Assembly (NCBI GenBank): GCA_937936785.1
Contig: CALDDQ010000003.1
Span: forward strand, 1-64,000
Direction: 5' to 3'
DNA: 64,000 nucleotides
From: an uncultured Endomicrobiia bacterium
Lineage (GTDB): Bacteria; Elusimicrobiota; Endomicrobiia; DTEH01
How positions within the stretch are numbered: the stretch's first letter is position 1; every line of letters begins with the position of its first letter. Under the pieces are notes generated by a model that saw only the letters and a list, made by a program, of their open reading frames with translations, was not told the DNA's origin and searched no databases. Positions 1 through 64,000 of this stretch are shown one piece after another. The translations under genes and the position numbers were made by a program.

Positions 1-218
1 TTTCACAGGGCAACCCTAACATGCTTGGCAAGATCTTTCCGACGAAGAAAATTTTTCTATACTCAATTTCACAGGGCAACCCTAACGGCACGCAAAAACA
101 AAAGAACAGATGGAACATTTTTCTATACTCAATTTCACAGGGCAACCCTAACTTGTTTGAAGACTGGAGAAATGGGTTGACTATTTTTCTATACTCAATT
201 TCACAGGGCAACTTTAAC
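1..218. CRISPR. CRISPR array (partial, right end), 36-nt repeats with 30-nt spacers
   Basis: Four repeat copies are visible: a partial one at 1-20, two identical full copies at 51-86 and 117-152, and a terminal copy at 183-218. The terminal copy differs near its right end (CTTTAAC instead of CCCTAAC). On the + strand the repeat begins ATTTTTCTATACTC and ends GGGCAACCCTAAC. Spacers at 21-50, 87-116 and 153-182 are each exactly 30 nt and unrelated to one another. A 36/30 geometry and a minus-strand repeat beginning GTT are typical of type II systems, but no cas gene lies in the window, so the type is an inference. The degenerate copy marks the right edge of the array; the rest continues off the left edge. 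Confidence 0.95.
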
Positions 219-230
219 AAAAAACAACAC

Positions 231-260
231 CGATATGGTTTAGCCTGTGAACAAATTTCA
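231..260 (-). other. Anti-repeat-like segment next to the CRISPR array
   Basis: Just outside the terminal repeat, the minus strand reads TTCACAGGCTAAACC. This matches TTCACAGGGCAACCC of the + strand repeat at 12 of 15 positions, so it lies in inverted orientation relative to the array. Paired with a minus-strand crRNA repeat it would form about 12 Watson-Crick pairs and one G-U wobble. That is what a tracrRNA anti-repeat looks like. However, only a short stretch and a T-run separate it from the array, so a full tracrRNA with downstream hairpins is not evident. It may instead be an eroded inverted repeat copy. Confidence 0.3.
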
Positions 261-385
261 AAGAACTCTTTTAATTTTACAATAAATTAAACAAAATTTC
301 AACAACATATTGTTATTTTTAAAAAAAAATTGTATTGTTGTATAAAATCTATAAAGCAAACTAATACAATTACATAAAAAATTTA

Positions 386-1441
386 ATGAAAATTTTAATT
401 ACAGGAGCAAATGGTTTTGTTGGAAGTTCAATAGTAGATTATATTTCTTCTTACCAATTTAAAAATTTGCTACATAAAAATTCAGAACAAATTATAATAA
501 ATTGTATGGTAAGAAAAAGTAGTAACGTTAAAAGATTAAATTCTATAATTGAAAAAATAGACAAAATAAAAAATATATCATTAAATTTTGTCTATGGAGA
601 TATCAGAGAACCACAAACTTTATCAGATGCAATTAAAGGTGTTGATATAATAATACACTGTGCAGCATTGTTAAGAACAAACAATGTTCAAGAATATTAT
701 GATGTAAACCACATAGGCACAAAAAATTTGTTAGAAACAATTCGTTTACATAACCCAAACTTAAAATGTTTGATTGCAATATCTTCTCAAGCAGTTTCTG
801 GGCCTTGTGATAAAAACCAAAAAAAATCTGTTGATGAGATATGTGCACCTGTATCACATTATGGTAAAAGCAAACTTCTCGCAGAAACCGAATTGTTAAA
901 ATATTCAAAAATTATTACAACTATAGTTTTGCGACCAGGACCAATTTATGGACCTTACGATAAAGATATGTTTTTATATTTTCAATATGCAAAAAAAGGA
1001 TTATTGCCAATTTTTAGTAATGAGTTTTTTATCCAGTTTACTTTTATTGACGATTTAGCAAATGTTTGTACAAAAATTATTGAATTTATATTAGATAAAA
1101 CAAAAAAAATTAATCCCGGAATATATTTTGTTGCAGAAGAAAAATGTTATAGCATAGAAGAACTAAAAGATATTTTTAGTGAAACTGTTGGTAAAAAAAT
1201 TAAAATTTTTAAACTACCATCCTTTGTTGCGTATTCATATGCTTACATAAACGAACTTGTTCACAAGTTTTTATTTAAAAAACCTGCTGTGTTTAACCGA
1301 GATAAACTTAATGAGTTAAAACAGAAGTATTGGTTGTGTCACAGTTCAACTATTAAAGAAATATTAGATGTTAAGTATACACCACTTATTGATGGTATTA
1401 GAAAAACTTATCAATGGTATAAAGAAAACAAATGGTTGTAA
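386..1441 (+). CDS. NAD-dependent epimerase/dehydratase (extended SDR family)
   Basis: A 351-aa protein starting with a Rossmann nucleotide-binding motif TGANGFVGSS (residues 6-15). It has the catalytic YGKSK (YxxxK) near residue 158 and an upstream Ser-rich SSQAVSG strand, the standard Ser/Tyr/Lys triad of extended short-chain dehydrogenases. Members act on nucleotide sugars or on steroid-like and isoprenoid substrates. The sequence does not say which; the LRPGPIYGP segment after the active site is common in NDP-sugar epimerases and 3-beta-HSD-like proteins. It is a monocistronic gene between the CRISPR array and the rubredoxin operon. No Shine-Dalgarno precedes the ATG, and the upstream DNA is almost pure A+T. 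Confidence 0.85.
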   Translation: MKILITGANGFVGSSIVDYISSYQFKNLLHKNSEQIIINCMVRKSSNVKRLNSIIEKIDKIKNISLNFVYGDIREPQTLSDAIKGVDIIIHCAALLRTNNVQEYYDVNHIGTKNLLETIRLHNPNLKCLIAISSQAVSGPCDKNQKKSVDEICAPVSHYGKSKLLAETELLKYSKIITTIVLRPGPIYGPYDKDMFLYFQYAKKGLLPIFSNEFFIQFTFIDDLANVCTKIIEFILDKTKKINPGIYFVAEEKCYSIEELKDIFSETVGKKIKIFKLPSFVAYSYAYINELVHKFLFKKPAVFNRDKLNELKQKYWLCHSSTIKEILDVKYTPLIDGIRKTYQWYKENKWL

Positions 1442-1504
1442 AAATTTTACAATGAAAATAAAAAAATTATTATATGTGCTAAAATTAAAAAAACAACAAA
1501 AATG

Positions 1505-1531
1505 TTGAAAAAAAATTATTATTTATATAAT
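1505..1531 (+). promoter_or_regulatory. Putative promoter of the rubredoxin-ferritin operon overlapping a palindrome
   Basis: TTGAAA (1505-1510) lies 15 bp before a perfect TATAAT (1526-1531); a shifted -35 would give 17-18 bp. The -10 sits inside an inverted repeat with 9-bp arms (AAATTATTA at 1513-1521 and TAATAATTT at 1528-1536), which recalls AT-rich Fur/PerR-type operators. The downstream genes all serve oxygen and peroxide defence, so a peroxide-sensing repressor is a reasonable but unproven guess. Confidence 0.4.
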
Positions 1532-1572
1532 AATTTAAAAAAAATTAAAAGTAAAAATGGAGGAAATTAAAT

Positions 1573-1734
1573 ATGCAAAAATATGTGTGTATAGTATGTG
1601 GTTACATATACGACCCGGAAAAAGGTGATCCTGAATCAAACATTGCACCAAACACGCCTTTTGAACAATTACCTGATAGCTGGGTTTGTCCAGTATGTGG
1701 TGCAGATAAAAGTCAATTTGAAAAAGAAAACTAA
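1573..1734 (+). CDS. Rubredoxin
   Basis: A 53-aa protein with both iron-binding knuckles: CIVCG near residues 6-10 and CPVCG near 39-43. The intervening [10 protein letters not shown] and F..LP..WVCP signature of rubredoxins is intact. The single Fe(Cys)4 centre carries electrons in the cytoplasm, typically to rubrerythrin, superoxide reductase or oxygen reductases. A strong GGAGG ribosome-binding site precedes the ATG. It is the first gene of a tight run with ferritin, a ferritin-like protein and thioredoxin reductase, which supports a role in detoxifying peroxide or oxygen in an anaerobe. Confidence 0.97.
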
Positions 1735-1767
1735 AAAAAATTTATTATAAAAAAGGAGAAACATATT

Positions 1768-2259
1768 ATGATAAACTCAAAAATTGAAGAAGAGTTAAAC
1801 AAACAGTTAAACAGAGAAATTTTTTCTGCATATTTATATCTATCAATGGCAGCATATTTTGAAAGTGAAAATCTAAAAGGTTTTGCTCATTGGATGAAAG
1901 TTCAATCTAAAGAAGAAACTACACATGCAATGAAGTTTTTTAATCATATAATTGAACGAAATGGTAGAGTAATGTTAGAAAAAATTGATACACCAAAAAT
2001 TAATTGGAAATCTACAGCAGAAGTGTTCAAAGATGCTTATGAACATGAAACAAAAATTACTAATTTTATTTATGAAATTCTTGAACTATCCAGAAAAGAA
2101 CAAGATTATGCAACAGAAAATTTTTTACAATGGTTTGTTTCGGAACAGATTGAAGAAGAATCTCAAACTTTAGAAATTTTACAAAAACTTGATAAAATAA
2201 AAGATTCTACTGGCGGATTGTTGGTTTTAGACCATCATTTAGAAAAAAGAGAAGGATAA
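1768..2259 (+). CDS. ftnA: Ferritin (bacterial non-haem type)
   Basis: A 163-aa four-helix protein of the usual bacterial ferritin length. The ferroxidase-centre signature is present: an N-terminal NREIFSAYLYLSMAAYFE helix, the EETTHAMKFF (ExxH) motif near residue 50, and the C-terminal FVSEQIEEE segment. It stores iron as ferric mineral in a 24-mer and limits Fenton chemistry. It has a clear AGGAG ribosome-binding site and lies 33 bp after rubredoxin, presumably in the same transcript. The gene symbol is by family resemblance. Confidence 0.95.
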   Translation: MINSKIEEELNKQLNREIFSAYLYLSMAAYFESENLKGFAHWMKVQSKEETTHAMKFFNHIIERNGRVMLEKIDTPKINWKSTAEVFKDAYEHETKITNFIYEILELSRKEQDYATENFLQWFVSEQIEEESQTLEILQKLDKIKDSTGGLLVLDHHLEKREG

Positions 2260-2304
2260 ATTATAATTTAAATTAAAGCATAAAATTTAATAGGAGTAAT
2301 ATTT

Positions 2305-2787
2305 ATGGGAAACTTGTTCTCTATATCAGAAATATTTCAGTTTGCAATAAAAATTGAAGAAAACGGAGAAAAATTTTATAAAATGGCAGCAGAAAAAACT
2401 TCTGATCTTACAGTGAAAGAAATTTTTTTAATACTTTCAGAAGAAGAAATCAAACATAAAAATGTTTATTTAGAAATGTTAAGTAAGATAGAAAGTTACC
2501 AACCAGAAGAAAATTTTCCTGAAGAATATTTCCTTTACTTAAAATCTTATGCCGATAACATAATATTTAATTCTAAAGCACAAGAAGATTTAAAAAAAAG
2601 TTTTAGCACAATATCTGCAATAAATTTCGCTATTCAAAGGGAACTTGACTCCATACTATATTATTTGGAATCAAAAAATCTTATCCCCAAAATACAGGCA
2701 CAACTTGTTGATAAAATAATTGAAGAAGAAAGAAAACATTTTGTAAAACTTACTGATTTAAAAAATTCGTTAGAGAAACAAAAATAA
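2305..2787 (+). CDS. Rubrerythrin-like ferritin-superfamily protein
   Basis: A 160-aa helical protein with two ExxH-type di-iron motifs: EENGEKFYKMAA near residues 17-28 with SEEEIKHKNVY near 49-59, and EEERKHFVKL near residue 142. These match the rubrerythrin di-iron domain. No C-terminal rubredoxin domain (CxxC pairs) is present, so this is a 'half' rubrerythrin that would need the separate rubredoxin encoded at the operon start. It is probably a peroxide reductase or a ferritin-like iron protein; the exact activity cannot be read from the sequence. An AGGAG ribosome-binding site precedes the ATG. Confidence 0.85.
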   Translation: MGNLFSISEIFQFAIKIEENGEKFYKMAAEKTSDLTVKEIFLILSEEEIKHKNVYLEMLSKIESYQPEENFPEEYFLYLKSYADNIIFNSKAQEDLKKSFSTISAINFAIQRELDSILYYLESKNLIPKIQAQLVDKIIEEERKHFVKLTDLKNSLEKQK

Positions 2788-2792
2788 AAGTT

Positions 2793-3701
2793 ATGAATGT
2801 ATTAGACCTTATTATCATAGGAGCAGGACCTGCTGGTATCACAGCAAGCATATACGCTGCAAGAAAAAAATTAGATTTTATAGTTATTACTAAAGACATT
2901 GGTGGACAGGCTGTTTTAAGTTGGGATATAGAAAATTATACCGGATATCAATTTGTTACAGGACCAGAATTGGCCATAAAATTTAAGGAACACTTAGACA
3001 AATTTAATATTCAAATAAAAGAACAAGAAACTGTTTTAGAAATAAAAAAAGAAAATCAATTTATTAAAATCAAAACAGATAAAGATAATTATTGCTCAAA
3101 AACTGTTTTAATTTGTTCTGGCAGAATACCTAAAACTTTAAATGTAAAAGGAGAAGAAGAGTTAAAATATCGTGGTGTAACATATTGTGCAACTTGTGAT
3201 GGACCACTATATAAAGAAAAAACAGTGTTAGTAGTAGGTGGCGGAAACTCCGGTTTTGATGCTGCTATACAACTTGTAAAAATTGCAAAAAAAGTTTATC
3301 TTATAGAATCTTCAAACAAACTCATTGCAGATAATGTAATGATAGAAAAATTAAAACAAGCAAATAATGTTGAAATATATACAAACTCTAGAGTTTTAGA
3401 AATTTTTGGTGAAAAAACAGTTTCTGAAGTAAAAGTTTTATTAAACGGTGTAGAAAAAAATTTAAGTGTTCAAGGGATATTTGTAGAAATAGGGTCAAAA
3501 GCATCTTCGGATTTTATAACTGATGTTGCTAAAAATGATTTTGGCGAAATTTTAGTTAACTGTAAATGTGAAACTTCAACAGAAGGAATTTATGCTGCTG
3601 GAGATGTAACAAATGTTGTAGCAAAACAAATTATAGTAGCTTGTGGTGAAGGTGCAAAAGCGTTATTATCTATTTATGATTATTTAAACAAAACTTTTTA
3701 A
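2793..3701 (+). CDS. trxB: Thioredoxin reductase (NADPH, FAD)
   Basis: A 302-aa flavoprotein with an N-terminal FAD motif GAGPAGITAS near residue 9. The redox-active CATC centre (YCATCDGP) lies near residue 130, the second NADPH-binding GGGNSGFDAA follows near 150, and the C-terminal FAD clamp is YAAGDVT. Length and order are those of low-molecular-weight TrxB. It reduces thioredoxin or a similar thiol carrier with NADPH. It starts 5 bp after the rubrerythrin-like gene, so it is the last gene of the oxygen-defence operon and may supply electrons to its peroxide-reducing proteins. Confidence 0.95.
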   Translation: MNVLDLIIIGAGPAGITASIYAARKKLDFIVITKDIGGQAVLSWDIENYTGYQFVTGPELAIKFKEHLDKFNIQIKEQETVLEIKKENQFIKIKTDKDNYCSKTVLICSGRIPKTLNVKGEEELKYRGVTYCATCDGPLYKEKTVLVVGGGNSGFDAAIQLVKIAKKVYLIESSNKLIADNVMIEKLKQANNVEIYTNSRVLEIFGEKTVSEVKVLLNGVEKNLSVQGIFVEIGSKASSDFITDVAKNDFGEILVNCKCETSTEGIYAAGDVTNVVAKQIIVACGEGAKALLSIYDYLNKTF

Positions 3702-3716
3702 CTTAATTTACAAACC

Positions 3717-3755
3717 ATAAACTATATTTTTTTTTCTCACTTTTAGTTTATTTTT
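3717..3755 (+). terminator. Hairpin followed by T-run between trxB and the pyruvate kinase gene
   Basis: ATAAACTA (3717-3724) and TAGTTTAT (3744-3751) form an 8-bp stem with a T-rich 19-nt loop. Four Ts follow, running directly into the ATG of the next gene. It could end the trxB operon or occlude the pyruvate kinase start. The stem is all A-T except one G-C pair, so it is weak. Confidence 0.3.
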
Positions 3756-4781
3756 ATGGTAAAAACAAAAATAATTGCAACTCTCGGACCATCAACTTCT
3801 AATGAAACTATTATTAGGAAGATGATGTTATCAGGACTTGATGTTGTAAGATTAAATTTTTCACATACAGATTATAAGGAAATTATTGAAAAAATAAATA
3901 TTGTTCGATATTTGAATAAAAAATATCGTAGAAAAATTAAAATTCTTGGAGATTTACAAGGTCACCGTATTAGAATAGGAAAAATTGATACTGAAATAGA
4001 ATTAAAAAAAAATAAATTATTATTTTTAACTCAGGAAAATGTTATAGGAAACTCTGATATGGTACACTTCGATTATAAAGGTTCTTTAAAACCAATAAAA
4101 AAAGGTATGCAAATATTTATTGATGACGGTAACATCGCATTGGAAGTTATTGAAAAATATGAAAACAAATTAAAAACAAAAGTAATTGTTGGAGGTATAT
4201 TAAAACAAAACAAAGGTGTAAATATACCACAAGCAAAACTTGATTTTGGTAAAATAAGTAAAAAAGATATTCAGGACATACTTTTTTGTAAAGTAAATAA
4301 TATTGATTATATAGCACAATCTTTTGTAAGAACAGAAAAAGATGTTTTAGAAGTAAAAAATATTTTAGGAAAAATATCTAACTGCAAGATCATATCTAAA
4401 ATTGAAAATATAGAAGGTTTAAATAACATTGATAAAATTATTAATGTTTCTGATGGGATAATGATTGCACGAGGTGATTTAGGTGTATCTTTACCTATTT
4501 ATCAAGTACCAATAATACAGAAAATTATCATAAAAAAATGTAATAAAAACAAAAAATTTGTCATTACTGCAACACAAATGATAGAAAGTATGACAGACAA
4601 CCTTCGTCCAACAAGAGCTGAAGTAACTGATGTGGCTAATGCAGTATTGGATGGAACAGATTATGTAATGCTTTCTGCTGAAACAGCTGTCGGTAAATAT
4701 CCAGTTGAGACAGTTATATTGATGAACAATATATTAAAATACACTGAAAAAAATTTGCATAAGTTAAAAATAATCAAATAA
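3756..4781 (+). CDS. pyk: Pyruvate kinase, short form lacking the C-terminal domain
   Basis: A 341-aa protein; ordinary pyruvate kinases have about 470 or more residues. The catalytic A and B domains are complete: KIIATLGPS at the N-terminus, the NFSH motif, the IDDGNI loop and the active-site SKIEN lysine. They are followed by MIARGDLGV and the substrate signature ending [16 protein letters not shown]. The protein ends soon after TAVGKYPVE, so the roughly 130-residue C-terminal domain that carries allosteric sites is missing. Only 57 bp separate it from the next gene, so the missing domain is not encoded nearby in another frame. It should convert PEP and ADP to pyruvate and ATP, possibly without effector control. 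Confidence 0.92.
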
Positions 4782-4838
4782 ATATCTTACATATTACACT
4801 AAATTTTTCTACAAAAAAAATTTTTTTTGGAGAATAAA

Positions 4839-7520
4839 ATGGAAAAAAAATGGTACACTATTGGTGTCGAAGAAATATTAGATTTACTAAAAACTTCATT
4901 AAATGGTTTAACAACACAAGAAGCACAATATCGGCTCAAAAAATATGGATATAATGAAATTTTAACCAAAAAAAAAACCTCCCCAATAATAATATTTTTA
5001 AGACAATTCTTAAATCCATTAGTATATTTGTTGATAGTTGCCTCTGTAATAAAATTTTCTTTAGGTAAATACCTTGATGCAAATGTAATATTAGGTGTGT
5101 TATTGTTTATGGCAATAGTTGGATTTATACAAGAATTTCGTGCTGAAAAAGCTATGGAAGCATTAAAACAACTTGCTTCTCCAAAAGCAAAAGTAAAACG
5201 TAACTCACAAATAGAACTAATACCTTCTAACGAAGTTGTTGTTGGAGATATTATTATTTTAGAATCCGGTGATAAAGTTCCTTCTGATGCACGAATTATA
5301 GAATCTGCAAGTTTAAAAGTTAATGAATCAATACTTACAGGAGAATCTGTTGCTGTAGACAAGTTCGCTGGTGTTATAAAAGATAATGTTGGTATAGTTG
5401 AACAGAAAAATATGTTGTTTATGGGAACAACAGTAGTTTATGGTAGAACAATAGCCGTTGTTACTGCTACAGGAATGTCAACAGAGATAGGAAAAATCGC
5501 TTTCGCACTAAAAGAAATAAAACAAGAACAAACTCCGTTACAAAAAAGTATTCATAATTTAGGGAAAGGTATTATTATTGTTATACTTTGTATGACATTT
5601 ATCTTAAGCATAATTGGTATTTCAAAAGGTATGAACTGGATTGATGTTTTTATGATTTCTGTTGCATTAATGGTAGCAGCTGCACCAGAAGGATTGCCTG
5701 CAACTATTACTGTTATATTGTCTATAGGAATGCAGATGATGGCAAAGCGTAATGCTATAATACGAAAACTTGTTGCTGTAGAAACTCTGGGGTCTACTAC
5801 TGTTATTTGTAGTGATAAAACTGGAACTTTAACTCTAAACCAAATGACTCTAAAGCGTATTTATGACAATGAACGAATGATTTTGTTAAAAGAGAAAGAT
5901 GATAAAACAGAATTCTTTTATAAAAATAAAACTTTGGATGTTAACAATGATGATATCCTAAAACTTATTTTTGAAATTTGTGTACTATGTAACGATGCTT
6001 CTTTAAAATTCGAAAACAACAACATTAATGTTATTGGTGATCAAATGGAAGGAGCGTTACTCATATCTGCTAAAAATGCTGGAATAACAAAAGAAAGTTT
6101 AGAAATTAAATTTAAACGTATAAGCGAAATACCGTTCCAAAGTGAAAATCAATATATGGCAACTTTATATAAAAAAGAGTATAAAAATGTTGCTTATGTT
6201 AAAGGATCGCCGGAAAAAGTTTTATCATTGTGTAACTACATAACTAAAAATGAAAAAATTATTCCGTTAACAGAAGAAATAAAATCTCAAATAAGTTTAA
6301 AAGTAGAACTAATGGCAAAAGATGCTTTACGGGTAATTGCTCTGGCATATTGCGATTTAGGACAACAAAATCTTACCGAAGAAAGTATTAAAGGTAAACT
6401 TGTATTTAGTGGTTTAGTTGGATTAATTGATCCACCAAGACCTGAAGCAATAAATTCTGTAAAATTATGTCAACAAGCAGGGATTAAAGTAGTAATGATT
6501 ACAGGAGACAATAAACTAACTGCTCAGACAATTGCAAAAGAAGTAGGAATACAATCTGATGAAGTTATCACAGGACAAGAATTAGAAGAATTAACTGAAG
6601 ACGAACTTGCAAAAAAAATTAAACAAGTATCAGTTTTTGCTCGTATAGAACCTTTACATAAACTAAAAATAGTAAATGCATTTAAAAAATTAGGTAACGT
6701 AGTAGCAATGACCGGTGATGGAGTAAATGATGCTCCTGCACTAGAAACTGCAGACATCGGAGTTGCAATGGGTATCACAGGAACTGATGTTGCAAAAGAA
6801 TCTGCAGATATGATACTTGCAGATGATAATTTTGCTACAATAGTATCTGCTGTAGAAGAAGGAAGAGCAATTTTTAACCGTTTACGAAATGCAACAGGAT
6901 TTCTTCTCACAACCTGTTTTGGAGAGTTGTTTACATTAATTTTTTCTGTAATATTTACTGGAATATCACCTTTGCTACCTGTTCAAATATTATGGATAAA
7001 TCTTGTCACTGGAGCTATAATGTCTATACCTCTTGGATTAGAACCTAAATTTGGTAATGAACTTCAATTTCCGCCAAGACACTATAAAGTAGGACTTATA
7101 TATCCTGGTATGATAAAACGAATTGCATTTTTATCGTTAGCACTAAGTCTTGGGAGTTTTTTGGTATATATATGGAGTTTAAAAAGGTTCAGTATAGAAG
7201 AAACACGAACAATAGTATTTTTGTCCGTGGTAATTTTTGAATGGTTTTTAGCATTCAATATGAGATCAGACGAAATTTCAGTTTTTAAGCTAGGATTATT
7301 TAAAAATCCTGCTTTGATTAAGGGTTTGATTGTAGCAATAATTTTACAGTTGGGAGTAATTTATGTAGGAATTTTTAGAACATTTTTTGATACTGTAATT
7401 CTTGGCTATAAAGGATGGATTGTTGCAATATTACCTGGATTATCAATTTTTATTTTAGAAACGTTACGTAAAACATTTTTTCCAAAATTGTTTAGCAAAG
7501 GCAAATGGCAACCAATATAA
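4839..7520 (+). CDS. Cation-transporting P-type ATPase (P2A, Ca2+-ATPase-like)
   Basis: Start chosen at the ATG with GGAG seven bases upstream; an upstream TTG at 4827 is in frame but overlaps that site. About 893 aa. It shows the actuator-domain TGES loop, the PEGLP metal-site helix, and the phosphorylation motif DKTGTLT. It also has the KGSPE nucleotide-binding motif, MTGDGVNDAPAL hinge and a C-terminal block of membrane helices. The N-terminal cation-ATPase domain and the PEGL motif place it with Ca2+/Mn2+ pumps of the P2A type rather than heavy-metal (CPx) pumps. It would export Ca2+ across the inner membrane. It overlaps the truB start by 16 bp. Confidence 0.93.
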   Translation: MEKKWYTIGVEEILDLLKTSLNGLTTQEAQYRLKKYGYNEILTKKKTSPIIIFLRQFLNPLVYLLIVASVIKFSLGKYLDANVILGVLLFMAIVGFIQEFRAEKAMEALKQLASPKAKVKRNSQIELIPSNEVVVGDIIILESGDKVPSDARIIESASLKVNESILTGESVAVDKFAGVIKDNVGIVEQKNMLFMGTTVVYGRTIAVVTATGMSTEIGKIAFALKEIKQEQTPLQKSIHNLGKGIIIVILCMTFILSIIGISKGMNWIDVFMISVALMVAAAPEGLPATITVILSIGMQMMAKRNAIIRKLVAVETLGSTTVICSDKTGTLTLNQMTLKRIYDNERMILLKEKDDKTEFFYKNKTLDVNNDDILKLIFEICVLCNDASLKFENNNINVIGDQMEGALLISAKNAGITKESLEIKFKRISEIPFQSENQYMATLYKKEYKNVAYVKGSPEKVLSLCNYITKNEKIIPLTEEIKSQISLKVELMAKDALRVIALAYCDLGQQNLTEESIKGKLVFSGLVGLIDPPRPEAINSVKLCQQAGIKVVMITGDNKLTAQTIAKEVGIQSDEVITGQELEELTEDELAKKIKQVSVFARIEPLHKLKIVNAFKKLGNVVAMTGDGVNDAPALETADIGVAMGITGTDVAKESADMILADDNFATIVSAVEEGRAIFNRLRNATGFLLTTCFGELFTLIFSVIFTGISPLLPVQILWINLVTGAIMSIPLGLEPKFGNELQFPPRHYKVGLIYPGMIKRIAFLSLALSLGSFLVYIWSLKRFSIEETRTIVFLSVVIFEWFLAFNMRSDEISVFKLGLFKNPALIKGLIVAIILQLGVIYVGIFRTFFDTVILGYKGWIVAILPGLSIFILETLRKTFFPKLFSKGKWQPI

Positions 7521-8251
7521 ATATTTCATCATTAGAATCTAATTCGTTTAAAGAAAATAAATTGAAAAGAAATGTATTTCAAGAAGGACTTTTTGCTGTA
7601 TATAAACCAAAAGGTTGGACTTCTGCTCAAGTGGTAAATTATGTAAAAAAACATTCTAAAACAAAACGTGTTGGTCATGGTGGAACTTTGGATCCGTTTG
7701 CTGAAGGTGTATTGGTTATAGCTGTGGGTAGAAAATATACAAAAAAATTAACTGATATATTGAAAAATTCTCAGAAAGAATATTTAGCAGAAATTTTGTT
7801 AAACAAAAAAAGTGATACTTATGATACTACCGGTAATATTATAAATGTTGAAATAAAAGAAATCCCATCAAAAGAAAAGGTTCAATTTGAGTTATTAAAA
7901 TTTGTTGGAGAAATTGAACAATTACCACCACCATATTCTGCGATAAAAATTGCAGGAACACGTGCATGTGATTTAATTAGAAAAAATAGATTTTCTTTTG
8001 AAGAAATTAAAAAAGTTATAAAACCTAAAAAAGTAATTATAAACAAAATTGAAATTTTAGATTATAAATTTCCTTTGTTAAAATTAAAAATTAGTTGTAT
8101 GTCTGGAGTATACATTCGTTCTTTTGCAAAAGATTTTGGTGAACAACTTAATTGTGGTGGAATATTAAAATCTCTTATACGAACACAAGTCGAAAATTTT
8201 CAGATTGAAACTGCAATAAGATTGAAAAATGACAATCAGAGTATTTTATAG
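7505..8251 (+). CDS. truB: tRNA pseudouridine(55) synthase TruB
   Basis: A 248-aa protein with the catalytic GGTLDPFAEGVL motif (active Asp). The KPKGWTSAQVV entry motif and the YSAIKIAGTRA and GVYIRSFAKDFG blocks typical of TruB are also present. It isomerises U55 in the T-loop of tRNAs. The start lies inside the end of the ATPase gene and gives about 25 residues more than usual before the first conserved motif, so translation may begin later; no later ATG supports this clearly. The 3' end overlaps the next gene by 23 bp, implying coupled translation. Confidence 0.93.
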   Translation: MATNINISSLESNSFKENKLKRNVFQEGLFAVYKPKGWTSAQVVNYVKKHSKTKRVGHGGTLDPFAEGVLVIAVGRKYTKKLTDILKNSQKEYLAEILLNKKSDTYDTTGNIINVEIKEIPSKEKVQFELLKFVGEIEQLPPPYSAIKIAGTRACDLIRKNRFSFEEIKKVIKPKKVIINKIEILDYKFPLLKLKISCMSGVYIRSFAKDFGEQLNCGGILKSLIRTQVENFQIETAIRLKNDNQSIL

Positions 8252-8876
8252 TAATTATAAGCTTCTATTATTGTTGTTAGTTTTGTTAGATTTTTGTTTA
8301 CCACTATATATTTTTGCAGATGTAAATCAAGATATAAATTTTTTAAAACACAATTTCTATGTTGGTTTTGAAGTTTCTGAGCTATTGCAAAATAATTTCA
8401 CGGATTTTGGAAATAAAAATTTTACTTTTTTTCTTGGACAGAAATTTTGGTTCAAAAATTTACAAAACTTTGGCTATCGTTTTTTATTAATAAATGTTGA
8501 CTTGTCATCAGAACATCTAAAAGAAAATAATTTTATCAAAGGTGATAAGTCGGGACTAACAGGAAATCTTATTGCAAGCAGAATTTATCTTGATTGGTAT
8601 ATAGCAAGAAAAAAACTGTTGTTTACAAGCATTTATCCAATATTTAGTACAGGTTTTGGTTTTAATAAGAACGTTGTTACAAATAAAGAAATTTATGATT
8701 TTAGAGGAATTACACTAAATATAGGATTTCGTTTGCAGAACGAATTTTTTGAGAGAATATTTATTGAATTTCCTGTTGTTGATACTTTTGTATATCTATG
8801 GAAAAACAGAAATGCAAAAGGTAATATTGATAATACACTAATTGATTATCCAGAATGGGGCATGATCTTTTTGTAG
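8229..8876 (+). CDS. Secreted protein of unknown function, possible small beta-barrel
   Basis: A 215-aa protein not recognised as a known family. It begins with a short basic stretch, a leucine-rich hydrophobic core (LLLLLLVLLDFCLPLYIFA) and a plausible cleavage site after IFADV, so it should be exported. The mature part alternates polar and aromatic or hydrophobic residues (LGQKFWFKN, NIGFRLQNEF), as in outer-membrane or periplasmic beta proteins. The gene overlaps the end of truB by 23 bp. No partner gene suggests a function. Confidence 0.6.
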   Translation: MTIRVFYSNYKLLLLLLVLLDFCLPLYIFADVNQDINFLKHNFYVGFEVSELLQNNFTDFGNKNFTFFLGQKFWFKNLQNFGYRFLLINVDLSSEHLKENNFIKGDKSGLTGNLIASRIYLDWYIARKKLLFTSIYPIFSTGFGFNKNVVTNKEIYDFRGITLNIGFRLQNEFFERIFIEFPVVDTFVYLWKNRNAKGNIDNTLIDYPEWGMIFL

Positions 8877-9391
8877 ATAAATCTTGGTGTAAAATTTTTT
8901 TGGTAACATAGACTAATTATATGAATATATTTTAATTTAATACTAAAAAATTTTTATTATGAAAAATAAAAATTCATATTTTAGAAAATTTTTATTTATT
9001 TTCCATCTTATTCTATTTTTTAAAATATGTTTTTTCACATAGATTTTTGGACGCAGGATTATTATGAGATGGAAGTTCTTTTGCAGTACTTGTTCATACA
9101 AAATTTTTAACAAAGTAAGTGTCTTAACACAAGTCTGATACAAAACAAAAGGATATATGACTGGCAAGACAACAAAAAAGAGTGTTATAGGTTATTTTGG
9201 TTTAAATTATAATATTAGTGGTAATTGATATACTAAAAAATAAACAAATTCCTTACAAAAAAAATAAGATAAACATTTAGTTAATATATTTTTTCATTCA
9301 ATATTTTAAAAAAAATAATTTTAATTTTTTTTATAACAACTTTTATAATTTTATTGAATTACAAAACTAAATTTTAGTATATTAGAAAATT
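8877..9391. other. Gene-poor stretch with possible relic of a secreted protein gene
   Basis: No intact gene is visible. An ATG at 8959 opens a 27-codon frame resembling a signal peptide (basic start, then FLFIFHLILFF) that stops at 9040. Shifting frame by one base continues as HIDFWTQDYYEMEV and further open sequence broken by a stop codon near 9109. This looks like a decayed gene but could be chance in AT-rich DNA. The far end contains the promoter of the HPS-RraA gene. Confidence 0.3.
9354..9383 (+). promoter_or_regulatory. Putative promoter abutting the HPS-RraA start codon
   Basis: TTGAAT (9354-9359), an 18-bp spacer and TATATT (9378-9383). Only 8 bases separate the -10 from the ATG at 9392, so a normally spaced start site would yield a leaderless or 1-2-nt-leader mRNA. 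No Shine-Dalgarno is present. Confidence 0.45.
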
Positions 9392-10687
9392 ATGAAATAT
9401 CCATTACTGCAGATAGCTTTAGATTTTATAGATTTACCACGAGCTGTTGTTGTTGCAAAAGAAGCGATAAATGCCGGAGCTGATATTATAGAAATTGGTA
9501 CCCCATTAATAAAATCTGAAGGAATGAATGCTATAAGAAAAATTCGTTCTGAAATACATAAAAATATTAAAATTGTAGCAGATATGAAAACTATGGATGT
9601 TGGACGAATTGAGGTAGAAATGGCAGCAAAATCTGGAGCTGATATTGTAGGAATTTTAGGTGTTTCAAACATTGAAACAATAAAAGAATCAATCAATGCA
9701 GCAAAAAATTATGGTTGCGAAATTGTTGTTGATATGATTGAAGTTAAAGATTTAATAAAAAAAGTTAAAGAAATTGAAAGATTGAAACCAAATTATTTCG
9801 GTATTCATATTCCAATCGATGAACAAATGAAAGGAAAAATTAGTTTTCATCAATTAAAACTAATAAAATCAATTACCAAAATTCCTATTTCTATTGCCGG
9901 TGGTATAAATTCGGAAACTGTAGTTGATGCAATTAGGTTCGGAGCAGATATTGTAGTTGTTGGAGGTGCTGTTACTAAATCAGAGAATGTTTCAAAATCA
10001 GTAAAAGAAATAAAATTAGCAATGATAAAAAAAGTAAAAATTAAAACTACACTTTATAAACGTGTTTTTGAAGAAAAAAATATAAGAAAAGTTTTAAATA
10101 AAGTATCCACAGCAAACATTTCTGATGCTATGCACCGCGAATCACCTATTTTAAAATTGAAACCTATTGTAGAAAACATAAAACTTATCGGACCGGTTGT
10201 AACTGTTAGAACATATCCTGGTGATTGGGCAAAACCTGTCCAAGCAATTGATTTTGCAAATAAAGGTGATGTAATAATTATTAACGCAGGAGGAGTGGCA
10301 CCGGCAGTTTGGGGTGAATTAGCGACAAATTCTGCATTAAAGAAAAAAATTGCTGGTGTTGTAATTTGGGGTGGGATACGAGACACACAAGAAATTAAAA
10401 AACTAAATTTTCCTGCATTTGCAAGTGTTATCACACCACAGGCTGGTGAACCAAAAGGTTTTGGTGAAATAAATGTCCCAATTACAATTTCTGAAAAAAA
10501 AATTTTTCCTGGTGATTGGGTTGTAGGAGACTGCGATGGAATAATTGTAATTCCAAAAGATGAAGTGGTAGAAATTGCAAACCGTGCTATGGATGTATTA
10601 GAACGTGAAAACCGTCTAAGAAAAGAAATATATGATGGATCAACATTAGCACAAACTGCTTATTTAAGCAAATGGGAAAAAAAATGA
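9392..10687 (+). CDS. Fusion of 3-hexulose-6-phosphate synthase and RraA-like domain
   Basis: A 431-aa two-domain protein. Residues 1 to about 205 are an OMP-decarboxylase-superfamily barrel (LQIALDF, IEIGTPLIKSEG, ADMKTMD, SIAGGIN, VVGGAVT), matching hexulose-6-phosphate synthase. Residues from about 225 to the end match the RraA/HMG-aldolase fold (GDVIIINAGG, VIWGGIRDT, GDWVVGDCDG). HPS condenses formaldehyde with ribulose 5-phosphate; in organisms lacking the oxidative pentose phosphate route, the reverse reaction supplies ribulose 5-phosphate. The RraA half may be an aldolase or decarboxylase rather than an RNase E regulator. No phosphohexuloisomerase gene is nearby. The last bases overlap the next start (ATGA). 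Confidence 0.88.
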   Translation: MKYPLLQIALDFIDLPRAVVVAKEAINAGADIIEIGTPLIKSEGMNAIRKIRSEIHKNIKIVADMKTMDVGRIEVEMAAKSGADIVGILGVSNIETIKESINAAKNYGCEIVVDMIEVKDLIKKVKEIERLKPNYFGIHIPIDEQMKGKISFHQLKLIKSITKIPISIAGGINSETVVDAIRFGADIVVVGGAVTKSENVSKSVKEIKLAMIKKVKIKTTLYKRVFEEKNIRKVLNKVSTANISDAMHRESPILKLKPIVENIKLIGPVVTVRTYPGDWAKPVQAIDFANKGDVIIINAGGVAPAVWGELATNSALKKKIAGVVIWGGIRDTQEIKKLNFPAFASVITPQAGEPKGFGEINVPITISEKKIFPGDWVVGDCDGIIVIPKDEVVEIANRAMDVLERENRLRKEIYDGSTLAQTAYLSKWEKK

Positions 10688-11748
10688 ACTCTTTTATTCC
10701 AACAAAATATTCTACTATGATTGGAAGTCTACCACATAAAGATCCAAAAAAAGCTGTTGAATTAGTATTAGAAAGTTTAAATCTACCAACATGGCCACAG
10801 TTGCCTAAAATAAGTTTTTTAGAACAAATGCATGTTCAATACACAGAAAATTTTCCTGGGATAAAAATTGATAAACAAAATGAAAAAATTTGGGTTGATA
10901 TGGAAAAATTCAATAATGAAGTAATAGATTTTTTTCAGAATTTTATTGATAATAAAACAGACTATTTTGCAATATCAACAAATTATGCCATTGGATTTTA
11001 TGAATTTATTAATCAGTTGATAAGTTTAAGAAATAAAATTTTATCAGTAAAATTACAAACTATAGGTCCAATAACTTTTGGATTAACATTAAAAGACCAG
11101 AATGGTAAAGCTATTTTGTATGATGCACAAGTTAAGGATACTGTAATAAAAAATGTTGTAATGAAATCTATTTGGCAAATAAAACAAGTTTTAAACGCAA
11201 TACCGGAAACAAAAAAAATTTTTCTTTTTCTTGACGAACCTTATTTAGCTGCATACGGTTCTGCATTCACAGCAATTTCTATGAATGATGTAAAAGAAAT
11301 TTTGTCAAACACAATTTTAGAAATAAAAAATCAACTTTTAATTTTGTCACTTTATGACAAGTTTAATTTGTCAATAGGAATTCATTGTTGTGCAAATACC
11401 GATTGGGGAATAATATCAACCTTGGACTTAGACATTTTATCATTTGATGCACACGATTTTTTCAACGATTTTGTTTTATACTCAGAAAATATTATTAAAT
11501 TTATAAATGATGGCAAACAAATTGCTTGGGGTATAGTACCTAATAATAAAAATATTGATGTAGAAAATATAACAAGTTTATTAGAAAGTTTAAATAATAA
11601 TATTTTATTTTTTGAAAAAAAAGGTGTAGATAAAACTAAACTTTTAAACAATATCATACTAACACCTCAATGCGGATTAGGAAATGCAACTGAAGAAGTT
11701 GCTAAAAAAGTTTTGAAAACCTGTAGTGATATAATTAGTACCTTATAA
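10684..11748 (+). CDS. MetE-like (cobalamin-independent methionine synthase family) protein
   Basis: Start chosen at the ATG overlapping the previous stop (ATGA coupling); another ATG lies 12 bp upstream. About 354 aa, close to the length of the catalytic half of MetE and of the UROD/MetE-like single-domain proteins. Visible family traits are the opening STMIGSLPHKDP, the FLDEPYLAAYGS strand, the zinc-ligand-like SIGIHCCANTDW motif, LDILSFDAHDF and the closing ILTPQCGLGN. It probably transfers a methyl group using zinc-activated thiol chemistry, but whether the product is methionine is uncertain because the N-terminal MetE domain is absent. It is translationally coupled to the HPS-RraA fusion. 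Confidence 0.78.
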   Translation: MNSFIPTKYSTMIGSLPHKDPKKAVELVLESLNLPTWPQLPKISFLEQMHVQYTENFPGIKIDKQNEKIWVDMEKFNNEVIDFFQNFIDNKTDYFAISTNYAIGFYEFINQLISLRNKILSVKLQTIGPITFGLTLKDQNGKAILYDAQVKDTVIKNVVMKSIWQIKQVLNAIPETKKIFLFLDEPYLAAYGSAFTAISMNDVKEILSNTILEIKNQLLILSLYDKFNLSIGIHCCANTDWGIISTLDLDILSFDAHDFFNDFVLYSENIIKFINDGKQIAWGIVPNNKNIDVENITSLLESLNNNILFFEKKGVDKTKLLNNIILTPQCGLGNATEEVAKKVLKTCSDIISTL

Positions 11749-11775
11749 AATTTTTTATATAAAATCATAGAAATT

Positions 11776-12348
11776 ATGATACTCAAAGAATTAGTAAAAG
11801 AAAGGTTTAGTTGTAGGAAATATTTAAATCAACCTGTTGAGAAAGAAAAAATTTTACAATGTTTAGAATCAGCACGGTTATCTCCATCAGCGTGCAATGC
11901 TCAACCATGGAAATTTATTGTTGTAGATGATCCTGTTTTAAAACAAAATGTTGCACAAGAAGCTACTTCAGGAATTTATAAAATAAGCAAATTTTTGTAT
12001 AATGCACCTGTTATAATTATAGTTTTAGCTGATAAGGGAAGTTTTTTATCACTGGCTGGGTCATTAGTTCGCAATACACGATTTTATTTAGTTGACATTG
12101 GTATTGTTTGCCAACAATTAATTTTACAAGCAACAGAGTTAGGATTAGGCACATGTTATGTTGGGTGGTTTAATGAAAAACCATTAAAAAAAATGTTTAA
12201 TATACCAAAAAATGTAGAAATACCATTATTAATTTGCATAGGATATCCGGAGGAAAATTATAAACAAAAAGATCCTATACGACGTCACGCAGGTTCTGAA
12301 ACAAGAAAAAAAATTGATGAAATAGTATTTTTTAACGAATATAAATAA
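11776..12348 (+). CDS. Nitroreductase family FMN oxidoreductase
   Basis: A 190-aa protein with the family opening VKERFSCRKYLNQPVEKEKI, the FMN-phosphate-binding SARLSPSACNAQPWKF and the late glycine-rich ATELGLGTCYVGWF stretch. These proteins form homodimers that bind FMN and use NAD(P)H to reduce nitro compounds, quinones or flavins. The physiological substrate cannot be told from the sequence. It is short but complete for this subgroup. It starts 27 bp after the MetE-like gene. Confidence 0.88.
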   Translation: MILKELVKERFSCRKYLNQPVEKEKILQCLESARLSPSACNAQPWKFIVVDDPVLKQNVAQEATSGIYKISKFLYNAPVIIIVLADKGSFLSLAGSLVRNTRFYLVDIGIVCQQLILQATELGLGTCYVGWFNEKPLKKMFNIPKNVEIPLLICIGYPEENYKQKDPIRRHAGSETRKKIDEIVFFNEYK

Positions 12349-12435
12349 TAATTTTCTCATAATCTTATTCATCTAACAACTAAAAATTTATTAAATTTAA
12401 CAGTTTTTTTAATTACATACTACTAACAAAAAATA

Positions 12436-13704
12436 ATGACACATAGTTCAATTGCAATTATAATTTTTATTTTAGCATATGTTTTATTTGTAATTTTACC
12501 TAATGGAAGAACTTTAATTTCAATACTAGCAGGCTCATTACTAATTATTACTGGAACTATACCTTTAAATAAGACATTAAGTGTAATTAACTGGAATGTT
12601 ATGGGAATTTTTGTTGGCACACTTGTTGTTGCAGATATTTTCATAGAAAGCAAAGTTCCTGCTTATATTGCAGAAATTATTGTTGACAAATCAAAAAGTT
12701 CTGCCTGGGCAATATTATTGATCTGTGCGTTAACAGGCTTCATTTCTGCTTTTGTAGAAAATGTTGCGACTGTACTAATTGTGGCACCAGTGGCATTGGC
12801 TTTAGCTAAAAAGTTAAATATTAATCCAAAAAAAATTATGATATCTATTGCCATATCAAGTAATTTACAAGGTGCTGCAACATTAATTGGCGATCCACCA
12901 AGTATGTTGTTAGGCGGATTTGCTAAAATGACATTTTTTGATTTTTTTTTCTACAATGGTAAACCAAGCATTTTTTTTGCAGTAGAGATTGGAGCTATAG
13001 CATCATTTACTGTTTTATATTTTATTTTTAAAAACCAAAAAGAAAAAGTTCAAGTATTGCCTATAGAAAAAGTTGTATCCTGGACACCAACAATAATACT
13101 TATCATGCTAATATTTTTTTTAGCTTTAACTTCATTTTTTGATACTGGATTTTCTTATATGGCAGGAATAATTTGTTTAGTGTTTGGGTTTATATCTATA
13201 TTATGGAAAAAATTTGTCTTTAAAAAAAATATTGTTGAAGGATTGAAAAATCTTGATTGGGAGACGACTTTTTTTTTAGTTGGGATATTCATTTTGGTTG
13301 GAAGTTTAACTATCACAGGATGGATTGAAAATATATCTAGTTATCTATCAGTAATTATTGGTACAAATATATTTTTTGGCTATACTTTAATTGTTTTTAT
13401 GTCTATAATATTTTCTGCTTTTGTGGATAATGTTCCATTTTTAGCAGCGATGCTACCTATAGGTATCTCTATAGGACAAAAACTTAATGTTGCTCCTTCG
13501 CTATTCTTATTTGGATTATTAATAGGATCTAGTTTAGGTGGAAATATTACACCAATTGGTGCTTCAGCTAATATTGTTGCATGTGGGTTATTAAAAAAAG
13601 AAGGCTATAATATAACTTTTAAAGAATTTGGAAAAATTGGAATTCCATTTACAACTGCTGCAGTAATTGTGGCATATTTATTTGTTTGGTTTGTGTGGAA
13701 ATAA
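12436..13704 (+). CDS. ArsB/SLC13-type ion transporter
   Basis: A 422-aa integral membrane protein with about 10-12 hydrophobic segments. It shows the two internal repeat signatures of the ion-transporter superfamily: FVENVATVLIVAPVALALAKK with IGDPPSMLLGG, and later FVDNVPFLAAMLPIG with GGNITPIGASANIV. These paired Asn/Pro loops are characteristic of ArsB, NhaD, CitM and P-protein transporters. The substrate could be arsenite, Na+/H+ or a dicarboxylate; no ars genes are nearby, so arsenic efflux is not supported. It appears monocistronic. Confidence 0.85.
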   Translation: MTHSSIAIIIFILAYVLFVILPNGRTLISILAGSLLIITGTIPLNKTLSVINWNVMGIFVGTLVVADIFIESKVPAYIAEIIVDKSKSSAWAILLICALTGFISAFVENVATVLIVAPVALALAKKLNINPKKIMISIAISSNLQGAATLIGDPPSMLLGGFAKMTFFDFFFYNGKPSIFFAVEIGAIASFTVLYFIFKNQKEKVQVLPIEKVVSWTPTIILIMLIFFLALTSFFDTGFSYMAGIICLVFGFISILWKKFVFKKNIVEGLKNLDWETTFFLVGIFILVGSLTITGWIENISSYLSVIIGTNIFFGYTLIVFMSIIFSAFVDNVPFLAAMLPIGISIGQKLNVAPSLFLFGLLIGSSLGGNITPIGASANIVACGLLKKEGYNITFKEFGKIGIPFTTAAVIVAYLFVWFVWK

Positions 13705-13785
13705 TTATATTTATCTGGTTGCATATATGTATCTGGTTGAAAACTTTAATTAGATAAAAAAATTTCAATATTATTAACCATAATA

Positions 13786-13814
13786 TTGACAATAACAAAT
13801 AAATTTTATATTTT
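13786..13814 (+). promoter_or_regulatory. Putative groESL promoter
   Basis: A consensus TTGACA (13786-13791) is followed after 17 bp by TATTTT (13809-13814), or after 15 bp by TATATT. No CIRCE operator (TTAGCACTC repeat) is present in the leader. An interrupted inverted repeat TTTAGTG (13832-13838) and CACTAAA (13883-13889) lies between promoter and gene and could be a different regulatory site. Confidence 0.45.
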
Positions 13815-13930
13815 AATGAAACTTTTTTGGATTTAGTGCATCTATAATAATTAGTTATATCTACTCTGTTTGTCTAATGGCACACTAAATAAAAAAAATT
13901 TATAAATAATAAAGGAGGAGGTGAAACTGT

Positions 13931-14218
13931 ATGAAAGTTAGACCGTTAGGAGACAGAATAATAGTAAAACCTATAGAAGAACAAGAAGTAAAGAAGGGTA
14001 ATATAATAATCCCAGACACAGCAAAAGAAAAACCACAACAGGGTGAAGTAATTGCTGTAGGTAAAGGTAAAATAACCGACGATGGGAAAGTTTTACCTGT
14101 GGAAGTAAAAGTTGGAGATAAAGTTTTGTATGGCAAATACTCTGGGACAGAGATAAAAATAGATGGGAAAGAACATTTGATTTTACATCAAGATGATATT
14201 TTGGGAATAATTGAATAA
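13931..14218 (+). CDS. groES: Co-chaperonin GroES
   Basis: A 95-aa protein of the typical Hsp10 length with the family start [14 protein letters not shown], the mobile loop region ([16 protein letters not shown]) and the closing [13 protein letters not shown]. It caps the GroEL cavity during assisted folding. A strong GGAGGAGG ribosome-binding site precedes it, unusual in this window where many genes lack one, consistent with high expression. It is followed by groEL in the conserved order. Confidence 0.98.
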
Positions 14219-14267
14219 TTTAGTAATTGACAAAAAAAAGAAAACACTTTTTCAAGGAGGTGTATAA

Positions 14268-15893
<1,626 letters not shown>

Positions 15894-15916
15894 AAATTAA
15901 AACAACAAAGAAGACA

Positions 15917-15961
15917 AAGGCGTCTTTATTTCCTTATTTGGAGTAAAGGCGCCTTTTTTTA
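15917..15961 (+). terminator. Rho-independent terminator of groESL
   Basis: AAGGCGTCTTTA (from 15917) pairs with TAAAGGCGCCTT (ending 15955) with one G-T wobble, and a TTTCC/GGAG segment extends the stem inward. A run of eight Ts follows. This is one of the two strongest terminators in the window. Confidence 0.9.
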
Positions 15962-15992
15962 TTAAATAAATTTATTTCATTTATTATAAGTT

Positions 15993-16733
15993 ATGAATTA
16001 TAAAAATATATCAAATAAAATTGTTAATTGGCTAAAGTTACAATTAAAAGTTTCTAATACAAAAGGGTTTGTAGTTGGATTAAGTGGAGGTGTAGATTCT
16101 TCTGTAGTAGCAGTTTTAAGTAAAAAAGCTGCTAATAGGAATGTTTTAGGAATAATTATGCCGTGTGATTCTAACCCTGAAGATTTAAAAGATGCTTTGT
16201 TAGTTGCAAAAAAATATAAAATAAAAACTAAAATAATAGATTTGTCTAAAATATTTAATTTATTGTCTAAAACACTAAATTTTAGTAAGTCATCAAAAAA
16301 TCTTGCAATTGTAAATATTAAACCAAGATTGAGAATGTTAACTTTATATTATTTCGCAAATAAGAATAATTATCTTGTAGTAGGAACAGGAAATAAAAGT
16401 GAATTAACAATTGGGTATTTTACAAAATATGGTGATGGAGGGGTAGATATTCTACCAATTGGTGGTTTGCTAAAAACGCAAGTATGGGAACTTGCTAAAT
16501 ATTTAAATTTACCTAAAAAAATTATAAAAAAAACTCCCTCAGCAGGACTGTGGTATGGACAAACTGATGAAGATGAAATTGGAATAACATATAAAAATTT
16601 GGATGAAACAATTACTCTCTTAGAAAAAAATAAAAAAAATTTTTGTAATAAAAAAATTTTATCTAAAATAAACTCTGCAATAAAAAAAACTTCACATAAA
16701 TTGTCTATACCAAAAGTTTTTAATATTAAATAA
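15993..16733 (+). CDS. nadE: Ammonia-dependent NAD+ synthetase
   Basis: A 246-aa protein with the adenylation P-loop GLSGGVDSSVVAVL near residue 30. It also has the deamido-NAD-binding GTGNKSELTIGYFTKYGDGGVDILPIG block and the TPSAGLWYGQTDEDEIG motif. The N-terminal glutaminase domain of long NadE proteins is absent, so ammonia is the nitrogen source. It makes NAD+ from nicotinic acid adenine dinucleotide. It stands alone between the groESL terminator and the miaB operon promoter. Confidence 0.95.
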   Translation: MNYKNISNKIVNWLKLQLKVSNTKGFVVGLSGGVDSSVVAVLSKKAANRNVLGIIMPCDSNPEDLKDALLVAKKYKIKTKIIDLSKIFNLLSKTLNFSKSSKNLAIVNIKPRLRMLTLYYFANKNNYLVVGTGNKSELTIGYFTKYGDGGVDILPIGGLLKTQVWELAKYLNLPKKIIKKTPSAGLWYGQTDEDEIGITYKNLDETITLLEKNKKNFCNKKILSKINSAIKKTSHKLSIPKVFNIK

Positions 16734-16819
16734 CAACATATTATTATAATTTTATGATATTTGTGACAACTTTTCAATGCTAAAAATATTAATTTTAACA
16801 TTAGTAATCTTATTAAAAA

Positions 16820-16848
16820 TTGACCTTTAAAAACTATTTTTATATAAG
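16820..16848 (+). promoter_or_regulatory. Putative promoter of the miaB-mutS-mutL operon
   Basis: TTGACC (16820-16825), 17-bp spacer, TATAAG (16843-16848). The inverted repeat AAGATT-AA-AATCTT (16846-16859) overlaps the expected start site and may be an operator. Confidence 0.4.
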
Positions 16849-16887
16849 ATTAAAATCTTAAAACAAAAAATAATTTTTATAAAAAAC

Positions 16888-18177
16888 ATGAAATTTTTTA
16901 TCCGAACTTTTGGTTGTCAGATGAACATTAGCGACTCTAAAAAAATTGAATCAATATTATTATCAAATCCAAATTTTTCTTTGGCAGAAAATATCAATAA
17001 TGCAAATCTTGTGATAGTAAACACATGTTCTGTAAGAAAACATGCAGAAGAACGTGTAGAATCATTTGTTGGAGAACTAAAGAAATATAAAATCCAAAAC
17101 CCAAAACTAAAGATTATTATTGTAGGTTGTTATGCTCAAAAGTCAAAGTTAGAACTTAAAAAAAAATTTTCTTACATTGATAATTTTATTGGAACTTTAG
17201 AATATGATTATTTACCAGAAATTTTGTCAAAAATATTAAAAACACCTATTAAAAAAAATAAATTTTTAAAAACTAAAACACACAATATTTCTGCTTTCGT
17301 ACCAGTAATGACCGGGTGTAATAATTATTGTTCATACTGCATTGTCCCTTATGTTCGTGGAAAAGAATGTTCTAGAACTGTAGAAGAAATCTTAAGTGAA
17401 GTCAAATATCTACTAAATTCTGGAGTTAAAGAAATTATTTTGTTAGGACAAAATGTTAATTCATATAGAGGTGAAAATTCAAAAAATCAATACTTAAACT
17501 TTGCTCAACTTTTAGAAAAAATCGCTACCATTTATACAAAAAATAAATTCTGGATTAGGTTTATGACAAATCATCCAAAAGATATGAATGAAGAGATTGT
17601 TTCTACAATAAAAAAATATCCAAACATATGTCATCACATTCATTTGCCACTACAATCTGGTTCAGATAAAATTTTAAAATTAATGAATAGAAAATATACT
17701 TCAAAAAAATATTATAATTTAATAAAACTTATACGTAAAAAAATTCCAGATATTGCAATTACTACAGATTTAATTGTAGGTTTTCCTAAAGAATCTGAAC
17801 GAGATTTTATGAAAACTTATAATATGGTAAAAAAAATACAGTTTGATTCTGCATTTGTATTCAAGTATTCTGCAAGAGATGGTACTAAAGCTTCAAAACT
17901 AAAAGATACTGTTGATAAAAATACAAAACAATACCGCCATTATAAACTTTTATCTTTGTGTGAAACTATTGCAAAAAAAGTTAATTCCAAGTATATAAAT
18001 AAAGAAATAGAAGTTCTAGTAACAGGCTATGATTTAAAACAAGGTTATATTGCAAAAACTTTTACAAATAAAACTATAAATATCAAAAATTTTTCTAACA
18101 AAAAAATCAACCCCGGATTTGTAAAAGTAAGAATTTTAGAAACAAAAAAACATAATTTAATCGGAAAAATAATTTAG
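16888..18177 (+). CDS. miaB: tRNA-2-methylthio-N6-dimethylallyladenosine synthase MiaB
   Basis: A 429-aa radical-SAM methylthiotransferase. The N-terminal UPF0004 domain has its three cysteines (FGCQMN, NTCSVR, VGCYAQ). The radical-SAM cluster motif is CNNYCSYC with the following VPYVRG, and IHLPLQSGSDKIL is present. The C-terminal part fits a TRAM RNA-binding domain. It adds a methylthio group to i6A37 of tRNAs decoding UNN codons. The prenyl donor enzyme MiaA is encoded in the same run (23051), so both steps of ms2i6A formation are linked here. No Shine-Dalgarno is visible. Confidence 0.95.
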   Translation: MKFFIRTFGCQMNISDSKKIESILLSNPNFSLAENINNANLVIVNTCSVRKHAEERVESFVGELKKYKIQNPKLKIIIVGCYAQKSKLELKKKFSYIDNFIGTLEYDYLPEILSKILKTPIKKNKFLKTKTHNISAFVPVMTGCNNYCSYCIVPYVRGKECSRTVEEILSEVKYLLNSGVKEIILLGQNVNSYRGENSKNQYLNFAQLLEKIATIYTKNKFWIRFMTNHPKDMNEEIVSTIKKYPNICHHIHLPLQSGSDKILKLMNRKYTSKKYYNLIKLIRKKIPDIAITTDLIVGFPKESERDFMKTYNMVKKIQFDSAFVFKYSARDGTKASKLKDTVDKNTKQYRHYKLLSLCETIAKKVNSKYINKEIEVLVTGYDLKQGYIAKTFTNKTINIKNFSNKKINPGFVKVRILETKKHNLIGKII

Positions 18178-18227
18178 TTCAACATAATTTTACTAAAAGG
18201 TAAATAGACAAGATTTCTATAAAATTT

Positions 18228-20945
18228 ATGATTGAAGAAAATATAGAAACAAACCTTACTCCTTTGATGAAACAATACCAGGAAATAAAATCTAATTACC
18301 GTGATAGTTTGTTAATGTTTCGGTTAGGAGATTTTTATGAACTATTTGGTGATGATGCAATAAAAGCTTCTCCTATATTGGGTGTTGTATTAACAAAAAG
18401 ACACAACATTCCAATGTGTGGTGTGCCATTTCATAGTATTAACAATTATCTGTCAAAACTTATTCATGCCGGATTTAAAGTCGCAATCTGTGAACAGTTA
18501 GAAGATCCAAAATTGGTTAAAGGTATTGTAAAACGTGATGTTGTAAGAATTATTACACCAGGTACAGTTTTGGAAGATTTTATTTTAGAACCTAAAAAAA
18601 ATAATTATTTAACTTCAATAAAAATTGCAGATATTAAATCCATTTTATATGTAGGAGTTGCAAGTGTAGATATTTCAACTGGAGATTTTATAATAACGCA
18701 ATTTAATGATGACAATAATTATACAAAATTAATTAATGAACTTACTCGTATTTCACCTTCAGAAATAATTTTTTCACAAGAAGATAAAGAAAAGTTTTTT
18801 GTTGAAAAAAAATTTTTTTTTGATAACATACATTTTGAATACTTAGACAATTGGTATTTTGAACCTTTATCTTGTGAAGAAAAGTTAAAACAGTTGTATA
18901 AAATCAAATCTCTGGATAGTTTTGGTATAAACATAGACACACATTCAATTGCACTTGCTGCTGCTGGTGGAATAATAGAATATATAAATAATACACAAAA
19001 AAATTTTATTCCAAAACTTAAAAATATTCAATTTTATTCTATTGAAAATTATATGTATCTTGACACAAGTTGTATTAGAAATTTAGAACTAACAGAAAAT
19101 TTTTATAACCATACTACAGAAAATACTTTGTTATACGTTCTTGATAAAACGATTACTGCCTCTGCAGGACGATTAATTAGAAAATGGTTATTAAAACCTT
19201 TATTAGATATTAAAGAAATTGTTAAAAGACAAACTTTTGTAGAACTTTTTTTTGAAAATGATTTTACAAGAAATAAAATTAGAGAAAAATTAAAATCTAT
19301 AAGTGATATAGAAAGAATAATTAACAAAATTTCTACTAAAACTGCAAATCCAAAAGAATTGAATTCATTAAAAGAATCACTCAAAACTATTCCTGAAATT
19401 AAGAATCTAATAATTGAAAGTGTACATTGTTCTCATATAATAACAAAAGATTTTGATGAAATAACTCAAATTGAAGAACTTAAAGAAGTCATTGAATTAA
19501 TTGAAAAATCTATTAATCCAGAAGCTCCTATAGACATTAAAAAGGGAAATGTAATAAAAAATAATTTTTCTTCTGAATTAGATGAACTAAAGGATTTTGT
19601 TTCTTCATCTAAAACATGGTTATTAAAATATCAAGAACAACTTAAACAAAAAACTGGTATTACATCATTAAAAATTGGTTTTACGAATGTTTTTGGATAT
19701 TATATTGAGGTAACAAACTCATATTTAAATTTAGTCCCTAAAGAATTTATACGCAAACAAACATTAAAAAATGCAGAACGGTTTATTACACAAGAACTTA
19801 AAGATTTTGAAAACAAAATATTGTCTGCGGAAGAAAAAATTTCACAACTAGAAATTCACATCTATAACACAGTTTTAGAACAACTATTAAAATATTCACA
19901 ACAAATTTATGATATAAATGAGAAATTGTCTAAAATTGATATTTATGCCAACTTTGCTGAAATTGCAAAAAAATATAATTATATAAAACCAGAAATAAAT
20001 CATACTAATACTATAGAATTAAAATCTTGCCGACATCCAGTAGTTGAACAGTTGTTACCTGCAGGAAAATTTATACCAAACGATTTTTTTCTTGATGGTG
20101 TAACATCTCAAATTATGATTATAACTGGTCCTAACATGGCAGGAAAATCTACTTATATAAGACAGATAGCGTTAATTGTTATTATGGCACAGGTTGGTAG
20201 TTTTGTTCCTGCAAAAAAAGCTATTATTGGTATAGTAGATAGAATTTTTGCAAGAATTGGTGCAAGTGATTATCTGGCACGAGGTCTTTCAACTTTTATG
20301 GTAGAAATGCAAGAAACAGCAAATATTTTGCACAATGCTACTAATCGTAGTTTGATAATATTAGATGAAATTGGTCGTGGAACTTCAACTTATGATGGGA
20401 TATCTATTGCTTGGGCATGTGTAGAATATTTAGTTAACAAAAAAAATTGGAAAAGTAGTAATTCACAGGAACTACTTTATGCTCCCAAAACACTTTTTGC
20501 AACACATTATTTTGAACTAACAGAATTGGAAAATAAGTTTAATGAAATAAAAAATTATAATATAACAGTAAAAGAATTTAAAGATGAAATAGTATTTTTA
20601 CACAAAATACAACGTGGTTGTTCAGATAAATCTTATGGCATTCATGTAGCACAACTTGCTGGAGTACCAAAAGAGATAATTATACGAGCAAAAGAGTTGT
20701 TAAACCATTTACAACAAAATTCTAACAAAATTGATGAGACAACAAAAAATTATTTCAAACAACTAGAATTTAGTGATCTGAACAATTCTAATAAAATTGA
20801 TTCTGATAAAAATAATATTTTTTTACAACTATTGGAAGACATAAAAAAAATTGATATAAATAATATTACACCATTGGAGGCTTTTAATCAAATAATAAAA
20901 TGGAAAAAAATAATAGGGGAGAAAGACGAAAATATAAAAGAATAA
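18228..20945 (+). CDS. mutS: DNA mismatch repair protein MutS
   Basis: A 905-aa protein of usual length. The N-terminal mismatch-reading domain has the FRLGDFYELFGDDA motif (the conserved Phe-x-Glu that wedges into mismatches appears as FYE). The C-terminal ATPase shows Walker A GPNMAGKST near residue 634, the ASD..ARGLSTFMVEM block, Walker B LIILDEIGRGTST and ATHYFEL. It recognises mismatches and recruits MutL, encoded next but one. The last 46 bp overlap the PilZ gene in another frame. Confidence 0.97.
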   Translation: MIEENIETNLTPLMKQYQEIKSNYRDSLLMFRLGDFYELFGDDAIKASPILGVVLTKRHNIPMCGVPFHSINNYLSKLIHAGFKVAICEQLEDPKLVKGIVKRDVVRIITPGTVLEDFILEPKKNNYLTSIKIADIKSILYVGVASVDISTGDFIITQFNDDNNYTKLINELTRISPSEIIFSQEDKEKFFVEKKFFFDNIHFEYLDNWYFEPLSCEEKLKQLYKIKSLDSFGINIDTHSIALAAAGGIIEYINNTQKNFIPKLKNIQFYSIENYMYLDTSCIRNLELTENFYNHTTENTLLYVLDKTITASAGRLIRKWLLKPLLDIKEIVKRQTFVELFFENDFTRNKIREKLKSISDIERIINKISTKTANPKELNSLKESLKTIPEIKNLIIESVHCSHIITKDFDEITQIEELKEVIELIEKSINPEAPIDIKKGNVIKNNFSSELDELKDFVSSSKTWLLKYQEQLKQKTGITSLKIGFTNVFGYYIEVTNSYLNLVPKEFIRKQTLKNAERFITQELKDFENKILSAEEKISQLEIHIYNTVLEQLLKYSQQIYDINEKLSKIDIYANFAEIAKKYNYIKPEINHTNTIELKSCRHPVVEQLLPAGKFIPNDFFLDGVTSQIMIITGPNMAGKSTYIRQIALIVIMAQVGSFVPAKKAIIGIVDRIFARIGASDYLARGLSTFMVEMQETANILHNATNRSLIILDEIGRGTSTYDGISIAWACVEYLVNKKNWKSSNSQELLYAPKTLFATHYFELTELENKFNEIKNYNITVKEFKDEIVFLHKIQRGCSDKSYGIHVAQLAGVPKEIIIRAKELLNHLQQNSNKIDETTKNYFKQLEFSDLNNSNKIDSDKNNIFLQLLEDIKKIDINNITPLEAFNQIIKWKKIIGEKDENIKE

Positions 20946-21271
20946 AAATTTTATATTTGTCTTTGCCAATAGAATTAAAAATCAACAATATAAAAGAAAA
21001 AATATCTGGTCTTATATCAGACATATCACCTAAAGGTCTGGGGATATTAAGTTTTAAACGCATCAATGAAGGTTCCATAATAGATTTAAAATTGTACTTA
21101 AAAAATCTAAAAACAAATAATATTGTCTCAAAAGTTGTATGGACAAAACAGGAAAATGAAAATTTTAAAATTGGATTAGAATATATAAATATATCACCAA
21201 AAGATTTTTTTAACATTTATAATTACGTACAAAATTTTTTATCATCAAATTTTGATAAAAAAAGTATTTAA
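20900..21271 (+). CDS. PilZ domain protein (c-di-GMP receptor candidate)
   Basis: A 123-aa single-domain protein. It has the two PilZ ligand motifs: RRKYKR (RxxxR) near residue 10 and DISPKGLG (D-x-S-x-x-G) near residue 48, followed by beta strands with VVWTKQEN and FKIGLEYINI. These motifs bind cyclic di-GMP in the family, so the protein is probably a small adaptor transmitting c-di-GMP signals; the target is unknown. It sits between mutS, which it overlaps by 46 bp, and mutL, 5 bp downstream. A signalling protein inside a mismatch-repair operon is unusual. Confidence 0.88.
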   Translation: MEKNNRGERRKYKRIKILYLSLPIELKINNIKEKISGLISDISPKGLGILSFKRINEGSIIDLKLYLKNLKTNNIVSKVVWTKQENENFKIGLEYINISPKDFFNIYNYVQNFLSSNFDKKSI

Positions 21272-21276
21272 TTTAT

Positions 21277-23049
21277 ATGGTATCTAGAATAAAACTCTTA
21301 CCAATAGATATATATAGCAGAATTGCCGCAGGAGAAGTTATAGAACGACCAGCAAATATTGTTAAAGAACTTATAGAAAATAGTATTGATGCAAAAGCTA
21401 CTGAGATTATTATTGAAATTTTTTCTGCTGGAAAAAAACTAATTCGTGTATCAGATAATGGTGTTGGAATGACTAAAGAAGAATTGTTGTTGTCAACAAA
21501 ACCTCATGCAACTAGTAAAATATCTAAGTTTGAAGATATCTATAAATTATCAACATTAGGTTTTCGTGGAGAAGGTTTATCCTCTATAGTAAGTGTTTCA
21601 AAAACAAAAATTAATTCAAAAACACAAGATTCTGAGACAGGAAATGAAATAATAATTTATGGAAATGAAATAATTTCATCAAACATATGTGCATGTAATA
21701 ATGGAACTTCAGTAGAAATAACAGATTTGTTTTATAATACTCCTGCACGATTAAAATTTTTAAAATCGGATTACACTGAAAAAGTTCATATTATAAAAAT
21801 TGTTGAAGAATATTGTATTGCATATAAAAATATTAGTTTTAAACTTATTGTAGATGGCAATTTACTATTTTCTACAACTTCCACACCCGATATTAAAAAA
21901 CGTGTTCAGGAAATTCTAGGCAATGATACTATGAATGGAATAATATATTTTGAACACAAAGAAACTAATGATTTGTCAGTATCTGGTTTCATATCAAAAC
22001 TAGATTTTACACAAGTCAATAAATCCTTACAGATGTTTTTTGTTAATAAACGTCCAATAACTTCAAGAGTAATATCTCAAGCATTATATGAAGCATATAG
22101 GGATAGTTTGCCTATTGGTAGACATCCCGTTGGTATAATTTTTATTGAAATAAATTCTTCAGATATAGATGTAAATGTTCATCCAACAAAACGAATGATA
22201 AAGTTTAAGTCTGATAATAAAATATTTGATCTCTTAAGAGATGTTATAAGAACACAATTTAAAAAAAATTTAACCCAACAAAAAGGTTTTTTTCATAACA
22301 ATTACGAAGATAAAAAAAGTTTTAGTAACTGTGAATATAAAACTGAAATTAATCTTAATTCTAAACCTACAAATCTTCAAAAAGAATTAGATTTCAAAGA
22401 TTCTAAATTTTCAACCACAGATAATACAAATTTTTCAACATCAAAAAATTTAGATATAAAAAAAACATTTTTAAATCCCACTGAATATATATATCTTGGA
22501 CAACTAAATAAAACATATCTTTTATTTGAAACAAAAACAGGTCTTACTCTTATAGATCAACATGCAGCTAGTGAACGAATCATCTTTGAACAATTTTTAA
22601 ACAAAAATTCATATGTAACACAGAAACTTTTAATCCCTGTAAATATAGATTTAAAAATATCAGATTTGGAAATATTAAAACCACAAATTGAAATTATAAA
22701 TTCACTCGGTTTTGAAATTAATGTTACAGGAAAAAATTCAATTGGAATTTCAGGAATACCGTCAATACTAGTAATAAATGACACAAAAGATTTTTTAAAC
22801 AGATTTATCGAATACCTAATTTCTGATATAAAAGAAGTTAAACAAAATATTTCTTCAAAAGAACGAATAATTCGCAGTGCATGTCGTGCTGCAATAAAAG
22901 CAAAAGATATTTTAACTTTAAAAGATGTTGATAAAATAATTTTAGAATTATCGAACTGTGAACAACCGTTTACATGCCCTCATGGAAGACCTACAATATT
23001 AAATATTGAAATATCTGATATAGAAAAAATGTTTCTACGAAAAAAATGA
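21277..23049 (+). CDS. mutL: DNA mismatch repair protein MutL
   Basis: A 590-aa protein with an N-terminal GHKL ATPase: IAAGEVIERP, ELIENSIDAKAT, DNGVGM and the KPHATSKI...TLGFRGEGL lid. FYNTPARLKFL and the NVHPTKRMIKF lysine segment follow. The C-terminal dimerisation domain begins near residue 400 (YIYLGQLNKTYLLFE, LIDQHAASERI) and ends with CEQPFTCPHGRPT. The DQHAASER motif matches endonuclease-type MutL (DQHAxxERxxYE region), but the zinc-site cysteines need alignment. It couples MutS to strand removal. Confidence 0.96.
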   Translation: MVSRIKLLPIDIYSRIAAGEVIERPANIVKELIENSIDAKATEIIIEIFSAGKKLIRVSDNGVGMTKEELLLSTKPHATSKISKFEDIYKLSTLGFRGEGLSSIVSVSKTKINSKTQDSETGNEIIIYGNEIISSNICACNNGTSVEITDLFYNTPARLKFLKSDYTEKVHIIKIVEEYCIAYKNISFKLIVDGNLLFSTTSTPDIKKRVQEILGNDTMNGIIYFEHKETNDLSVSGFISKLDFTQVNKSLQMFFVNKRPITSRVISQALYEAYRDSLPIGRHPVGIIFIEINSSDIDVNVHPTKRMIKFKSDNKIFDLLRDVIRTQFKKNLTQQKGFFHNNYEDKKSFSNCEYKTEINLNSKPTNLQKELDFKDSKFSTTDNTNFSTSKNLDIKKTFLNPTEYIYLGQLNKTYLLFETKTGLTLIDQHAASERIIFEQFLNKNSYVTQKLLIPVNIDLKISDLEILKPQIEIINSLGFEINVTGKNSIGISGIPSILVINDTKDFLNRFIEYLISDIKEVKQNISSKERIIRSACRAAIKAKDILTLKDVDKIILELSNCEQPFTCPHGRPTILNIEISDIEKMFLRKK

Positions 23050-23050
23050 T

Positions 23051-23998
23051 ATGCCAATACCAGTTATTTTGGGACAAACAGGAACAGGTAAAACACAACT
23101 TGGGATGGAACTTGCTTCACATTTAAACATAGAAATAATTTCTTCTGACTCACGACAAATATATAAATATTTAACAATCGGGACTAACAAACCTGTTGGA
23201 GAATGGAAAAGTTTTGATGGTGATAATAAATTTTATGTTTATCAAGGAATAAACTTTCATCTGGTAGACTTTTTAAACCCTAAACAAGAATATAATGCTG
23301 GAATGTTTGTGTCAGATACAACAAAAGTAGTTTCTGAAATAAAAAAAAGAAAAAATATTCCTATAATTATCGGTGGAACAGGGTTATACATAAAATCTTT
23401 TGTTGATGGATTATCATTGTTACCGGAACGAAATCAAAAAATTCGTGATGAATTAGAAAATCTATACAAAATTTATGGTAGTAAATATTTGTATCAATTA
23501 CTATTTAAACTTGATCCTAAAAGAGCAATAGAAATTCATCCAAATAATGTCCACAGAATAATTCGTGCATTAGAAATTATAAAAATTACTCAGAAACCAG
23601 TATCTTCACTTATTAAGGAAATTCCTAAAACTAAAAAACACAAAGTTGTTATGATAGGATTAAAAATTAACAAAGAAACTCTTAAAAAAAGAATAATTCT
23701 AAGAACAGATTTTATGTTTAAAAATGGATTAATTGAAGAGACAAAAAATTTATTATCCAAAGGATATTCTAAAACAGATCCAGGATTATCTTCAATAGGA
23801 TATAACTGGGTAATAGAATTTATCCAAGGTAAAATTGATCTAAAAACTGCAAAAGAAAATTTTGTTAAAGACACATTACGTTATGCTAAAAATCAAAATG
23901 TATGGTTCAAAAAGGATAATCGTATAATATGGTTAGACTGTGATAGTTTAAATTTCAAACAACTAATTAACAAAACTATACAATTAGTAAAAAAATAA
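23051..23998 (+). CDS. miaA: tRNA dimethylallyltransferase MiaA
   Basis: A 315-aa protein with P-loop GQTGTGKTQLG near residue 8, the SSDSRQIYKYLTIGTNKP motif, IIGGTGLYI and the C-terminal FVKDTLRYAKNQNVWFKKD block. It transfers a dimethylallyl group to A37 of tRNAs, the substrate for MiaB encoded upstream. The ATG begins one base after the mutL stop. Confidence 0.96.
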   Translation: MPIPVILGQTGTGKTQLGMELASHLNIEIISSDSRQIYKYLTIGTNKPVGEWKSFDGDNKFYVYQGINFHLVDFLNPKQEYNAGMFVSDTTKVVSEIKKRKNIPIIIGGTGLYIKSFVDGLSLLPERNQKIRDELENLYKIYGSKYLYQLLFKLDPKRAIEIHPNNVHRIIRALEIIKITQKPVSSLIKEIPKTKKHKVVMIGLKINKETLKKRIILRTDFMFKNGLIEETKNLLSKGYSKTDPGLSSIGYNWVIEFIQGKIDLKTAKENFVKDTLRYAKNQNVWFKKDNRIIWLDCDSLNFKQLINKTIQLVKK

Positions 23999-23999
23999 T

Positions 24000-25256
24000 A
24001 TGGAAAAATTAGTAGTAATTGGTTTAGGACTAAAAAATGAAAATAGAAAAAATGTCTACCAATCATTAGATGAATTAACACGTTTAATTGATACTGCAGG
24101 GGGAGAGGTTGTTAAACAATTTATAGTTTTTCGTGACAAAATTGATCCATCATATTACATAGGTCTTGGCAAAGTATATGAAATTAATGAATATATAAAA
24201 AAAAATAAAGTTAGGACAATAATTTTTGATAACGAACTTTCACCTGCACAATTACGTAATTTAGAAGAAATTTTAGATGCAAAAATTGTTGATCGTACAA
24301 GGTTAATATTAGACATTTTTTCTCAACGTGCACATACAAAAGAAGCACAACTACAGGTAGAACTTGCACAACTAAACTACATGCTTCCCCGACTTACTAA
24401 AAAAGGTATTTATTTAGATAATCAAGTAGGCGGAATTGGCACACGAAGAGGACCTGGAGAAACAAAACTTGAATATGATAAAAGAAGAATTTTACAAAGA
24501 ATTGATAAAATAAAAAAAGATTTAAAAAAAATTTCTTTAACTAGAACTGTTCAAAAAAAGTTAAGGATAGATTCTGAAATTCCAACAATAGCATTAATAG
24601 GATATACTAATTCGGGAAAATCTACTTTGTTTAATAAATTATTGAAAAGTAATGAATCTTATGCTGACGATAAACTTTTTGCAACTTTAGATCCAATGGT
24701 CCGAAAAATAAAATTAGATTCTGGGACAAACTTTTTGTTGATTGACACAGTAGGATTTATAAGTAAACTCCCACACAATCTAGTAGAGAGTTTTAAGTCA
24801 ACTTTAGAAATTATAAAAGATGCATCATTAATATTAGAAATAATAGATATCACAAATCAAGATATTGTTAAACAACAAAATATTACTAAAGAAATAATTG
24901 AACAACTAAATGTTTCTCATATTCCTCTAATAAAAATATATAACAAAATTGATTTGATACCAAAGAAATTGTTAAAATCATATTTAAAAAAGTTTCTAAT
25001 AACAAAAAATGAATTGTTTATATCAGCAAAGGATGGATTAGGTATAAAAAAGCTATTAAATAGAATAGAATTTTATCTAAAAAAATTTTTTATCACAAAA
25101 ACTATAAAAATTAAACAAGATAAATTTTATTTATTAAATGATTTTTATAAATATTGCAAGGTAATTTTTAATTATGTAGAAAAAAATTATATATTATTAA
25201 AAATTAAAACTACTAAAACATTTTATGCAAAAATAAGAAAACTATTAGTACGATGA
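24000..25256 (+). CDS. hflX: GTPase HflX
   Basis: A 418-aa ribosome-associated GTPase. The N-terminal HflX domain ends in the RRGPGETKLEYDKRRI signature. The G domain has G1 GYTNSGKST, G3 DTVGFI and G4 NKID. The family splits stalled or stressed 70S ribosomes. The gene follows miaA by a single base and overlaps pgsA by an ATGA junction, so the whole set appears to be one transcript. Confidence 0.95.
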   Translation: MEKLVVIGLGLKNENRKNVYQSLDELTRLIDTAGGEVVKQFIVFRDKIDPSYYIGLGKVYEINEYIKKNKVRTIIFDNELSPAQLRNLEEILDAKIVDRTRLILDIFSQRAHTKEAQLQVELAQLNYMLPRLTKKGIYLDNQVGGIGTRRGPGETKLEYDKRRILQRIDKIKKDLKKISLTRTVQKKLRIDSEIPTIALIGYTNSGKSTLFNKLLKSNESYADDKLFATLDPMVRKIKLDSGTNFLLIDTVGFISKLPHNLVESFKSTLEIIKDASLILEIIDITNQDIVKQQNITKEIIEQLNVSHIPLIKIYNKIDLIPKKLLKSYLKKFLITKNELFISAKDGLGIKKLLNRIEFYLKKFFITKTIKIKQDKFYLLNDFYKYCKVIFNYVEKNYILLKIKTTKTFYAKIRKLLVR

Positions 25257-25801
25257 TAACTTTACCAAATATTTTAACTTTTATAAGAATAATTGGAATT
25301 ATATCTTTTATAGTATTGTTTTTTTTTGAAAAAATATGGTTATCTGTAATAGTGTTGTTTTTATCTGCAATGACAGATATCTTAGATGGTTTATTAGCCA
25401 GAATTTTAAAACAAGAAAGTGATTTTGGAAGTTTCCTGGATCCGTTCGCAGATAAACTTTTAGTTGTTGTTACTACAATAATTTTAGCTACAAGGAATTA
25501 TATTCCTTGGTGGTTGTTTTTAATAATTTTCATTAGAGATATTTTAATAGTTATAGGCTGGTTCTTGATTAAAAATCAAAATTTTTCTTCACTAAAAACA
25601 GAACCAAAATTTTCTGGGAAAACTGCAGTTTTTTTTCAGATGTTAACCTTGATAATTGTAATAACATCTTTGGCAAAAAATTCTTATTTTTTTATAATAA
25701 TAAAACCAATTTTTTTTATTATAACAGCATTTTTAAGTATAATATCTCTTCTTGATTATATATTATCATTTAAAAATTTTTACTCTAATAAAAAACATTA
25801 A
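25253..25801 (+). CDS. pgsA: CDP-diacylglycerol-glycerol-3-phosphate 3-phosphatidyltransferase
   Basis: A 182-aa membrane protein with the CDP-alcohol phosphotransferase signature, DILDGLLARIL followed by FGSFLDPFADKL (D-x2-DG-x2-AR...G-x3-D-x3-D). It has four or more hydrophobic segments. It makes phosphatidylglycerol phosphate on the inner membrane. It overlaps hflX by 4 bp and is directly followed by plsY and gpsA, giving a phospholipid-synthesis trio. Confidence 0.94.
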   Translation: MITLPNILTFIRIIGIISFIVLFFFEKIWLSVIVLFLSAMTDILDGLLARILKQESDFGSFLDPFADKLLVVVTTIILATRNYIPWWLFLIIFIRDILIVIGWFLIKNQNFSSLKTEPKFSGKTAVFFQMLTLIIVITSLAKNSYFFIIIKPIFFIITAFLSIISLLDYILSFKNFYSNKKH

Positions 25802-26404
25802 ATGAACACAATAATTATTTTATTTTTAAGTTATATTTTAGGCTCTATACCGACTGCATATTTATTAGTAAAGAAAATTAAAAAAACCGATATTCGTAAA
25901 ATTGGTTCTGGCAATGTTGGAGCTACAAACGCAATTCGTGCAGGTGGTATCTGGATTGGAATAATAACTTTTATAATAGATTTTTTAAAAGGTGCAATAC
26001 CTGTAATTTTTGTTAAACAATATTTTATTTCAGATACTATATTCTACATGTTACCATTGACAATAATTTCTGTAGTTGCAGGACATATATTTAGCGTTTT
26101 TTTAAATTTTAACGGAGGAAAAGGAGTTGCAACTACAGCCGGTGCAATATTTATGGTTTCACCATTGATATTTTTGTTTTGTATATTAACCTTTGCAATA
26201 TTGTTGGTTTTGACACGATATGTTTCTTTAGGTTCAATTTGTGCTTCTATTGTGTTTAGTTTTTTAATATTTTTTATGCCACAGTTTGCTAAATATTCAA
26301 TTATTAGCAAATTGTTATTTTTTATTTTACCAGTAATTATTATTTATAAACATAAAAATAACATAGAACGAATTTTAAAAAATCAAGAAAATAAAATATT
26401 TTGA
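25802..26404 (+). CDS. plsY: Glycerol-3-phosphate acyltransferase PlsY
   Basis: A 200-aa protein of five or more membrane helices. It has the PlsY cytoplasmic motifs GSIPTAYL, GSGNVGATNAIRAGG, and FNGGKGVATTAG. It acylates glycerol 3-phosphate from acyl phosphate at the inner membrane. It starts immediately after the pgsA stop and precedes gpsA, which makes its substrate. Confidence 0.95.
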   Translation: MNTIIILFLSYILGSIPTAYLLVKKIKKTDIRKIGSGNVGATNAIRAGGIWIGIITFIIDFLKGAIPVIFVKQYFISDTIFYMLPLTIISVVAGHIFSVFLNFNGGKGVATTAGAIFMVSPLIFLFCILTFAILLVLTRYVSLGSICASIVFSFLIFFMPQFAKYSIISKLLFFILPVIIIYKHKNNIERILKNQENKIF

Positions 26405-26408
26405 TTTT

Positions 26409-27443
26409 ATGAAAATTAAAAAGATTAAAATTTTTGTTTTAGGAGCTGGATGTTGGGGAGTAACTCTTGCTAAAATATATTCTGAAAAAGGTTATGACGT
26501 TTTTTTATGGGAACCATCTATAAAAAAGTCCGAACTACTAAAAAAAACAAGAAAGTTAAAAAATTTTTCTTTTATACAATTACCAAAAAATGTAAAGATT
26601 TCACATGATATTTCACAGATAAAATATTATGACTTAATTCTTTTTGTTACACCATCTATTTATGTGCGAGAAACTGCTCAAAAAATTAAATCATTAAACA
26701 TCAACTTAAAAAACAAATACTTTATCTCTTGTACAAAAGGATTAGAAGAAAAAACCATGTTAAGACCAAGTCAAATAATAACTAAAATTCTTAACATATC
26801 AATAAATCAAATTTTTGTTTTCTCAGGACCTACTCACGCTGAAGAAGTTGTTAAGAAAAAACCTGCAGCTATTACACTTGCAGGAAAAAATAAAAAAATA
26901 TTAACTAAATTACAACAAGTTTTATCTACTAATTTTCTTAGAGTTTATACTACAACAGATATAACAGGAGTTGAACTTGGTGGAACTTTAAAAAATGTAT
27001 ATGCTATTGCAGCTGGAATTTGTGACGGACTAAATCTTGGTGATAATGCAAAATCAGCTTTAATAACACGTTCTTTAAAAGAAATTGTTTTAATTGGGAA
27101 AACACTCTCTGGAGAAACAAAAACATTTTTTGGTTTATCTGGAATTGGTGATTTGCTCACCACAGCATATTCACGACATTCACGGAACCGTAATTTTGGT
27201 GAATTTCTAGTTAGTACAGGTAATCTTGATGTTTCAATTAAAAAAGTTAAGACTACAATAGAAGGAATAAAAACCGTAAAAGTCTTACATGATATTGGGA
27301 ATAAATATAAATTAGATATACCTATAGCTACACAGATTTATAAAATTATAAATACCAAAAAATTAAGTAAGAAAATTTTTACTAAAATAATAAAAACTTT
27401 ATTTTCTCGTAAATTAAAACCTGAATTTTATAATTACCTATAA
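26409..27443 (+). CDS. gpsA: Glycerol-3-phosphate dehydrogenase (NAD(P)+)
   Basis: A 344-aa protein with the N-terminal GAGCWGVTLA nucleotide motif, FSGPTHAEEV, the active-site lysine region GGTLKNVYAIAAGICDGL and GLSGIGDLLTTAYSRHSRNR. It reduces dihydroxyacetone phosphate to sn-glycerol 3-phosphate for phospholipid synthesis. The tail is slightly extended and lysine-rich. It starts 4 bp after plsY. Confidence 0.95.
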   Translation: MKIKKIKIFVLGAGCWGVTLAKIYSEKGYDVFLWEPSIKKSELLKKTRKLKNFSFIQLPKNVKISHDISQIKYYDLILFVTPSIYVRETAQKIKSLNINLKNKYFISCTKGLEEKTMLRPSQIITKILNISINQIFVFSGPTHAEEVVKKKPAAITLAGKNKKILTKLQQVLSTNFLRVYTTTDITGVELGGTLKNVYAIAAGICDGLNLGDNAKSALITRSLKEIVLIGKTLSGETKTFFGLSGIGDLLTTAYSRHSRNRNFGEFLVSTGNLDVSIKKVKTTIEGIKTVKVLHDIGNKYKLDIPIATQIYKIINTKKLSKKIFTKIIKTLFSRKLKPEFYNYL

Positions 27444-27446
27444 CGA

Positions 27447-27722
27447 ATGAACAAAAACGATTTAATTAATGAACTCTCATCTTATACTTTAACAAAGAAT
27501 GATGCAAGAAAGTTTGTTAACACAATATTTGATACAATTATTAATGCACTAATTACGGGACAAAAGGTTAACATACAAAATTTAGGCAGTTTTGTGCCAA
27601 AATATTATAAATCAAAAAAAATGTATAATCCAAAGAAAAAAAAGTATTTGTTAATAAATCCTCGGGAAAAAATTAAATTTGTAGTATCTAAGAATTTATT
27701 AAAAAAGATTAATATAAAATGA
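27447..27722 (+). CDS. HU/IHF family DNA-binding protein
   Basis: A 91-aa protein of typical length. The dimerisation helices are followed by the VNIQNLGSFVPKYYKSKKMYNPKKKK beta-arm region (split here across GSF and the R/K-rich arm) and a C-terminal helix. In HU and IHF the arm ends in a conserved Pro that intercalates in DNA; here NPKKKK and NPREK occupy the equivalent places. It compacts and bends DNA. Its stop codon overlaps the start of the following MerR-type gene. Confidence 0.9.
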   Translation: MNKNDLINELSSYTLTKNDARKFVNTIFDTIINALITGQKVNIQNLGSFVPKYYKSKKMYNPKKKKYLLINPREKIKFVVSKNLLKKINIK

Positions 27723-28087
27723 TAAAAAAAGTTTTACCTAACAAAAAATATTATACTATTAGCGAATTTGCTAAAATTGTTGAAGTAAAAGAATATGTTC
27801 TACGATATTGGGAAACAGTATTTCCACATTTAAAACCACACAAAACTGACAAAGGACATCGCAGGTATTCTGAACAACTTATTGAAATAGTAAAATATAT
27901 AAAAGAACTTATGTGGGAAAAAAAGTATACTATTGAAGGAGCAAAAAAAGCTTTAAGTGAGTATATTTCAAAAAATAAAAATTCACAATATACACTAAAC
28001 TTTTCACAGGATGATAATAAAAAAAATTTGTTGGAAATTAAGAAAGCACTTATTGAAATATTAAACATTTTAGATAACAAAAACTAA
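27719..28087 (+). CDS. MerR family transcriptional regulator
   Basis: A 122-aa protein with an N-terminal winged helix-turn-helix: YYTISEFAKIVEVKEYVLRYWE, then the wing HRRYSEQLIEIVKYI and the KKYTIEGAKKAL helix. There is no cysteine-rich effector loop, so it is not a metal sensor of the MerR type; short forms like this often follow HU/IHF genes. The target is unknown. Translation is coupled to the HU gene by an ATGA overlap. Confidence 0.88.
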   Translation: MIKKVLPNKKYYTISEFAKIVEVKEYVLRYWETVFPHLKPHKTDKGHRRYSEQLIEIVKYIKELMWEKKYTIEGAKKALSEYISKNKNSQYTLNFSQDDNKKNLLEIKKALIEILNILDNKN

Positions 28088-28173
28088 TAAAAATATATTA
28101 TGGTATTTAACTTAACCATTGAATTAGTAAAAAAATTTGTATAAATTTAGAAGTTTTAGACAATATAAATTTT

Positions 28174-28668
28174 ATGACAAATAATATATTAAATTATTTA
28201 AACAATTTACCACAAGAATTGTCTGTTGTAATATTATCATTTTTGCCAATATCAGAATTACGTGGTGCTATACCAGTTGCAATTACTGTTTACAGGTTTA
28301 GTATTTTAAAATCATTTTTTTTATCAGTTCTGGGCAACTTTTTATTTGTTCCACCATTTATATTTTTTTTAAATTATTTAAACTCTTATTTTATGAAATT
28401 TAGATGGTACAACAAATTTTTTACCTGGTGGTTTAATAGAGTAAAAACAAAAAGTGAAAATATTCAAAAACTTGAATTTTGGGGATTAGTAATCTTTGTA
28501 TGTATACCATTACCTATGACTGGCGCATGGAGCGGTTGTGTAGCAAGTTATCTTTTAGGAATGAAACCTATAAAATCTATAATATCAATTTTTTTAGGTA
28601 TATTAATAGCAGGAACAATTGTTACTATAGCAACAGTTTCTTTAACACAAGCAATTAAGTTATTTTAA
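28174..28668 (+). CDS. Small multidrug export/DedA-like membrane protein (COG2426 type)
   Basis: A 164-aa protein with four to five hydrophobic segments and the family motifs LSFLPISELRGAIPVAI near residue 25 and FVCIPLPMTGAWSGCVASYLLG near 110. Such proteins are annotated as putative small multidrug exporters, but no transport activity is firmly established. It stands before tRNA-Pro. Confidence 0.8.
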   Translation: MTNNILNYLNNLPQELSVVILSFLPISELRGAIPVAITVYRFSILKSFFLSVLGNFLFVPPFIFFLNYLNSYFMKFRWYNKFFTWWFNRVKTKSENIQKLEFWGLVIFVCIPLPMTGAWSGCVASYLLGMKPIKSIISIFLGILIAGTIVTIATVSLTQAIKLF

Positions 28669-28681
28669 CTTGAAAAAAAAT

Positions 28682-28755
28682 CGGGGCGTGGCTCAGCTGG
28701 CTAGAGCGCTTGGTTCGGGACCAAGAAGTCGCTGGTTCAAATCCAGTCGCCCCGA
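28682..28755 (+). tRNA. tRNA-Pro (anticodon CGG)
   Basis: A 74-nt cloverleaf. The acceptor stem CGGGGCG pairs with CGCCCCG, the anticodon stem CTTGG pairs with CCAAG around loop TTCGGGA, and the T-loop is GGTTCAAATCC. The anticodon CGG reads CCG. The 3' CCA is not encoded. Confidence 0.97.
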
Positions 28756-28776
28756 AATTTTAATTAAATTTTATAA

Positions 28777-29445
28777 ATGATAAAAAAATATATTCTATTT
28801 TTAATTTTATTTTTTACTATTACTAGTTTTATTGAAGCACGAATTTTAAGATACAAATATTTTGCAGAATCACAACGTATCTCAGGAAGTTGTGGTAAAA
28901 TTTATTCTGTAAACACATACACACTTGATAAAAACAAATTTTCCTTAACACTACATCGGTTTGATATATCTGCAAATTATGGTGCTACGGAAAATGCAGA
29001 AATAGGATTAGCGTTTAACCTACAAGATCTACAAGATTTTTCTAAACTATCTAATAATTTAACCAAAATATCACCGTATGTAAAATATCATATTATAAAT
29101 TCTGTAAAAAATTATCCTTTTGACTTGGGAATTGGAATATATAGAACATCTGTAATTATAGTTTTTGAAAAATTACTGCCAAATTTATATGCAACTTCTT
29201 TAGCTGTAAATCTCAACTTTTCTCTTGATACTCAACAAAAATTTTTCTATACTTTTACAGTTTCAAAATATACTCGTTGGGTAGAACTTATTTTTGATTC
29301 TAATATTACAAACGAATATTATGCTATAGGTAGTAGATATTTGCTAACTCCAGAAATAAAATTAGATTTGTTTTTTATTGATTTAAAAAATATAACTAAT
29401 ATATTATTTGACAACTTTATTTTTGGTATAACAATAAAAATTTAA
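28777..29445 (+). CDS. Secreted beta-barrel-like protein of unknown function
   Basis: A 222-aa protein with an N-terminal signal peptide (MIKKYILFLILFFTITSF, probable cleavage after IEA). The mature part is rich in alternating hydrophobic and aromatic strands and ends FIFGITIKI, as in outer-membrane barrels. The N-terminal mature segment with SGSCGKIYSVNTYTL is not recognised. It lies between tRNA-Pro and acylphosphatase, which tells nothing of function. Confidence 0.6.
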   Translation: MIKKYILFLILFFTITSFIEARILRYKYFAESQRISGSCGKIYSVNTYTLDKNKFSLTLHRFDISANYGATENAEIGLAFNLQDLQDFSKLSNNLTKISPYVKYHIINSVKNYPFDLGIGIYRTSVIIVFEKLLPNLYATSLAVNLNFSLDTQQKFFYTFTVSKYTRWVELIFDSNITNEYYAIGSRYLLTPEIKLDLFFIDLKNITNILFDNFIFGITIKI

Positions 29446-29453
29446 ATTTTATA

Positions 29454-29732
29454 ATGGAAGAAATATATTGTGCAAAAATTACAATTTATGGCAAGGTACA
29501 AGGAATAGGATTTCGTTTTTTTGTAAAAAATATCGCAGAAAAAGAAAATGTTTCTGGATATGTAAAAAATAATTTTGACGGGTCAGTAGAAATATTTGCT
29601 AAAGCAAATAAAAAAAATTTTGATAATTTTATTTTTAAGATAAAAACTCAACATCCATATGCAGTAATATCAAAGATTGAAATTGTAAAACAACCATTGT
29701 GTAATTTCAATAATTTTTTTATATGGTATTAA
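29454..29732 (+). CDS. acyP: Acylphosphatase
   Basis: A 92-aa protein with the family signature GKVQGIGFRFFV (catalytic Arg) and GYVKNNFDGSVEIFA (catalytic Asn). It hydrolyses acyl phosphates such as acetyl or carbamoyl phosphate. The typical length is about 90 aa. The end overlaps the longest reading of the following sigma factor gene by 10 bp. Confidence 0.93.
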   Translation: MEEIYCAKITIYGKVQGIGFRFFVKNIAEKENVSGYVKNNFDGSVEIFAKANKKNFDNFIFKIKTQHPYAVISKIEIVKQPLCNFNNFFIWY

Positions 29733-30562
29733 AAATGGAAAATTTAGAATTATTAGGAAAATATTTAGAAGATAAAACAAAAATCTTGTCAAATGAAGAG
29801 TTTAAAAACTTATTCCGTACTTATAAAAAAACAAAGGACCAAAAAATAAAACAAATTTTGATTGATAGCAATATGAGGTTGGTGTTTTATATTGCAAAAA
29901 ATATGCAAAAAAAATTATCTCCTGAAATTGATTATAATGACCTTGTAGAAGAGGGTATTATAGGTCTTATGGTTGCGATAGAAAAATATAAGATTTCAAA
30001 AAAAACACGGTTCTCAACTTATGCTGTCCGATGGATAAGAAATTATATACAAAAATATATTAAGGAAAAAAGTTCATCAATAGAAATACCTTTGTATGTT
30101 GTAACTTTAATAAAAAAATGGATTTTAGAATGGCAAAATATTTACAAACGTTATGGTAGAACACCTACTATAAAAGAAATGCAAAAAAAATTAAAAATTT
30201 CTTTTCGTAGTGCAAAAAAAATTTTAGATATTCTAAATACTTCAACAAAAATTTCGTCTTTAGATACTACAATTGATGAAGATGGTGAAATAACTGTTGG
30301 TGATACTGTTTCAGACAAAGAAATCTTGCCTGAAGAATTTATTTCTATCCTTTCTACAAAACAAATGCTTAACTCTGCGTTAGAGTTGTTGACAAAGAAA
30401 GAAAACACAGTAATAAAGTTAAGATACGGACTTGAAAAAAATCGTAAAAAACTTTCTTATAGAAAAATTGCAAATATTTTACATTTGAGTCCAGAACGTA
30501 TTTCACAAATTGAAAAAAATTCGTTAAAAAAATTAAAGAAGTACGTGTTAACAAAAATTTAA
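29723..30562 (+). CDS. RNA polymerase sigma-70 family factor
   Basis: Up to 279 aa; the ATG at 29735, three bases after the acylphosphatase stop, is the likelier start. Region 2 is clear (NMRLVFYIAKNM, DLVEEGIIGLMVAIEKY, TRFSTYAVRWIRNYIQKYI). Regions 3 and 4 follow, with the region 4.2 helix-turn-helix LSYRKIANILHLSPERISQIE. Region 1.1 and the long non-conserved region of primary sigma factors are missing, so it is an alternative (group 2/3) sigma factor. The regulon is unknown; many -35 elements in this window are TTGACA-like, which may reflect the primary factor instead. Confidence 0.92.
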   Translation: MVLKMENLELLGKYLEDKTKILSNEEFKNLFRTYKKTKDQKIKQILIDSNMRLVFYIAKNMQKKLSPEIDYNDLVEEGIIGLMVAIEKYKISKKTRFSTYAVRWIRNYIQKYIKEKSSSIEIPLYVVTLIKKWILEWQNIYKRYGRTPTIKEMQKKLKISFRSAKKILDILNTSTKISSLDTTIDEDGEITVGDTVSDKEILPEEFISILSTKQMLNSALELLTKKENTVIKLRYGLEKNRKKLSYRKIANILHLSPERISQIEKNSLKKLKKYVLTKI

Positions 30563-30584
30563 TATTTTTATTGGAGACAACACA

Positions 30585-31106
30585 GTGAAAACAAATGATA
30601 TAAAAAAACTTATACGAGATATTCCAGACTTTCCAAAACAAGGAATAATTTTTAAAGATATAACTCCTATATTAAAAAACTATGATGCAATGAAATTCAT
30701 AATAAAAAAAATTGCAAAATATTTTAAAAACAAAAATGTCACAAAAATTGTTAGTATGGAATCACGTGGATTTATTTTTGGTAGCATTTTATCACAAGTG
30801 TTAAAATGTGGTTTTGTTCCTATTCGCAAAAAAGGAAAATTACCTTATAAAACTATTTCAATTGAATACAAATTAGAATATGGGACTGACATTTTAGAAA
30901 TACATGAAGATGCAATTGAAAAAGGAGAAAATGTATTAGTTATAGATGATGTTTTAGCAACAGGAGGTACTGCAGAAGCTGTAATAAATTTGATAAAAAA
31001 ATGTGGTGGTAATATTGTTGGGTTAGGATTTTTAATTGAATTATCATTCCTTAATCCAAGAGAAAAATTAAAAGAACAAGATGTTTATTCTTTGATAAAA
31101 TATTGA
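30585..31106 (+). CDS. apt: Adenine phosphoribosyltransferase
   Basis: A 173-aa protein starting at GTG, with a GGAG ribosome-binding site 9 bp upstream. Family motifs are IPDFPKQGIIFKDITPIL, SRGFIFG, VPIRKKGKLPY and the PRPP-binding loop VLVIDDVLATGGTA. It converts adenine and PRPP to AMP. It lies just before tRNA-Arg and the molybdenum hydroxylase cluster; the latter may act on purines, so co-localisation with a purine salvage gene is suggestive. Confidence 0.96.
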   Translation: MKTNDIKKLIRDIPDFPKQGIIFKDITPILKNYDAMKFIIKKIAKYFKNKNVTKIVSMESRGFIFGSILSQVLKCGFVPIRKKGKLPYKTISIEYKLEYGTDILEIHEDAIEKGENVLVIDDVLATGGTAEAVINLIKKCGGNIVGLGFLIELSFLNPREKLKEQDVYSLIKY

Positions 31107-31108
31107 AT

Positions 31109-31182
31109 GCGCCCATAGCTCAGTTGGATAGAGCGAGCGCCTCCTAAGCGCTAGGTCGCGCGTTCGACTCGCGCTGGGCGCA
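31109..31182 (+). tRNA. tRNA-Arg (anticodon CCT)
   Basis: A 74-nt cloverleaf. The acceptor GCGCCCA pairs with TGGGCGC, the anticodon stem AGCGC pairs with GCGCT around loop CTCCTAA, and the T-arm contains CGTTCGACTCG. The anticodon CCT reads AGG. CCA is not encoded. Its 3' end is 12 bp from the promoter of the molybdenum hydroxylase operon. Confidence 0.97.
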
Positions 31183-31194
31183 GATTTGATAATA

Positions 31195-31223
31195 TTGACA
31201 AAAAAAAATTTTTTTTATATACT
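31195..31223 (+). promoter_or_regulatory. Strong promoter of molybdenum hydroxylase operon A
   Basis: Consensus TTGACA (31195-31200), 17-bp poly-A/poly-T spacer and TATACT (31218-31223). The start codon at 31237 is 13 bp after the -10, so the leader would be about 7 nt. No Shine-Dalgarno is present. Confidence 0.65.
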
Positions 31224-31236
31224 AATAGAATATAAA

Positions 31237-33534
31237 ATGAAAACAACAAAAACCCATATAGTTGGCAAAAATATTGCACGGGTGGAAGCAATTGAAAAAG
31301 TTACCGGAGAAGCAAAGTTTACTTCAGATATTAATCATTCAGGAATGTTGATTGCAAAAGTTTTACGTTCTAACCAAGGTCATGCCAGAATTAAAAAACT
31401 TAACATTGACAAAGCATCAAAAATTTGTGGTGTAAAAAAAATTGTTACTGGAAAAGATTCTAATTATTATTTTGGGATAAACATAGAAGATCAACCATTT
31501 ATTGCTATTGACAAAGTTCGTTATGCAGGAGAACCTGTAGCAGTAGTTATTGCTGAAGATGAAGAAATTGCACTTAAAGCATTAAATCTTATTGAAATAG
31601 AATATGAACCATTAAAAGTTGTTACTGACGTATTAGAATCAATAAAACCTGACGCACCATTAATTCACGAAAATTTAAAATCTAACATTTTTCATCATTA
31701 TAAATTGAGAAAAGGTAATGTAGAAATTGGGTTTAAAAAAGCTGATTTAATTGTAGAAAATGAATTTGTATTCCCTCATATAAGTCATACTCAGATAGAA
31801 ACTCATAGTTGTATTGCCTTGTGGAAAAAAGAAAATATTTTAGAGATAACATCAAGTTCACAAGCACCATTTGTAATTAGAGAACTTTTTGCCAAAATAT
31901 TTAACTTAAATCATACTCAAATCCGTGTTTATGTCCCTTATGTTGGTGGAGGTTTTGGAGGAAAAAGTGATGTAACCATAGAACCTTTAGTTGCACATGT
32001 TGCAAGATTTGTTATTGGTCAACCGGTAAAACTTACTCTGTCAAGAGAAGAAGCGTTTGTCGGTTCATTACTGGGTCGTGGAATAAAGGGTAAAATAAAA
32101 ACTGGAGTAAAAAAAGATGGTAAAATTGTTGCTGTAGAAATTCAAATGTATTTTAACGCTGGGGCATATGGTGATTGTTGTTTGCCGATAGTTATCGGTG
32201 GTGGACAGAATGCCGTAGGGCCATATACAATTGAGAATGTAAAAGTTGATTCTTATGGTGTTTACACTAATACACCATTTGTAGGAGCATTCCGTGGTTA
32301 TGGACACCCTGAAGGTTCTTGGATGACAGAAAGACAATTAAATATTATTGCTAAAAAGTTAAACATTGACCCTGCAGAAGTCCGTATAAAAAATTGTTGG
32401 AAAGTTGGTGATATAAATCATATTGGGCAAAAAGTAGAAAAACACAATGGAGAATTAAAAGTTTGTATTCAAAAAGCATTAAAATCAATAAATTGGGGAA
32501 ACAAAAATGTTATAGAAACTGAAAATAAAATTATTACAAAAGGCTTCGCTTGTTTTATGAAATCACCTGTTATGACAACTAATGCAGCATCATCTGCTAT
32601 AGTAAAGTTTAATCCAGACGGAACTGTAAACTTGTCAATGGGAACAATAGATTATGGGCAAGGAGCACTGACTGTTTTAAGCCAGATTTGTGCTGAAACA
32701 TTACAAATTCCAGTTGAAAAAATTTTTATAGCAAGACAAACTGATACACAATTTTCACCTTATGAATGGCAAACAGTTGCAAGTAGAGGAACATGGAGTG
32801 TAGGTAATGCTATAGTCTCTGCGTGTAATGATGCTATCGAAAAAATTAAACAAAATGCAAGTATAGCATTTAAAACTTCACCAAGAAATGTTGAATATAA
32901 AAATGAGTTTGTATTCTTAAAAAATAATCCAAAGAAAAAATTGTCTATAAAAGATGTAATTTATGGTTATATGTTTCCCGATGGTCACACTGAAGGAGGA
33001 CCTGTGGTAGGTTATGGATATTTTATGCCAAATGTAACAAATCCAAACCCAAATACTGGTCAAGGAAAATGTGTTGCAGAATGGACTGGGGGATGCCAAG
33101 CTGCAATTATAGAGATTGATAAAAAAACCGGTGTCATAACTCCCTTAAAGTTAGTAACAGCAATAGATGCTGGAACCATAGTTAACCCTAAATTAGCCAA
33201 AGGACAAATTGTTGGAGCTATGGTGCAAGGGCTGGGGGCTACTTTGTATGAAAGCATCATTTATTCTGATAATGGTAAAGTTAGAAATGACCATTTTACT
33301 GATTATAAAATTCCAACTCCAGAAGATTTATGGAATACAGAATTTGACACAATTTTTGTAGAAACAGCAGAAGAAGGCGGACCTTATGGTGCTAGAAGTT
33401 TAGGTGAACATGCAATTGTTTCAGTTCCCGCAACAATTGCTAATGCTATAAGTAATGCTACAGGAATTGAATTTTTTGAATTACCAATTACTTCAGAAAA
33501 AATGTTAAAAAAACTTAAAGAAAAAGGTAAATAA
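31237..33534 (+). CDS. Molybdenum hydroxylase A, large (molybdopterin-binding) subunit, xanthine dehydrogenase family
   Basis: Start chosen at the ATG in KMKTTKTHIVG; an in-frame TTG at 31186 would overlap the promoter. About 765 aa. It carries the xanthine-oxidase-family landmarks: N-terminal RVEAIEKVTGEAKFTSDI, the cofactor loop GGGFGGKSD, the GAFRGYGHPEG loop and Q-loop IDYGQGAL. The C-terminal GARSLGEH contains the catalytic Glu. It would hydroxylate a heterocycle or aldehyde using water. Subunit order is Mo-FAD-FeS, as separate polypeptides. Substrate is not determined; the neighbouring YgfK-like gene and apt favour purines. Confidence 0.9.
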   Translation: MKTTKTHIVGKNIARVEAIEKVTGEAKFTSDINHSGMLIAKVLRSNQGHARIKKLNIDKASKICGVKKIVTGKDSNYYFGINIEDQPFIAIDKVRYAGEPVAVVIAEDEEIALKALNLIEIEYEPLKVVTDVLESIKPDAPLIHENLKSNIFHHYKLRKGNVEIGFKKADLIVENEFVFPHISHTQIETHSCIALWKKENILEITSSSQAPFVIRELFAKIFNLNHTQIRVYVPYVGGGFGGKSDVTIEPLVAHVARFVIGQPVKLTLSREEAFVGSLLGRGIKGKIKTGVKKDGKIVAVEIQMYFNAGAYGDCCLPIVIGGGQNAVGPYTIENVKVDSYGVYTNTPFVGAFRGYGHPEGSWMTERQLNIIAKKLNIDPAEVRIKNCWKVGDINHIGQKVEKHNGELKVCIQKALKSINWGNKNVIETENKIITKGFACFMKSPVMTTNAASSAIVKFNPDGTVNLSMGTIDYGQGALTVLSQICAETLQIPVEKIFIARQTDTQFSPYEWQTVASRGTWSVGNAIVSACNDAIEKIKQNASIAFKTSPRNVEYKNEFVFLKNNPKKKLSIKDVIYGYMFPDGHTEGGPVVGYGYFMPNVTNPNPNTGQGKCVAEWTGGCQAAIIEIDKKTGVITPLKLVTAIDAGTIVNPKLAKGQIVGAMVQGLGATLYESIIYSDNGKVRNDHFTDYKIPTPEDLWNTEFDTIFVETAEEGGPYGARSLGEHAIVSVPATIANAISNATGIEFFELPITSEKMLKKLKEKGK

Positions 33535-33540
33535 AAAATA

Positions 33541-34413
33541 ATGTTTTTACCATTTGATTATCAATCACCAAAAAGTTTAAAAGAATGTCTAAAACTCATT
33601 TCCGAAAATGAAAATGCACACATTTTAGCTGGTGGGACGGATCTTATTGTAAATATTCGTAGCGGAAAAATTATACCACAACTTGTTGTTGATATAAAAA
33701 ACATATCCGAATTATCTGACATAAAAAAAACTGACAATTATATTGAAATTGGTTCTTTAACAACAATGAATCAAATTACAAAATCATCTTTATTAAAAGG
33801 TGCTTATTATTTATTATCTTATGCAGCATCAATAATGGGATGTTATGAAATTAGAAACAGAGCTACTATCGGTGGAAATATTATAAACGCATCTCCCGGT
33901 GCTGAAACTTTAAATCCATTAGTTGTTTTAAGTGCAAAAGTTGTTTTAGAATCAACCTCTGGACAAAGAATATTGTCAATTGAAGAATTTGTTTGTGGCC
34001 CAAATAAAACTGAAATTAAAAAAAATGAACTGTTAACTAAAATTTTAATTCCAATAGTAAATGAAGAAGCAGATGGGGTATACATGCGAAGACAACGTGT
34101 TAAAGGGATGGATTTAGCATCAGTAAATTGTGCAATTTTTATCACAAACAAAAGTGATATTAAAAAAAGAAAAATCAAAATTTCATTTGGCACTGTAACA
34201 CCAAAACCTTACCGACCAATAAAAGTTGAACAATTATTAGAAAACAATAAAATTACTAAAAATTTAATTCTGGAATCAGTAAAAATTATTAATTCAGAAA
34301 TAAATCCTCGTACAACAAGTTTACGTGCATCACCTGAATATAAAAAATTTATGATAGAATATTTTCTAGTTGAAGGATTAAAAAAAATTTTAGGAGAAAT
34401 TAATGTCAATTAA
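33541..34413 (+). CDS. Molybdenum hydroxylase A, FAD-binding subunit
   Basis: A 290-aa CO-dehydrogenase-flavoprotein-family subunit with both FAD motifs: AGGTDLIVNIR near residue 31 and NRATIGGNIINASPGAE near 106. It passes electrons from the iron-sulfur subunit to NAD+ or another acceptor. It lies 6 bp after the large subunit and overlaps the iron-sulfur subunit by 11 bp, consistent with a co-translated three-subunit enzyme. Confidence 0.93.
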   Translation: MFLPFDYQSPKSLKECLKLISENENAHILAGGTDLIVNIRSGKIIPQLVVDIKNISELSDIKKTDNYIEIGSLTTMNQITKSSLLKGAYYLLSYAASIMGCYEIRNRATIGGNIINASPGAETLNPLVVLSAKVVLESTSGQRILSIEEFVCGPNKTEIKKNELLTKILIPIVNEEADGVYMRRQRVKGMDLASVNCAIFITNKSDIKKRKIKISFGTVTPKPYRPIKVEQLLENNKITKNLILESVKIINSEINPRTTSLRASPEYKKFMIEYFLVEGLKKILGEINVN

Positions 34414-34861
34414 AATACAATTTAAACTTAATGGTGAAGAAAAAAATTTTTATGTTAAACCAAATATGACATTGTTAGAACTTATTCGAGAAAAAGCACA
34501 TCTTACAGGGACAAAACATGGTTGCGGTAATGGCGAATGTGGTGCTTGCACAATTATTATGAATGGAGAACCTGTTAGATCTTGTTTAATTCTTGCTGTT
34601 GAAGCTGATGGCAAAGAAATTATAACAATTGAAGGAATTTCACCACAAAATTTAACTGAACTACAAAAAGCTTTCATTGATGAAGGAGCAATCCAGTGTG
34701 GATTTTGTACTCCGGGATTTATTATGGCAGGTGAAGCATTGTTTAAGAAAACACAAAAACCTTCCGATGACGAAATCAAAGAATCTTTATCAGGACATCT
34801 ATGTAGATGCACTGGTTATGAACCTATTTTTAACGCATTTAAAAAAGTTGCAAAAAAGTAA
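34403..34861 (+). CDS. Molybdenum hydroxylase A, 2Fe-2S subunit
   Basis: A 152-aa protein with two 2Fe-2S centres: the plant-ferredoxin-like GCGNGECGACTI with a fourth Cys at VRSC, and the helical-domain CGFCTPG plus CRCTGY. Length and motif spacing match CoxS/XdhC-type small subunits. It relays electrons from the molybdenum site to FAD. AGGAG precedes the ATG inside the end of the FAD gene. Confidence 0.95.
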   Translation: MSIKIQFKLNGEEKNFYVKPNMTLLELIREKAHLTGTKHGCGNGECGACTIIMNGEPVRSCLILAVEADGKEIITIEGISPQNLTELQKAFIDEGAIQCGFCTPGFIMAGEALFKKTQKPSDDEIKESLSGHLCRCTGYEPIFNAFKKVAKK

Positions 34862-34920
34862 TAAGACTATTTCAACAACTTATATATTTTTGTTAACTAA
34901 AAAATTCAAAAGGACAATTT

Positions 34921-37900
34921 ATGCCAGACAAATTTTCTCCTGTTGAGATAGATGTTTTGTTTACCTGGATTTTAGATGAATTAAAATTTAGAAACCAAAT
35001 TTTTGGTATCCCAAAAGAACAATTTTTTTTACCTCAAAAAAATAATATTTTAAAAACTACGAAATACTCTCAATTATTAGAAACTCCCATAGGTGTTGCA
35101 GCAGGACCTCATACACAAATGGCACAAAATATAATTTCGGCCTGGCTTTGTGGTGCAAGGTTTATTGAGTTAAAAACAGTTCAAACACTGGATGAACTAA
35201 AAATTTCCAGGCCTTGTATCGATATGGAAGATGAAGGATATAACTGTGAATGGTCACAAGAATTAAAATTAAATGAATCTTTTAATGAATATCTAAAAGC
35301 TTACATTATAATTTTAATTTTAAAAGATATATTAAAAATCGAGAATCAAGAAAACCAGCCTGGATTTATTTTTAACCTAAGTATAGGCTACGACTTTAAA
35401 GGTATATTACAAGATAATATGCAAAAGTTTTTAGATAATTGTAAAAACATTAAACCACATACAGAAAAGTTTTTATACAAAATCAATAAAATTTATCCAA
35501 AAGTTAAAAATATTAATTTTTTAGACAAGTTATCAAACAATATTACTTTATCAACAATGCATGGTTGTCCACCAGAAGAAATTGAACAAATTGGACTTTA
35601 TTTAATAGAACAACTTGGGTTAAATACTACAATAAAACTTAATCCAACATTGCTTGGATATGAAGAAGTTCGTAATATACTAAATAATCTTGGATTTAGT
35701 AATATAGAATTAAAAAAAGATTCTTTTGAGCATGATTTAAACTTTGATACAGCAATAAAAATTGTTAAAAAATTAAAATTTATATCAGAGAAAAAAAATT
35801 TAGAGTTCGGTATTAAATTAACTAACACTCTTGCATGTATAAATAATAAAGATATTTTTTCTAAAAACGAACCTATGATGTATATGTCAGGCCGAGCTTT
35901 GCACCCTATTGGGATAAATCTTGCAAACAAAATTTTTAATACTCTAAATGGTGATATAAAAATTTCGTTTACTGGAGGAGTTAATACTTTTAATATTTCT
36001 GACGTAATTTCTTGTAATTTAATCCCTGCAACAGTTTGTTCTGATATTTTAAAACCTGGTGGTTACCAACGACTTACACAATATTTAGAAACTTTAACAT
36101 TAGAGTTTAAAAAATTAAACGTAACTTCTATTGAAAATTTTATAATAAAAACTTCTAAACTAAAAAATGTTTCTTTAAAAGATGCTATATCAAAAAATTT
36201 GTTTATTTATTCAAAAAAAGTTTTAGAAAATGAAGATTACTATAGAGAAACCTATCCATATAAATCTATTAAAATAAAATCTAAGAAATTAAGACCTTTT
36301 GACTGTATTAACGCACCGTGCATAACTACTTGTCCTACAAACCAAAATGTACCTTGTTACATTTTCTTGGCAAAACAAAAAAAGTTTGATAAAGCATTAG
36401 AAATTATTAAACAAGATAATCCTATGCCAAAAGTTTGTGGAAATATTTGTGTTCGCACTTGTGAAACAAAATGTACAAGAATTAATTATGATTATCCAAT
36501 AATGATTCGTGATATGAAAAAGTTTATTTCCGAAAGAAGTCAGGTTATACATAAAAAATTAAATATAAAAAATAATACAAAAATTGCTATAATTGGTTCA
36601 GGACCTGCAGGACTTTCTGCTGCATATTATTTAACATTAGCAAATTTTAAAGTTACAATTTTTGAATCAAAAAAAAATGTAGGAGGAGTTGTTTCAAATA
36701 TTATTCCGAATTTTCGTATTTCAAAAAATGTTGTTAATGACGATATAAGAAAAATCATTTCTTTAGGTGTAAAGGTATGTTACAATCAAACCTTTGGAAA
36801 AGATTTTAATATAAAAAAATTAAAAAAAGAAAATTTTAAATACATTTTTATTGCTACAGGATTACCTAAAGGTAAAAAGTTAAATATTGAAAATGAAAAT
36901 GCAAAAAATGTTTTTGACTGTTTAAGTTTTCTATCACAGGTAAAATCAAAATTGATTAATTTATCTTATTTAGGCACAGAAGTTATAGTTATTGGAGGTG
37001 GAAATTCTGCAATTGATGCAGCACGGACCTCTAAAAAATTTTTAAAAAATAGTGGAACAGTTACAGTTGTTTACCGTAGAACAAAAGATCTAATGCCTGC
37101 TGATACTAAAGAAATCAAAGAAATGTTAGATGAAGGTGTTAAATTAGTTGAACTTGCAGCACCTAAACGAATTCTAATAAAAGATGGTTCAGTAAAAGGA
37201 TTAGAATGTATAAAAATGGGACTTTCAGAAAAGGACGATTCAGGAAGAAGAAAACCTGTTGAAATTCAAGGAACAGAATTTGTTTTAAGATGTTCTTCAA
37301 TAATTGTTGCTATAGGACAAGATAACAATAGCACAATTTTTAGTAATAGTGGAATAGCAATTTCAAAAAATGGACTTATTGTTACTAATGAAAAACTTGA
37401 AACAAATATTGAGAACATTTTTGCAGGTGGGGACATTGTTCGTGGTGCAAATTCTATAATACAATCTATAGCAGATGGTAAAAAAGTTGCTTTTGAAATT
37501 ATAAAAAAAGAAAAAATTAAAAATTTTAACAAAATCTATGGTAACAAAATAAGAATAAATATACCTATAAAAAAATTGTTATTAAAAAAATCTTTAAGAA
37601 TAAAACCAACTTATTCTAAACTTGACTCAAAAAATTATGTAAAAGAAACTGATAGATGTCTAAACTGTGATTTATTATGTAACATTTGTGTAACAGTATG
37701 TCCCAATAGAGCAAACCAATATTATGAAACTAAAAAACAAATATTTTATATTAAAAAAGTTGTTATAACCAACAATAAACCACAAATTTTAGATGATAAA
37801 AAATTTATTTTATCTCAACAGGTGCAAATATTAAACATTGGTGATTTTTGTAACGAATGTGGAAATTGTAATACATTTTGTCCTTCTGATAATGCACCGT

Positions 37901-38235
37901 ATAAAATAAAACCAAAGTTATATTTAACAAAATCAGAGTTTGATTTAAACCAAAACAATGTGTTTTACTATAAAAAAAATGTTTCAGGAGATAGTTGTTT
38001 GCAAGCAAAATTTGATGGAAAAACTTATTCTTTAACTAAAAAAGATAAAATTTGGGACTATGAAACTGAAGAACTAAAAGTTGAATTTTTACAAAATATG
38101 AAAATAAAAAATTTAGTATTAAAATCTAACATTTCCAATAACACAACAATTTCTTTAGAACCAGCAATACAAATGTTTATAATCTTAAAGTACGGAATAA
38201 AAAGTTTAAGTTTTATTTTTAACCAACAAAGATGA
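34921..38235 (+). CDS. ygfK: YgfK-type flavo-iron-sulfur oxidoreductase (putative selenate reductase subunit family)
   Basis: A 1104-aa multidomain protein. The N-terminal 400 or so residues resemble a dihydroorotate-dehydrogenase-like barrel (PIGVAAGPHTQM, STMHGCPPEEIEQI). A cysteine-rich segment follows (CINAPCITTCP, CGNICVRTCETKC). Then comes a glutamate-synthase-small-subunit-type NADPH flavodomain (IIGSGPAGLSAAYYL, VIGGGNSAIDAART, FAGGDIVRGA). The C-terminus has ferredoxin-like Cys clusters (CDLLCNICVTVCP, CNECGNCNTFCP). In Escherichia coli and clostridia ygfK sits beside molybdenum hydroxylase and purine-degradation genes; selenate reduction is only a database name. Here it lies between two hydroxylases and probably moves electrons for one of them. 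It overlaps the next gene by 4 bp. Confidence 0.88.
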   Translation: MPDKFSPVEIDVLFTWILDELKFRNQIFGIPKEQFFLPQKNNILKTTKYSQLLETPIGVAAGPHTQMAQNIISAWLCGARFIELKTVQTLDELKISRPCIDMEDEGYNCEWSQELKLNESFNEYLKAYIIILILKDILKIENQENQPGFIFNLSIGYDFKGILQDNMQKFLDNCKNIKPHTEKFLYKINKIYPKVKNINFLDKLSNNITLSTMHGCPPEEIEQIGLYLIEQLGLNTTIKLNPTLLGYEEVRNILNNLGFSNIELKKDSFEHDLNFDTAIKIVKKLKFISEKKNLEFGIKLTNTLACINNKDIFSKNEPMMYMSGRALHPIGINLANKIFNTLNGDIKISFTGGVNTFNISDVISCNLIPATVCSDILKPGGYQRLTQYLETLTLEFKKLNVTSIENFIIKTSKLKNVSLKDAISKNLFIYSKKVLENEDYYRETYPYKSIKIKSKKLRPFDCINAPCITTCPTNQNVPCYIFLAKQKKFDKALEIIKQDNPMPKVCGNICVRTCETKCTRINYDYPIMIRDMKKFISERSQVIHKKLNIKNNTKIAIIGSGPAGLSAAYYLTLANFKVTIFESKKNVGGVVSNIIPNFRISKNVVNDDIRKIISLGVKVCYNQTFGKDFNIKKLKKENFKYIFIATGLPKGKKLNIENENAKNVFDCLSFLSQVKSKLINLSYLGTEVIVIGGGNSAIDAARTSKKFLKNSGTVTVVYRRTKDLMPADTKEIKEMLDEGVKLVELAAPKRILIKDGSVKGLECIKMGLSEKDDSGRRKPVEIQGTEFVLRCSSIIVAIGQDNNSTIFSNSGIAISKNGLIVTNEKLETNIENIFAGGDIVRGANSIIQSIADGKKVAFEIIKKEKIKNFNKIYGNKIRINIPIKKLLLKKSLRIKPTYSKLDSKNYVKETDRCLNCDLLCNICVTVCPNRANQYYETKKQIFYIKKVVITNNKPQILDDKKFILSQQVQILNIGDFCNECGNCNTFCPSDNAPYKIKPKLYLTKSEFDLNQNNVFYYKKNVSGDSCLQAKFDGKTYSLTKKDKIWDYETEELKVEFLQNMKIKNLVLKSNISNNTTISLEPAIQMFIILKYGIKSLSFIFNQQR

Positions 38236-40514
38236 AAAAAAATTTAAACGTAGTAGGAGAATCAGTTTTACGAAATGATGTTGTAGAAAAAGTTTTAGGT
38301 ACTGCAAAGTATATTGATGATTATAAATTTGATGGGATGTTATATGGTTTCACTGTTCGTTCAACAATATCGCACGGAAAAATTATATCCATTAATATTT
38401 CAAAAGCAAAAAAAATTAATGGTGTAGTAAATATTTTCACTGCAAAAGATATCCCTGGAAAAAATTTTTTCCCAATGATATTAAATGATTACCCATTTTT
38501 AGCTGAAAATAAAGTTTTATTTTATGGACAACCAATTGCTTTAGTTGTAGCAACAAACCAAGAAATTGCAAAAGAAGCAGCAAAAAATGTTTTTATAGAA
38601 TATGAAGAATTAGAACCAGTGTTAGATATCCACTATGCAATGAAAAAAAATTCTCCTAAAATTTTTGGTTCTGACAACATTTTACGAAAATATATAATAA
38701 AAAAAGGTAACATTGACCAAGGATTTAAAGAAGCAGATGTTATTGTTGAAGATGTATTTGAAACTAATTATCAAGTTCATTCATACCTTGAACCTAATGG
38801 TATGATAGCAGTTCCACAACCTGATGGTGGAATCACTGTTTATGGAACTATGCAATGTCCATTTTATGTTCATGATGCAATTGCAAATATTTTAAATATT
38901 TATCATAACAAAATCCGTGTAGTGCAAACAACTACAGGTGGTGGTTTTGGTGGTAAAGAAGATGTTCCATCATTAGTTGCTGGACATGTAGCTTTACTTG
39001 CTTATCTAACTAAGAAACCCGTAAAACTTGTTTATACCAGAGAAGAAGATTTTCATGGAATGTCTAAACGTCATCCAGGTTATATTGAAATTAAATATGG
39101 AGCAAAAAAAAATGGAAAAATTGTTGCTGCAAAAGTGCGATATATTCTTGATGGAGGAGCATTTGCTACTTTAAGTCCGATAGTTTTGTGGCGTGGAACG
39201 GTTCATGCTGTAGGACCTTATGATATACCAAACGTTTTAATAGAATCTTTTGCTGTTGCTACAAACAAAGTTCCGTGTGGTGCATTTCGTGGTTTTGGTC
39301 AACCACAAGCTACGTTCGCAAATGAATCGCTAATAGATATATTAGCAGAAAAACTTAAAATTTCGCCACTAAAGTTACGTCAGATAAATATGTTAAAACC
39401 TTATTCAAGAACTGCTACAAATGATAAAATCTCAAACAGTTGTGGATTTAAAAAAGTTTTAAGTGAAGTTATAAAAAAGTCCAAATATGAAAAAATTCTA
39501 TCCAAAAAAAATGAAAATTTATCTACAATAAAAACTGGTGCAGGACTAGCAATTGCATTTTATGGAGTAGGATTAGGTGCAGGTGGAAAATATATTGACC
39601 GAGCTGGTGCTTATTTACAAATTCAAAAAGATGGTACTGTAATAATATCTATTGGCAATACAGAACTTGGACAAGGAGTATTTACTGTTATATCACAGAT
39701 TGCATCAGAAATTCTCGGTGCACCATATGAATTTGTAAAAGTTTTACAACCGGACACTACCAGAGTTCCTGACAGTGGACCTACAGTAGCATCAAGGTCA
39801 ACTTTAATGTCTGGTAATGCAGTTTTAGATGCTGCAAAACAGGTTAGAGAACGTATTGATACTATGGTGTTAAAATTATTCAATAAATCAAAAGGTAAAG
39901 TTTATTCCAACGGTAAAGAATATTTTATTAGTACAAATCCTGAAAAAAAAATACATTATTTAGAAGTTATAAAAAAATGTTTTGTTCAAAGAATAAATTT
40001 ATCAGCAACTGGATGGTATACTGGTGAAGATGTTTCATTTGATTCTGAAACTGGTCAAGGAAAAGCATATTATTCTTATACATTTTCAGCTACAGTTGCA
40101 ATTGTTAAAGTAAATATTTTAACCGGTGTTGTAGAAGTAAAAAAAATTGTTAGCGGACATGACATTGGCAAAGCAATAAACCCCAAATTATGTGAAGCAC
40201 AAATTGAAGGTGGAGTAATACAAAGTTTAGGTTATGCTTTAACAGAAAATTTAGTTTTGAAAAATGGTATAATTTTAAATCCAAGTTTTGCAGGGTATTT
40301 AATTCCAACTTCTATGGATATCCCGGAAATTATACCAGTAATAGTAGAATCTAAATATTCTAAAGGACCATTTGGTGCTAAAGGTTTAGGTGAATCACCG
40401 ATGATAACACCATCTACTGCTATTGCAAATGCAATTTATAATGCTACCGGATTTAGAACTAAAAAGTTGCCTGTTACACCTGAAATTTTATTAGAATTAA
40501 AAAATAAAAAATGA
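38232..40514 (+). CDS. Molybdenum hydroxylase B, large (molybdopterin-binding) subunit
   Basis: A 760-aa xanthine-dehydrogenase-family subunit with GGGFGGKED, VPCGAFRGFGQPQ and the Q-loop NTELGQGVF. The C-terminal FGAKGLGES carries the catalytic Glu. It is clearly a paralogue of enzyme A but diverged, and its operon has a different order (Mo-FeS-FAD), so this is not a recent tandem duplication. It starts at ATGA overlapping ygfK, implying co-translation with it. Substrate unknown; purine or related N-heterocycle is the contextual guess. Confidence 0.9.
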   Translation: MKKNLNVVGESVLRNDVVEKVLGTAKYIDDYKFDGMLYGFTVRSTISHGKIISINISKAKKINGVVNIFTAKDIPGKNFFPMILNDYPFLAENKVLFYGQPIALVVATNQEIAKEAAKNVFIEYEELEPVLDIHYAMKKNSPKIFGSDNILRKYIIKKGNIDQGFKEADVIVEDVFETNYQVHSYLEPNGMIAVPQPDGGITVYGTMQCPFYVHDAIANILNIYHNKIRVVQTTTGGGFGGKEDVPSLVAGHVALLAYLTKKPVKLVYTREEDFHGMSKRHPGYIEIKYGAKKNGKIVAAKVRYILDGGAFATLSPIVLWRGTVHAVGPYDIPNVLIESFAVATNKVPCGAFRGFGQPQATFANESLIDILAEKLKISPLKLRQINMLKPYSRTATNDKISNSCGFKKVLSEVIKKSKYEKILSKKNENLSTIKTGAGLAIAFYGVGLGAGGKYIDRAGAYLQIQKDGTVIISIGNTELGQGVFTVISQIASEILGAPYEFVKVLQPDTTRVPDSGPTVASRSTLMSGNAVLDAAKQVRERIDTMVLKLFNKSKGKVYSNGKEYFISTNPEKKIHYLEVIKKCFVQRINLSATGWYTGEDVSFDSETGQGKAYYSYTFSATVAIVKVNILTGVVEVKKIVSGHDIGKAINPKLCEAQIEGGVIQSLGYALTENLVLKNGIILNPSFAGYLIPTSMDIPEIIPVIVESKYSKGPFGAKGLGESPMITPSTAIANAIYNATGFRTKKLPVTPEILLELKNKK

Positions 40515-41017
40515 AAAAAAAGATTACTTTTTATTTAAATAATGAAAAAGTAGTTGTAAAATGTCATCCACTGAAAACTTTGTTAAAAGTACTAAGAGAA
40601 GATTTGAACCACACAGAAGTAAAAAATGGTTGTGAACAAGGTGAATGTGGAGCATGTACTGTAATAATTGAAGATGAAGATAAAAAATCTTTTGCTACAA
40701 ACTCATGCCTTGTTGCGATAGGACAAGTTGAAGGGAAAAAGATTGTAACAATTAAAGGTTTAAATAAAGAAAAAGAGTTACACCCTATACAAAAATCTTT
40801 TATTGATGAAGGAGCAGTTCAGTGCGGGTTTTGTACTCCTGGATTAATTTTGGTTACAAAATCTTTATTAGACAACAATCCAAATCCTACTGATGAAGAA
40901 ATTAAGTATGCAATTTCAGGAAATTTATGTCGTTGTACGGGATATATAAAAATCTTTGCTGCAATAAAAAAAGCTATAAAATTAGTTAAAAAAATAAGAA
41001 ATAGTAAAAAAATTTAA
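40511..41017 (+). CDS. Molybdenum hydroxylase B, 2Fe-2S subunit
   Basis: A 168-aa protein with GCEQGECGACTV and fourth Cys (NSC) for the first cluster, and CGFCTPG with CRCTGY for the second. It has a short lysine-rich C-terminal tail not seen in the A and C counterparts. It overlaps the large subunit by 4 bp (ATGA). Confidence 0.95.
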   Translation: MKKKITFYLNNEKVVVKCHPLKTLLKVLREDLNHTEVKNGCEQGECGACTVIIEDEDKKSFATNSCLVAIGQVEGKKIVTIKGLNKEKELHPIQKSFIDEGAVQCGFCTPGLILVTKSLLDNNPNPTDEEIKYAISGNLCRCTGYIKIFAAIKKAIKLVKKIRNSKKI

Positions 41018-41033
41018 ACAAATATATAAATAA

Positions 41034-41918
41034 ATGATTTATTATCCTGAATATTTACAACCAAAAACTTTAGAAGAATTGTTTAAAGAATTACCAAAAA
41101 ATAAAAAAATTTATTATTTGGCTGGTGGGACTGACTTGTTAAACTATTTAAGAGATGAACTAGTTGATAAAAAAAATAGTTGTTTTGTAGACTTGTCAAA
41201 GATAAAAGAGTTGGTTTTTATAAATGAAACTAACAAAAATATTGAAATAGGATCAATGGTATCATTTAACATTCTACAAGAAAATAATTTGGTAAAAAAA
41301 CATTTCCCAGCAATAACATCTATGTGCAAAACTTTTTCCACACCGATAATTTCTAATAGAGCAACCATAGGAGGAAACATCGCCAACGCATCACCTTCAG
41401 GCGATTCTTTGCCTGTTCTTTACACTCTTAACACTAAAATTGAAATTAAAAATTTTTCTCAAACACGAATAGAAGATATAGATAAAATTTTTGTTGGACC
41501 AAAAAAAACTAATTTTAAAAATGGTGATTTGATAACTAAATTAATTATTCCAAAACAAGTTTTGCAGAAAGGTTTTTCTATAATTGGTATTTTTAAAAAA
41601 GTTGGTGGAAGAAAATCTCATATAATATCTAAAGCATCAATTGCTATCTCTGCAATATCAAAAAGTGATTACATAAAAAAAATTAATGTAGCAGTAGGAG
41701 CAGTAGCACCTACAGTGTTGAAAATAAACACAATATCTGAAATATTAAATAACAAAAAACTTAACAAAAAACTTGTAAAAGATAGTGTTGAAGAAATTAA
41801 AAAAGTTATCTCACCTATTGATGATTTTAGATCTACTGCAAATTATAGAAAAGAAGTTGTCTCATCTTTATTTTTAGAATCAATATCAGAACTGTTTAAA
41901 TTTAATTTTTATGACTAA
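41034..41918 (+). CDS. Molybdenum hydroxylase B, FAD-binding subunit
   Basis: A 294-aa flavoprotein with AGGTDLLNYLRDE near residue 31 and NRATIGGNIANASPSGD near 110, both canonical FAD-binding motifs. It lies 16 bp after the 2Fe-2S gene and overlaps the MocA-like gene by 8 bp. Confidence 0.93.
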   Translation: MIYYPEYLQPKTLEELFKELPKNKKIYYLAGGTDLLNYLRDELVDKKNSCFVDLSKIKELVFINETNKNIEIGSMVSFNILQENNLVKKHFPAITSMCKTFSTPIISNRATIGGNIANASPSGDSLPVLYTLNTKIEIKNFSQTRIEDIDKIFVGPKKTNFKNGDLITKLIIPKQVLQKGFSIIGIFKKVGGRKSHIISKASIAISAISKSDYIKKINVAVGAVAPTVLKINTISEILNNKKLNKKLVKDSVEEIKKVISPIDDFRSTANYRKEVVSSLFLESISELFKFNFYD

Positions 41919-42525
41919 TAAAAATGAAAATTTATATGGAATAATTCTTGCCGCAGGACAAGGTAAACGCATTCAGGGTAGAATTAAAGCTTTACTAAAA
42001 ATTAATAAAAAAACTTTTGTTGAAAAAATAATTACATCGTTTGTAAAATCTGGAATTAAAAATATTTTATTAGTTGTAGGATATAAACATAAATCTGTTA
42101 TTAATTATCTAAAAAAAAATATGTTATTATCAAAAGTCGCTGTTGTAATAAATAAAAAAATATATTCACAACAAATTGAATCATTAAAATTAGCAATCAA
42201 ATCATTACCTGAAACTTGTGAAGGAATTATGTTTTTACCAGTAGATTATCCTATTATAAAAATAAGTACTTATAAAAAATTAGTTTCTGTATGGAAAAAA
42301 AATAAGACAAAAATTGTTCTTCCAAGTTATAACTATAGAAAAGGTCATCCAACAATTTTTCCAAAAAATGTTTATAAAAAAATACTTAACAAAAAAATTC
42401 AAGGTGGAGCAAGAAGTTTAATAAATAATAACAAAGTTGTTTATGTTTGTGTAAAAGATAAAAATATTGTAAAAGATTTTGATTATCTGAAAGATTTAAA
42501 TGATTATAACAAAAAAATAATCTAA
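41911..42525 (+). CDS. mocA: Molybdenum cofactor cytidylyltransferase (MocA-like nucleotidyltransferase)
   Basis: A 204-aa nucleotidyltransferase with the N-terminal GIILAAGQGKR motif, MFLPVDYPII metal site and the GHPTIF motif shared by MocA proteins. MocA converts molybdopterin-Mo to the cytosine dinucleotide form used by xanthine-oxidase-family enzymes. Its place in the operon suggests the hydroxylases here carry that cofactor. Confusion with MobA (GMP transfer) is possible, but no DMSO-reductase-type enzyme is nearby. Confidence 0.82.
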   Translation: MTNKNENLYGIILAAGQGKRIQGRIKALLKINKKTFVEKIITSFVKSGIKNILLVVGYKHKSVINYLKKNMLLSKVAVVINKKIYSQQIESLKLAIKSLPETCEGIMFLPVDYPIIKISTYKKLVSVWKKNKTKIVLPSYNYRKGHPTIFPKNVYKKILNKKIQGGARSLINNNKVVYVCVKDKNIVKDFDYLKDLNDYNKKII

Positions 42526-42538
42526 AAGGAGATACGCA

Positions 42539-43351
42539 ATGCAAACTATTTATAAAAAAATTGTAGAATTACAAAATTCTAACAAACCTTTTGTTATATC
42601 AACTTTAACTAATGTTTCAAAATCAGTTCCACAAATTCTTGGTGCTAAAATGATAGTTTTACCTGACAAAAAAATTTTTGGAACAATCGGTGGTGGAACT
42701 ATAGAAAAAACTGTTATTATAGAATCTTTAAAATTATTAAAAGAACAAAAAAATATTATTCTAAAAAAAACTTATGATTTAGCAAAAAAATCTATTGACA
42801 AAACCAATATTGCTCTAGGAATGTTGTGTGGTGGCCAAGCTGAAATTATGTATGAAGTATTTTATCCAAAATTAGACCTTGTAATTTGTGGTGCAGGACA
42901 TATTGGACAAAAACTTGCCTCAATGTCTGAAATCTTAGAAATATCTTATGCTGTTGTTGATAATAGAAAAGAATTTGCTACAAAAGAACACTTTCCAAAT
43001 GCAAGTTATGTGATCTGTAACAAATTTTCTTCAGGGATAACTCAACTACCAATAAGTAATCAAACAGCAATTGTAATTGTTACATATGGACATACTCATG
43101 ATTATGAATGTTTAGAAATAGCAACAAAAACTTCAGCATATTATATTGGTGTAATTGGTAGCAAAAACAAAGCAAAAATTATGTTAAACAAACTAAAAAA
43201 ACAAACTAAAAAATTGCCAAATAATATTTATACTCCAATAGGTTTGGACATTGGCAGCAACTCGCCCGCAGAAATTGCAATTAGTATTTTAGCAGAAATT
43301 ATGAAAATAAAGAATAATACTTCTGGAAATTCTTTAAAAATAAATATTTAA
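42539..43351 (+). CDS. xdhC: XdhC/CoxI family molybdenum-enzyme maturation chaperone
   Basis: A 270-aa protein with the XdhC N-terminal domain (SVPQILGAKM, GTIGGGTIEK, MLCGGQAEIMYE) and a C-terminal Rossmann domain (VICGAGHIGQKLA, YIGVIGSKNK, DIGSNSPAEIAISI). XdhC binds the cofactor, aids its sulfuration and delivers it to the large subunit. Conserved MLCGGQ carries a Cys that may matter for this. It has a good AAGGAGA ribosome-binding site and closes the + strand operon, meeting the moaD-like gene tail to tail with overlapping stops. Confidence 0.9.
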   Translation: MQTIYKKIVELQNSNKPFVISTLTNVSKSVPQILGAKMIVLPDKKIFGTIGGGTIEKTVIIESLKLLKEQKNIILKKTYDLAKKSIDKTNIALGMLCGGQAEIMYEVFYPKLDLVICGAGHIGQKLASMSEILEISYAVVDNRKEFATKEHFPNASYVICNKFSSGITQLPISNQTAIVIVTYGHTHDYECLEIATKTSAYYIGVIGSKNKAKIMLNKLKKQTKKLPNNIYTPIGLDIGSNSPAEIAISILAEIMKIKNNTSGNSLKINI

Positions 43352-43608
43352 CCACCACTTAACGGAAGTAAAACTGTAATTTTTTGTTTTTTAGTAATTT
43401 TTGAAGACAAGTTTTCAACTCTATTGTCATTTATAACTATAGAAAAATATCTTAAATATTTTTGTTTAAACCCCAAATACTTAACCAACAAATCTTTATA
43501 TGTTAAACCTTTAGGTATAGTTAACAAAACTTTATTTTGTTTAAACTTTTTTGACAACGCACCAAAAAGTTCACATTCAATTTTAATTTTTCCCGGTAAC
43601 ATAGACAA
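43348..43608 (-). CDS. MoaD/ThiS-like sulfur carrier protein
   Basis: An 86-aa ubiquitin-fold protein ending LPLSGG; the C-terminal Gly-Gly is the thiocarboxylate site of MoaD and ThiS. The strands KIKIECELFGALSKKF and ITVLLPLSGG fit MoaD. It would donate sulfur in molybdopterin synthesis, although a specialised carrier role is possible because no moaE, moeB or moaA is adjacent. It is convergent with the xdhC-like gene (stops overlap by 4 bp) and lies upstream on the other side of the hydroxylase C 3' end. Confidence 0.8.
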   Translation of the reverse strand: MSMLPGKIKIECELFGALSKKFKQNKVLLTIPKGLTYKDLLVKYLGFKQKYLRYFSIVINDNRVENLSSKITKKQKITVLLPLSGG

Positions 43609-43626
43609 TATATGATCTATAAATAT

Positions 43627-45942
43627 CTATTTAATATTATTTTTTTTAATTTCTTGAAGAACTTTTTCTGGAGTAAATGGTGTAGAATATAACCTTATTC
43701 CAGTTGCATCATAAATTGCATTTGCAATTACAGGGCAGGGACCGTTTATACCAATCTCAGAAATACTTTTTGCACCAAAAGGTCCTGTTGGTTCATAAGT
43801 AGGTACTAAGATAGTTTTTAGTTCAGGTAAATCTGCAGTAGAAAAAATTTTGTAATAATCAAAGTTTGGATTTAACATTTTACCGTTTTTATTAAAAATA
43901 TATCTTTCTGTTAAAGCATAACTTATTCCGTTCAATACAGCACCTTCAGTTTGTCCTTGAGCAAAAATTGGGTTTATAGCAGTTCCACAATCTACTGCTG
44001 CAACATATTTTATCACTCTTACTTTTCCAGTTAAAAAATCAACTTCTACTTCAGCAAAATGGGCAGAAAATGGTGGGGGAGATTTGTGCACTATTGCAGA
44101 ATCTGTTGCCATGATTTGAAACTGATTTTTTGTATACATAGAATACATTGCAATTTCGTTAAAACTTAAATTACCTTTTTTACCAATTACTTTCTCATTT
44201 TTTATAACCAAATTTTTAATATTTTCATTTAACATTTCACTTGCTACTTTTAAAATCTGATCTTTAACCTTTTGTGCAGTTTTTATCACTGCTTGACCTG
44301 ATAAATAAGTAGTGCTTGAAGCATATGCCCCAACATCAAATGGAGTAAAATCTGTATCCGAAGAATAAACTACAATTTTTTCTGTTGGCACACATAGAAC
44401 TTCCGCTGCACATTGTGCTAAAATTGTATCTGACCCGGTACCTAAATCTGTTGCACCAATTAATAAGTTAAAAGAACCATCTTCATTCATTTTAATAAAT
44501 GCTGAACCCATATCTATCTCAGGAATTGCCGACCCTTGCATTAATATTGTCATACCAACTCCTCGACGGTATCTGCCAAACTGTTTTTTATTATACTTTT
44601 TATACCAACCAATCTCTTTTGCTGCTAAATCTATACATTTGCTTAATCCACAAGATGTAATATTTTGTTCAACACCTTCTTTACCTTCACCAAGTTTTGC
44701 AAATAATGGTGAAGTTTCTCCTTCTTTAATATGAATTTTTTTATACCATTTAATAATATCAACACCAATTTTTCGTGCCATTTCGTCCATCTGAACACCA
44801 AACGCAAAATACCCTTCCGTAGCACCATAACCACGATATGCACCACCAACAGGAAGGTTGGTATAAACTGTAGTTCCTTCAAACCTTACATTATTACATT
44901 TTACTAAAGGTAATATTTTACTACCAGTATTAGTCAACACTGTCAGTCCATGAGTACCATATGCTCCTGCATTCATAATAACATTCATATCCATTGCAGT
45001 TATTGTTCCATCTTTTTTTATTCCTGTTTTAAATTTTATAATTTGTGGGTGACGACATCGTGAACTAATAAATTCTTCCTTACGAGTATATTTTAAACAT
45101 ACTGGAATACCAGATTTTAATGCTAATGCTGCTACCAACGGTTCTAACAAAACTTCTTGTTTTGCACCAAATCCTCCGCCTATACGAGGTTTTATAACAC
45201 GAATTTTCTGCACTGGAATATTCAATGCACGAGAAACTATCCTGCGAACATGAAATGGTACTTGTGTGCTTGTGAGAATTATCATCCTACCATAGGAATC
45301 AAAATAAACTGTTGTAATATGTGTTTCAATTGGAGTATGTTGTGCTAAATGTATTTCATATTCGTGTTCAAATATAAAGTCTGACTCATTAAAACCTTTA
45401 TCAACTGAACCAACTTCAGTATTTACATGAGCACAAATATTTTTTTTAGGATAATATTCCAAAGGCAAAGGCATATGAGCCTCTTTCTCATCATGGATTA
45501 TTGGAGCATCTTTTTTAAGTGAATCTCGTGGATCTAATATTGGTTCTAAAATTTTATATTTAACTTTTATCAACTCTAACGCCTGCTGTGCAATTTCTTC
45601 TGTTTGAGCAACCACAGCTGCAACTCTGTCTCCAACATAACGCACCTTTTTATCAAGAATAAAAGAATCATACGGAGATGGTTCTGGAGCACCTTGTCCT
45701 GCAGTTGTAAAAGGTATCCTTGGAACATCTTTATATGTTATAACCGTTTTAACTCCAGGTAAATTTAATGCTTCAACAGTATCTATATCTTCAATAATTG
45801 CATGCGCATATGGACTATACAAAATTTTTGCCCAGTGTAAATTGGGGATATTATAATCTGCAACAAACATCGGTCTGCCTGTAACTAATGAATAACCATC
45901 AACTTTAATTTTGTTTTTTCCAACCTGATTAAATTTTTTCAT
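43627..45942 (-). CDS. Molybdenum hydroxylase C, large (molybdopterin-binding) subunit
   Basis: A 771-aa subunit with KPRIGGGFGAKQE, VGGAYRGYGATEG and Q-loop ATDLGTGSD (Thr replaces the usual Gln in GQG). The C-terminal FGAKSISEIG retains the catalytic Glu in an altered context (SISE instead of GLGE). These deviations set it apart from A and B and suggest a different substrate, perhaps an aromatic or acyl-CoA-type compound. It is transcribed on the minus strand as the last gene of FAD-FeS-Mo. Confidence 0.9.
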   Translation of the reverse strand: MKKFNQVGKNKIKVDGYSLVTGRPMFVADYNIPNLHWAKILYSPYAHAIIEDIDTVEALNLPGVKTVITYKDVPRIPFTTAGQGAPEPSPYDSFILDKKVRYVGDRVAAVVAQTEEIAQQALELIKVKYKILEPILDPRDSLKKDAPIIHDEKEAHMPLPLEYYPKKNICAHVNTEVGSVDKGFNESDFIFEHEYEIHLAQHTPIETHITTVYFDSYGRMIILTSTQVPFHVRRIVSRALNIPVQKIRVIKPRIGGGFGAKQEVLLEPLVAALALKSGIPVCLKYTRKEEFISSRCRHPQIIKFKTGIKKDGTITAMDMNVIMNAGAYGTHGLTVLTNTGSKILPLVKCNNVRFEGTTVYTNLPVGGAYRGYGATEGYFAFGVQMDEMARKIGVDIIKWYKKIHIKEGETSPLFAKLGEGKEGVEQNITSCGLSKCIDLAAKEIGWYKKYNKKQFGRYRRGVGMTILMQGSAIPEIDMGSAFIKMNEDGSFNLLIGATDLGTGSDTILAQCAAEVLCVPTEKIVVYSSDTDFTPFDVGAYASSTTYLSGQAVIKTAQKVKDQILKVASEMLNENIKNLVIKNEKVIGKKGNLSFNEIAMYSMYTKNQFQIMATDSAIVHKSPPPFSAHFAEVEVDFLTGKVRVIKYVAAVDCGTAINPIFAQGQTEGAVLNGISYALTERYIFNKNGKMLNPNFDYYKIFSTADLPELKTILVPTYEPTGPFGAKSISEIGINGPCPVIANAIYDATGIRLYSTPFTPEKVLQEIKKNNIK

Positions 45943-45953
45943 TTTTTCAAAAT

Positions 45954-46430
45954 TTAAACTTTTAATTTTTTATAAATTCTTTTTGCGGCTAATTTTACCG
46001 CATCTAAAATTTTTATATATCCAGTGCAACGACATAAGTTTCCTTCTAATGCAACTTTAATCTCATCTTCAGTAGGAGAAGGATTTTTATCTAACAACGC
46101 TTTAGTACTTAAAATCATACCTGGTGTACAGTAACCACATTGTACTGCTCCTGCTTCTAAAAATGATTTTTGTATAACATCTAAACCATTTTCTTGTCCC
46201 AAACCTTCTAATGTTAAAACTGTTTTGTTGTTAGCACGAAATGCCGGATAAAGACAAGAATTTATCGCTTTTCCATCTACCAAAACTATACACGCACCAC
46301 ATTGTCCTTCTCTACAACCCTCCTTAACACTAACATAGCCATATCTTCGTAACAAATCTAACAAAATCTCTGTTTCTGACTTTAATTCAAACTCTTTATT
46401 TTGATTATTTATTACAAATTGTATTTTCAT
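45954..46430 (-). CDS. Molybdenum hydroxylase C, 2Fe-2S subunit
   Basis: A 158-aa protein with GCREGQCGACIV, NSC, CGYCTPGM and CRCTGY, all eight cluster cysteines in place. It overlaps the FAD gene by 4 bp (ATGA on the minus strand) and precedes the large subunit by 11 bp. Confidence 0.95.
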   Translation of the reverse strand: MKIQFVINNQNKEFELKSETEILLDLLRRYGYVSVKEGCREGQCGACIVLVDGKAINSCLYPAFRANNKTVLTLEGLGQENGLDVIQKSFLEAGAVQCGYCTPGMILSTKALLDKNPSPTEDEIKVALEGNLCRCTGYIKILDAVKLAAKRIYKKLKV

Positions 46431-47257
46431 TTGTTTTCTTCCAATAATTTATACAAAAATTCTTTTATTAAAACAGTTAAAATTTCTTTTTTGTATTCAA
46501 CAGATACTCTAATATCATTACTTACTTTTACTTCTTGAACAATATTATCTACAACACTTAAAATTCGTTTTTCATCAATTTTATTATCTTGCAAAATTTT
46601 TTCTGCATTTACAAATCTTTGTGGTAAAAGTGTCAACCCAATTGCAACTATCCTAATTTTTTTTATTTTTTCTTTGTCTTTTTCACAAATAATCCCTATA
46701 CTTACTATAGGATAATCCGTTACAGTAAAAGAAAATTTTTTCCAATAAGTAACAACATTCTTTTTATCTGCTGGAAATTGAATTTCTGTAATAATATCTT
46801 TTCCTAAAATATTTTTAGGTATTGAAGAAAATAATTTTTCTGCTTTAAACACAAAACCTTTTGCAGTTATAACTTTACCTTCTAACAACATCAATAACCC
46901 AGGAAACACTGACCACGGATGAATACCAACAATATTACCACCAATAGTTATAAGATTTCTGTTTGCAGTTGCAGCAATAGTTCGTGATGCTTCTTTTATT
47001 ATTCCATTATAATAACCTTTTACAATTGGTGAATCTATTACATCACTTACAGTAGTCATAGAACCAATTTTTAGTCCGTTATTAAAAGACCTTATATAAT
47101 TAAGTTTTAACTGTTGTAAATCAAGTAATTTAATATCTTTTGGCAAGTTTAGTAATAACGAAGTCCCGCCAGCGATGGGAACAATTTTTTTATTTTTAGT
47201 TAACAAATCTATTGTTTCAACTAAATTTTTAGGGGAAAATATTTTTGAATTATTCAT
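46427..47257 (-). CDS. Molybdenum hydroxylase C, FAD-binding subunit (divergent)
   Basis: A 276-aa protein of the same flavoprotein family, shorter than A and B. The first FAD motif reads AGGTSLLLNLP (Ser for the usual Asp). The second reads TIGGNIVGIHPWS instead of NASP. FAD binding through the GG motifs is probably kept, but the isoalloxazine environment should differ. It is the first gene of the minus-strand operon, with a strong promoter 30-60 bp upstream. Confidence 0.88.
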   Translation of the reverse strand: MNNSKIFSPKNLVETIDLLTKNKKIVPIAGGTSLLLNLPKDIKLLDLQQLKLNYIRSFNNGLKIGSMTTVSDVIDSPIVKGYYNGIIKEASRTIAATANRNLITIGGNIVGIHPWSVFPGLLMLLEGKVITAKGFVFKAEKLFSSIPKNILGKDIITEIQFPADKKNVVTYWKKFSFTVTDYPIVSIGIICEKDKEKIKKIRIVAIGLTLLPQRFVNAEKILQDNKIDEKRILSVVDNIVQEVKVSNDIRVSVEYKKEILTVLIKEFLYKLLEENK

Positions 47258-47292
47258 AAATTTTTTTATTTAAATTTTTTGTGCAGGGAAAA

Positions 47293-47321
47293 TATATACC
47301 AAATAAATATCGCTTTGTCAA
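47293..47321 (-). promoter_or_regulatory. Strong promoter of molybdenum hydroxylase operon C
   Basis: Read on the minus strand: TTGACA (47321-47316), 17-bp spacer, TATATA (47298-47293). The spacer contains GCGATAT and lies beside ATATAT, loosely similar to the ends of ModE operators. The start codon is at 47257, so the leader is about 30 nt. Confidence 0.65.
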
Positions 47322-47422
47322 TATAAGAACAAAAAAGTAAATAGAAAATTGTTTAATTTGTAACAAACAAGTTTTAATTAAGTAACACAAATATATATTT
47401 CTTAAAATCATATATTGATAAA

Positions 47423-47446
47423 TCGTTATGTTTTTTGTAGTATAAC
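47423..47446. promoter_or_regulatory. Possible ModE operator
   Basis: CGTTAT and TATAAC flank a T-rich centre, forming an interrupted palindrome (GTTAT/ATAAC) that resembles the CGTTATAT...ATATAACG type of molybdate-responsive operator. It lies just upstream of the ModE-like frame and overlaps its likely promoter (TTGATA at 47415, TAGTAT at 47438). This is the place expected for autoregulation or control of the divergent operons. Confidence 0.3.
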
Positions 47447-47455
47447 AAAGTTTTT

Positions 47456-47820
47456 ACGAAGATAAAAATTAAAACCATATTAACTAATAACAAAAATATT
47501 ACTTTTATATGCATTGGAGTTGTTTGGTTGTTAGAAAAAATTGTTAAATATGGCTCTACCCATTCTGCTGCTAAAGATATGAAAATGCCATATTCTAAAG
47601 CAATAAAAAATTATTAGTAACCTTGAAAAAAAATTTAAACCAAAAAATTATAATTTCACACATCGGTGGTAAAAAATGTGCTGAGAGTAAATTAACTGAT
47701 TTTAGGATAAATTTTTTAACTAAATTTTGTTCTTTGGACAATAAATTTTTAATGGAGAAAAAAATTAAAAGAAAAGTATACAAATTTTTGATAAAATTTG
47801 AAAATAAATCACTGCAATAA
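47456..47820 (+). pseudogene. modE: ModE-like molybdate regulator (winged HTH domain), disrupted
   Basis: The frame from 47456 reads KIKIKTI..., then GVVWLLEKIVKYGS and THSAAKDMKMPYSKAIK, closely matching the ModE N-terminal helix-turn-helix (LLE.I...GS...AAK.M.MSY..A). It then hits a stop at 47614. Removing one A from the six-A run at 47605-47610 and one from the eight-A run at 47626-47633 restores IISNLEKNLNQKII followed by SHIGGKKCAESKLTDF, the ModE wing. The codon expected to be ATG is ACG (47456-47458). The repaired product would be about 120 aa, the length of HTH-only ModE proteins. Either it is a pseudogene, the indels are sequencing errors, or polymerase slippage on the A-runs rescues it. 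Confidence 0.75.
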
Positions 47821-47874
47821 AACAGACCAATGAACATTAAAAATTACTTTTATTTCTATTTAAAAAAATAAAAT

Positions 47875-48729
47875 ATGAGAACACCAATAAAACAAATTTT
47901 AATCTTTACATTTATTCTTCCTATGATATTATATGGTAAACCACAAAAAAAAGAACTAAATTTTTTTTGTGGTTCTGCAGTAAAAGTTCCTATGGAAGAA
48001 ATTATACAAAAATATCAACAAAAAACAGGTGTAAAAATTAACGTAATTTATGGTGGTTCAGGAACTTTATTGTCACAGATAGAACTGAGCAAAAAAGGTG
48101 ATGTATATCTTGCCGGGTCTCCTGATTACATAATTATAGGAGAAAATAAAAAGTTGTTAATAAAAAATACTGATAAAATAGTATCCTATCTTGTCCCGGC
48201 AATAATTGTTCCTAAAAATAATCCTAAAAATATTAATTCTTTACAAGATCTTGGTAAAGAAAATGTTCGTATAGGTATTGGTAATCCAGAAACTGTTTGT
48301 CTTGGACTTTATAGTGCTGAGTTGTTAGAATACAATAATTTATTGGAAAAAGTTATGTCTAATATTGTAGTTTTTGCAAAAAGTTGTGAAGATACTGCAA
48401 TGTTAGTAGTATTAAACAAAGTGGATGCAATAATTGGTTGGGATGTGTTTGAAACTTGGAACCCAAACGAAGTTAAATGGATAAAACTTACCGAACCAGA
48501 AATACCACGAATTTCTTATATACCAATTGCTATCCCTATTTTTGTAAAAGAAAAAAAACTTGCACAAGATTTTATAAATTATATTTTGTCAAAAGAAGGA
48601 CAGGATGTTTTTAAAAGATGGGGATACATTAGTAAAGCAGATGAAGCATTAAAGTTTGCCCCAAAAGCAACAATTGGAGGAGAATATAAGTTACCAAAAA
48701 AATTTTATGATATATTAAAAAATAAATAA
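47875..48729 (+). CDS. modA: Molybdate (or tungstate) ABC transporter substrate-binding protein
   Basis: A 284-aa protein with a signal peptide (KQILIFTFILPMILYG). The ModA-type ligand region is FFCGSAVKVPMEEI, followed by YGGSGTLLSQIELSKKGDVYLAGS. The two lobes alternate as in other oxyanion-binding proteins. It would capture molybdate in the periplasm for ModBC. Tungstate cannot be excluded because both oxyanions use similar folds. Located upstream of modB and modC in the standard order, it supports the cofactor needs of the three hydroxylases nearby. Confidence 0.9.
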   Translation: MRTPIKQILIFTFILPMILYGKPQKKELNFFCGSAVKVPMEEIIQKYQQKTGVKINVIYGGSGTLLSQIELSKKGDVYLAGSPDYIIIGENKKLLIKNTDKIVSYLVPAIIVPKNNPKNINSLQDLGKENVRIGIGNPETVCLGLYSAELLEYNNLLEKVMSNIVVFAKSCEDTAMLVVLNKVDAIIGWDVFETWNPNEVKWIKLTEPEIPRISYIPIAIPIFVKEKKLAQDFINYILSKEGQDVFKRWGYISKADEALKFAPKATIGGEYKLPKKFYDILKNK

Positions 48730-48763
48730 TCTTTAATAACTTTTCCTTTTTTTTAATTTTGTT

Positions 48764-49555
48764 ATGAAAAATAAAACATTTAATTTTTTGTTATTTTTTT
48801 TCTTAGGATTTATTATAGTATTTTTTTTAATCTTAATTATAGAACTTTTTGGTTATTTAAACTTTACTACAACAAAAAATTTAAATTTTTCAAGAATTTT
48901 TTGGTCAATAAGATTAACTATAACAACTGCAACAATATCATCTTTAATAGCAACTTTCTTTGCTATACCTATAGGATATTTATTATCAAGATACTCCTTT
49001 CCACTAAAAAATTTTATCAGTTCGTTATTGTATTTACCAATAATAATCTCTCCGATAGCATTAGGTGCAATGTTACTAATTTTTTTTAACACACCTATAG
49101 GAACATTTTTTGAAAAATATTTTTTTAGGGTGGTATTTGAAGTTCCAGCAATTGTTTTTGCACAGTTTGTGATAATTATTGGTATGTGTATAAATTTAAC
49201 AAAATCAGTGTTTGATTACATAAACCCAGAATATGAAAATATTTCAAAAACACTCGGTGCAACAAGTTTCCAAACTTTTTTTTATATAACATTACCAATG
49301 GCTAAAAAAGGTATCATATCTGCATTTTTACTAACCTGGGCAAGGGCAATGGGAGAGTTCGGTGCTACGGTAACTTTAGCTGGTGCAACTACTTTTAAAA
49401 CAGAAACTTTACCTGTGGCAATATATTTATCCTTTGCTTCAGCAGAAATTTCTACCGGAATAACTTTTATACTAATTACATTATTTATCGGAATGACAAT
49501 TTTAATAATTTTACATTCATTAAACAACAAATTGTTTTATGATAAAAATACATAA
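48764..49555 (+). CDS. modB: Molybdate ABC transporter permease
   Basis: A 263-aa membrane protein with about six hydrophobic segments and the permease EAA loop NISKTLGATSFQTFFYITLPMAKKGI, which contacts the ATPase. The RAMGEFGATVTLAGAT segment is characteristic of ModB/CysT-type permeases. It forms the inner-membrane channel. The last 17 bp overlap modC. Confidence 0.92.
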   Translation: MKNKTFNFLLFFFLGFIIVFFLILIIELFGYLNFTTTKNLNFSRIFWSIRLTITTATISSLIATFFAIPIGYLLSRYSFPLKNFISSLLYLPIIISPIALGAMLLIFFNTPIGTFFEKYFFRVVFEVPAIVFAQFVIIIGMCINLTKSVFDYINPEYENISKTLGATSFQTFFYITLPMAKKGIISAFLLTWARAMGEFGATVTLAGATTFKTETLPVAIYLSFASAEISTGITFILITLFIGMTILIILHSLNNKLFYDKNT

Positions 49556-50618
49556 TTTAAACTTTGATGTAGGAAAATTTCAACTACGAAATGTATCATT
49601 AGAAATTTTAGACAACGAATATTTTGTTCTCTTAGGACCATCCGGCAGTGGCAAAACTACTTTGTTAAAATGTATCCTTGGAATACACAAAATCGTTTCA
49701 GGAAAAATTTTTGTTAATGAACAAGAAGTTACTAATCTACATACAGAAAACAGAAACATAGGTTTTTTACCACAAAATTTTTTACTTTTTCCTAATATGA
49801 ACGTTTTTAACAATATTGCTTATGGACTTAAAATTAAAAATAAATCTAAAGAATTTATAATTTCTGAAATAAAAAAAATTGTTAACGATTTAAAAATTTC
49901 TCATTTGTTAAATAGACAAATTTTTTCGTTATCTGGTGGAGAAACACAAAAAGTTGCTTTAGCAAGAGCAATTATTACTAATCCTAACCTATTATTACTT
50001 GATGAACCATATTCTTCAATAGATGAAAATTATAAAACAGACATTTGTTTTGAAATTAAAGATAACTTAAAAAAATTAAATATTCCAGTTATTCATATAA
50101 CACACAATCTTGATGAAGCATATGCTTTAGCTGATAGAGTGGGAATAATTATAAATGGTATAATTAATCAAGTAGGTTTTCCAAAAGAAGTTTTTAATTT
50201 TCCAACAAATGAAAACGTGGCAAAGTTTTTAGGTATAAAAAATATTTTTGATGGTGAAATTGTTGAAATTTTTAACAACGATATCGTTTTAAATTTTAAT
50301 AATATAAAAATTGTTGTAAATAAAAATAAAGATAAAAATTATATAAAAAATAAAAAAATAAAATTTTGTATAAAACCAGAATCAATAAAAATTATAAAAC
50401 CAAATGAACCCGTCAGGGACGAACTTAAAGAAAATATTTTTGATACAAAAATTGTTGAAATAAATTTTTATTCAGATACATGTATAATGAAAATTGACCT
50501 GTTCAATGATAAAATTTTAACAATGAAATTCCCAATTTATATTTTTACAAGATATAACTTAAGTATTGGTAAAAAAATTAAAATTGGTCTATGGAAAACT
50601 GGTATTATAAGTTTTTAA
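49539..50618 (+). CDS. modC: Molybdate ABC transporter ATP-binding protein
   Basis: A 359-aa ATPase with Walker A GPSGSGKTTLLK, the Q-loop LPQNFLLFP, signature LSGGETQKVALARA, Walker B LLLLDEPYSS and switch HITHNLDEA. The C-terminal extension of about 120 residues fits a TOBE/MOP oxyanion-sensing domain. It powers ModB. It overlaps modB by 17 bp and closes the operon. Confidence 0.92.
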   Translation: MIKIHNLNFDVGKFQLRNVSLEILDNEYFVLLGPSGSGKTTLLKCILGIHKIVSGKIFVNEQEVTNLHTENRNIGFLPQNFLLFPNMNVFNNIAYGLKIKNKSKEFIISEIKKIVNDLKISHLLNRQIFSLSGGETQKVALARAIITNPNLLLLDEPYSSIDENYKTDICFEIKDNLKKLNIPVIHITHNLDEAYALADRVGIIINGIINQVGFPKEVFNFPTNENVAKFLGIKNIFDGEIVEIFNNDIVLNFNNIKIVVNKNKDKNYIKNKKIKFCIKPESIKIIKPNEPVRDELKENIFDTKIVEINFYSDTCIMKIDLFNDKILTMKFPIYIFTRYNLSIGKKIKIGLWKTGIISF

Positions 50619-50641
50619 AAATTGTAAGTAAACAGTAAAAC

Positions 50642-50660
50642 AACTTTAAAGAAGTTTTTA
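50642..50660 (+). terminator. Weak hairpin after modC
   Basis: AACTT (50642-50646) pairs with AAGTT (50652-50656), followed by three more Ts. The stem is short and A-T-rich, so it is only a candidate for the end of modABC. Confidence 0.2.
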
Positions 50661-50751
50661 AAAAATCTTATAATGTAACATACTAAAAATAATTTCCTCA
50701 ATCTTCATTTTTTATTACTATTGACAAACTTAATTAAAATTTATATCTCTT

Positions 50752-50779
50752 TTGAAAATTTTAATTTAATCACTATAAT
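50752..50779 (+). promoter_or_regulatory. Promoter of the TPR protein gene, very close to its ATG
   Basis: TTGAAA (50752-50757), 16-bp spacer, perfect TATAAT (50774-50779). The ATG at 50791 lies 11 bp after the -10, leaving a leader of about 5 nt and no room for a Shine-Dalgarno. Confidence 0.55.
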
Positions 50780-50790
50780 CACTAAAAAAT

Positions 50791-51456
50791 ATGACACAAG
50801 AAACTGATTTTAAAGAATTTTTAGAAGAAAAAATTTTAAAACCGGCATTAGAACTTTATAACAAGTATCAAAATATTATAATTGGAATAGTAGGTGGAAT
50901 TGTTTTAGTAGTTATATTAGCCATAATGACAATTACTCGTCTTCAACAAACACAAAAACGTAACTGGGAAAAAATTGCTATTGCACAAGCGTATCTACAT
51001 AATAAAATGTATTCAGAAGGGTTTAAGTTGTTAGACGAAATTATTAGTTCATCAAAAAGGGCAAAATATTCTACTTATGCAATGTATACAAAATCAACTT
51101 TTTTGTTTGAAAATAACGATTTTGCTACTGCAAAAGATTTGTGTTTAAAAATTTTAGAAGTTAATAAACCAAAATCTATCATTCCTCATACATTATATCT
51201 TTTAGGTCAATGTTATCAAAACCTTGGCGATTCTAAAAATGCTATCAGCACATATAACATTTTTATTTCTAAATATGCAACACATTATTTAACTCCACGT
51301 GTTTATGAATCGTTAGCAGTTACATATGAACTTGTTGGAGACAAAGAAAATGCAAGAAATGTTTATGATAAAATGAACATTTTATACCCGGGAAGTTATT
51401 GGTCAAACTTAGCACAACAAAAGTTAAATCCAACACTTGCTAATCCAACTAAATAG
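50791..51456 (+). CDS. Membrane-anchored tetratricopeptide-repeat protein
   Basis: A 221-aa protein. A short cytoplasmic N-terminus is followed by one membrane helix (IIIGIVGGIVLVVILAIMTI, residues about 30-50). After it come several TPR-like helix pairs (AQAYLHNKMYSEGFKLLDEII, HTLYLLGQCYQNLGDSKNAI, VYESLAVTYELVGDKENARNVY). The layout resembles YfgM, an inner-membrane TPR protein of the secretion and envelope-assembly pathway. Function is inferred from this layout only. It is followed by two outer-membrane-type genes. Confidence 0.75.
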   Translation: MTQETDFKEFLEEKILKPALELYNKYQNIIIGIVGGIVLVVILAIMTITRLQQTQKRNWEKIAIAQAYLHNKMYSEGFKLLDEIISSSKRAKYSTYAMYTKSTFLFENNDFATAKDLCLKILEVNKPKSIIPHTLYLLGQCYQNLGDSKNAISTYNIFISKYATHYLTPRVYESLAVTYELVGDKENARNVYDKMNILYPGSYWSNLAQQKLNPTLANPTK

Positions 51457-51606
51457 TTTTTTACATACTAACTGTTGTTTAAAATAAAACTTTTTATTTA
51501 AGGACATAAGTTTTGAAAGTTTTATATAAGATAAAAAACAAAAAATGATGAAAGTTAGACTAATAATTAAAAAATTTTGCTGTGACAAAAATCACACTTT
51601 AAAGTA

Positions 51607-51636
51607 TTGACTTTTAAGTCAAATATTTTGTATAAT
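51607..51636 (+). promoter_or_regulatory. Promoter of outer-membrane protein gene with palindrome over the -35
   Basis: TTGACT (51607-51612), 18-bp spacer, TATAAT (51631-51636). The -35 is one arm of a perfect inverted repeat TTGACT-TTTA-AGTCAA (51607-51622), a plausible operator. Confidence 0.5.
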
Positions 51637-51678
51637 TTAGAAATTTTGTGATAAAAATAATATTCTTTAACACAAGGT

Positions 51679-53613
51679 ATGTTCTATAACGAACTTGATA
51701 TTTTAAGTTCATATCCAGTAGAACTACTCGATTTTGAAGGAAACAGGTTGTATACAAATTGGTCAAATGCAAGAAATTTTGCTGCTTCAGATACAACTTA
51801 TCCCACAGCATTAAGTTGGAGTAACAACATAAATAATGCTAACTTAAGTGTGTTACAACTTGGAGTTACCGGAAATCCATTATCTTATTTAAACATTGAT
51901 GACTCACGAACAGGGTTAATTTATCAATTTTATGGTGGAGTAGCAAATACTATAGATTTTGATGCAGATGGAACAGTTGATTCTGAATATAAAAGAGTAA
52001 ACATAACCAACACTCCAACAAGTGCTACAGATGTTACGCCAATGAGAGTAATAACAGAAGACACTGCAGTAAAATATTATCAAAAAACTACTAATAATCA
52101 AATAAATTTTGGTATTGCAAAAAAAAGTTTAATTTTAGATAATTTGTCAGGTGGATTGTCATTAACAAGTATTAGTAACACAATAATATTAAACTCAGAA
52201 GGTAAAAAATCTTACACCGACAGATACTTAACCGATGCAGGCGCTGCCATAAACGGTATGCCAGCAGGAGCACGAGAAGGTGATACATATACAGCAACAT
52301 ATGAACCTAATACTACAGACCAAAATTCTTCTTACATTACAGACCTACTTGCACAAGCAAGATATTCTGGTTTGTTAGACAATTTAACTCTTAGCGCAGC
52401 TGCAGGATTACGGTTTGCAACAACAATAAACCCGGGTGGACTTTTATCATCGGGAGGTACCCCACAAGGTATATTGGAAAAAAACATTGTCACAATATCA
52501 GCCAAAGATGATGTAGTTTATGGTGGAACACAATATTATGATTATGGGACATCAATAAAGAATAGATCTGCTACCTTCAACTATGTACCAAATCCAACTT
52601 TAGCAAATATTGGTAAAGCAGTAGTTGGTGTATGGGATACTTCAGGTGCTGCTGGTGTTGCAGATTTTAGTGATAAAAGAAGCGGTTTAGGACCAATGTT
52701 AAATGTTGAAGGTTTATACAAACTTGACAATATAAACTTAACCGGGGTTATAAATTTTAACACTGTAAAACAAACCATTGACGCTACACAAACAAATAAA
52801 GAATACATAAATACAAAAACAGTAAATCCAGCCGCACCTACCGAAGTTAGAAATTATACTGAAATAGATTACACTGAAACAATAGCGTCAACAGGTGAAT
52901 CTACAATTTCAAATATAGATTTCGGTTTAAAGTTAGAGTTTAAAACATTAGAAAAGATCAAATTAGCTTTAGGTGGATTTATAAGAAACAACATTAACCT
53001 AAATGATTTTTCAAAAGTTACAGTAAACATTGTTCATAAGGTTTCATATGATGATGGTAACGCAGCAAACAATCCGGGAACTGTTGGTTTGGGTTTGGGT
53101 AGTCTCCCAGGACCTTTGGCAACTGACGGTTTTGGTATAGCAACAGGTAATGGTGAAGGAACATGGCAAAGCACAATTAACAGAGAATATTCTGGTAAAG
53201 TTGAAACTTTGACAACAAGATATATAGTTCCAATCGGTATGGAAATACCTGTGTATAAAAACAAATGGTTGTTCAGAGCAGGAAGTGCATTTGAATTACT
53301 AACAACAAAAACTACTACAAGAAGTGTTCAAGAATATTCAAAAACTGCAACTTCAGCAACACCAGCTGGTGGAGCAGCATTGTATGCTGAAGCTATTGAC
53401 AATCAACCATTGACAACAGAAGTTGTTCAATATGCGGAAACTTATACAACTTCATACACTTACGGTATTCAGTGGAATGTTAATAATAGTTTGACTCTTG
53501 CAGCGAATGCTGTGTTGGACACAAACGCAAACATTGCAACAGCTGATAAAGCGACTATTTTTGATTTAGACACATATAGAAATTTGTCAATCCAGGCAAT
53601 ATTTAAGTTTTAA
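51679..53613 (+). CDS. Outer-membrane beta-barrel-type protein without a signal peptide (possibly 5'-truncated)
   Basis: A 644-aa protein rich in Thr, Asn and Gly with long alternating strands (LTLSAAAGLRF, NINLTGVINFNTVKQ, LKLEFKTLEKIKLALGGFIRNN). It ends in LSIQAIFKF, whose terminal Phe is typical of outer-membrane proteins. No signal peptide is present: the frame begins MFYNELDILSSYPVELL, already mature-like, and an in-frame stop lies 18 bp upstream. With only 42 bp between the -10 and the ATG, the missing export signal cannot be hidden there. It is either a truncated gene or one whose start was lost. It also looks somewhat less AT-rich than its neighbours. Confidence 0.65.
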   Translation: MFYNELDILSSYPVELLDFEGNRLYTNWSNARNFAASDTTYPTALSWSNNINNANLSVLQLGVTGNPLSYLNIDDSRTGLIYQFYGGVANTIDFDADGTVDSEYKRVNITNTPTSATDVTPMRVITEDTAVKYYQKTTNNQINFGIAKKSLILDNLSGGLSLTSISNTIILNSEGKKSYTDRYLTDAGAAINGMPAGAREGDTYTATYEPNTTDQNSSYITDLLAQARYSGLLDNLTLSAAAGLRFATTINPGGLLSSGGTPQGILEKNIVTISAKDDVVYGGTQYYDYGTSIKNRSATFNYVPNPTLANIGKAVVGVWDTSGAAGVADFSDKRSGLGPMLNVEGLYKLDNINLTGVINFNTVKQTIDATQTNKEYINTKTVNPAAPTEVRNYTEIDYTETIASTGESTISNIDFGLKLEFKTLEKIKLALGGFIRNNINLNDFSKVTVNIVHKVSYDDGNAANNPGTVGLGLGSLPGPLATDGFGIATGNGEGTWQSTINREYSGKVETLTTRYIVPIGMEIPVYKNKWLFRAGSAFELLTTKTTTRSVQEYSKTATSATPAGGAALYAEAIDNQPLTTEVVQYAETYTTSYTYGIQWNVNNSLTLAANAVLDTNANIATADKATIFDLDTYRNLSIQAIFKF

Positions 53614-53631
53614 CAAAAAAACTAAAATAGG

Positions 53632-53671
53632 ACAGTTGTTAGTTTAACAAAAATTTTTTGCTAATAACTGT
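53632..53671 (+). terminator. First hairpin after the outer-membrane protein gene
   Basis: ACAGTTGTTAG (53632-53642) pairs with CTAATAACTGT (53661-53671) with one G-T wobble. It is followed a few bases later by a T-run. Confidence 0.45.
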
Positions 53672-53687
53672 TAGGAATAGTTTTTTT

Positions 53688-53734
53688 AAGAAGCACTTGG
53701 GAAAAGAATTTTTTTCAAGTGCTTCTTTTTTTTT
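53688..53734 (+). terminator. Strong Rho-independent terminator
   Basis: AAGAAGCACTTG (53688-53699) and CAAGTGCTTCTT (53716-53727) form a perfect 12-bp stem, followed by seven further Ts. It ends the 51679-53613 transcript and supports this being a genuinely transcribed gene. Confidence 0.92.
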
Positions 53735-53753
53735 GTTTCCACGGATAAAAATT

Positions 53754-53955
53754 GTCATTACCGACATATCCAACTTAAAATCTCGTATATCCTGGTATCA
53801 AGTACAGAATAACAAACTATGAATTTTTGTAACAAAAACTTTTTTTGTGTCATTTAATGGATGAAGAACTCAAAGTCATTTCTGGAAAAACAATCTCAGT
53901 TTTTAGATTAAGATTACTTCGTTTTTTGCATTCACAGTAGTAGCAATATTATTAT
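53754..53955. repeat. Decayed intergenic palindromic repeats
   Basis: The 502 bp from 53740 to 54241 hold no gene. At 53754-53813 a segment runs GTCATTACCG... to TCCTGGTATCAAGTACAG, ending AATAAC. This recalls the widespread GTCATTCCCG...CCTGGATCAAGTACAGGATGAC intergenic palindromes. At about 53850-53955 a second segment has GTCATTTCTGG, CAATCTCAG, AAGATTACTTCG and GCAATA, like the GTCATTGCGAG...GATTGCTTCG family. Both are worn. The identification is from memory of those families and needs a search. Confidence 0.35.
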
Positions 53956-54170
53956 TGAAAAAAATTCGTAAATTCTGTTATAATAAGGTTGATTTTATAA
54001 TACAAATTTCTTATATTAACACAATTATAAAAAACAAAATCACAGAAATTAAGTAAAAAAATGCTTGTTTTAACACATAAAAGTAAACATTATTTAATAA
54101 AAGATATTATTTTAAACCAAGAAATATGGATTTATAGAAAAAATTCTAATTGATAACAATTATTTTGAAA

Positions 54171-54198
54171 TTGTTTTTGCTATAATATATCATATAAG
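54171..54198 (+). promoter_or_regulatory. Putative promoter of the 54242 outer-membrane protein gene
   Basis: TTGTTT (54171-54176), 16-bp spacer, TATAAG (54193-54198). A perfect TATAAT also lies at 54181-54186. The leader would be about 35-50 nt. Confidence 0.35.
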
Positions 54199-54241
54199 TA
54201 GAAATTACAAAATTAAAAAAAGAAATAAACCAAATCAAACT

Positions 54242-55612
54242 ATGAAAAAAATTATTTTATTAATATCACTTTTACCTATGGTATGTTTTAGCTACACTAA
54301 AATTTATCTTGACACAGATTTTAAGACAAACTATATTGATTATTCAAACTTAGATTTTGAACTTACATCTTCAAGCAAAAATATTGATAATTATTCATTT
54401 ATATATTCATGGCTAAACCTAACATTAAAAACTAACATTGAAGGTGTTGATAGTTTAGAAGTTTGCACAACATTAACTTCATTAGGCAGGTGGGGCAGCG
54501 AGAATAATTATCAGATAGAAACAAGTTCAATGGTAAAAATAGAACCAAATTTTTGGTGGGAAAAAAGCTTACCTTATCCAAAAACTAATTTTGACCCGTT
54601 TTTTAGCGAATTTTATACTAAATACACTTTTAATATTGATCATAGGTTTTCAATGTTAAAAAATTATGTTGAAGAAATACCTGTGTCAGTAAAACTTGGA
54701 AGACAAGAAATTGAGTTTGTAGATGGTGTAGTAATTGGTAAAAATGGAATGGGTCTTGATGCAATAAGTTTTTCTTTTTATTTAGATAAATATTTTTATT
54801 TTGAAAGTTTTATCTCAAGAGTGTTAGGTGAACACATTACTACAAGAACAACTTTTGAAAATAACAAAAATTATCTTGTTTCAGGGACAGTTTTCGGGAC
54901 AAAGTATCAAGAAGAATACGATTTTGGTATAAGCAATGTTGTAGAAGAAAATAATTTTAACCAGGACAAAAAATTGTTTACAGAATATTTTATCAAACAC
55001 ACAAAAGAAGGTCTTTCATACATTTTTGAATACGCACAACAAAATGGCACAAAAGGAAGTAATATAAATTATTCTGCAAGTTTATATTATTTCAAAGCAG
55101 GGTTGGAAGGTAGCGGAAAAGTTTTAGGCAGGTCTAATATTGATGTAGTTTGGTTATTAACAAGTGGTTCTCCAAACGGTGATGAAGGAAAAGTTTTTAG
55201 TCCTATATTTGGAAAATTTTATTACGGACTTGAACCGGCAGGATTTGGCGATTTTGCTGCTGGTAGTGTAAAAAATTTATTTTTTAACTTACCACAAGGA
55301 TATTATGGAATGTTTGTTTTAGGAATGAAATTAAAAGTAAATCCTATAAAAAATTTTTTTCCCGGGTTTAACTATTTTTTATACGCATCTGCGGAAGGTG
55401 CTGCTGATAAACCAGACGCTTCTGCAACAGAAAAAACGCTCGGAGCAGGCAAAGCTATTGGACTTGAATATGGTCTAACGGCAGAATATTTAGTGTCAAG
55501 TTATATAAAATTAAATTTTGAATATTTAGTATTTGACCCGGCAAAAAATGCGTTTAATACTTTAGGCGAACCTGCTTATAAATTAAAATTTGGTTCTTCG
55601 GTAAAATTTTAA
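54242..55612 (+). CDS. Outer-membrane beta-barrel protein (porin-like)
   Basis: A 456-aa protein with a clear signal peptide (MKKIILLISLLPMVCFSYT). The mature part consists of alternating aromatic and polar strands and ends KLKFGSSVKF with the terminal Phe of outer-membrane barrels. The segment VSVKLGRQEIEFVDGVVIGKNG resembles the alginate-export/porin family, in which a GRQ motif at this place is common. It may form a solute channel. It precedes a GH57 carbohydrate enzyme by 4 bp, suggesting a link with a glycan or sugar, although the enzyme is cytoplasmic. Confidence 0.7.
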   Translation: MKKIILLISLLPMVCFSYTKIYLDTDFKTNYIDYSNLDFELTSSSKNIDNYSFIYSWLNLTLKTNIEGVDSLEVCTTLTSLGRWGSENNYQIETSSMVKIEPNFWWEKSLPYPKTNFDPFFSEFYTKYTFNIDHRFSMLKNYVEEIPVSVKLGRQEIEFVDGVVIGKNGMGLDAISFSFYLDKYFYFESFISRVLGEHITTRTTFENNKNYLVSGTVFGTKYQEEYDFGISNVVEENNFNQDKKLFTEYFIKHTKEGLSYIFEYAQQNGTKGSNINYSASLYYFKAGLEGSGKVLGRSNIDVVWLLTSGSPNGDEGKVFSPIFGKFYYGLEPAGFGDFAAGSVKNLFFNLPQGYYGMFVLGMKLKVNPIKNFFPGFNYFLYASAEGAADKPDASATEKTLGAGKAIGLEYGLTAEYLVSSYIKLNFEYLVFDPAKNAFNTLGEPAYKLKFGSSVKF

Positions 55613-55616
55613 AATT

Positions 55617-57869
55617 ATGAAAAAATTATATATAGCAATTTTATATCATCAACACCAACCATATTATAAAGATCCTATAGAAAACTATTATCATTTTCCG
55701 TGGGTGAGGTTTCATGCAATTAAAGATTATTATGATATGGCAGCAATAGTGTCAAAATTTGAAAAACTGAAAATCAACATAAACCTTGTCCCATCGTTAA
55801 TAGTTCAACTTGAAGATTATGCGTTTAACAATGCCATGGATAAAGATTTAGAGTTAACAATAAAAAATGTTGATGATTTAACTGATGAAGACAAGATTTA
55901 TATTTTAGAAAACTTTTTCCGGTGTAACTGGAACACAATGTTATATATTTATCCAAGGTATACTGAGTTGTTAGAAAAACGTGGTAAAATGGTTTCAAGA
56001 GAAGATTTGAACAGAAAAATAAAATTTTTTGCCAAACAAGATTTTTTGGACTTACAGGTTTGGGCAAACTTAGCCTGGTTTGATCCGATGTGGCGTGATG
56101 AAGATAAAATTTTAGATGATTTATTTAAAAAACAAAAAGGGTTCACTCAAGAAGATAAAGAATTTATTGTTAAAAAACAACGTGAGATTTGTAGTAAAAT
56201 TGTTCCTATACACAAAAAGTTGCAAGATGAAGGTAAAATTGAAGTTTCAGTAACACCTTTTTATCATCCAATACTACCTTTGTTATGTGATACATCCAAA
56301 GCACGAATTTCTAACCCGCAAATAACCTTGCCTTCAATACATTTTTCACATACAGAAGATGCTAAAGTACAGGTTGAAAATGCAATTAAATGTTATAAAG
56401 AAAGATTTGGTAGAAATCCGGCAGGACTATGGCCCGCAGAAGGGTCTGTGTCAGAAGATATTATTCCAATACTTGCATCTGCAGGAATAAAATGGATTGC
56501 TACGGACGAAGAAATTTTAAAAAATTCCTTACGAAACAATCCTGAGTTTAATAACGAAATTGTTTTTGGCAATGTTACAAAAAAATATGTTTATAAAAAC
56601 TATAAAGTAAGACATCCAACAACATCTGATGAATTAAACATAATTTTTAGAGATCGGGAGTTAGCAGATAATATAGGGTTTATTTATTCCAAGTGGTCCG
56701 CAAAAGATGCTGTGAAAGATATTGAAAACCGTCTTACAAACATATACAACTATGTTTATAAACAACAGAATGTTACTGAAGATGCAATTGTAAGTATTAT
56801 ACTTGATGGCGAAAATTGTTGGGAATACTATCCAAATGACGGAATAGATTTTTTGAACGAATTTTATACAATGTTAACCACAAACCCATTGTTTGAAACT
56901 GTTTTAATATCCGAATTTTTAAATTCACATGAACCTAAACATATAATAAAAAATCTTTGGCCTGGGTCGTGGATCAACGCAAATTATAATGTTTGGATTG
57001 GTCATCCAGAAGATAATCTTGCTTGGGATTATTTATCAAAAACAAGAAAGTTTTTAGTAGATTATATTGATAAACACCATAATATGGACAAATCAAAAAT
57101 TGATCTTTGCTGGGAATCTATATATATTGCAGAAGGATCTGACTGGTGTTGGTGGTATGGCGAAGAACATTATACTCCAGATAATATGGGGTTTGATTAT
57201 TTGTTTAGAAAACATTTAAAAAATGTATACAAAATTTTAAACGAACCAGAACCTGAATATTTGAACTTGCCTATAAAAGGACATTTGAAAAAACCAGAAT
57301 ATTTTTTACCAAAAGATTTAATAAATCCAATAATTGATGGAAAAATTACAAACTATTTTGAATGGCTATTATCCGGCCGGTATGGAATACGACAAGCAGG
57401 AGCTTTGCACCAAACTACAAATATTATTTGTGGAATTTTTTTTGGATTTGATATGAAAAACTTGTTTTTTAGGATAGACTATAATCATGAAATAAAAAAA
57501 GATATTGCATCAAGTTTATTTTTTAACATATACATTAAACGAAAAGATAATACTGGAAATATCTATCAAATAAAATTCCAATTTGAAGATTTAGTAAAAT
57601 ACGAACTTATATATCCAGATTCAACAAAACAAGAATTAAATTATATTGCAAAAGATAAAGTTATAGAACTTAAATTACCTTTTTCGTTGATAAATTCTCA
57701 GCCAGGATGTGATTTACAATTTTATGTTTCTGTAAATAGAACAGTTCAAAATTCTACCGGTGAAATTTTTGAGATTAAGACCTATGAACTTGAACGATGG
57801 CCAGAAAATAATTATATAGAATTATCCCAACCTGATGAAAATTTTATAAAACGAAACTGGACTATTTAA
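55617..57869 (+). CDS. Glycoside hydrolase family 57 protein
   Basis: A 750-aa protein. GH57 motifs are visible in order: AILYHQHQPYY (motif 1, residues 6-16), TPFYHPILPLL (motif 2, near 215), GLWPAEGSVSEDIIPILASAGIKWIATDE (motif 3 with the nucleophile Glu, split by the helix) and ILDGENCWEYY (motif 4 with the acid Asp). No signal peptide is present, so it acts in the cytoplasm on alpha-glucans, as an amylase, 4-alpha-glucanotransferase or related enzyme. The C-terminal 200 residues are beta-rich and not assigned. Its stop overlaps the next start (TAATG). Confidence 0.9.
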   Translation: MKKLYIAILYHQHQPYYKDPIENYYHFPWVRFHAIKDYYDMAAIVSKFEKLKININLVPSLIVQLEDYAFNNAMDKDLELTIKNVDDLTDEDKIYILENFFRCNWNTMLYIYPRYTELLEKRGKMVSREDLNRKIKFFAKQDFLDLQVWANLAWFDPMWRDEDKILDDLFKKQKGFTQEDKEFIVKKQREICSKIVPIHKKLQDEGKIEVSVTPFYHPILPLLCDTSKARISNPQITLPSIHFSHTEDAKVQVENAIKCYKERFGRNPAGLWPAEGSVSEDIIPILASAGIKWIATDEEILKNSLRNNPEFNNEIVFGNVTKKYVYKNYKVRHPTTSDELNIIFRDRELADNIGFIYSKWSAKDAVKDIENRLTNIYNYVYKQQNVTEDAIVSIILDGENCWEYYPNDGIDFLNEFYTMLTTNPLFETVLISEFLNSHEPKHIIKNLWPGSWINANYNVWIGHPEDNLAWDYLSKTRKFLVDYIDKHHNMDKSKIDLCWESIYIAEGSDWCWWYGEEHYTPDNMGFDYLFRKHLKNVYKILNEPEPEYLNLPIKGHLKKPEYFLPKDLINPIIDGKITNYFEWLLSGRYGIRQAGALHQTTNIICGIFFGFDMKNLFFRIDYNHEIKKDIASSLFFNIYIKRKDNTGNIYQIKFQFEDLVKYELIYPDSTKQELNYIAKDKVIELKLPFSLINSQPGCDLQFYVSVNRTVQNSTGEIFEIKTYELERWPENNYIELSQPDENFIKRNWTI

Positions 57870-58594
57870 TGAAACCAAAGTTGAACAATTTGGCTGTTGT
57901 TTTATCTAACAAAAACTCAAAAATGGAACTTCTATTATTAAAACAAAATTTGAAATATATAAAATTTATTGAACTTCGTGCAGATATGTTTTATCCTGAC
58001 CTGGAGTTGGTTCATAAAATGTTAAAACATTTATCCAGTTTTAATAAAAAAATTATTTTAACCTTTAGAAGTGTTTTAGAAGGGGGAAAAATTAAGGTTT
58101 CTAATACTAAAATTTTTGATTTTATATCTACTATTTTATCACAAAATAGTAACAATATTGATTATTTAGATATAGAATTGTTATCAAAAAACAAAACCAA
58201 ACTTGTTCAATTAGCAAAAAAATATGATAAAAAAATTATTTTCTCTTCTCATTTAATAAATGTTAACGAAAAATATAACATATCAAGAATAAAAAGTTTA
58301 ATTCCAAAAATTTTGTCCTTAAAAAAAAATGGTAATATTATAAAAATTGTATCTAAAACTGACAATTTTAAAAATTATTTTGAGACATTAAAACAATTAT
58401 TTAAATCAAAACAACTACACCAAAAATATCCCGTAACATTTTTTACAATAGGTAAGACTTCTTTAATTTCAAGATTAATCGGTATAATATTAAACATGCC
58501 AATAATTTTTGTTTCATTGACAAAACCAGTTATAAAATCACAACCTGATATAAAATCTATACTAAAAAACCTAGAAAAACTTGGATTTTTATAA
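57869..58594 (+). CDS. aroD: Type I 3-dehydroquinate dehydratase
   Basis: A 241-aa protein with the type I landmarks: FIELRADMF (E-x-R-x-D), ILTFRSVLEGG, YLDIEL, the catalytic His in FSSHLIN, the Schiff-base Lys in IIKIVSKTDN and the C-terminal SRLIG arginine. It dehydrates 3-dehydroquinate to 3-dehydroshikimate in aromatic amino-acid synthesis. The conserved segments are somewhat diverged (SSHL rather than SYHD). It is coupled to the GH57 gene by a 1-bp overlap; no other aro gene is nearby. Confidence 0.85.
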   Translation: MKPKLNNLAVVLSNKNSKMELLLLKQNLKYIKFIELRADMFYPDLELVHKMLKHLSSFNKKIILTFRSVLEGGKIKVSNTKIFDFISTILSQNSNNIDYLDIELLSKNKTKLVQLAKKYDKKIIFSSHLINVNEKYNISRIKSLIPKILSLKKNGNIIKIVSKTDNFKNYFETLKQLFKSKQLHQKYPVTFFTIGKTSLISRLIGIILNMPIIFVSLTKPVIKSQPDIKSILKNLEKLGFL

Positions 58595-58625
58595 AATTTG
58601 TAAAAATAACGATTTGATAATTATA

Positions 58626-58673
58626 AAATTATAAAATAATGAAATTATAAAATAATGAAATTATAAAAATAAC
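58626..58673 (+). repeat. Tandem repeat, 16-bp unit, three copies
   Basis: The unit AAATTATAAAATAATG occurs at 58626-58641 and again, identical, at 58642-58657. A third copy at 58658-58673 diverges at its end. It lies 7 bp upstream of the 58680 start codon and contains repeated in-phase ATG triplets, so copy number could affect expression. Confidence 0.85.
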
Positions 58674-58679
58674 AAAACT

Positions 58680-59219
58680 ATGAAACTATTAAAATTAAAA
58701 CCAAAAAAACTAACTCTAAGAACAATGATTTTGTTAGAAAAAAAAGGGCTGATAAAAAGATTTAAACCAACAAAAAATGTTTTAGAAGTAAAAAAAGGAA
58801 AAGATGCAGTTGATATACTATACACAACTTCAACAAAATTTGGTTCACACAAACTAATTTGTGTAGGTAAAAATTTTACTAAAATTCAACTAAATACTCA
58901 TCCTGATAATGAAGATTTTATCATTTTTAATCCAACAAACTATAAATTTAAGCCTCTATATCTCATAATTGGCCTTAACAAATATAAAATCATAGAAAAA
59001 AAGGCTAAAAACAACACTTTAACTTCCAAAGATATATTAGCCATTGAATTAGTATATAATAACCCAAAACTGAGTTTATTTACAATGTTAAAAGGAACAC
59101 CACATTGCGAAATAACTGTGGAAGGGAAAAGAAAACATCCAATATTTTTTGTTACTGAACCTACAAAACTTACTTGGCACATTTTGGATATTCAAGATTA
59201 TAAACTTGAGCTATTTTAA
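58680..59219 (+). CDS. Protein of unknown function, possible cupin-like fold
   Basis: A 179-aa soluble protein, not recognised. It has no signal peptide or membrane segment. The N-terminal third is basic (MKLLKLKPKKLTLRTM). Two later stretches, THPDNEDFIIFNP near residue 80 and GTPHCEITVEGKRKHPIFFV near 140, have the His/Glu and beta pattern seen in cupins, but this is a weak impression. It follows aroD and a tandem repeat. Codon use is like the neighbours, so it is probably a genuine gene. Confidence 0.6.
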   Translation: MKLLKLKPKKLTLRTMILLEKKGLIKRFKPTKNVLEVKKGKDAVDILYTTSTKFGSHKLICVGKNFTKIQLNTHPDNEDFIIFNPTNYKFKPLYLIIGLNKYKIIEKKAKNNTLTSKDILAIELVYNNPKLSLFTMLKGTPHCEITVEGKRKHPIFFVTEPTKLTWHILDIQDYKLELF

Positions 59220-59944
59220 TTTTTTTTTATTAACAATTAATAGTGATACAACTAACAGTAATAACAGTAACTATTTTAAATTAAACGCTTTTGTAAAAAC
59301 ATTATGGATTTTTTATAGATTGCTATGGGGTAGGAGCTATAAATGATAAAATGGATCTTCTACTAAGTATTATTCCTTTACTTTTTATTTTTTTCTAGCA
59401 ATTTCATTTTTATATTCAAACATTATTGGTTTAAAATTTAGTTTTTTTGTTGTTTTGCGCTGGTTCCTATAATATATATTATGTTAAGTTATTATATTTA
59501 TAGTATGCCTTATTTTTAAACTTAAAATATTCGATAATTCGTATTTTTTAAAAATAAATTAAAGCATTACATTATTTTTTATTTATTTGTTTTTCTGTAA
59601 TTTATTTTTTATTTTTTGAATATTTTATTTAGCAGGATATTTATTTCTGTTTAACACTTTGAAAGCAGAATTTTTGATTAGTGGGGCTAATTTAAAAATT
59701 TTCAAATATGGTAGGTGTTGGGACCATTGTTATATTTCTGAAACTTCACCAAAACGCATTTAAACAGAAAAACTTTGACCAAAATGCAAAAGAAAAAAGA
59801 AATCAATTTTTAAAAACAATGTTTTTAAAGCAAGCAAAAAAACATATAAATGTATATTGCAAAGGAACTTTTTAAAAAAGTACAAAAATAAAATACTACG
59901 CAATAGTTATCTTATTTTTTATAAGGATAGACATAATTACTAAT
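59220..59944. other. Gene-poor stretch with possible eroded coding remnants
   Basis: These 725 bp hold no convincing gene. A 55-codon frame at 59708-59875 (+) begins MVGVGTIVIFLKLHQ. The opposite strand over roughly 59600-59740 reads WSQHLPYLKIFKLAPLIKN in an open frame lacking a start and broken by stops. Both look like protein sequence but lack ribosome-binding sites, so relics of a lost gene are likelier than live ones. Confidence 0.4.
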
Positions 59945-61052
59945 CTATATATTTTTTTCAAGATAAGCATCTATAAACTCATCAATATCTCCATCCATAA
60001 CACCATCAATATTACTTGTTTCTATGCCTGTAATATTATCTTTTACAAGTTGATATGGCATAAAAACGTATGACCTTTTTTGTCTTCCCCACCCTATTTC
60101 TCCTTTTTCTTGTCTTTCTTTGTATCTTTCTTTTTGTTCATCTTCAATTTTTAACTGATATAATCGTGATTTTAACAACTTCATTGCCATAATTCTATTT
60201 TTTAATTGTGACCTTTCAGTTTGACACTGGACTATAATATTGGTTGGTATATGAGTAATTCTTACTGCAGATTCAGTTTTTTGTAAATGTTGCCCTCCAT
60301 GACCAGAAGCACCGTAAGTATCAATTTTTATATCTTTTTCTTCAATCTCAATTTCTTCTTCCTCAACCTCTGGTATAACATCACAACTTGCAAATGAAGT
60401 ATGTCTTCTTTTATTAGCATCAAATGGTGATATTCTAACCAATCTATGAACACCTTTTTCTCCTTTTAACAATCCATAAGAATATTTTCCCTTTACCATA
60501 AAAGTTATACTACGCAAGCCAGCTTCTTCACCTCTGGAAACATCTAATATTTCTATCTCAAAACTCTTTTTATTTGCCCACCTTGAATACATTCTAAACA
60601 ACATTTCCACCCAATCACAAGATTCCGTTCCACCGGCTCCTGCATGCAAGGTTACAATTGCGTTTGATTCATCATGTGGATTTGACAATAAAAGATCCAA
60701 TCTTAATTTTTTTATGGTTTTAGATAAAATATTAACTCTTTCTTCAAACTCAATATTTAAAGAACTGTCTTCAGATTGTTTTGCAAGTTCTATTACAGTT
60801 TCAATCTCGTTAACAAGATTTGAAAGTTGTGTCCAGATATTAACTATATCTTTTAACTTTTCTAATTCTTTAACAAGTGATATACGATAAGTTCTTTTTA
60901 ATGAATTATTCCACAACTCTGGGTCAGATAATTGTTTTTCTATTTCAGGAATTTTTAATTTTTTGTTGTCAATGTCAAAGGAATCCTCTGATTTTTTCTG
61001 TTTCTTTTAACAAACAATTATATTTTTCTATGTATTCAAAACTTAATTCCAT
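59945..61052 (-). CDS. prfB: Peptide chain release factor 2, with programmed +1 frameshift
   Basis: Translation starts at 61052 (minus strand) and runs 25 codons to an in-frame TGA at 60977-60975. The site reads AGAGGA-TTC-CTT-TGA-C, the classic RF2 autoregulatory slip: a Shine-Dalgarno-like AGAGGA three bases before CTT, the slippery CTTTGA and a following C. A +1 shift continues into the main frame and gives about 368 aa, the normal length. That frame has the GGQ motif (SGHGGQHLQKTESAVRI) for peptide release and the TERSQLKNR region. The factor terminates at UGA and UAA. It is probably co-transcribed with tRNA-Leu. Confidence 0.96.
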
Positions 61053-61074
61053 AAATTTATTTTTATTAAAAACT

Positions 61075-61156
61075 TGCCGCGGGTGGGACTTGAACCCACA
61101 CGGTGTTAACCATATGCCCCTCAAACATACGTGTCTGCCAGTTCCACCACCGCGGC
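61075..61156 (-). tRNA. tRNA-Leu (anticodon GAG)
   Basis: An 82-nt class II tRNA on the minus strand. The acceptor GCCGCGG pairs with CCGCGGC, the D-arm reads TGGTGGAACTGGCAGACAC, the anticodon loop is TTGAGGG, a variable arm is present and the T-loop is GGTTCAAGTCC. Anticodon GAG reads CUU and CUC. CCA is not encoded. Confidence 0.96.
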
Positions 61157-61187
61157 ATATTTAATTTTAATTCTTAAAAAAATTTAT

Positions 61188-61216
61188 ACTATATAAACTT
61201 GTAAAAAATAGAACAA
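61188..61216 (-). promoter_or_regulatory. Putative promoter of tRNA-Leu and prfB
   Basis: On the minus strand TTGTTC (61216-61211), 17-bp spacer and TATAGT (61193-61188). The tRNA begins about 30 bp downstream. Confidence 0.45.
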
Positions 61217-61300
61217 AATTCTTTTCCTTAATAATAAAAAATAATACTATTCATATTTTATAGAAAAAGTTCTAAAAAAATATAATAAAAAAATCTCAAA

Positions 61301-61327
61301 CAAAAATTTTTCTATTAACAATTTTTG
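61301..61327 (-). terminator. Hairpin after secG
   Basis: On the minus strand CAAAAATT (61327-61320) pairs with AATTTTTG (61308-61301), with T-rich DNA beyond. It could end the gap-pgk-secG transcript. The stem is mostly A-T. Confidence 0.4.
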
Positions 61328-61363
61328 CTCTATCATCTTTAACCAACAGACAAGTTCTGAAAA

Positions 61364-61624
61364 TTATTTCATCATTATTGATTCAATACCTGCTCTTGAA
61401 GAAAAAACCGTAAGACTTAATGTAGTGATAACAAAAATTATTGCCATAACAATTGTAACTTTTTTTAAAAACATTGAACCTGAAGATGAAGAAAATATTT
61501 GATCTGCTGCACCAGCACCAAAAATTCCACCGAAACCACCCATTTGTCCTAATTGTAACAATATTGTTAAAACGAGTAAAACAGATACTATTATATGTAA
61601 AATAAAAATTAATGTATACATCAT
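61364..61624 (-). CDS. secG: Preprotein translocase subunit SecG
   Basis: An 86-aa protein with two membrane helices. The conserved LQLGQMGGFGGIFGAG loop lies between them, followed by FLKKVTIVMAIIFVITTL. It assists SecYE in export. An AGGAG ribosome-binding site precedes the ATG. It follows pgk, as in many bacteria where gap, pgk, tpiA and secG cluster. Confidence 0.94.
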   Translation of the reverse strand: MMYTLIFILHIIVSVLLVLTILLQLGQMGGFGGIFGAGAADQIFSSSSGSMFLKKVTIVMAIIFVITTLSLTVFSSRAGIESIMMK

Positions 61625-61654
61625 TTTCTCCTATAGTTTAATTCATAAAAAAAT

Positions 61655-62854
61655 TTATTTATTTTGCAAAACATCAATACCCGGTAAAACTTTTCCTTCT
61701 AACAACTCTAAACTTGCCCCACCACCAGTTGAAATATGAGAAATTTTATCTGCAACAGAAAATTTTTTCACTGCACTAACAGAATCTCCACCACCAACTA
61801 CGCTAATAGCACCATTTTCCGTTGCCTGCGCAACCAGTATTGCAACCTGTTTAGTTCCATTCTGAAACTTTTCAATTTCAAACACACCCATAGGTCCATT
61901 CCAAACAATAGTTTTTGCTCCTTTAATAATTCCAGAAATTCTGTCAATACTATGTTGTCCAATATCAACACCAATAAAACCTTCTGGAATATCAACTACA
62001 GTACATTCTTTTGTTTGTGCATCTTTATCAATTTTATTTGCTAAAATATGGTCTATTGGTAGAAATAAGTTAATTCCTTTTTCTTGTGCTTTTTTTAACA
62101 AATCTTTAGCCAGGTCAACTTTGTCTTTTTCTACTAATGAATTCCCAACAGAAATTCCTCTTGCTAACAAAAAAGTATAAGCCATCGCACCACCTATAAT
62201 TATTGCATCAACTTTGTTCATTAAATTGTCGATAACTTCAATTTTATCAGAAACTTTTGCCCCACCTAAAATTGCTACAAATGGTCTTTCTGGCGAATTT
62301 AAAATTTTATCAAAATATTTTATCTCTTTTTCTAACAAAAATCCTGCAACTGATGGTAAAAATTTTGCAACAGCATAAGTTGAGGTATGTGCTCTATGAA
62401 CAGATCCAAACGCATCCTGAACAAATACACCATCTTTACCTACCAATGATACAAGTTCTTTGGCAAAATTTTCATCATTTTTTTCTTCTCTAGAATCAAA
62501 ACGAATATTTTCTAACAACAAAATTTCACCACTTTTTAATTCATAAGCAACTGTTTTTGTTTTTTCATCAACTATTCCTTCTGCCATTATAACTTTCTTA
62601 CCTAAAAGTTGTTCTAACTTTTTTGACACTGGTTTTAAAGAATATTTTGGTTCTATTTTACCTTTTGGTCGACCTAAATGGCTCATCATTATCAACGAAC
62701 ATCCTTGTTCTAACAAATATTTCACTGTAGGCAAAGATTCTTTTATTCTTGTATCATCCTCAACTTCACCATTGTCATTTATTGGAACATTATAATCTAC
62801 TCTTAATAAAACTTTTTTCTTTTTCAAATCTATATCCTTAATACTTTTTTTCAT
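61655..62854 (-). CDS. pgk: Phosphoglycerate kinase
   Basis: Start chosen at MKKSIKDI, the third in-frame ATG of a cluster, because GGGG lies 5-8 bases upstream; an ATG at 62866 would place that site inside the gene. About 399 aa. It has the family motifs LLRVDYNVPI, SHLGRPKG, the LLENIRFD strand, FVAILGGAKVSDKI, the WNGPMGVFE nucleotide motif and the closing VGGGDSVSAV and STGGGASLELLEG. It makes ATP from 1,3-bisphosphoglycerate. It is downstream of gap. Confidence 0.97.
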   Translation of the reverse strand: MKKSIKDIDLKKKKVLLRVDYNVPINDNGEVEDDTRIKESLPTVKYLLEQGCSLIMMSHLGRPKGKIEPKYSLKPVSKKLEQLLGKKVIMAEGIVDEKTKTVAYELKSGEILLLENIRFDSREEKNDENFAKELVSLVGKDGVFVQDAFGSVHRAHTSTYAVAKFLPSVAGFLLEKEIKYFDKILNSPERPFVAILGGAKVSDKIEVIDNLMNKVDAIIIGGAMAYTFLLARGISVGNSLVEKDKVDLAKDLLKKAQEKGINLFLPIDHILANKIDKDAQTKECTVVDIPEGFIGVDIGQHSIDRISGIIKGAKTIVWNGPMGVFEIEKFQNGTKQVAILVAQATENGAISVVGGGDSVSAVKKFSVADKISHISTGGGASLELLEGKVLPGIDVLQNK

Positions 62855-62925
62855 TTCATACCCCATAAAAAATTTTTTTATATTTAAAAATTAAAATCAG
62901 AAAAATAATTTTTAGGGTTTAAATA

Positions 62926-63975
62926 TTACAACCCTTTTTTTAACATATATAGTATTAAATCCACAACTCTATTAGAATAACCCCATTCATTATCATACCA
63001 AGATAATACTTTTACAAAGTTTCCACCAATAACTTTTGTGGACAAAGAATCAACAACTGAACTTGCTGAATAATGATTGTAATCTATTGAAACTAAAGGT
63101 TCATCACTAACTTCGAGATACCCTTTCATTTTACCATTTGCAGCTTCTTTTAAAGCGTTATTAATTTCTTCTGCAGTAGTGGTTTTTGCTAATGTGCAAG
63201 ACAAGTCTACAACAGAAACATTTGCAGTTGGAACTCTTATTGCAAAACCATCTAATTTACCTTTTAGTTCTGGTATTACAAGACCAATAGCTTTTGCAGC
63301 ACCGGTTGAAGTTGGTATCATTGACATTGCAGCAGCACGCGCTCTACGTAAATCCGAATGCATCATATCTTGCACACGTTGATCATTTGTGTATGCATGA
63401 ATTGTTGTCATCAATCCTTTCTCAATCCCCCATAAATCGTTTAACACTTTTGCTACAGGGGCTAAACAATTTGTTGTACAAGAAGCATTTGATAACACAT
63501 GATGATTTTTTGGATCATATTTATCTTCATTAACTCCCATAACAATTGTAATATCTTCACCTTCAGCTGGAGCTGAAATAATAACTTTTTTTACACCACC
63601 TTTTGTAATATGATTTTCAGCACCACGAACCGTTTTACCTTTTTTGTTAACACCATCTTTTTTTATTGTAAAAAGACCTGTAGATTCTACTACTACCTCT
63701 ATTCCTAAATCTTTCCACGGAATTTCTGCCGGATCAGATTTCTTAAACACTTTAATATCCTGACCGTTTACGTTAATAGTATCGTCTGATGTAACTTTTA
63801 CTTCTCCTGCAAATCTGCCGTGAACAGAATCATACTTTAACAAATGCGCATTAGTTTTTGTATCAGCCAAATCGTTAATCGCAACAAGTTGTAAATTTTT
63901 ATCATTTCTTTCTAATATTGATCTTGATACTAACCTTCCTATTCTTCCAAATCCGTTTATACCTATTTTTACCAT
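62926..63975 (-). CDS. gap: Glyceraldehyde-3-phosphate dehydrogenase
   Basis: A 349-aa protein with N-terminal [16 protein letters not shown] for NAD binding and the catalytic [12 protein letters not shown]. The phosphate-binding [15 protein letters not shown] and the C-terminal [15 protein letters not shown] are also present. It oxidises glyceraldehyde 3-phosphate to 1,3-bisphosphoglycerate. AGGAG precedes the ATG. It is the first visible gene of the minus-strand glycolytic run; its promoter is at or beyond the window edge. Confidence 0.98.
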
Positions 63976-64000
63976 ATAATTACTCTCCTTTTTGTGTTAA

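What the first reader, a model, noticed from the sequence alone, without database searches (positions are those of the whole stretch)
1..260. Type II-like CRISPR array end with an inverted anti-repeat-like segment
The 36-nt repeat and exact 30-nt spacers fit type II-C arrays. Beyond the degenerate final repeat, 231-260 carries an inverted near-copy of the repeat end able to pair over about 15 positions with two mismatches. This could be a tracrRNA anti-repeat in an unusual place, transcribed towards the array, or the remains of an inverted repeat copy.
Basis: partly seen in the sequence, partly recalled or inferred. Interest (0 to 1): 0.55.

Follow-up and report, generated by a model that had tools for sequence, protein, structure and literature searches.

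The report
Ordinary CRISPR-Cas9 array's oldest end
This is the oldest end of an ordinary bacterial CRISPR-Cas9 (type II-C) spacer array; the small inverted piece beside it is not the guide-pairing RNA gene, which sits next to the cas genes, and most likely arose by chance.

Summary
The array is real: 36-nt repeats, 30-nt spacers, 66-nt period, ending at window 218. It is the leader-distal end of a type II-C system. The cas9-cas1-cas2 genes and the other array end lie on contig C18 (L010); gene order in relatives places C18 and C3 either side of one array. A conserved tracrRNA lies between cas2 and the array on the crRNA strand: -27.0 kcal/mol with the repeat's first 24 nt, against -20.2 for the best of 5086 background windows.

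The segment exists: 12 of 15 identities, two non-pairs if G-U is allowed. It is mildly unlikely by chance with composition-weighted scoring (7 of 765 windows), but unremarkable against the real, mutated end repeat (361 of 3194). That repeat has two changes in its crRNA-5' part, the published pattern for II-C extra repeats.

Similar inverted pieces flank the oldest repeat in some relatives (9 of 35 arrays at p<0.05, own included); one, G006, predicts a 12-bp helix. A leader-repeat hairpin blocking a useless first crRNA remains possible but weakly supported. Interest is low.

The parts
1..20 (-). partial CRISPR repeat (cut by the contig start); crRNA strand is minus
21..50 (-). spacer, 30 nt; no exact match in viral contigs
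51..86 (-). CRISPR repeat (crRNA sense GTTAGGGTTGCCCTGTGAAATTGAGTATAGAAAAAT)
87..116 (-). spacer, 30 nt; no exact match in viral contigs
117..152 (-). CRISPR repeat
153..182 (-). spacer, 30 nt, the oldest (inferred from its place); no exact match in viral contigs
183..218 (-). extra (oldest, leader-distal) repeat with two changes at 213 and 214, in the crRNA-5' part that pairs with tracrRNA; the crRNA-3' half, where a II-C repeat can carry a promoter, is intact
   Evidence: promoter role inferred from passages of PMC3656092
237..251 (-). inverted near-copy of the repeat (anti-repeat-like), 12 of 15 identical; probably chance
274..302 (-). sigma-70-like promoter match pointing at the array (TTGAAA-17-TAAAAT); not above chance
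   Evidence: 3 sites found in 1-420, shuffles mean 1.9, sd 1.4
386..1441 (+). NAD-dependent epimerase family gene, the chromosomal neighbour on the distal side; in relatives G002 and G004 it follows a recX-like gene directly

Best explanation
Window 1-218 is the leader-distal, oldest end of a type II-C CRISPR array in a bacterium of the phylum Elusimicrobiota. The array is split by the assembly between contigs C18 (cas9, cas1, cas2, tracrRNA, leader, first repeats) and C3 (this window). crRNAs are made from the minus strand, from this end towards cas2, probably from promoters inside each repeat (inferred from Campylobacter). tracrRNA is made from between cas2 and the array and pairs with the repeat for RNase III processing and Cas9 loading (inferred). 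The repeat at 183-218 is the 'extra' repeat: it has no spacer upstream, needs only its promoter half, and has drifted in its tracrRNA-pairing half. The inverted 15-nt segment at 237-251 is most likely a chance match with no function of its own.
For: cas9-cas1-cas2 and the start of the same array are on C18, and the repeat core (20 nt, up to 3 mismatches) occurs six times in the genome, on C3 and C18 only. In relative G002 a recX-like gene and the epimerase are adjacent with no CRISPR between; here recX is upstream of cas9 on C18 and the epimerase follows the array on C3. tracrRNA: anti-repeat plus conserved core, 12 copies in the 11 loci examined; with the first 24 nt of the repeat -27.0 kcal/mol, best of 5086 background windows -20.2; with the whole repeat -27.6 against -26.0. 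The extra repeat pairs less well with tracrRNA, -21.2. PMC12080349 reports mutations in 60% of II-C extra repeats, mostly in the first 15 nt. Segment near chance; minus-strand folding no better than shuffles (z -0.14 and 0.45).
Against: With composition-weighted scoring the segment is at about the 1% level (17 of 1553). Inverted near-copies of the repeat also occur just outside the distal end in 2 of the 5 other arrays with a GTTAGGGTTGCCC repeat (L107 p=0.015, L109 p=0.009; Fisher over those five 0.006). That hints that not all such matches are chance. The plus-strand fold of 184-270 is somewhat stable (z -1.46, 17 of 200 shuffles as good). The C18-C3 join is inferred, not sequenced.
Confidence: 0.77

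Rival explanations
1. The segment is part of the RNA upstream of the first transcribed repeat. When outside transcription enters the array from the right, it folds back on the extra repeat, hides it from tracrRNA, and so prevents a useless 'extraneous' crRNA, as the leader RNA does in type II-A and type VI.
For: Right place and strand. Similar inverted pieces just outside the end repeat in L107 (G204, +10 to +26) and L109 (G006, +20 to +31). In G006 a predicted 12-bp unbroken helix with the real extra repeat, -21.4 kcal/mol, 0 of 388 windows as good (stem length alone p=0.010). Anti-repeat-like pieces also in the related arrays L163, L167 and L170. 9 of 35 flanks p<0.05 by alignment, Fisher 0.0002. 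With repeats of unrelated arrays swapped in, few or none pair as well: 0 of 28 for L107, 1 of 28 for L109, 0 of 27 for L163, L167 and L170, 4 of 28 here.
Against: Here the helix with the real extra repeat is 8 bp and -13.2 kcal/mol, equalled by 361 of 3194 windows. By duplex energy only 5 of 35 flanks reach p<0.05, Fisher 0.06. G016, G064 and G177 lack it. G006's Cas9 gene looks broken. PMC12080349 states that earlier work found no such hairpins in type II-C. The leader side scores as often, 10 of 34, Fisher 0.00004, so the match is not special to the distal end. The test was designed after seeing the case.
Confidence: 0.13
2. The segment is a decayed inverted copy of the repeat or of the tracrRNA anti-repeat, left by a rearrangement at the old end of the array.
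For: 12 of 15 identity to the repeat complement; in L107 both a direct and an inverted repeat fragment lie just outside the end repeat (direct p=0.005, inverted p=0.015).
Against: No trace of the rest of the repeat or of the tracrRNA core beside it (read by eye). The best match between 220-385 and the leader/tracr region is AT-rich filler equalled by 214 of 500 shuffles.
Confidence: 0.08
3. The segment is the anti-repeat of the system's tracrRNA (or of a second one), transcribed towards the array.
For: Correct strand and partial complementarity to the repeat: -18.6 kcal/mol.
Against: A far better, conserved tracrRNA lies between cas2 and the array. The segment has no conserved core beside it (by eye). 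A 20-nt piece of the true tracrRNA occurs once in the genome, on C18, with up to 3 mismatches. No terminator-like site was found in 1-420, but none was found round the true tracrRNA either, so that does not discriminate.
Confidence: 0.02

Closest known systems
Type II-C CRISPR-Cas (Campylobacter jejuni / Neisseria type)
   Same: cas9-cas1-cas2, 36-nt repeats with 30-nt spacers, tracrRNA, mutated repeat at the first-transcribed, oldest end (architecture as in passages of PMC12080349 and PMC3656092; the Neisseria comparison is recalled)
   Different: tracrRNA lies between cas2 and the array, a position shared with the relatives read here; promoters inside the repeats are inferred only
Extra-repeat decay in type II-C (PMC12080349, abstract, passages and sections 16 and 20 read)
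   Same: two changes in the first 15 nt of the crRNA-sense extra repeat, weakening tracrRNA pairing from -27.6 to -21.2 kcal/mol
   Different: no experiment here
Leader-repeat hairpins of type II-A (Liao et al. 2022, seen only as cited in PMC12080349) and type VI (PMC13187072, outline and abstract seen)
   Same: an upstream stretch partly complementary to the first repeat
   Different: II-C, at the oldest end; here only an 8-bp helix, not above background

Membership tests
Type II-C CRISPR-Cas | Cas9 with HNH and RuvC | tested here: met
   TIGR01865 482.4 bits, cut-off 100; HNH_4 and RuvC_III above cut-off
Type II-C CRISPR-Cas | cas1 of type II and cas2 next to cas9 | tested here: met
   TIGR03639 265.8 bits, TIGR01573 59.9 bits, both over cut-off
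Type II-C CRISPR-Cas | no csn2 and no cas4 | tested here: inconclusive
   none seen among the ORFs of L010 and of window 1-12000, but read by eye; no csn2 or cas4 profile was run
Type II-C CRISPR-Cas | tracrRNA with anti-repeat complementary to the repeat | tested here: met
   L010 about 8335-8400 minus; -27.0 kcal/mol with the repeat's first 24 nt, best of 5086 background windows -20.2; conserved core in relatives
Type II-C CRISPR-Cas | promoter inside each repeat | not testable with these tools
   AT-rich crRNA-3' end of the repeats seen; needs TSS mapping
tracrRNA (claim for 231-260) | best anti-repeat of the system, with the conserved core beside it | tested here: not met
   104 of 5086 windows pair as well; core absent by eye; better candidate on C18
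Leader-repeat hairpin (II-A/VI kind) | helix with the extra repeat beyond chance | tested here: not met
   361 of 3194 windows as good for the real extra repeat
Leader-repeat hairpin (II-A/VI kind) | hairpin lowers extraneous crRNA | not testable with these tools
   needs RNA work

The most novel reading that the evidence does not exclude
Some Elusimicrobiota type II-C arrays, this one in a weakened form, carry an anti-repeat just outside the oldest repeat. It folds onto that repeat in read-through transcripts and blocks extraneous crRNA: a leader-repeat hairpin in the subtype where none had been found. G006 is the clearest case in sequence.
Probability: 0.13. Interest if true: 0.45.

Novelty: new member of a known kind. 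Interest (0 to 1): 0.2.

Why it matters
It adds a type II-C Cas9 (1164 aa; best relative found 61-62% identical) with its tracrRNA, repeat and array orientation from Elusimicrobiota, and removes a false tracrRNA candidate. If the hairpin reading held, it would extend a recently described control of useless guide RNAs to the Cas9 subtype where it was reported absent.

Tried and rejected
tracrRNA at 231-260: rejected. The terminator scan does not help: none in window 1-420 and none in L010 8300-8653 with the true tracrRNA. Rfam found nothing at E up to 1 in L010, L011 and L001. A consensus fold of the tracrRNA alignment gave no pairs; the change of the hairpin from CGGG/CCCG to CCGG/CCGG, CCAG/CTGG and CCCC/GGGG was read by eye. 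Protospacers: none of the five spacers has an exact match in viral contigs; nor has the repeat core. A promoter at 274-302 pointing at the array is not above chance. Homology of 220-385 to the leader/tracr region is not above chance. tblastn of the Cas9 in plasmids gave 57 records, all under 60% identity, the five listed at 24.8-29.0%.

Counts and dropped rows. A first test on 166-nt flanks gave: own 17 of 1553 windows as good, L064 19 of 410, G016 55 of 304, G064 39 of 190, L060 147 of 252, L067 11 of 383; G006 1 of 43, G177 113 of 387, G202 12 of 70. The G202:C32 hit was then dropped as a coding-sequence match and not a proven array end. In one search, 35 arrays were scored; eight flanks were skipped as too short or with N, and one array with a 32-nt repeat. 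Loci of the list in which the script found no array gave none, and L010, L011, L036, L056, L058 and L061 were not in the list. The array ends of the window and L107 were set by hand. L067 was scored on the leader side, because its crRNA strand seems to be the other one (p=0.37 when scored on the distal side; 0.56). In one search the end of L156 was shifted by one copy and is one base out of register. L163, L167 and L170 are close relatives and not independent. The tracrRNA motif was taken from copies already seen. In one search the whole-repeat value for the tracrRNA used an 87-nt target against 51-nt background windows; the 24-nt value holds in 51-nt windows too.

Full report
What is there. 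The window begins inside a CRISPR array: a partial repeat at 1-20, full repeats at 51-86 and 117-152, a slightly decayed repeat at 183-218 (C to T at 213 and 214), and three 30-nt spacers between them. The window is the start of contig C3 of a 1.56-Mb, 25-contig assembly. A 20-nt core of the repeat, with up to three mismatches, occurs six times in the genome: four times here and twice at the end of contig C18.

The system. On C18 (locus L010) the order is: recX (1887-2375), acetate kinase (2368-3552), cas9 (3632-7126, 1164 aa), cas1 (7110-8000), cas2 (7997-8323), a 168-nt gap, then repeats from 8492 to the contig end, which falls inside a repeat. In relative G002 a recX-like gene is followed directly by the relative of the epimerase gene that here starts at window 386. 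G004 shows the same pair in its ORF table, and in G003 it was read from the DNA print (the relatives' recX genes were named by eye). G001 does not show it. So the CRISPR-Cas block sits between recX and the epimerase, and C18 and C3 flank one array. This is an inference from gene order, not a sequenced join. Relatives of the Cas9 at E up to 1e-60 occur in 14 of the 340 genomes of the phylum searched, the own genome included; the best other is G204 at 62%. Named loci from another collection include Endomicrobiellum, Ruminimicrobiellum, an Elusimicrobium and several spirochaetes (16 loci), which places the genome in Elusimicrobiota.

The true tracrRNA. Between cas2 and the first repeat, on the minus strand, lies AAATTTCACAGGGGTACATCCTAATAAGAG, followed by TTCGCAAAATGC and a GGG/CCC hairpin. 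In the 11 loci given to a motif search, 12 such copies were found (G043 has two), all on the strand opposite to the cas genes and after what is, or reads as, the end of cas2. 11 of the 12 were aligned; the core CTAA.AAGA and ATGC is invariant. G177 shows the same by eye. With the first 24 nt of the repeat the duplex is -27.0 kcal/mol against -20.2 for the best of 5086 background windows (window 386-64000, both strands); with the whole repeat -27.6 against -26.0. This fixes the crRNA strand as minus, so the array is read from window 218 down to 1 and on towards cas2, and 183-218 is the first repeat transcribed.

The inverted segment. Positions 237-251 match the repeat complement at 12 of 15. 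Plain scoring makes this ordinary (655 of 3000 shuffles). Composition-weighted scoring puts it at 7 of 765 windows of 166 nt (17 of 765 in either sense) and 1 of 1479 windows of 43 nt. As RNA it pairs with the consensus repeat at -18.6 kcal/mol (104 of 5086 windows as good; 63 of 5086 for the first 24 nt). With the real, mutated extra repeat the value is -13.2 (361 of 3194). The minus-strand folds of 184-270 and 219-300 are no better than shuffles (z -0.14 and 0.45); the plus strand of 184-270 has z -1.46. The segment is thus at or near chance, before allowing for the fact that it was noticed first and tested afterwards.

Does it recur? I collected Cas9-linked arrays from relatives and scored the first 60 nt upstream of the first transcribed repeat for an inverted near-copy of the repeat. 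Of the six with the GTTAGGGTTGCCC repeat three do so: the window, L107 (G204) and L109 (G006); L033, L034 and L106 do not (Fisher without the window 0.006). The other 29 give 6 at p<0.05, Fisher 0.013. But the leader side gives 10 of 34 (Fisher 0.00004), and by duplex energy only 5 of 35 flanks reach p<0.05 (Fisher 0.06). With the real extra repeat only G006 of the six stands out (12-bp helix, 0 of 388 windows); own 361 of 3194, L107 92 of 590, L106 97 of 733, L033 121 of 593, L034 92 of 332. G006's cas9 seems to be broken. Arrays L163, L167 and L170 have an anti-repeat-like piece outside the end repeat, and with L168 a promoter-like TTGACA-18-TAATAT further out, read by eye; these four are related and not independent.

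Published frame. PMC12080349 (abstract, passages and sections 16 and 20 seen) defines the 'extra repeat' of II-C arrays as the oldest, first transcribed one. It reports mutations in 60% of extra repeats, mostly in the first 15 nt, and describes terminators and guide hairpins as other ways to silence the extraneous crRNA. It says that earlier work found leader-extra-repeat hairpins in II-A but not in II-C. PMC13187072 (outline and abstract seen) reports such hairpins in type VI. PMC3656092 (passages seen) reports promoters inside the repeats of the C. jejuni array. The window fits the first pattern: two changes in the first 15 nt of the extra repeat, lowering the tracrRNA duplex from -27.6 to -21.2 kcal/mol, with the 3' half intact.

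Verdict. An ordinary type II-C array end in a little-studied phylum. The anti-repeat-like segment is not the tracrRNA. Chance is its likeliest source; a weak leader-repeat hairpin is the most interesting reading not excluded. Paper searches made. PMC11257099, on Endomicrobia, holds the word CRISPR but was seen only in the search listing, so no claim is made that this system is undescribed. Checking against the calls added the terminator scan of the true tracrRNA, the further Fisher values and the state of G006's cas9; the odds are kept, apart from lowering the first explanation from 0.78 to 0.77 so that they add to one.

Noticed in passing
G000:C7 (L011 1-7616): A second type II system in the same assembly: Cas9 of 1593 aa, cas1, two cas2 genes on the opposite strand and an array with repeats of about 46 nt. 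No match at E up to 1e-60 in the other 339 genomes of the phylum searched; the 7.6-kb contig may be a contaminant or a transferred locus.
   Followed up: partly
L109 534-610 (G006:C18): The distal flank carries an inverted near-copy of the repeat predicted to form an unbroken 12-bp helix with the unmutated extra repeat; 0 of 388 background windows as good.
   Followed up: partly
L163, L167, L168, L170, distal flanks: These related arrays share a promoter-like TTGACA-18-TAATAT pointing into the oldest end (all four, by eye); three of the four (not L168) also have an anti-repeat-like piece next to the end repeat.
   Followed up: partly
L061 8582-8970, L067 11684-13313: In these two spirochaete loci the tracrRNA lies as elsewhere, but its anti-repeat matches the array the other way round, so the crRNA strand seems to be that of the cas genes (read by eye).
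   Followed up: no
L032 7110-7199 and 7228-7317 (G043): Two tandem tracrRNA-like copies between cas2 and the array.
   Followed up: no
L036 end and L109 start (G006:C19 and C18): At both contig ends the array turns round at a repeat as in a palindrome, which looks like an assembly or amplification artefact.
   Followed up: no
L022, L031, L020, L029, L019, L030: Cas9 relatives in G058, G017 and G006 come as two pieces in different frames. The repeat pattern was found once in G058, not in G017, and 15 times in G006.
   Followed up: no

Follow-up and report, generated by a model that had tools for sequence, protein, structure and literature searches.

A single-domain modE gene, probably a pseudogene of fairly recent origin, ahead of an intact modABC operon in an uncultured Endomicrobiia bacterium

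Full-length ModE proteins of the E. coli type carry C-terminal Mop/TOBE molybdate-binding domains, and the core of the E. coli ModE consensus site has been quoted as CGNTATAT-N8-ATATANCG (PMC545781). For the single-domain ModE of Desulfovibrio a different site was proposed (PMC545781), whereas several modE genes of the phylum considered here have exact E. coli-type boxes; for Desulfovibrio, molybdate sensing by a ModE devoid of Mop domains was described as unexplained (PMC545781). The gene that we describe shares with the ModE N-terminal domain family (TIGR00637/COG2005; PDB 2ijl) the winged-helix sequence with a recognition region of the GSI-x-x-AAK-x-M-x-MSY type, the GGK-x-x-x-x-x-LT wing and a location beside modABC, but it has no start codon, two frame changes and substitutions at clade-invariant positions. 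In contrast to ModE of the E. coli type, it spans only 120 codons and has no Mop/TOBE domains. Its closest counterparts are the intact single-domain modE genes of the phylum (L015, L016, L020, L022, L026, L034 and L036), which are 28-39% identical to it over the whole alignment and up to 50% over the first 50 residues, are of similar length (most about 115-120 aa) and in some cases are linked to modABC or molybdenum-cofactor genes; unlike it, they are read in a single frame from ATG or GTG, and several carry the exact CGNTATAT-N8-ATATANCG. As in the poly(A) frameshift pseudogenes of AT-rich bacteria such as Buchnera and Blochmannia, the genome is AT-rich and the frame is lost by changes in A-run length.

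We consider it very likely that the disrupted modE of our window (the whole stretch of 64,000 nucleotides that was analysed; Table 1) is a real pseudogene of fairly recent origin, derived from a single-domain ModE repressor gene that once led a modE-modABC operon. The intact modABC genes (47875-50618) follow directly downstream, which is the linkage of a ModE regulator, and on the other side an intergenic region is shared with a divergent molybdenum hydroxylase operon, whose large subunit (43627-45942) matches XdhA-type models. Three molybdenum hydroxylase operons adjoin modABC in all (31186-34861, 38232-41918 and 43627-47257), and the same cluster holds maturation genes (MocA-like, XdhC-like) and a YgfK-type putative selenate reductase subunit (34921-38235). 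Relatives such as G142 show the gene order cofactor genes, modE, a porin-like gene and modABC.

Table 1. Features of the modE-modABC locus, in positions of the window.
Feature	Position	Strand	Basis
Divergent molybdenum hydroxylase operon, first gene (FAD-binding subunit)	46427..47257	-	read from sequence
Sigma-70-like promoter TTGATA-17-TAGTAT, no better than chance on its own; overlaps the palindrome	47415..47443	+	
Degenerate ModE-box-like palindrome CGTTATGT-N8-GTATAACA, 8 nt upstream of ACG	47424..47447	.	13/16 against CGTTATAT-N8-ATATAACG
Disrupted but full-length modE (probable pseudogene), with a single ModE winged helix-turn-helix domain	47456..47820	+	TIGR00637 on joined frame; tblastn with intact relatives on raw DNA
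ACG replacing the start codon (relatives: ATG or GTG)	47456..47458	+	read from sequence
A6 run, site of the first frame change (+1, or +2 if a single event)	47605..47610	+	
A8 run, second frame change (+1)	47626..47633	+	
modA, intact	47875..48729	+	TIGR01256, 87.7 bits, over cut-off
modB, permease, intact	48764..49555	+	TIGR01581 and TIGR02141
modC/wtpC-type ATPase, intact	49539..50618	+	NF040840, PF00005

The protein obtained by joining the frames matches TIGR00637 (ModE_repress) with an E-value of 7.6e-11, residues 22-95 aligning with profile positions 6-79; its score, like those of all intact copies of the phylum, lies below the curated cut-off of 98.5 bits. Its best match in the PDB is 2ijl, a 'Molybdenum-binding transcriptional repressor' (E-value 4e-4). 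The assignment is independent of the joining, since 1) in the raw, unjoined genome the first frame alone matches TIGR00637 (E-value 0.003), 2) tblastn with the intact L022 protein against the raw DNA aligns 47459-47608 at 50% identity and 47608-47745 at 35% (combined E-value 1e-13), and 3) on a clade-specific profile, built from 13 intact ModEs of the phylum, frame 1 alone reaches 49 bits and frame 0 alone 28. The preliminary description, which had placed ModE homology on both sides of the A-runs, is thereby borne out. On the same clade profile the joined pseudogene scores 92 bits, against 105-163 for the intact members when each is left out in turn. A search across the genome for a second ModE or LysR-type HTH returned none.

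The ACG start, the two A-runs and a rejoined protein of 120 aa are likewise present as first described. Frame 1 starts with the ACG at 47456 and includes the A6 run, a short middle piece reads IISNL, and the third frame leads from the A8 run to a stop codon ending at 47820; with one A dropped from each run, 363 nt remain, which encode 120 aa plus the stop. Upstream of the ModE domain, as far back as the nearest in-frame stop, the frame offers no ATG, GTG or TTG; an internal TTG at about 47528 is the first standard start codon in frame. With this ACG start and the frame changes at 47605-47610 and 47626-47633, the gene is not an intact open reading frame for a ModE regulator.

As to how the frame was lost, the sequence favours two +1 events over one +2, by 5.4 bits on the clade profile and hence neither strongly nor with the force of proof. 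At the break, the double +1 reads KIISNLEKNL, while a single +2 at the first A-run, passing straight from frame 1 to frame 0, reads KLLVTLKKNL. The former is preferred because it restores the glutamate of LE-x-x-L, common to 13 of 13 intact relatives, together with the polar residue before it; the latter gives LK and VT at these places. A single +2 insertion is equally compatible with a pseudogene, needs one event rather than two, comes close in profile score (86.7 against 92.1 bits) and agrees with the tblastn alignment of frame 0 from 47608 onward, so that we regard it as unlikely, though still deserving some weight.

The preliminary description held that all defects are simple. The simple defects are real, yet they are not the whole of the decay, as the gene is also unusually divergent, changed at clade-invariant residues, on a long branch and preceded by a degenerate operator. 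It departs from the 13 intact ModEs at 3 of 12 invariant columns (G to C, S to P at the MSY motif of the recognition helix, and F to Y) and at 9 of 28 columns conserved at the 80% level, counts that alone are not decisive because the two most distant intact ModEs, L010 and L013, leave conserved columns about as often. Its terminal branch measures 1.71, where the median of the ModE rows is 0.28, and the branches of ModA, ModB and ModC of the same genome are ordinary (0.45, 0.58 and 0.85, respectively); AT-driven divergence preceding the loss of the gene could account for part of this length. The codon-position signal, too, is nearly lost: the GC content at positions 1, 2 and 3 is almost flat (0.22, 0.25, 0.20, against 0.39, 0.31, 0.15 in intact genes), and the difference between the first and the third is smaller than in each of 660 overlapping segments of the same length taken from genes.

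On the other hand, the joined frame is free of nonsense codons. In a simple model of neutral, AT-biased substitution, the chance of having no internal stop is 7.5% at 0.1 substitutions per site and 3.5% at 0.15, which points to a recent break and to most of the divergence being earlier than it; constraint would thus have weakened first, and the gene would have been lost later. A strong ModE occurs in 1 of 96 genomes of the class, and that one is distant; a close intact ortholog was not found among them, so we infer the ancestral sequence and the exact events. No convincing modE remnants were found beside modABC in the nearest relatives (G007, G010, G013 and two metagenome genomes), and neither of the latter two, which a scan with ModA had found, has a modE.

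Three options had been offered for the locus, a young pseudogene, homopolymer errors and a rescue by slippage, and our evidence favours the first and disfavours the other two. In favour of an intact gene, in which both extra A's, perhaps with the ACG, are consensus mistakes in a draft assembly, the frame changes fall at the classic site of such mistakes, A-runs, and the joined frame contains no nonsense codon. However, the open genes of 150 aa or more in this window contain 460 A/T runs of at least 6 nucleotides, 87 of them of at least 8, which indicates that errors of run length are rare; no comparable split gene was seen, and at an upper rate of about 3/460 per run the chance of hitting two of the gene's seven such runs is, by our arithmetic, near 0.001. 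As the ACG is a substitution rather than a run error, and as errors would not account for the changed invariant residues, the length of the branch or the loss of the codon signal, we find this account improbable. Hardly credible is a working, recoded gene, in which initiation at ACG and slippage of the polymerase or the ribosome at both A-runs yield some full-length ModE: the frame changes do sit on A-runs, the joined frame has no other stop and the genome uses recoding at prfB, but two independent 1-nt deletions would be needed in one transcript, one of them in a run of just six A's, in addition to a poor start, the residues and the box are degenerate, and no relative has such a layout, which is therefore not conserved, all intact ModE copies of the phylum that we examined having one frame and ordinary starts (ATG or GTG). 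In a survey of E. coli and Buchnera, run-associated errors were mostly insertions, and no restored frame was seen (PMC5574713). That a little full-length ModE made by double slippage and ACG initiation serves as a deliberately weak repressor seems to us just as far-fetched.

The pseudogene probably retains a trace of its operator. The palindrome upstream of the ACG has three mismatches out of 14 to the E. coli-type core, which places it outside the sites with two or fewer, and a score of at least 13 arose in 28 of 5000 simulated intergenic sequences, so we regard it as a probable, degenerate candidate ModE box that, still at 13/16, may keep some operator function. Five relatives score 14-16/16 at the modE start or beside it: CGTTATAT-N8-ATATAACG is found exactly at that of L015, L016 and L036, and CATTATAT-N8-ATATAATG at that of L022 and L026, while none was found at the modE start of L010, L013, L021, L023 and L034. 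The exact CGNTATAT-N8-ATATANCG has 10 occurrences in 204 kb of the relatives' loci, some of which are overlapping records of one site. Further exact or near-exact boxes are found in L008 (982, upstream of modABC), L035 (1349 and 3867) and L038 (8126), the latter two next to receptor-like genes. Taken across the related genomes, the boxes outline a predicted ModE regulon. At the other places inspected in the genome under study, none of the molybdenum genes had an intact box beside it; the best other box, at C17:5522 with one mismatch, falls within an asparagine-synthase-like gene, probably by chance.

Neither the pseudogene nor any of the intact relatives examined has molybdate-binding Mop domains. 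Genome-wide searches for TOBE (PF03459), or for a separate Mop/TOBE protein that could serve as a partner in sensing, found none, nor was a molybdenum-cofactor riboswitch able to replace ModE found, and modABC is therefore expected to be expressed without ModE control. The preliminary description had extended such de-repression from modABC to the hydroxylases. For modABC this is reasonable, and it possibly applies to the divergent operon, which by its common intergenic region may be the only candidate hydroxylase target of ModE; for the hydroxylases in general it is unsupported, because Mop domains are absent and the other hydroxylase operons showed no ModE box nearby.

The window has several further features. 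On the minus strand, prfB (release factor 2; 59945 to about 61060) carries the classic programmed frameshift site (AGAGGATTC CTT TGA C, 60980 region), from which it follows that the genome uses normal RF2 autoregulation. An open frame of 644 aa (51679-53613) has no Pfam match and no obvious signal peptide at its first ATG. Two long AT-rich gaps (53614-54241 and 59220-59944; GC 0.21-0.22) hold no clear gene and are possibly further decayed genes.

Where modE is intact in the relatives, its product probably sits on a palindromic ModE box that covers the gene's start and keeps the operon repressed; with the gene order seen in G142, it most likely represses its own operon. In the bacterium studied here, modE would first have evolved under weakened constraint and then lost both its start codon, as ATG became ACG, and its reading frame, most likely because two A-runs each grew by one nucleotide, with the operator drifting as well. 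The outcome would be an expression of modABC independent of ModE, which may be tolerable given the three molybdenum hydroxylase operons nearby. The bacterium has thus probably lost the ModE switch on molybdate uptake, by the ordinary gene decay of a known regulator family and with no new mechanism. It provides a clear example of a metal-uptake operon without its dedicated repressor, in which the gene and its operator are still recognisable, and, as a somewhat more useful side result, the exact E. coli-type ModE boxes at the starts of several single-domain modE genes in this phylum.
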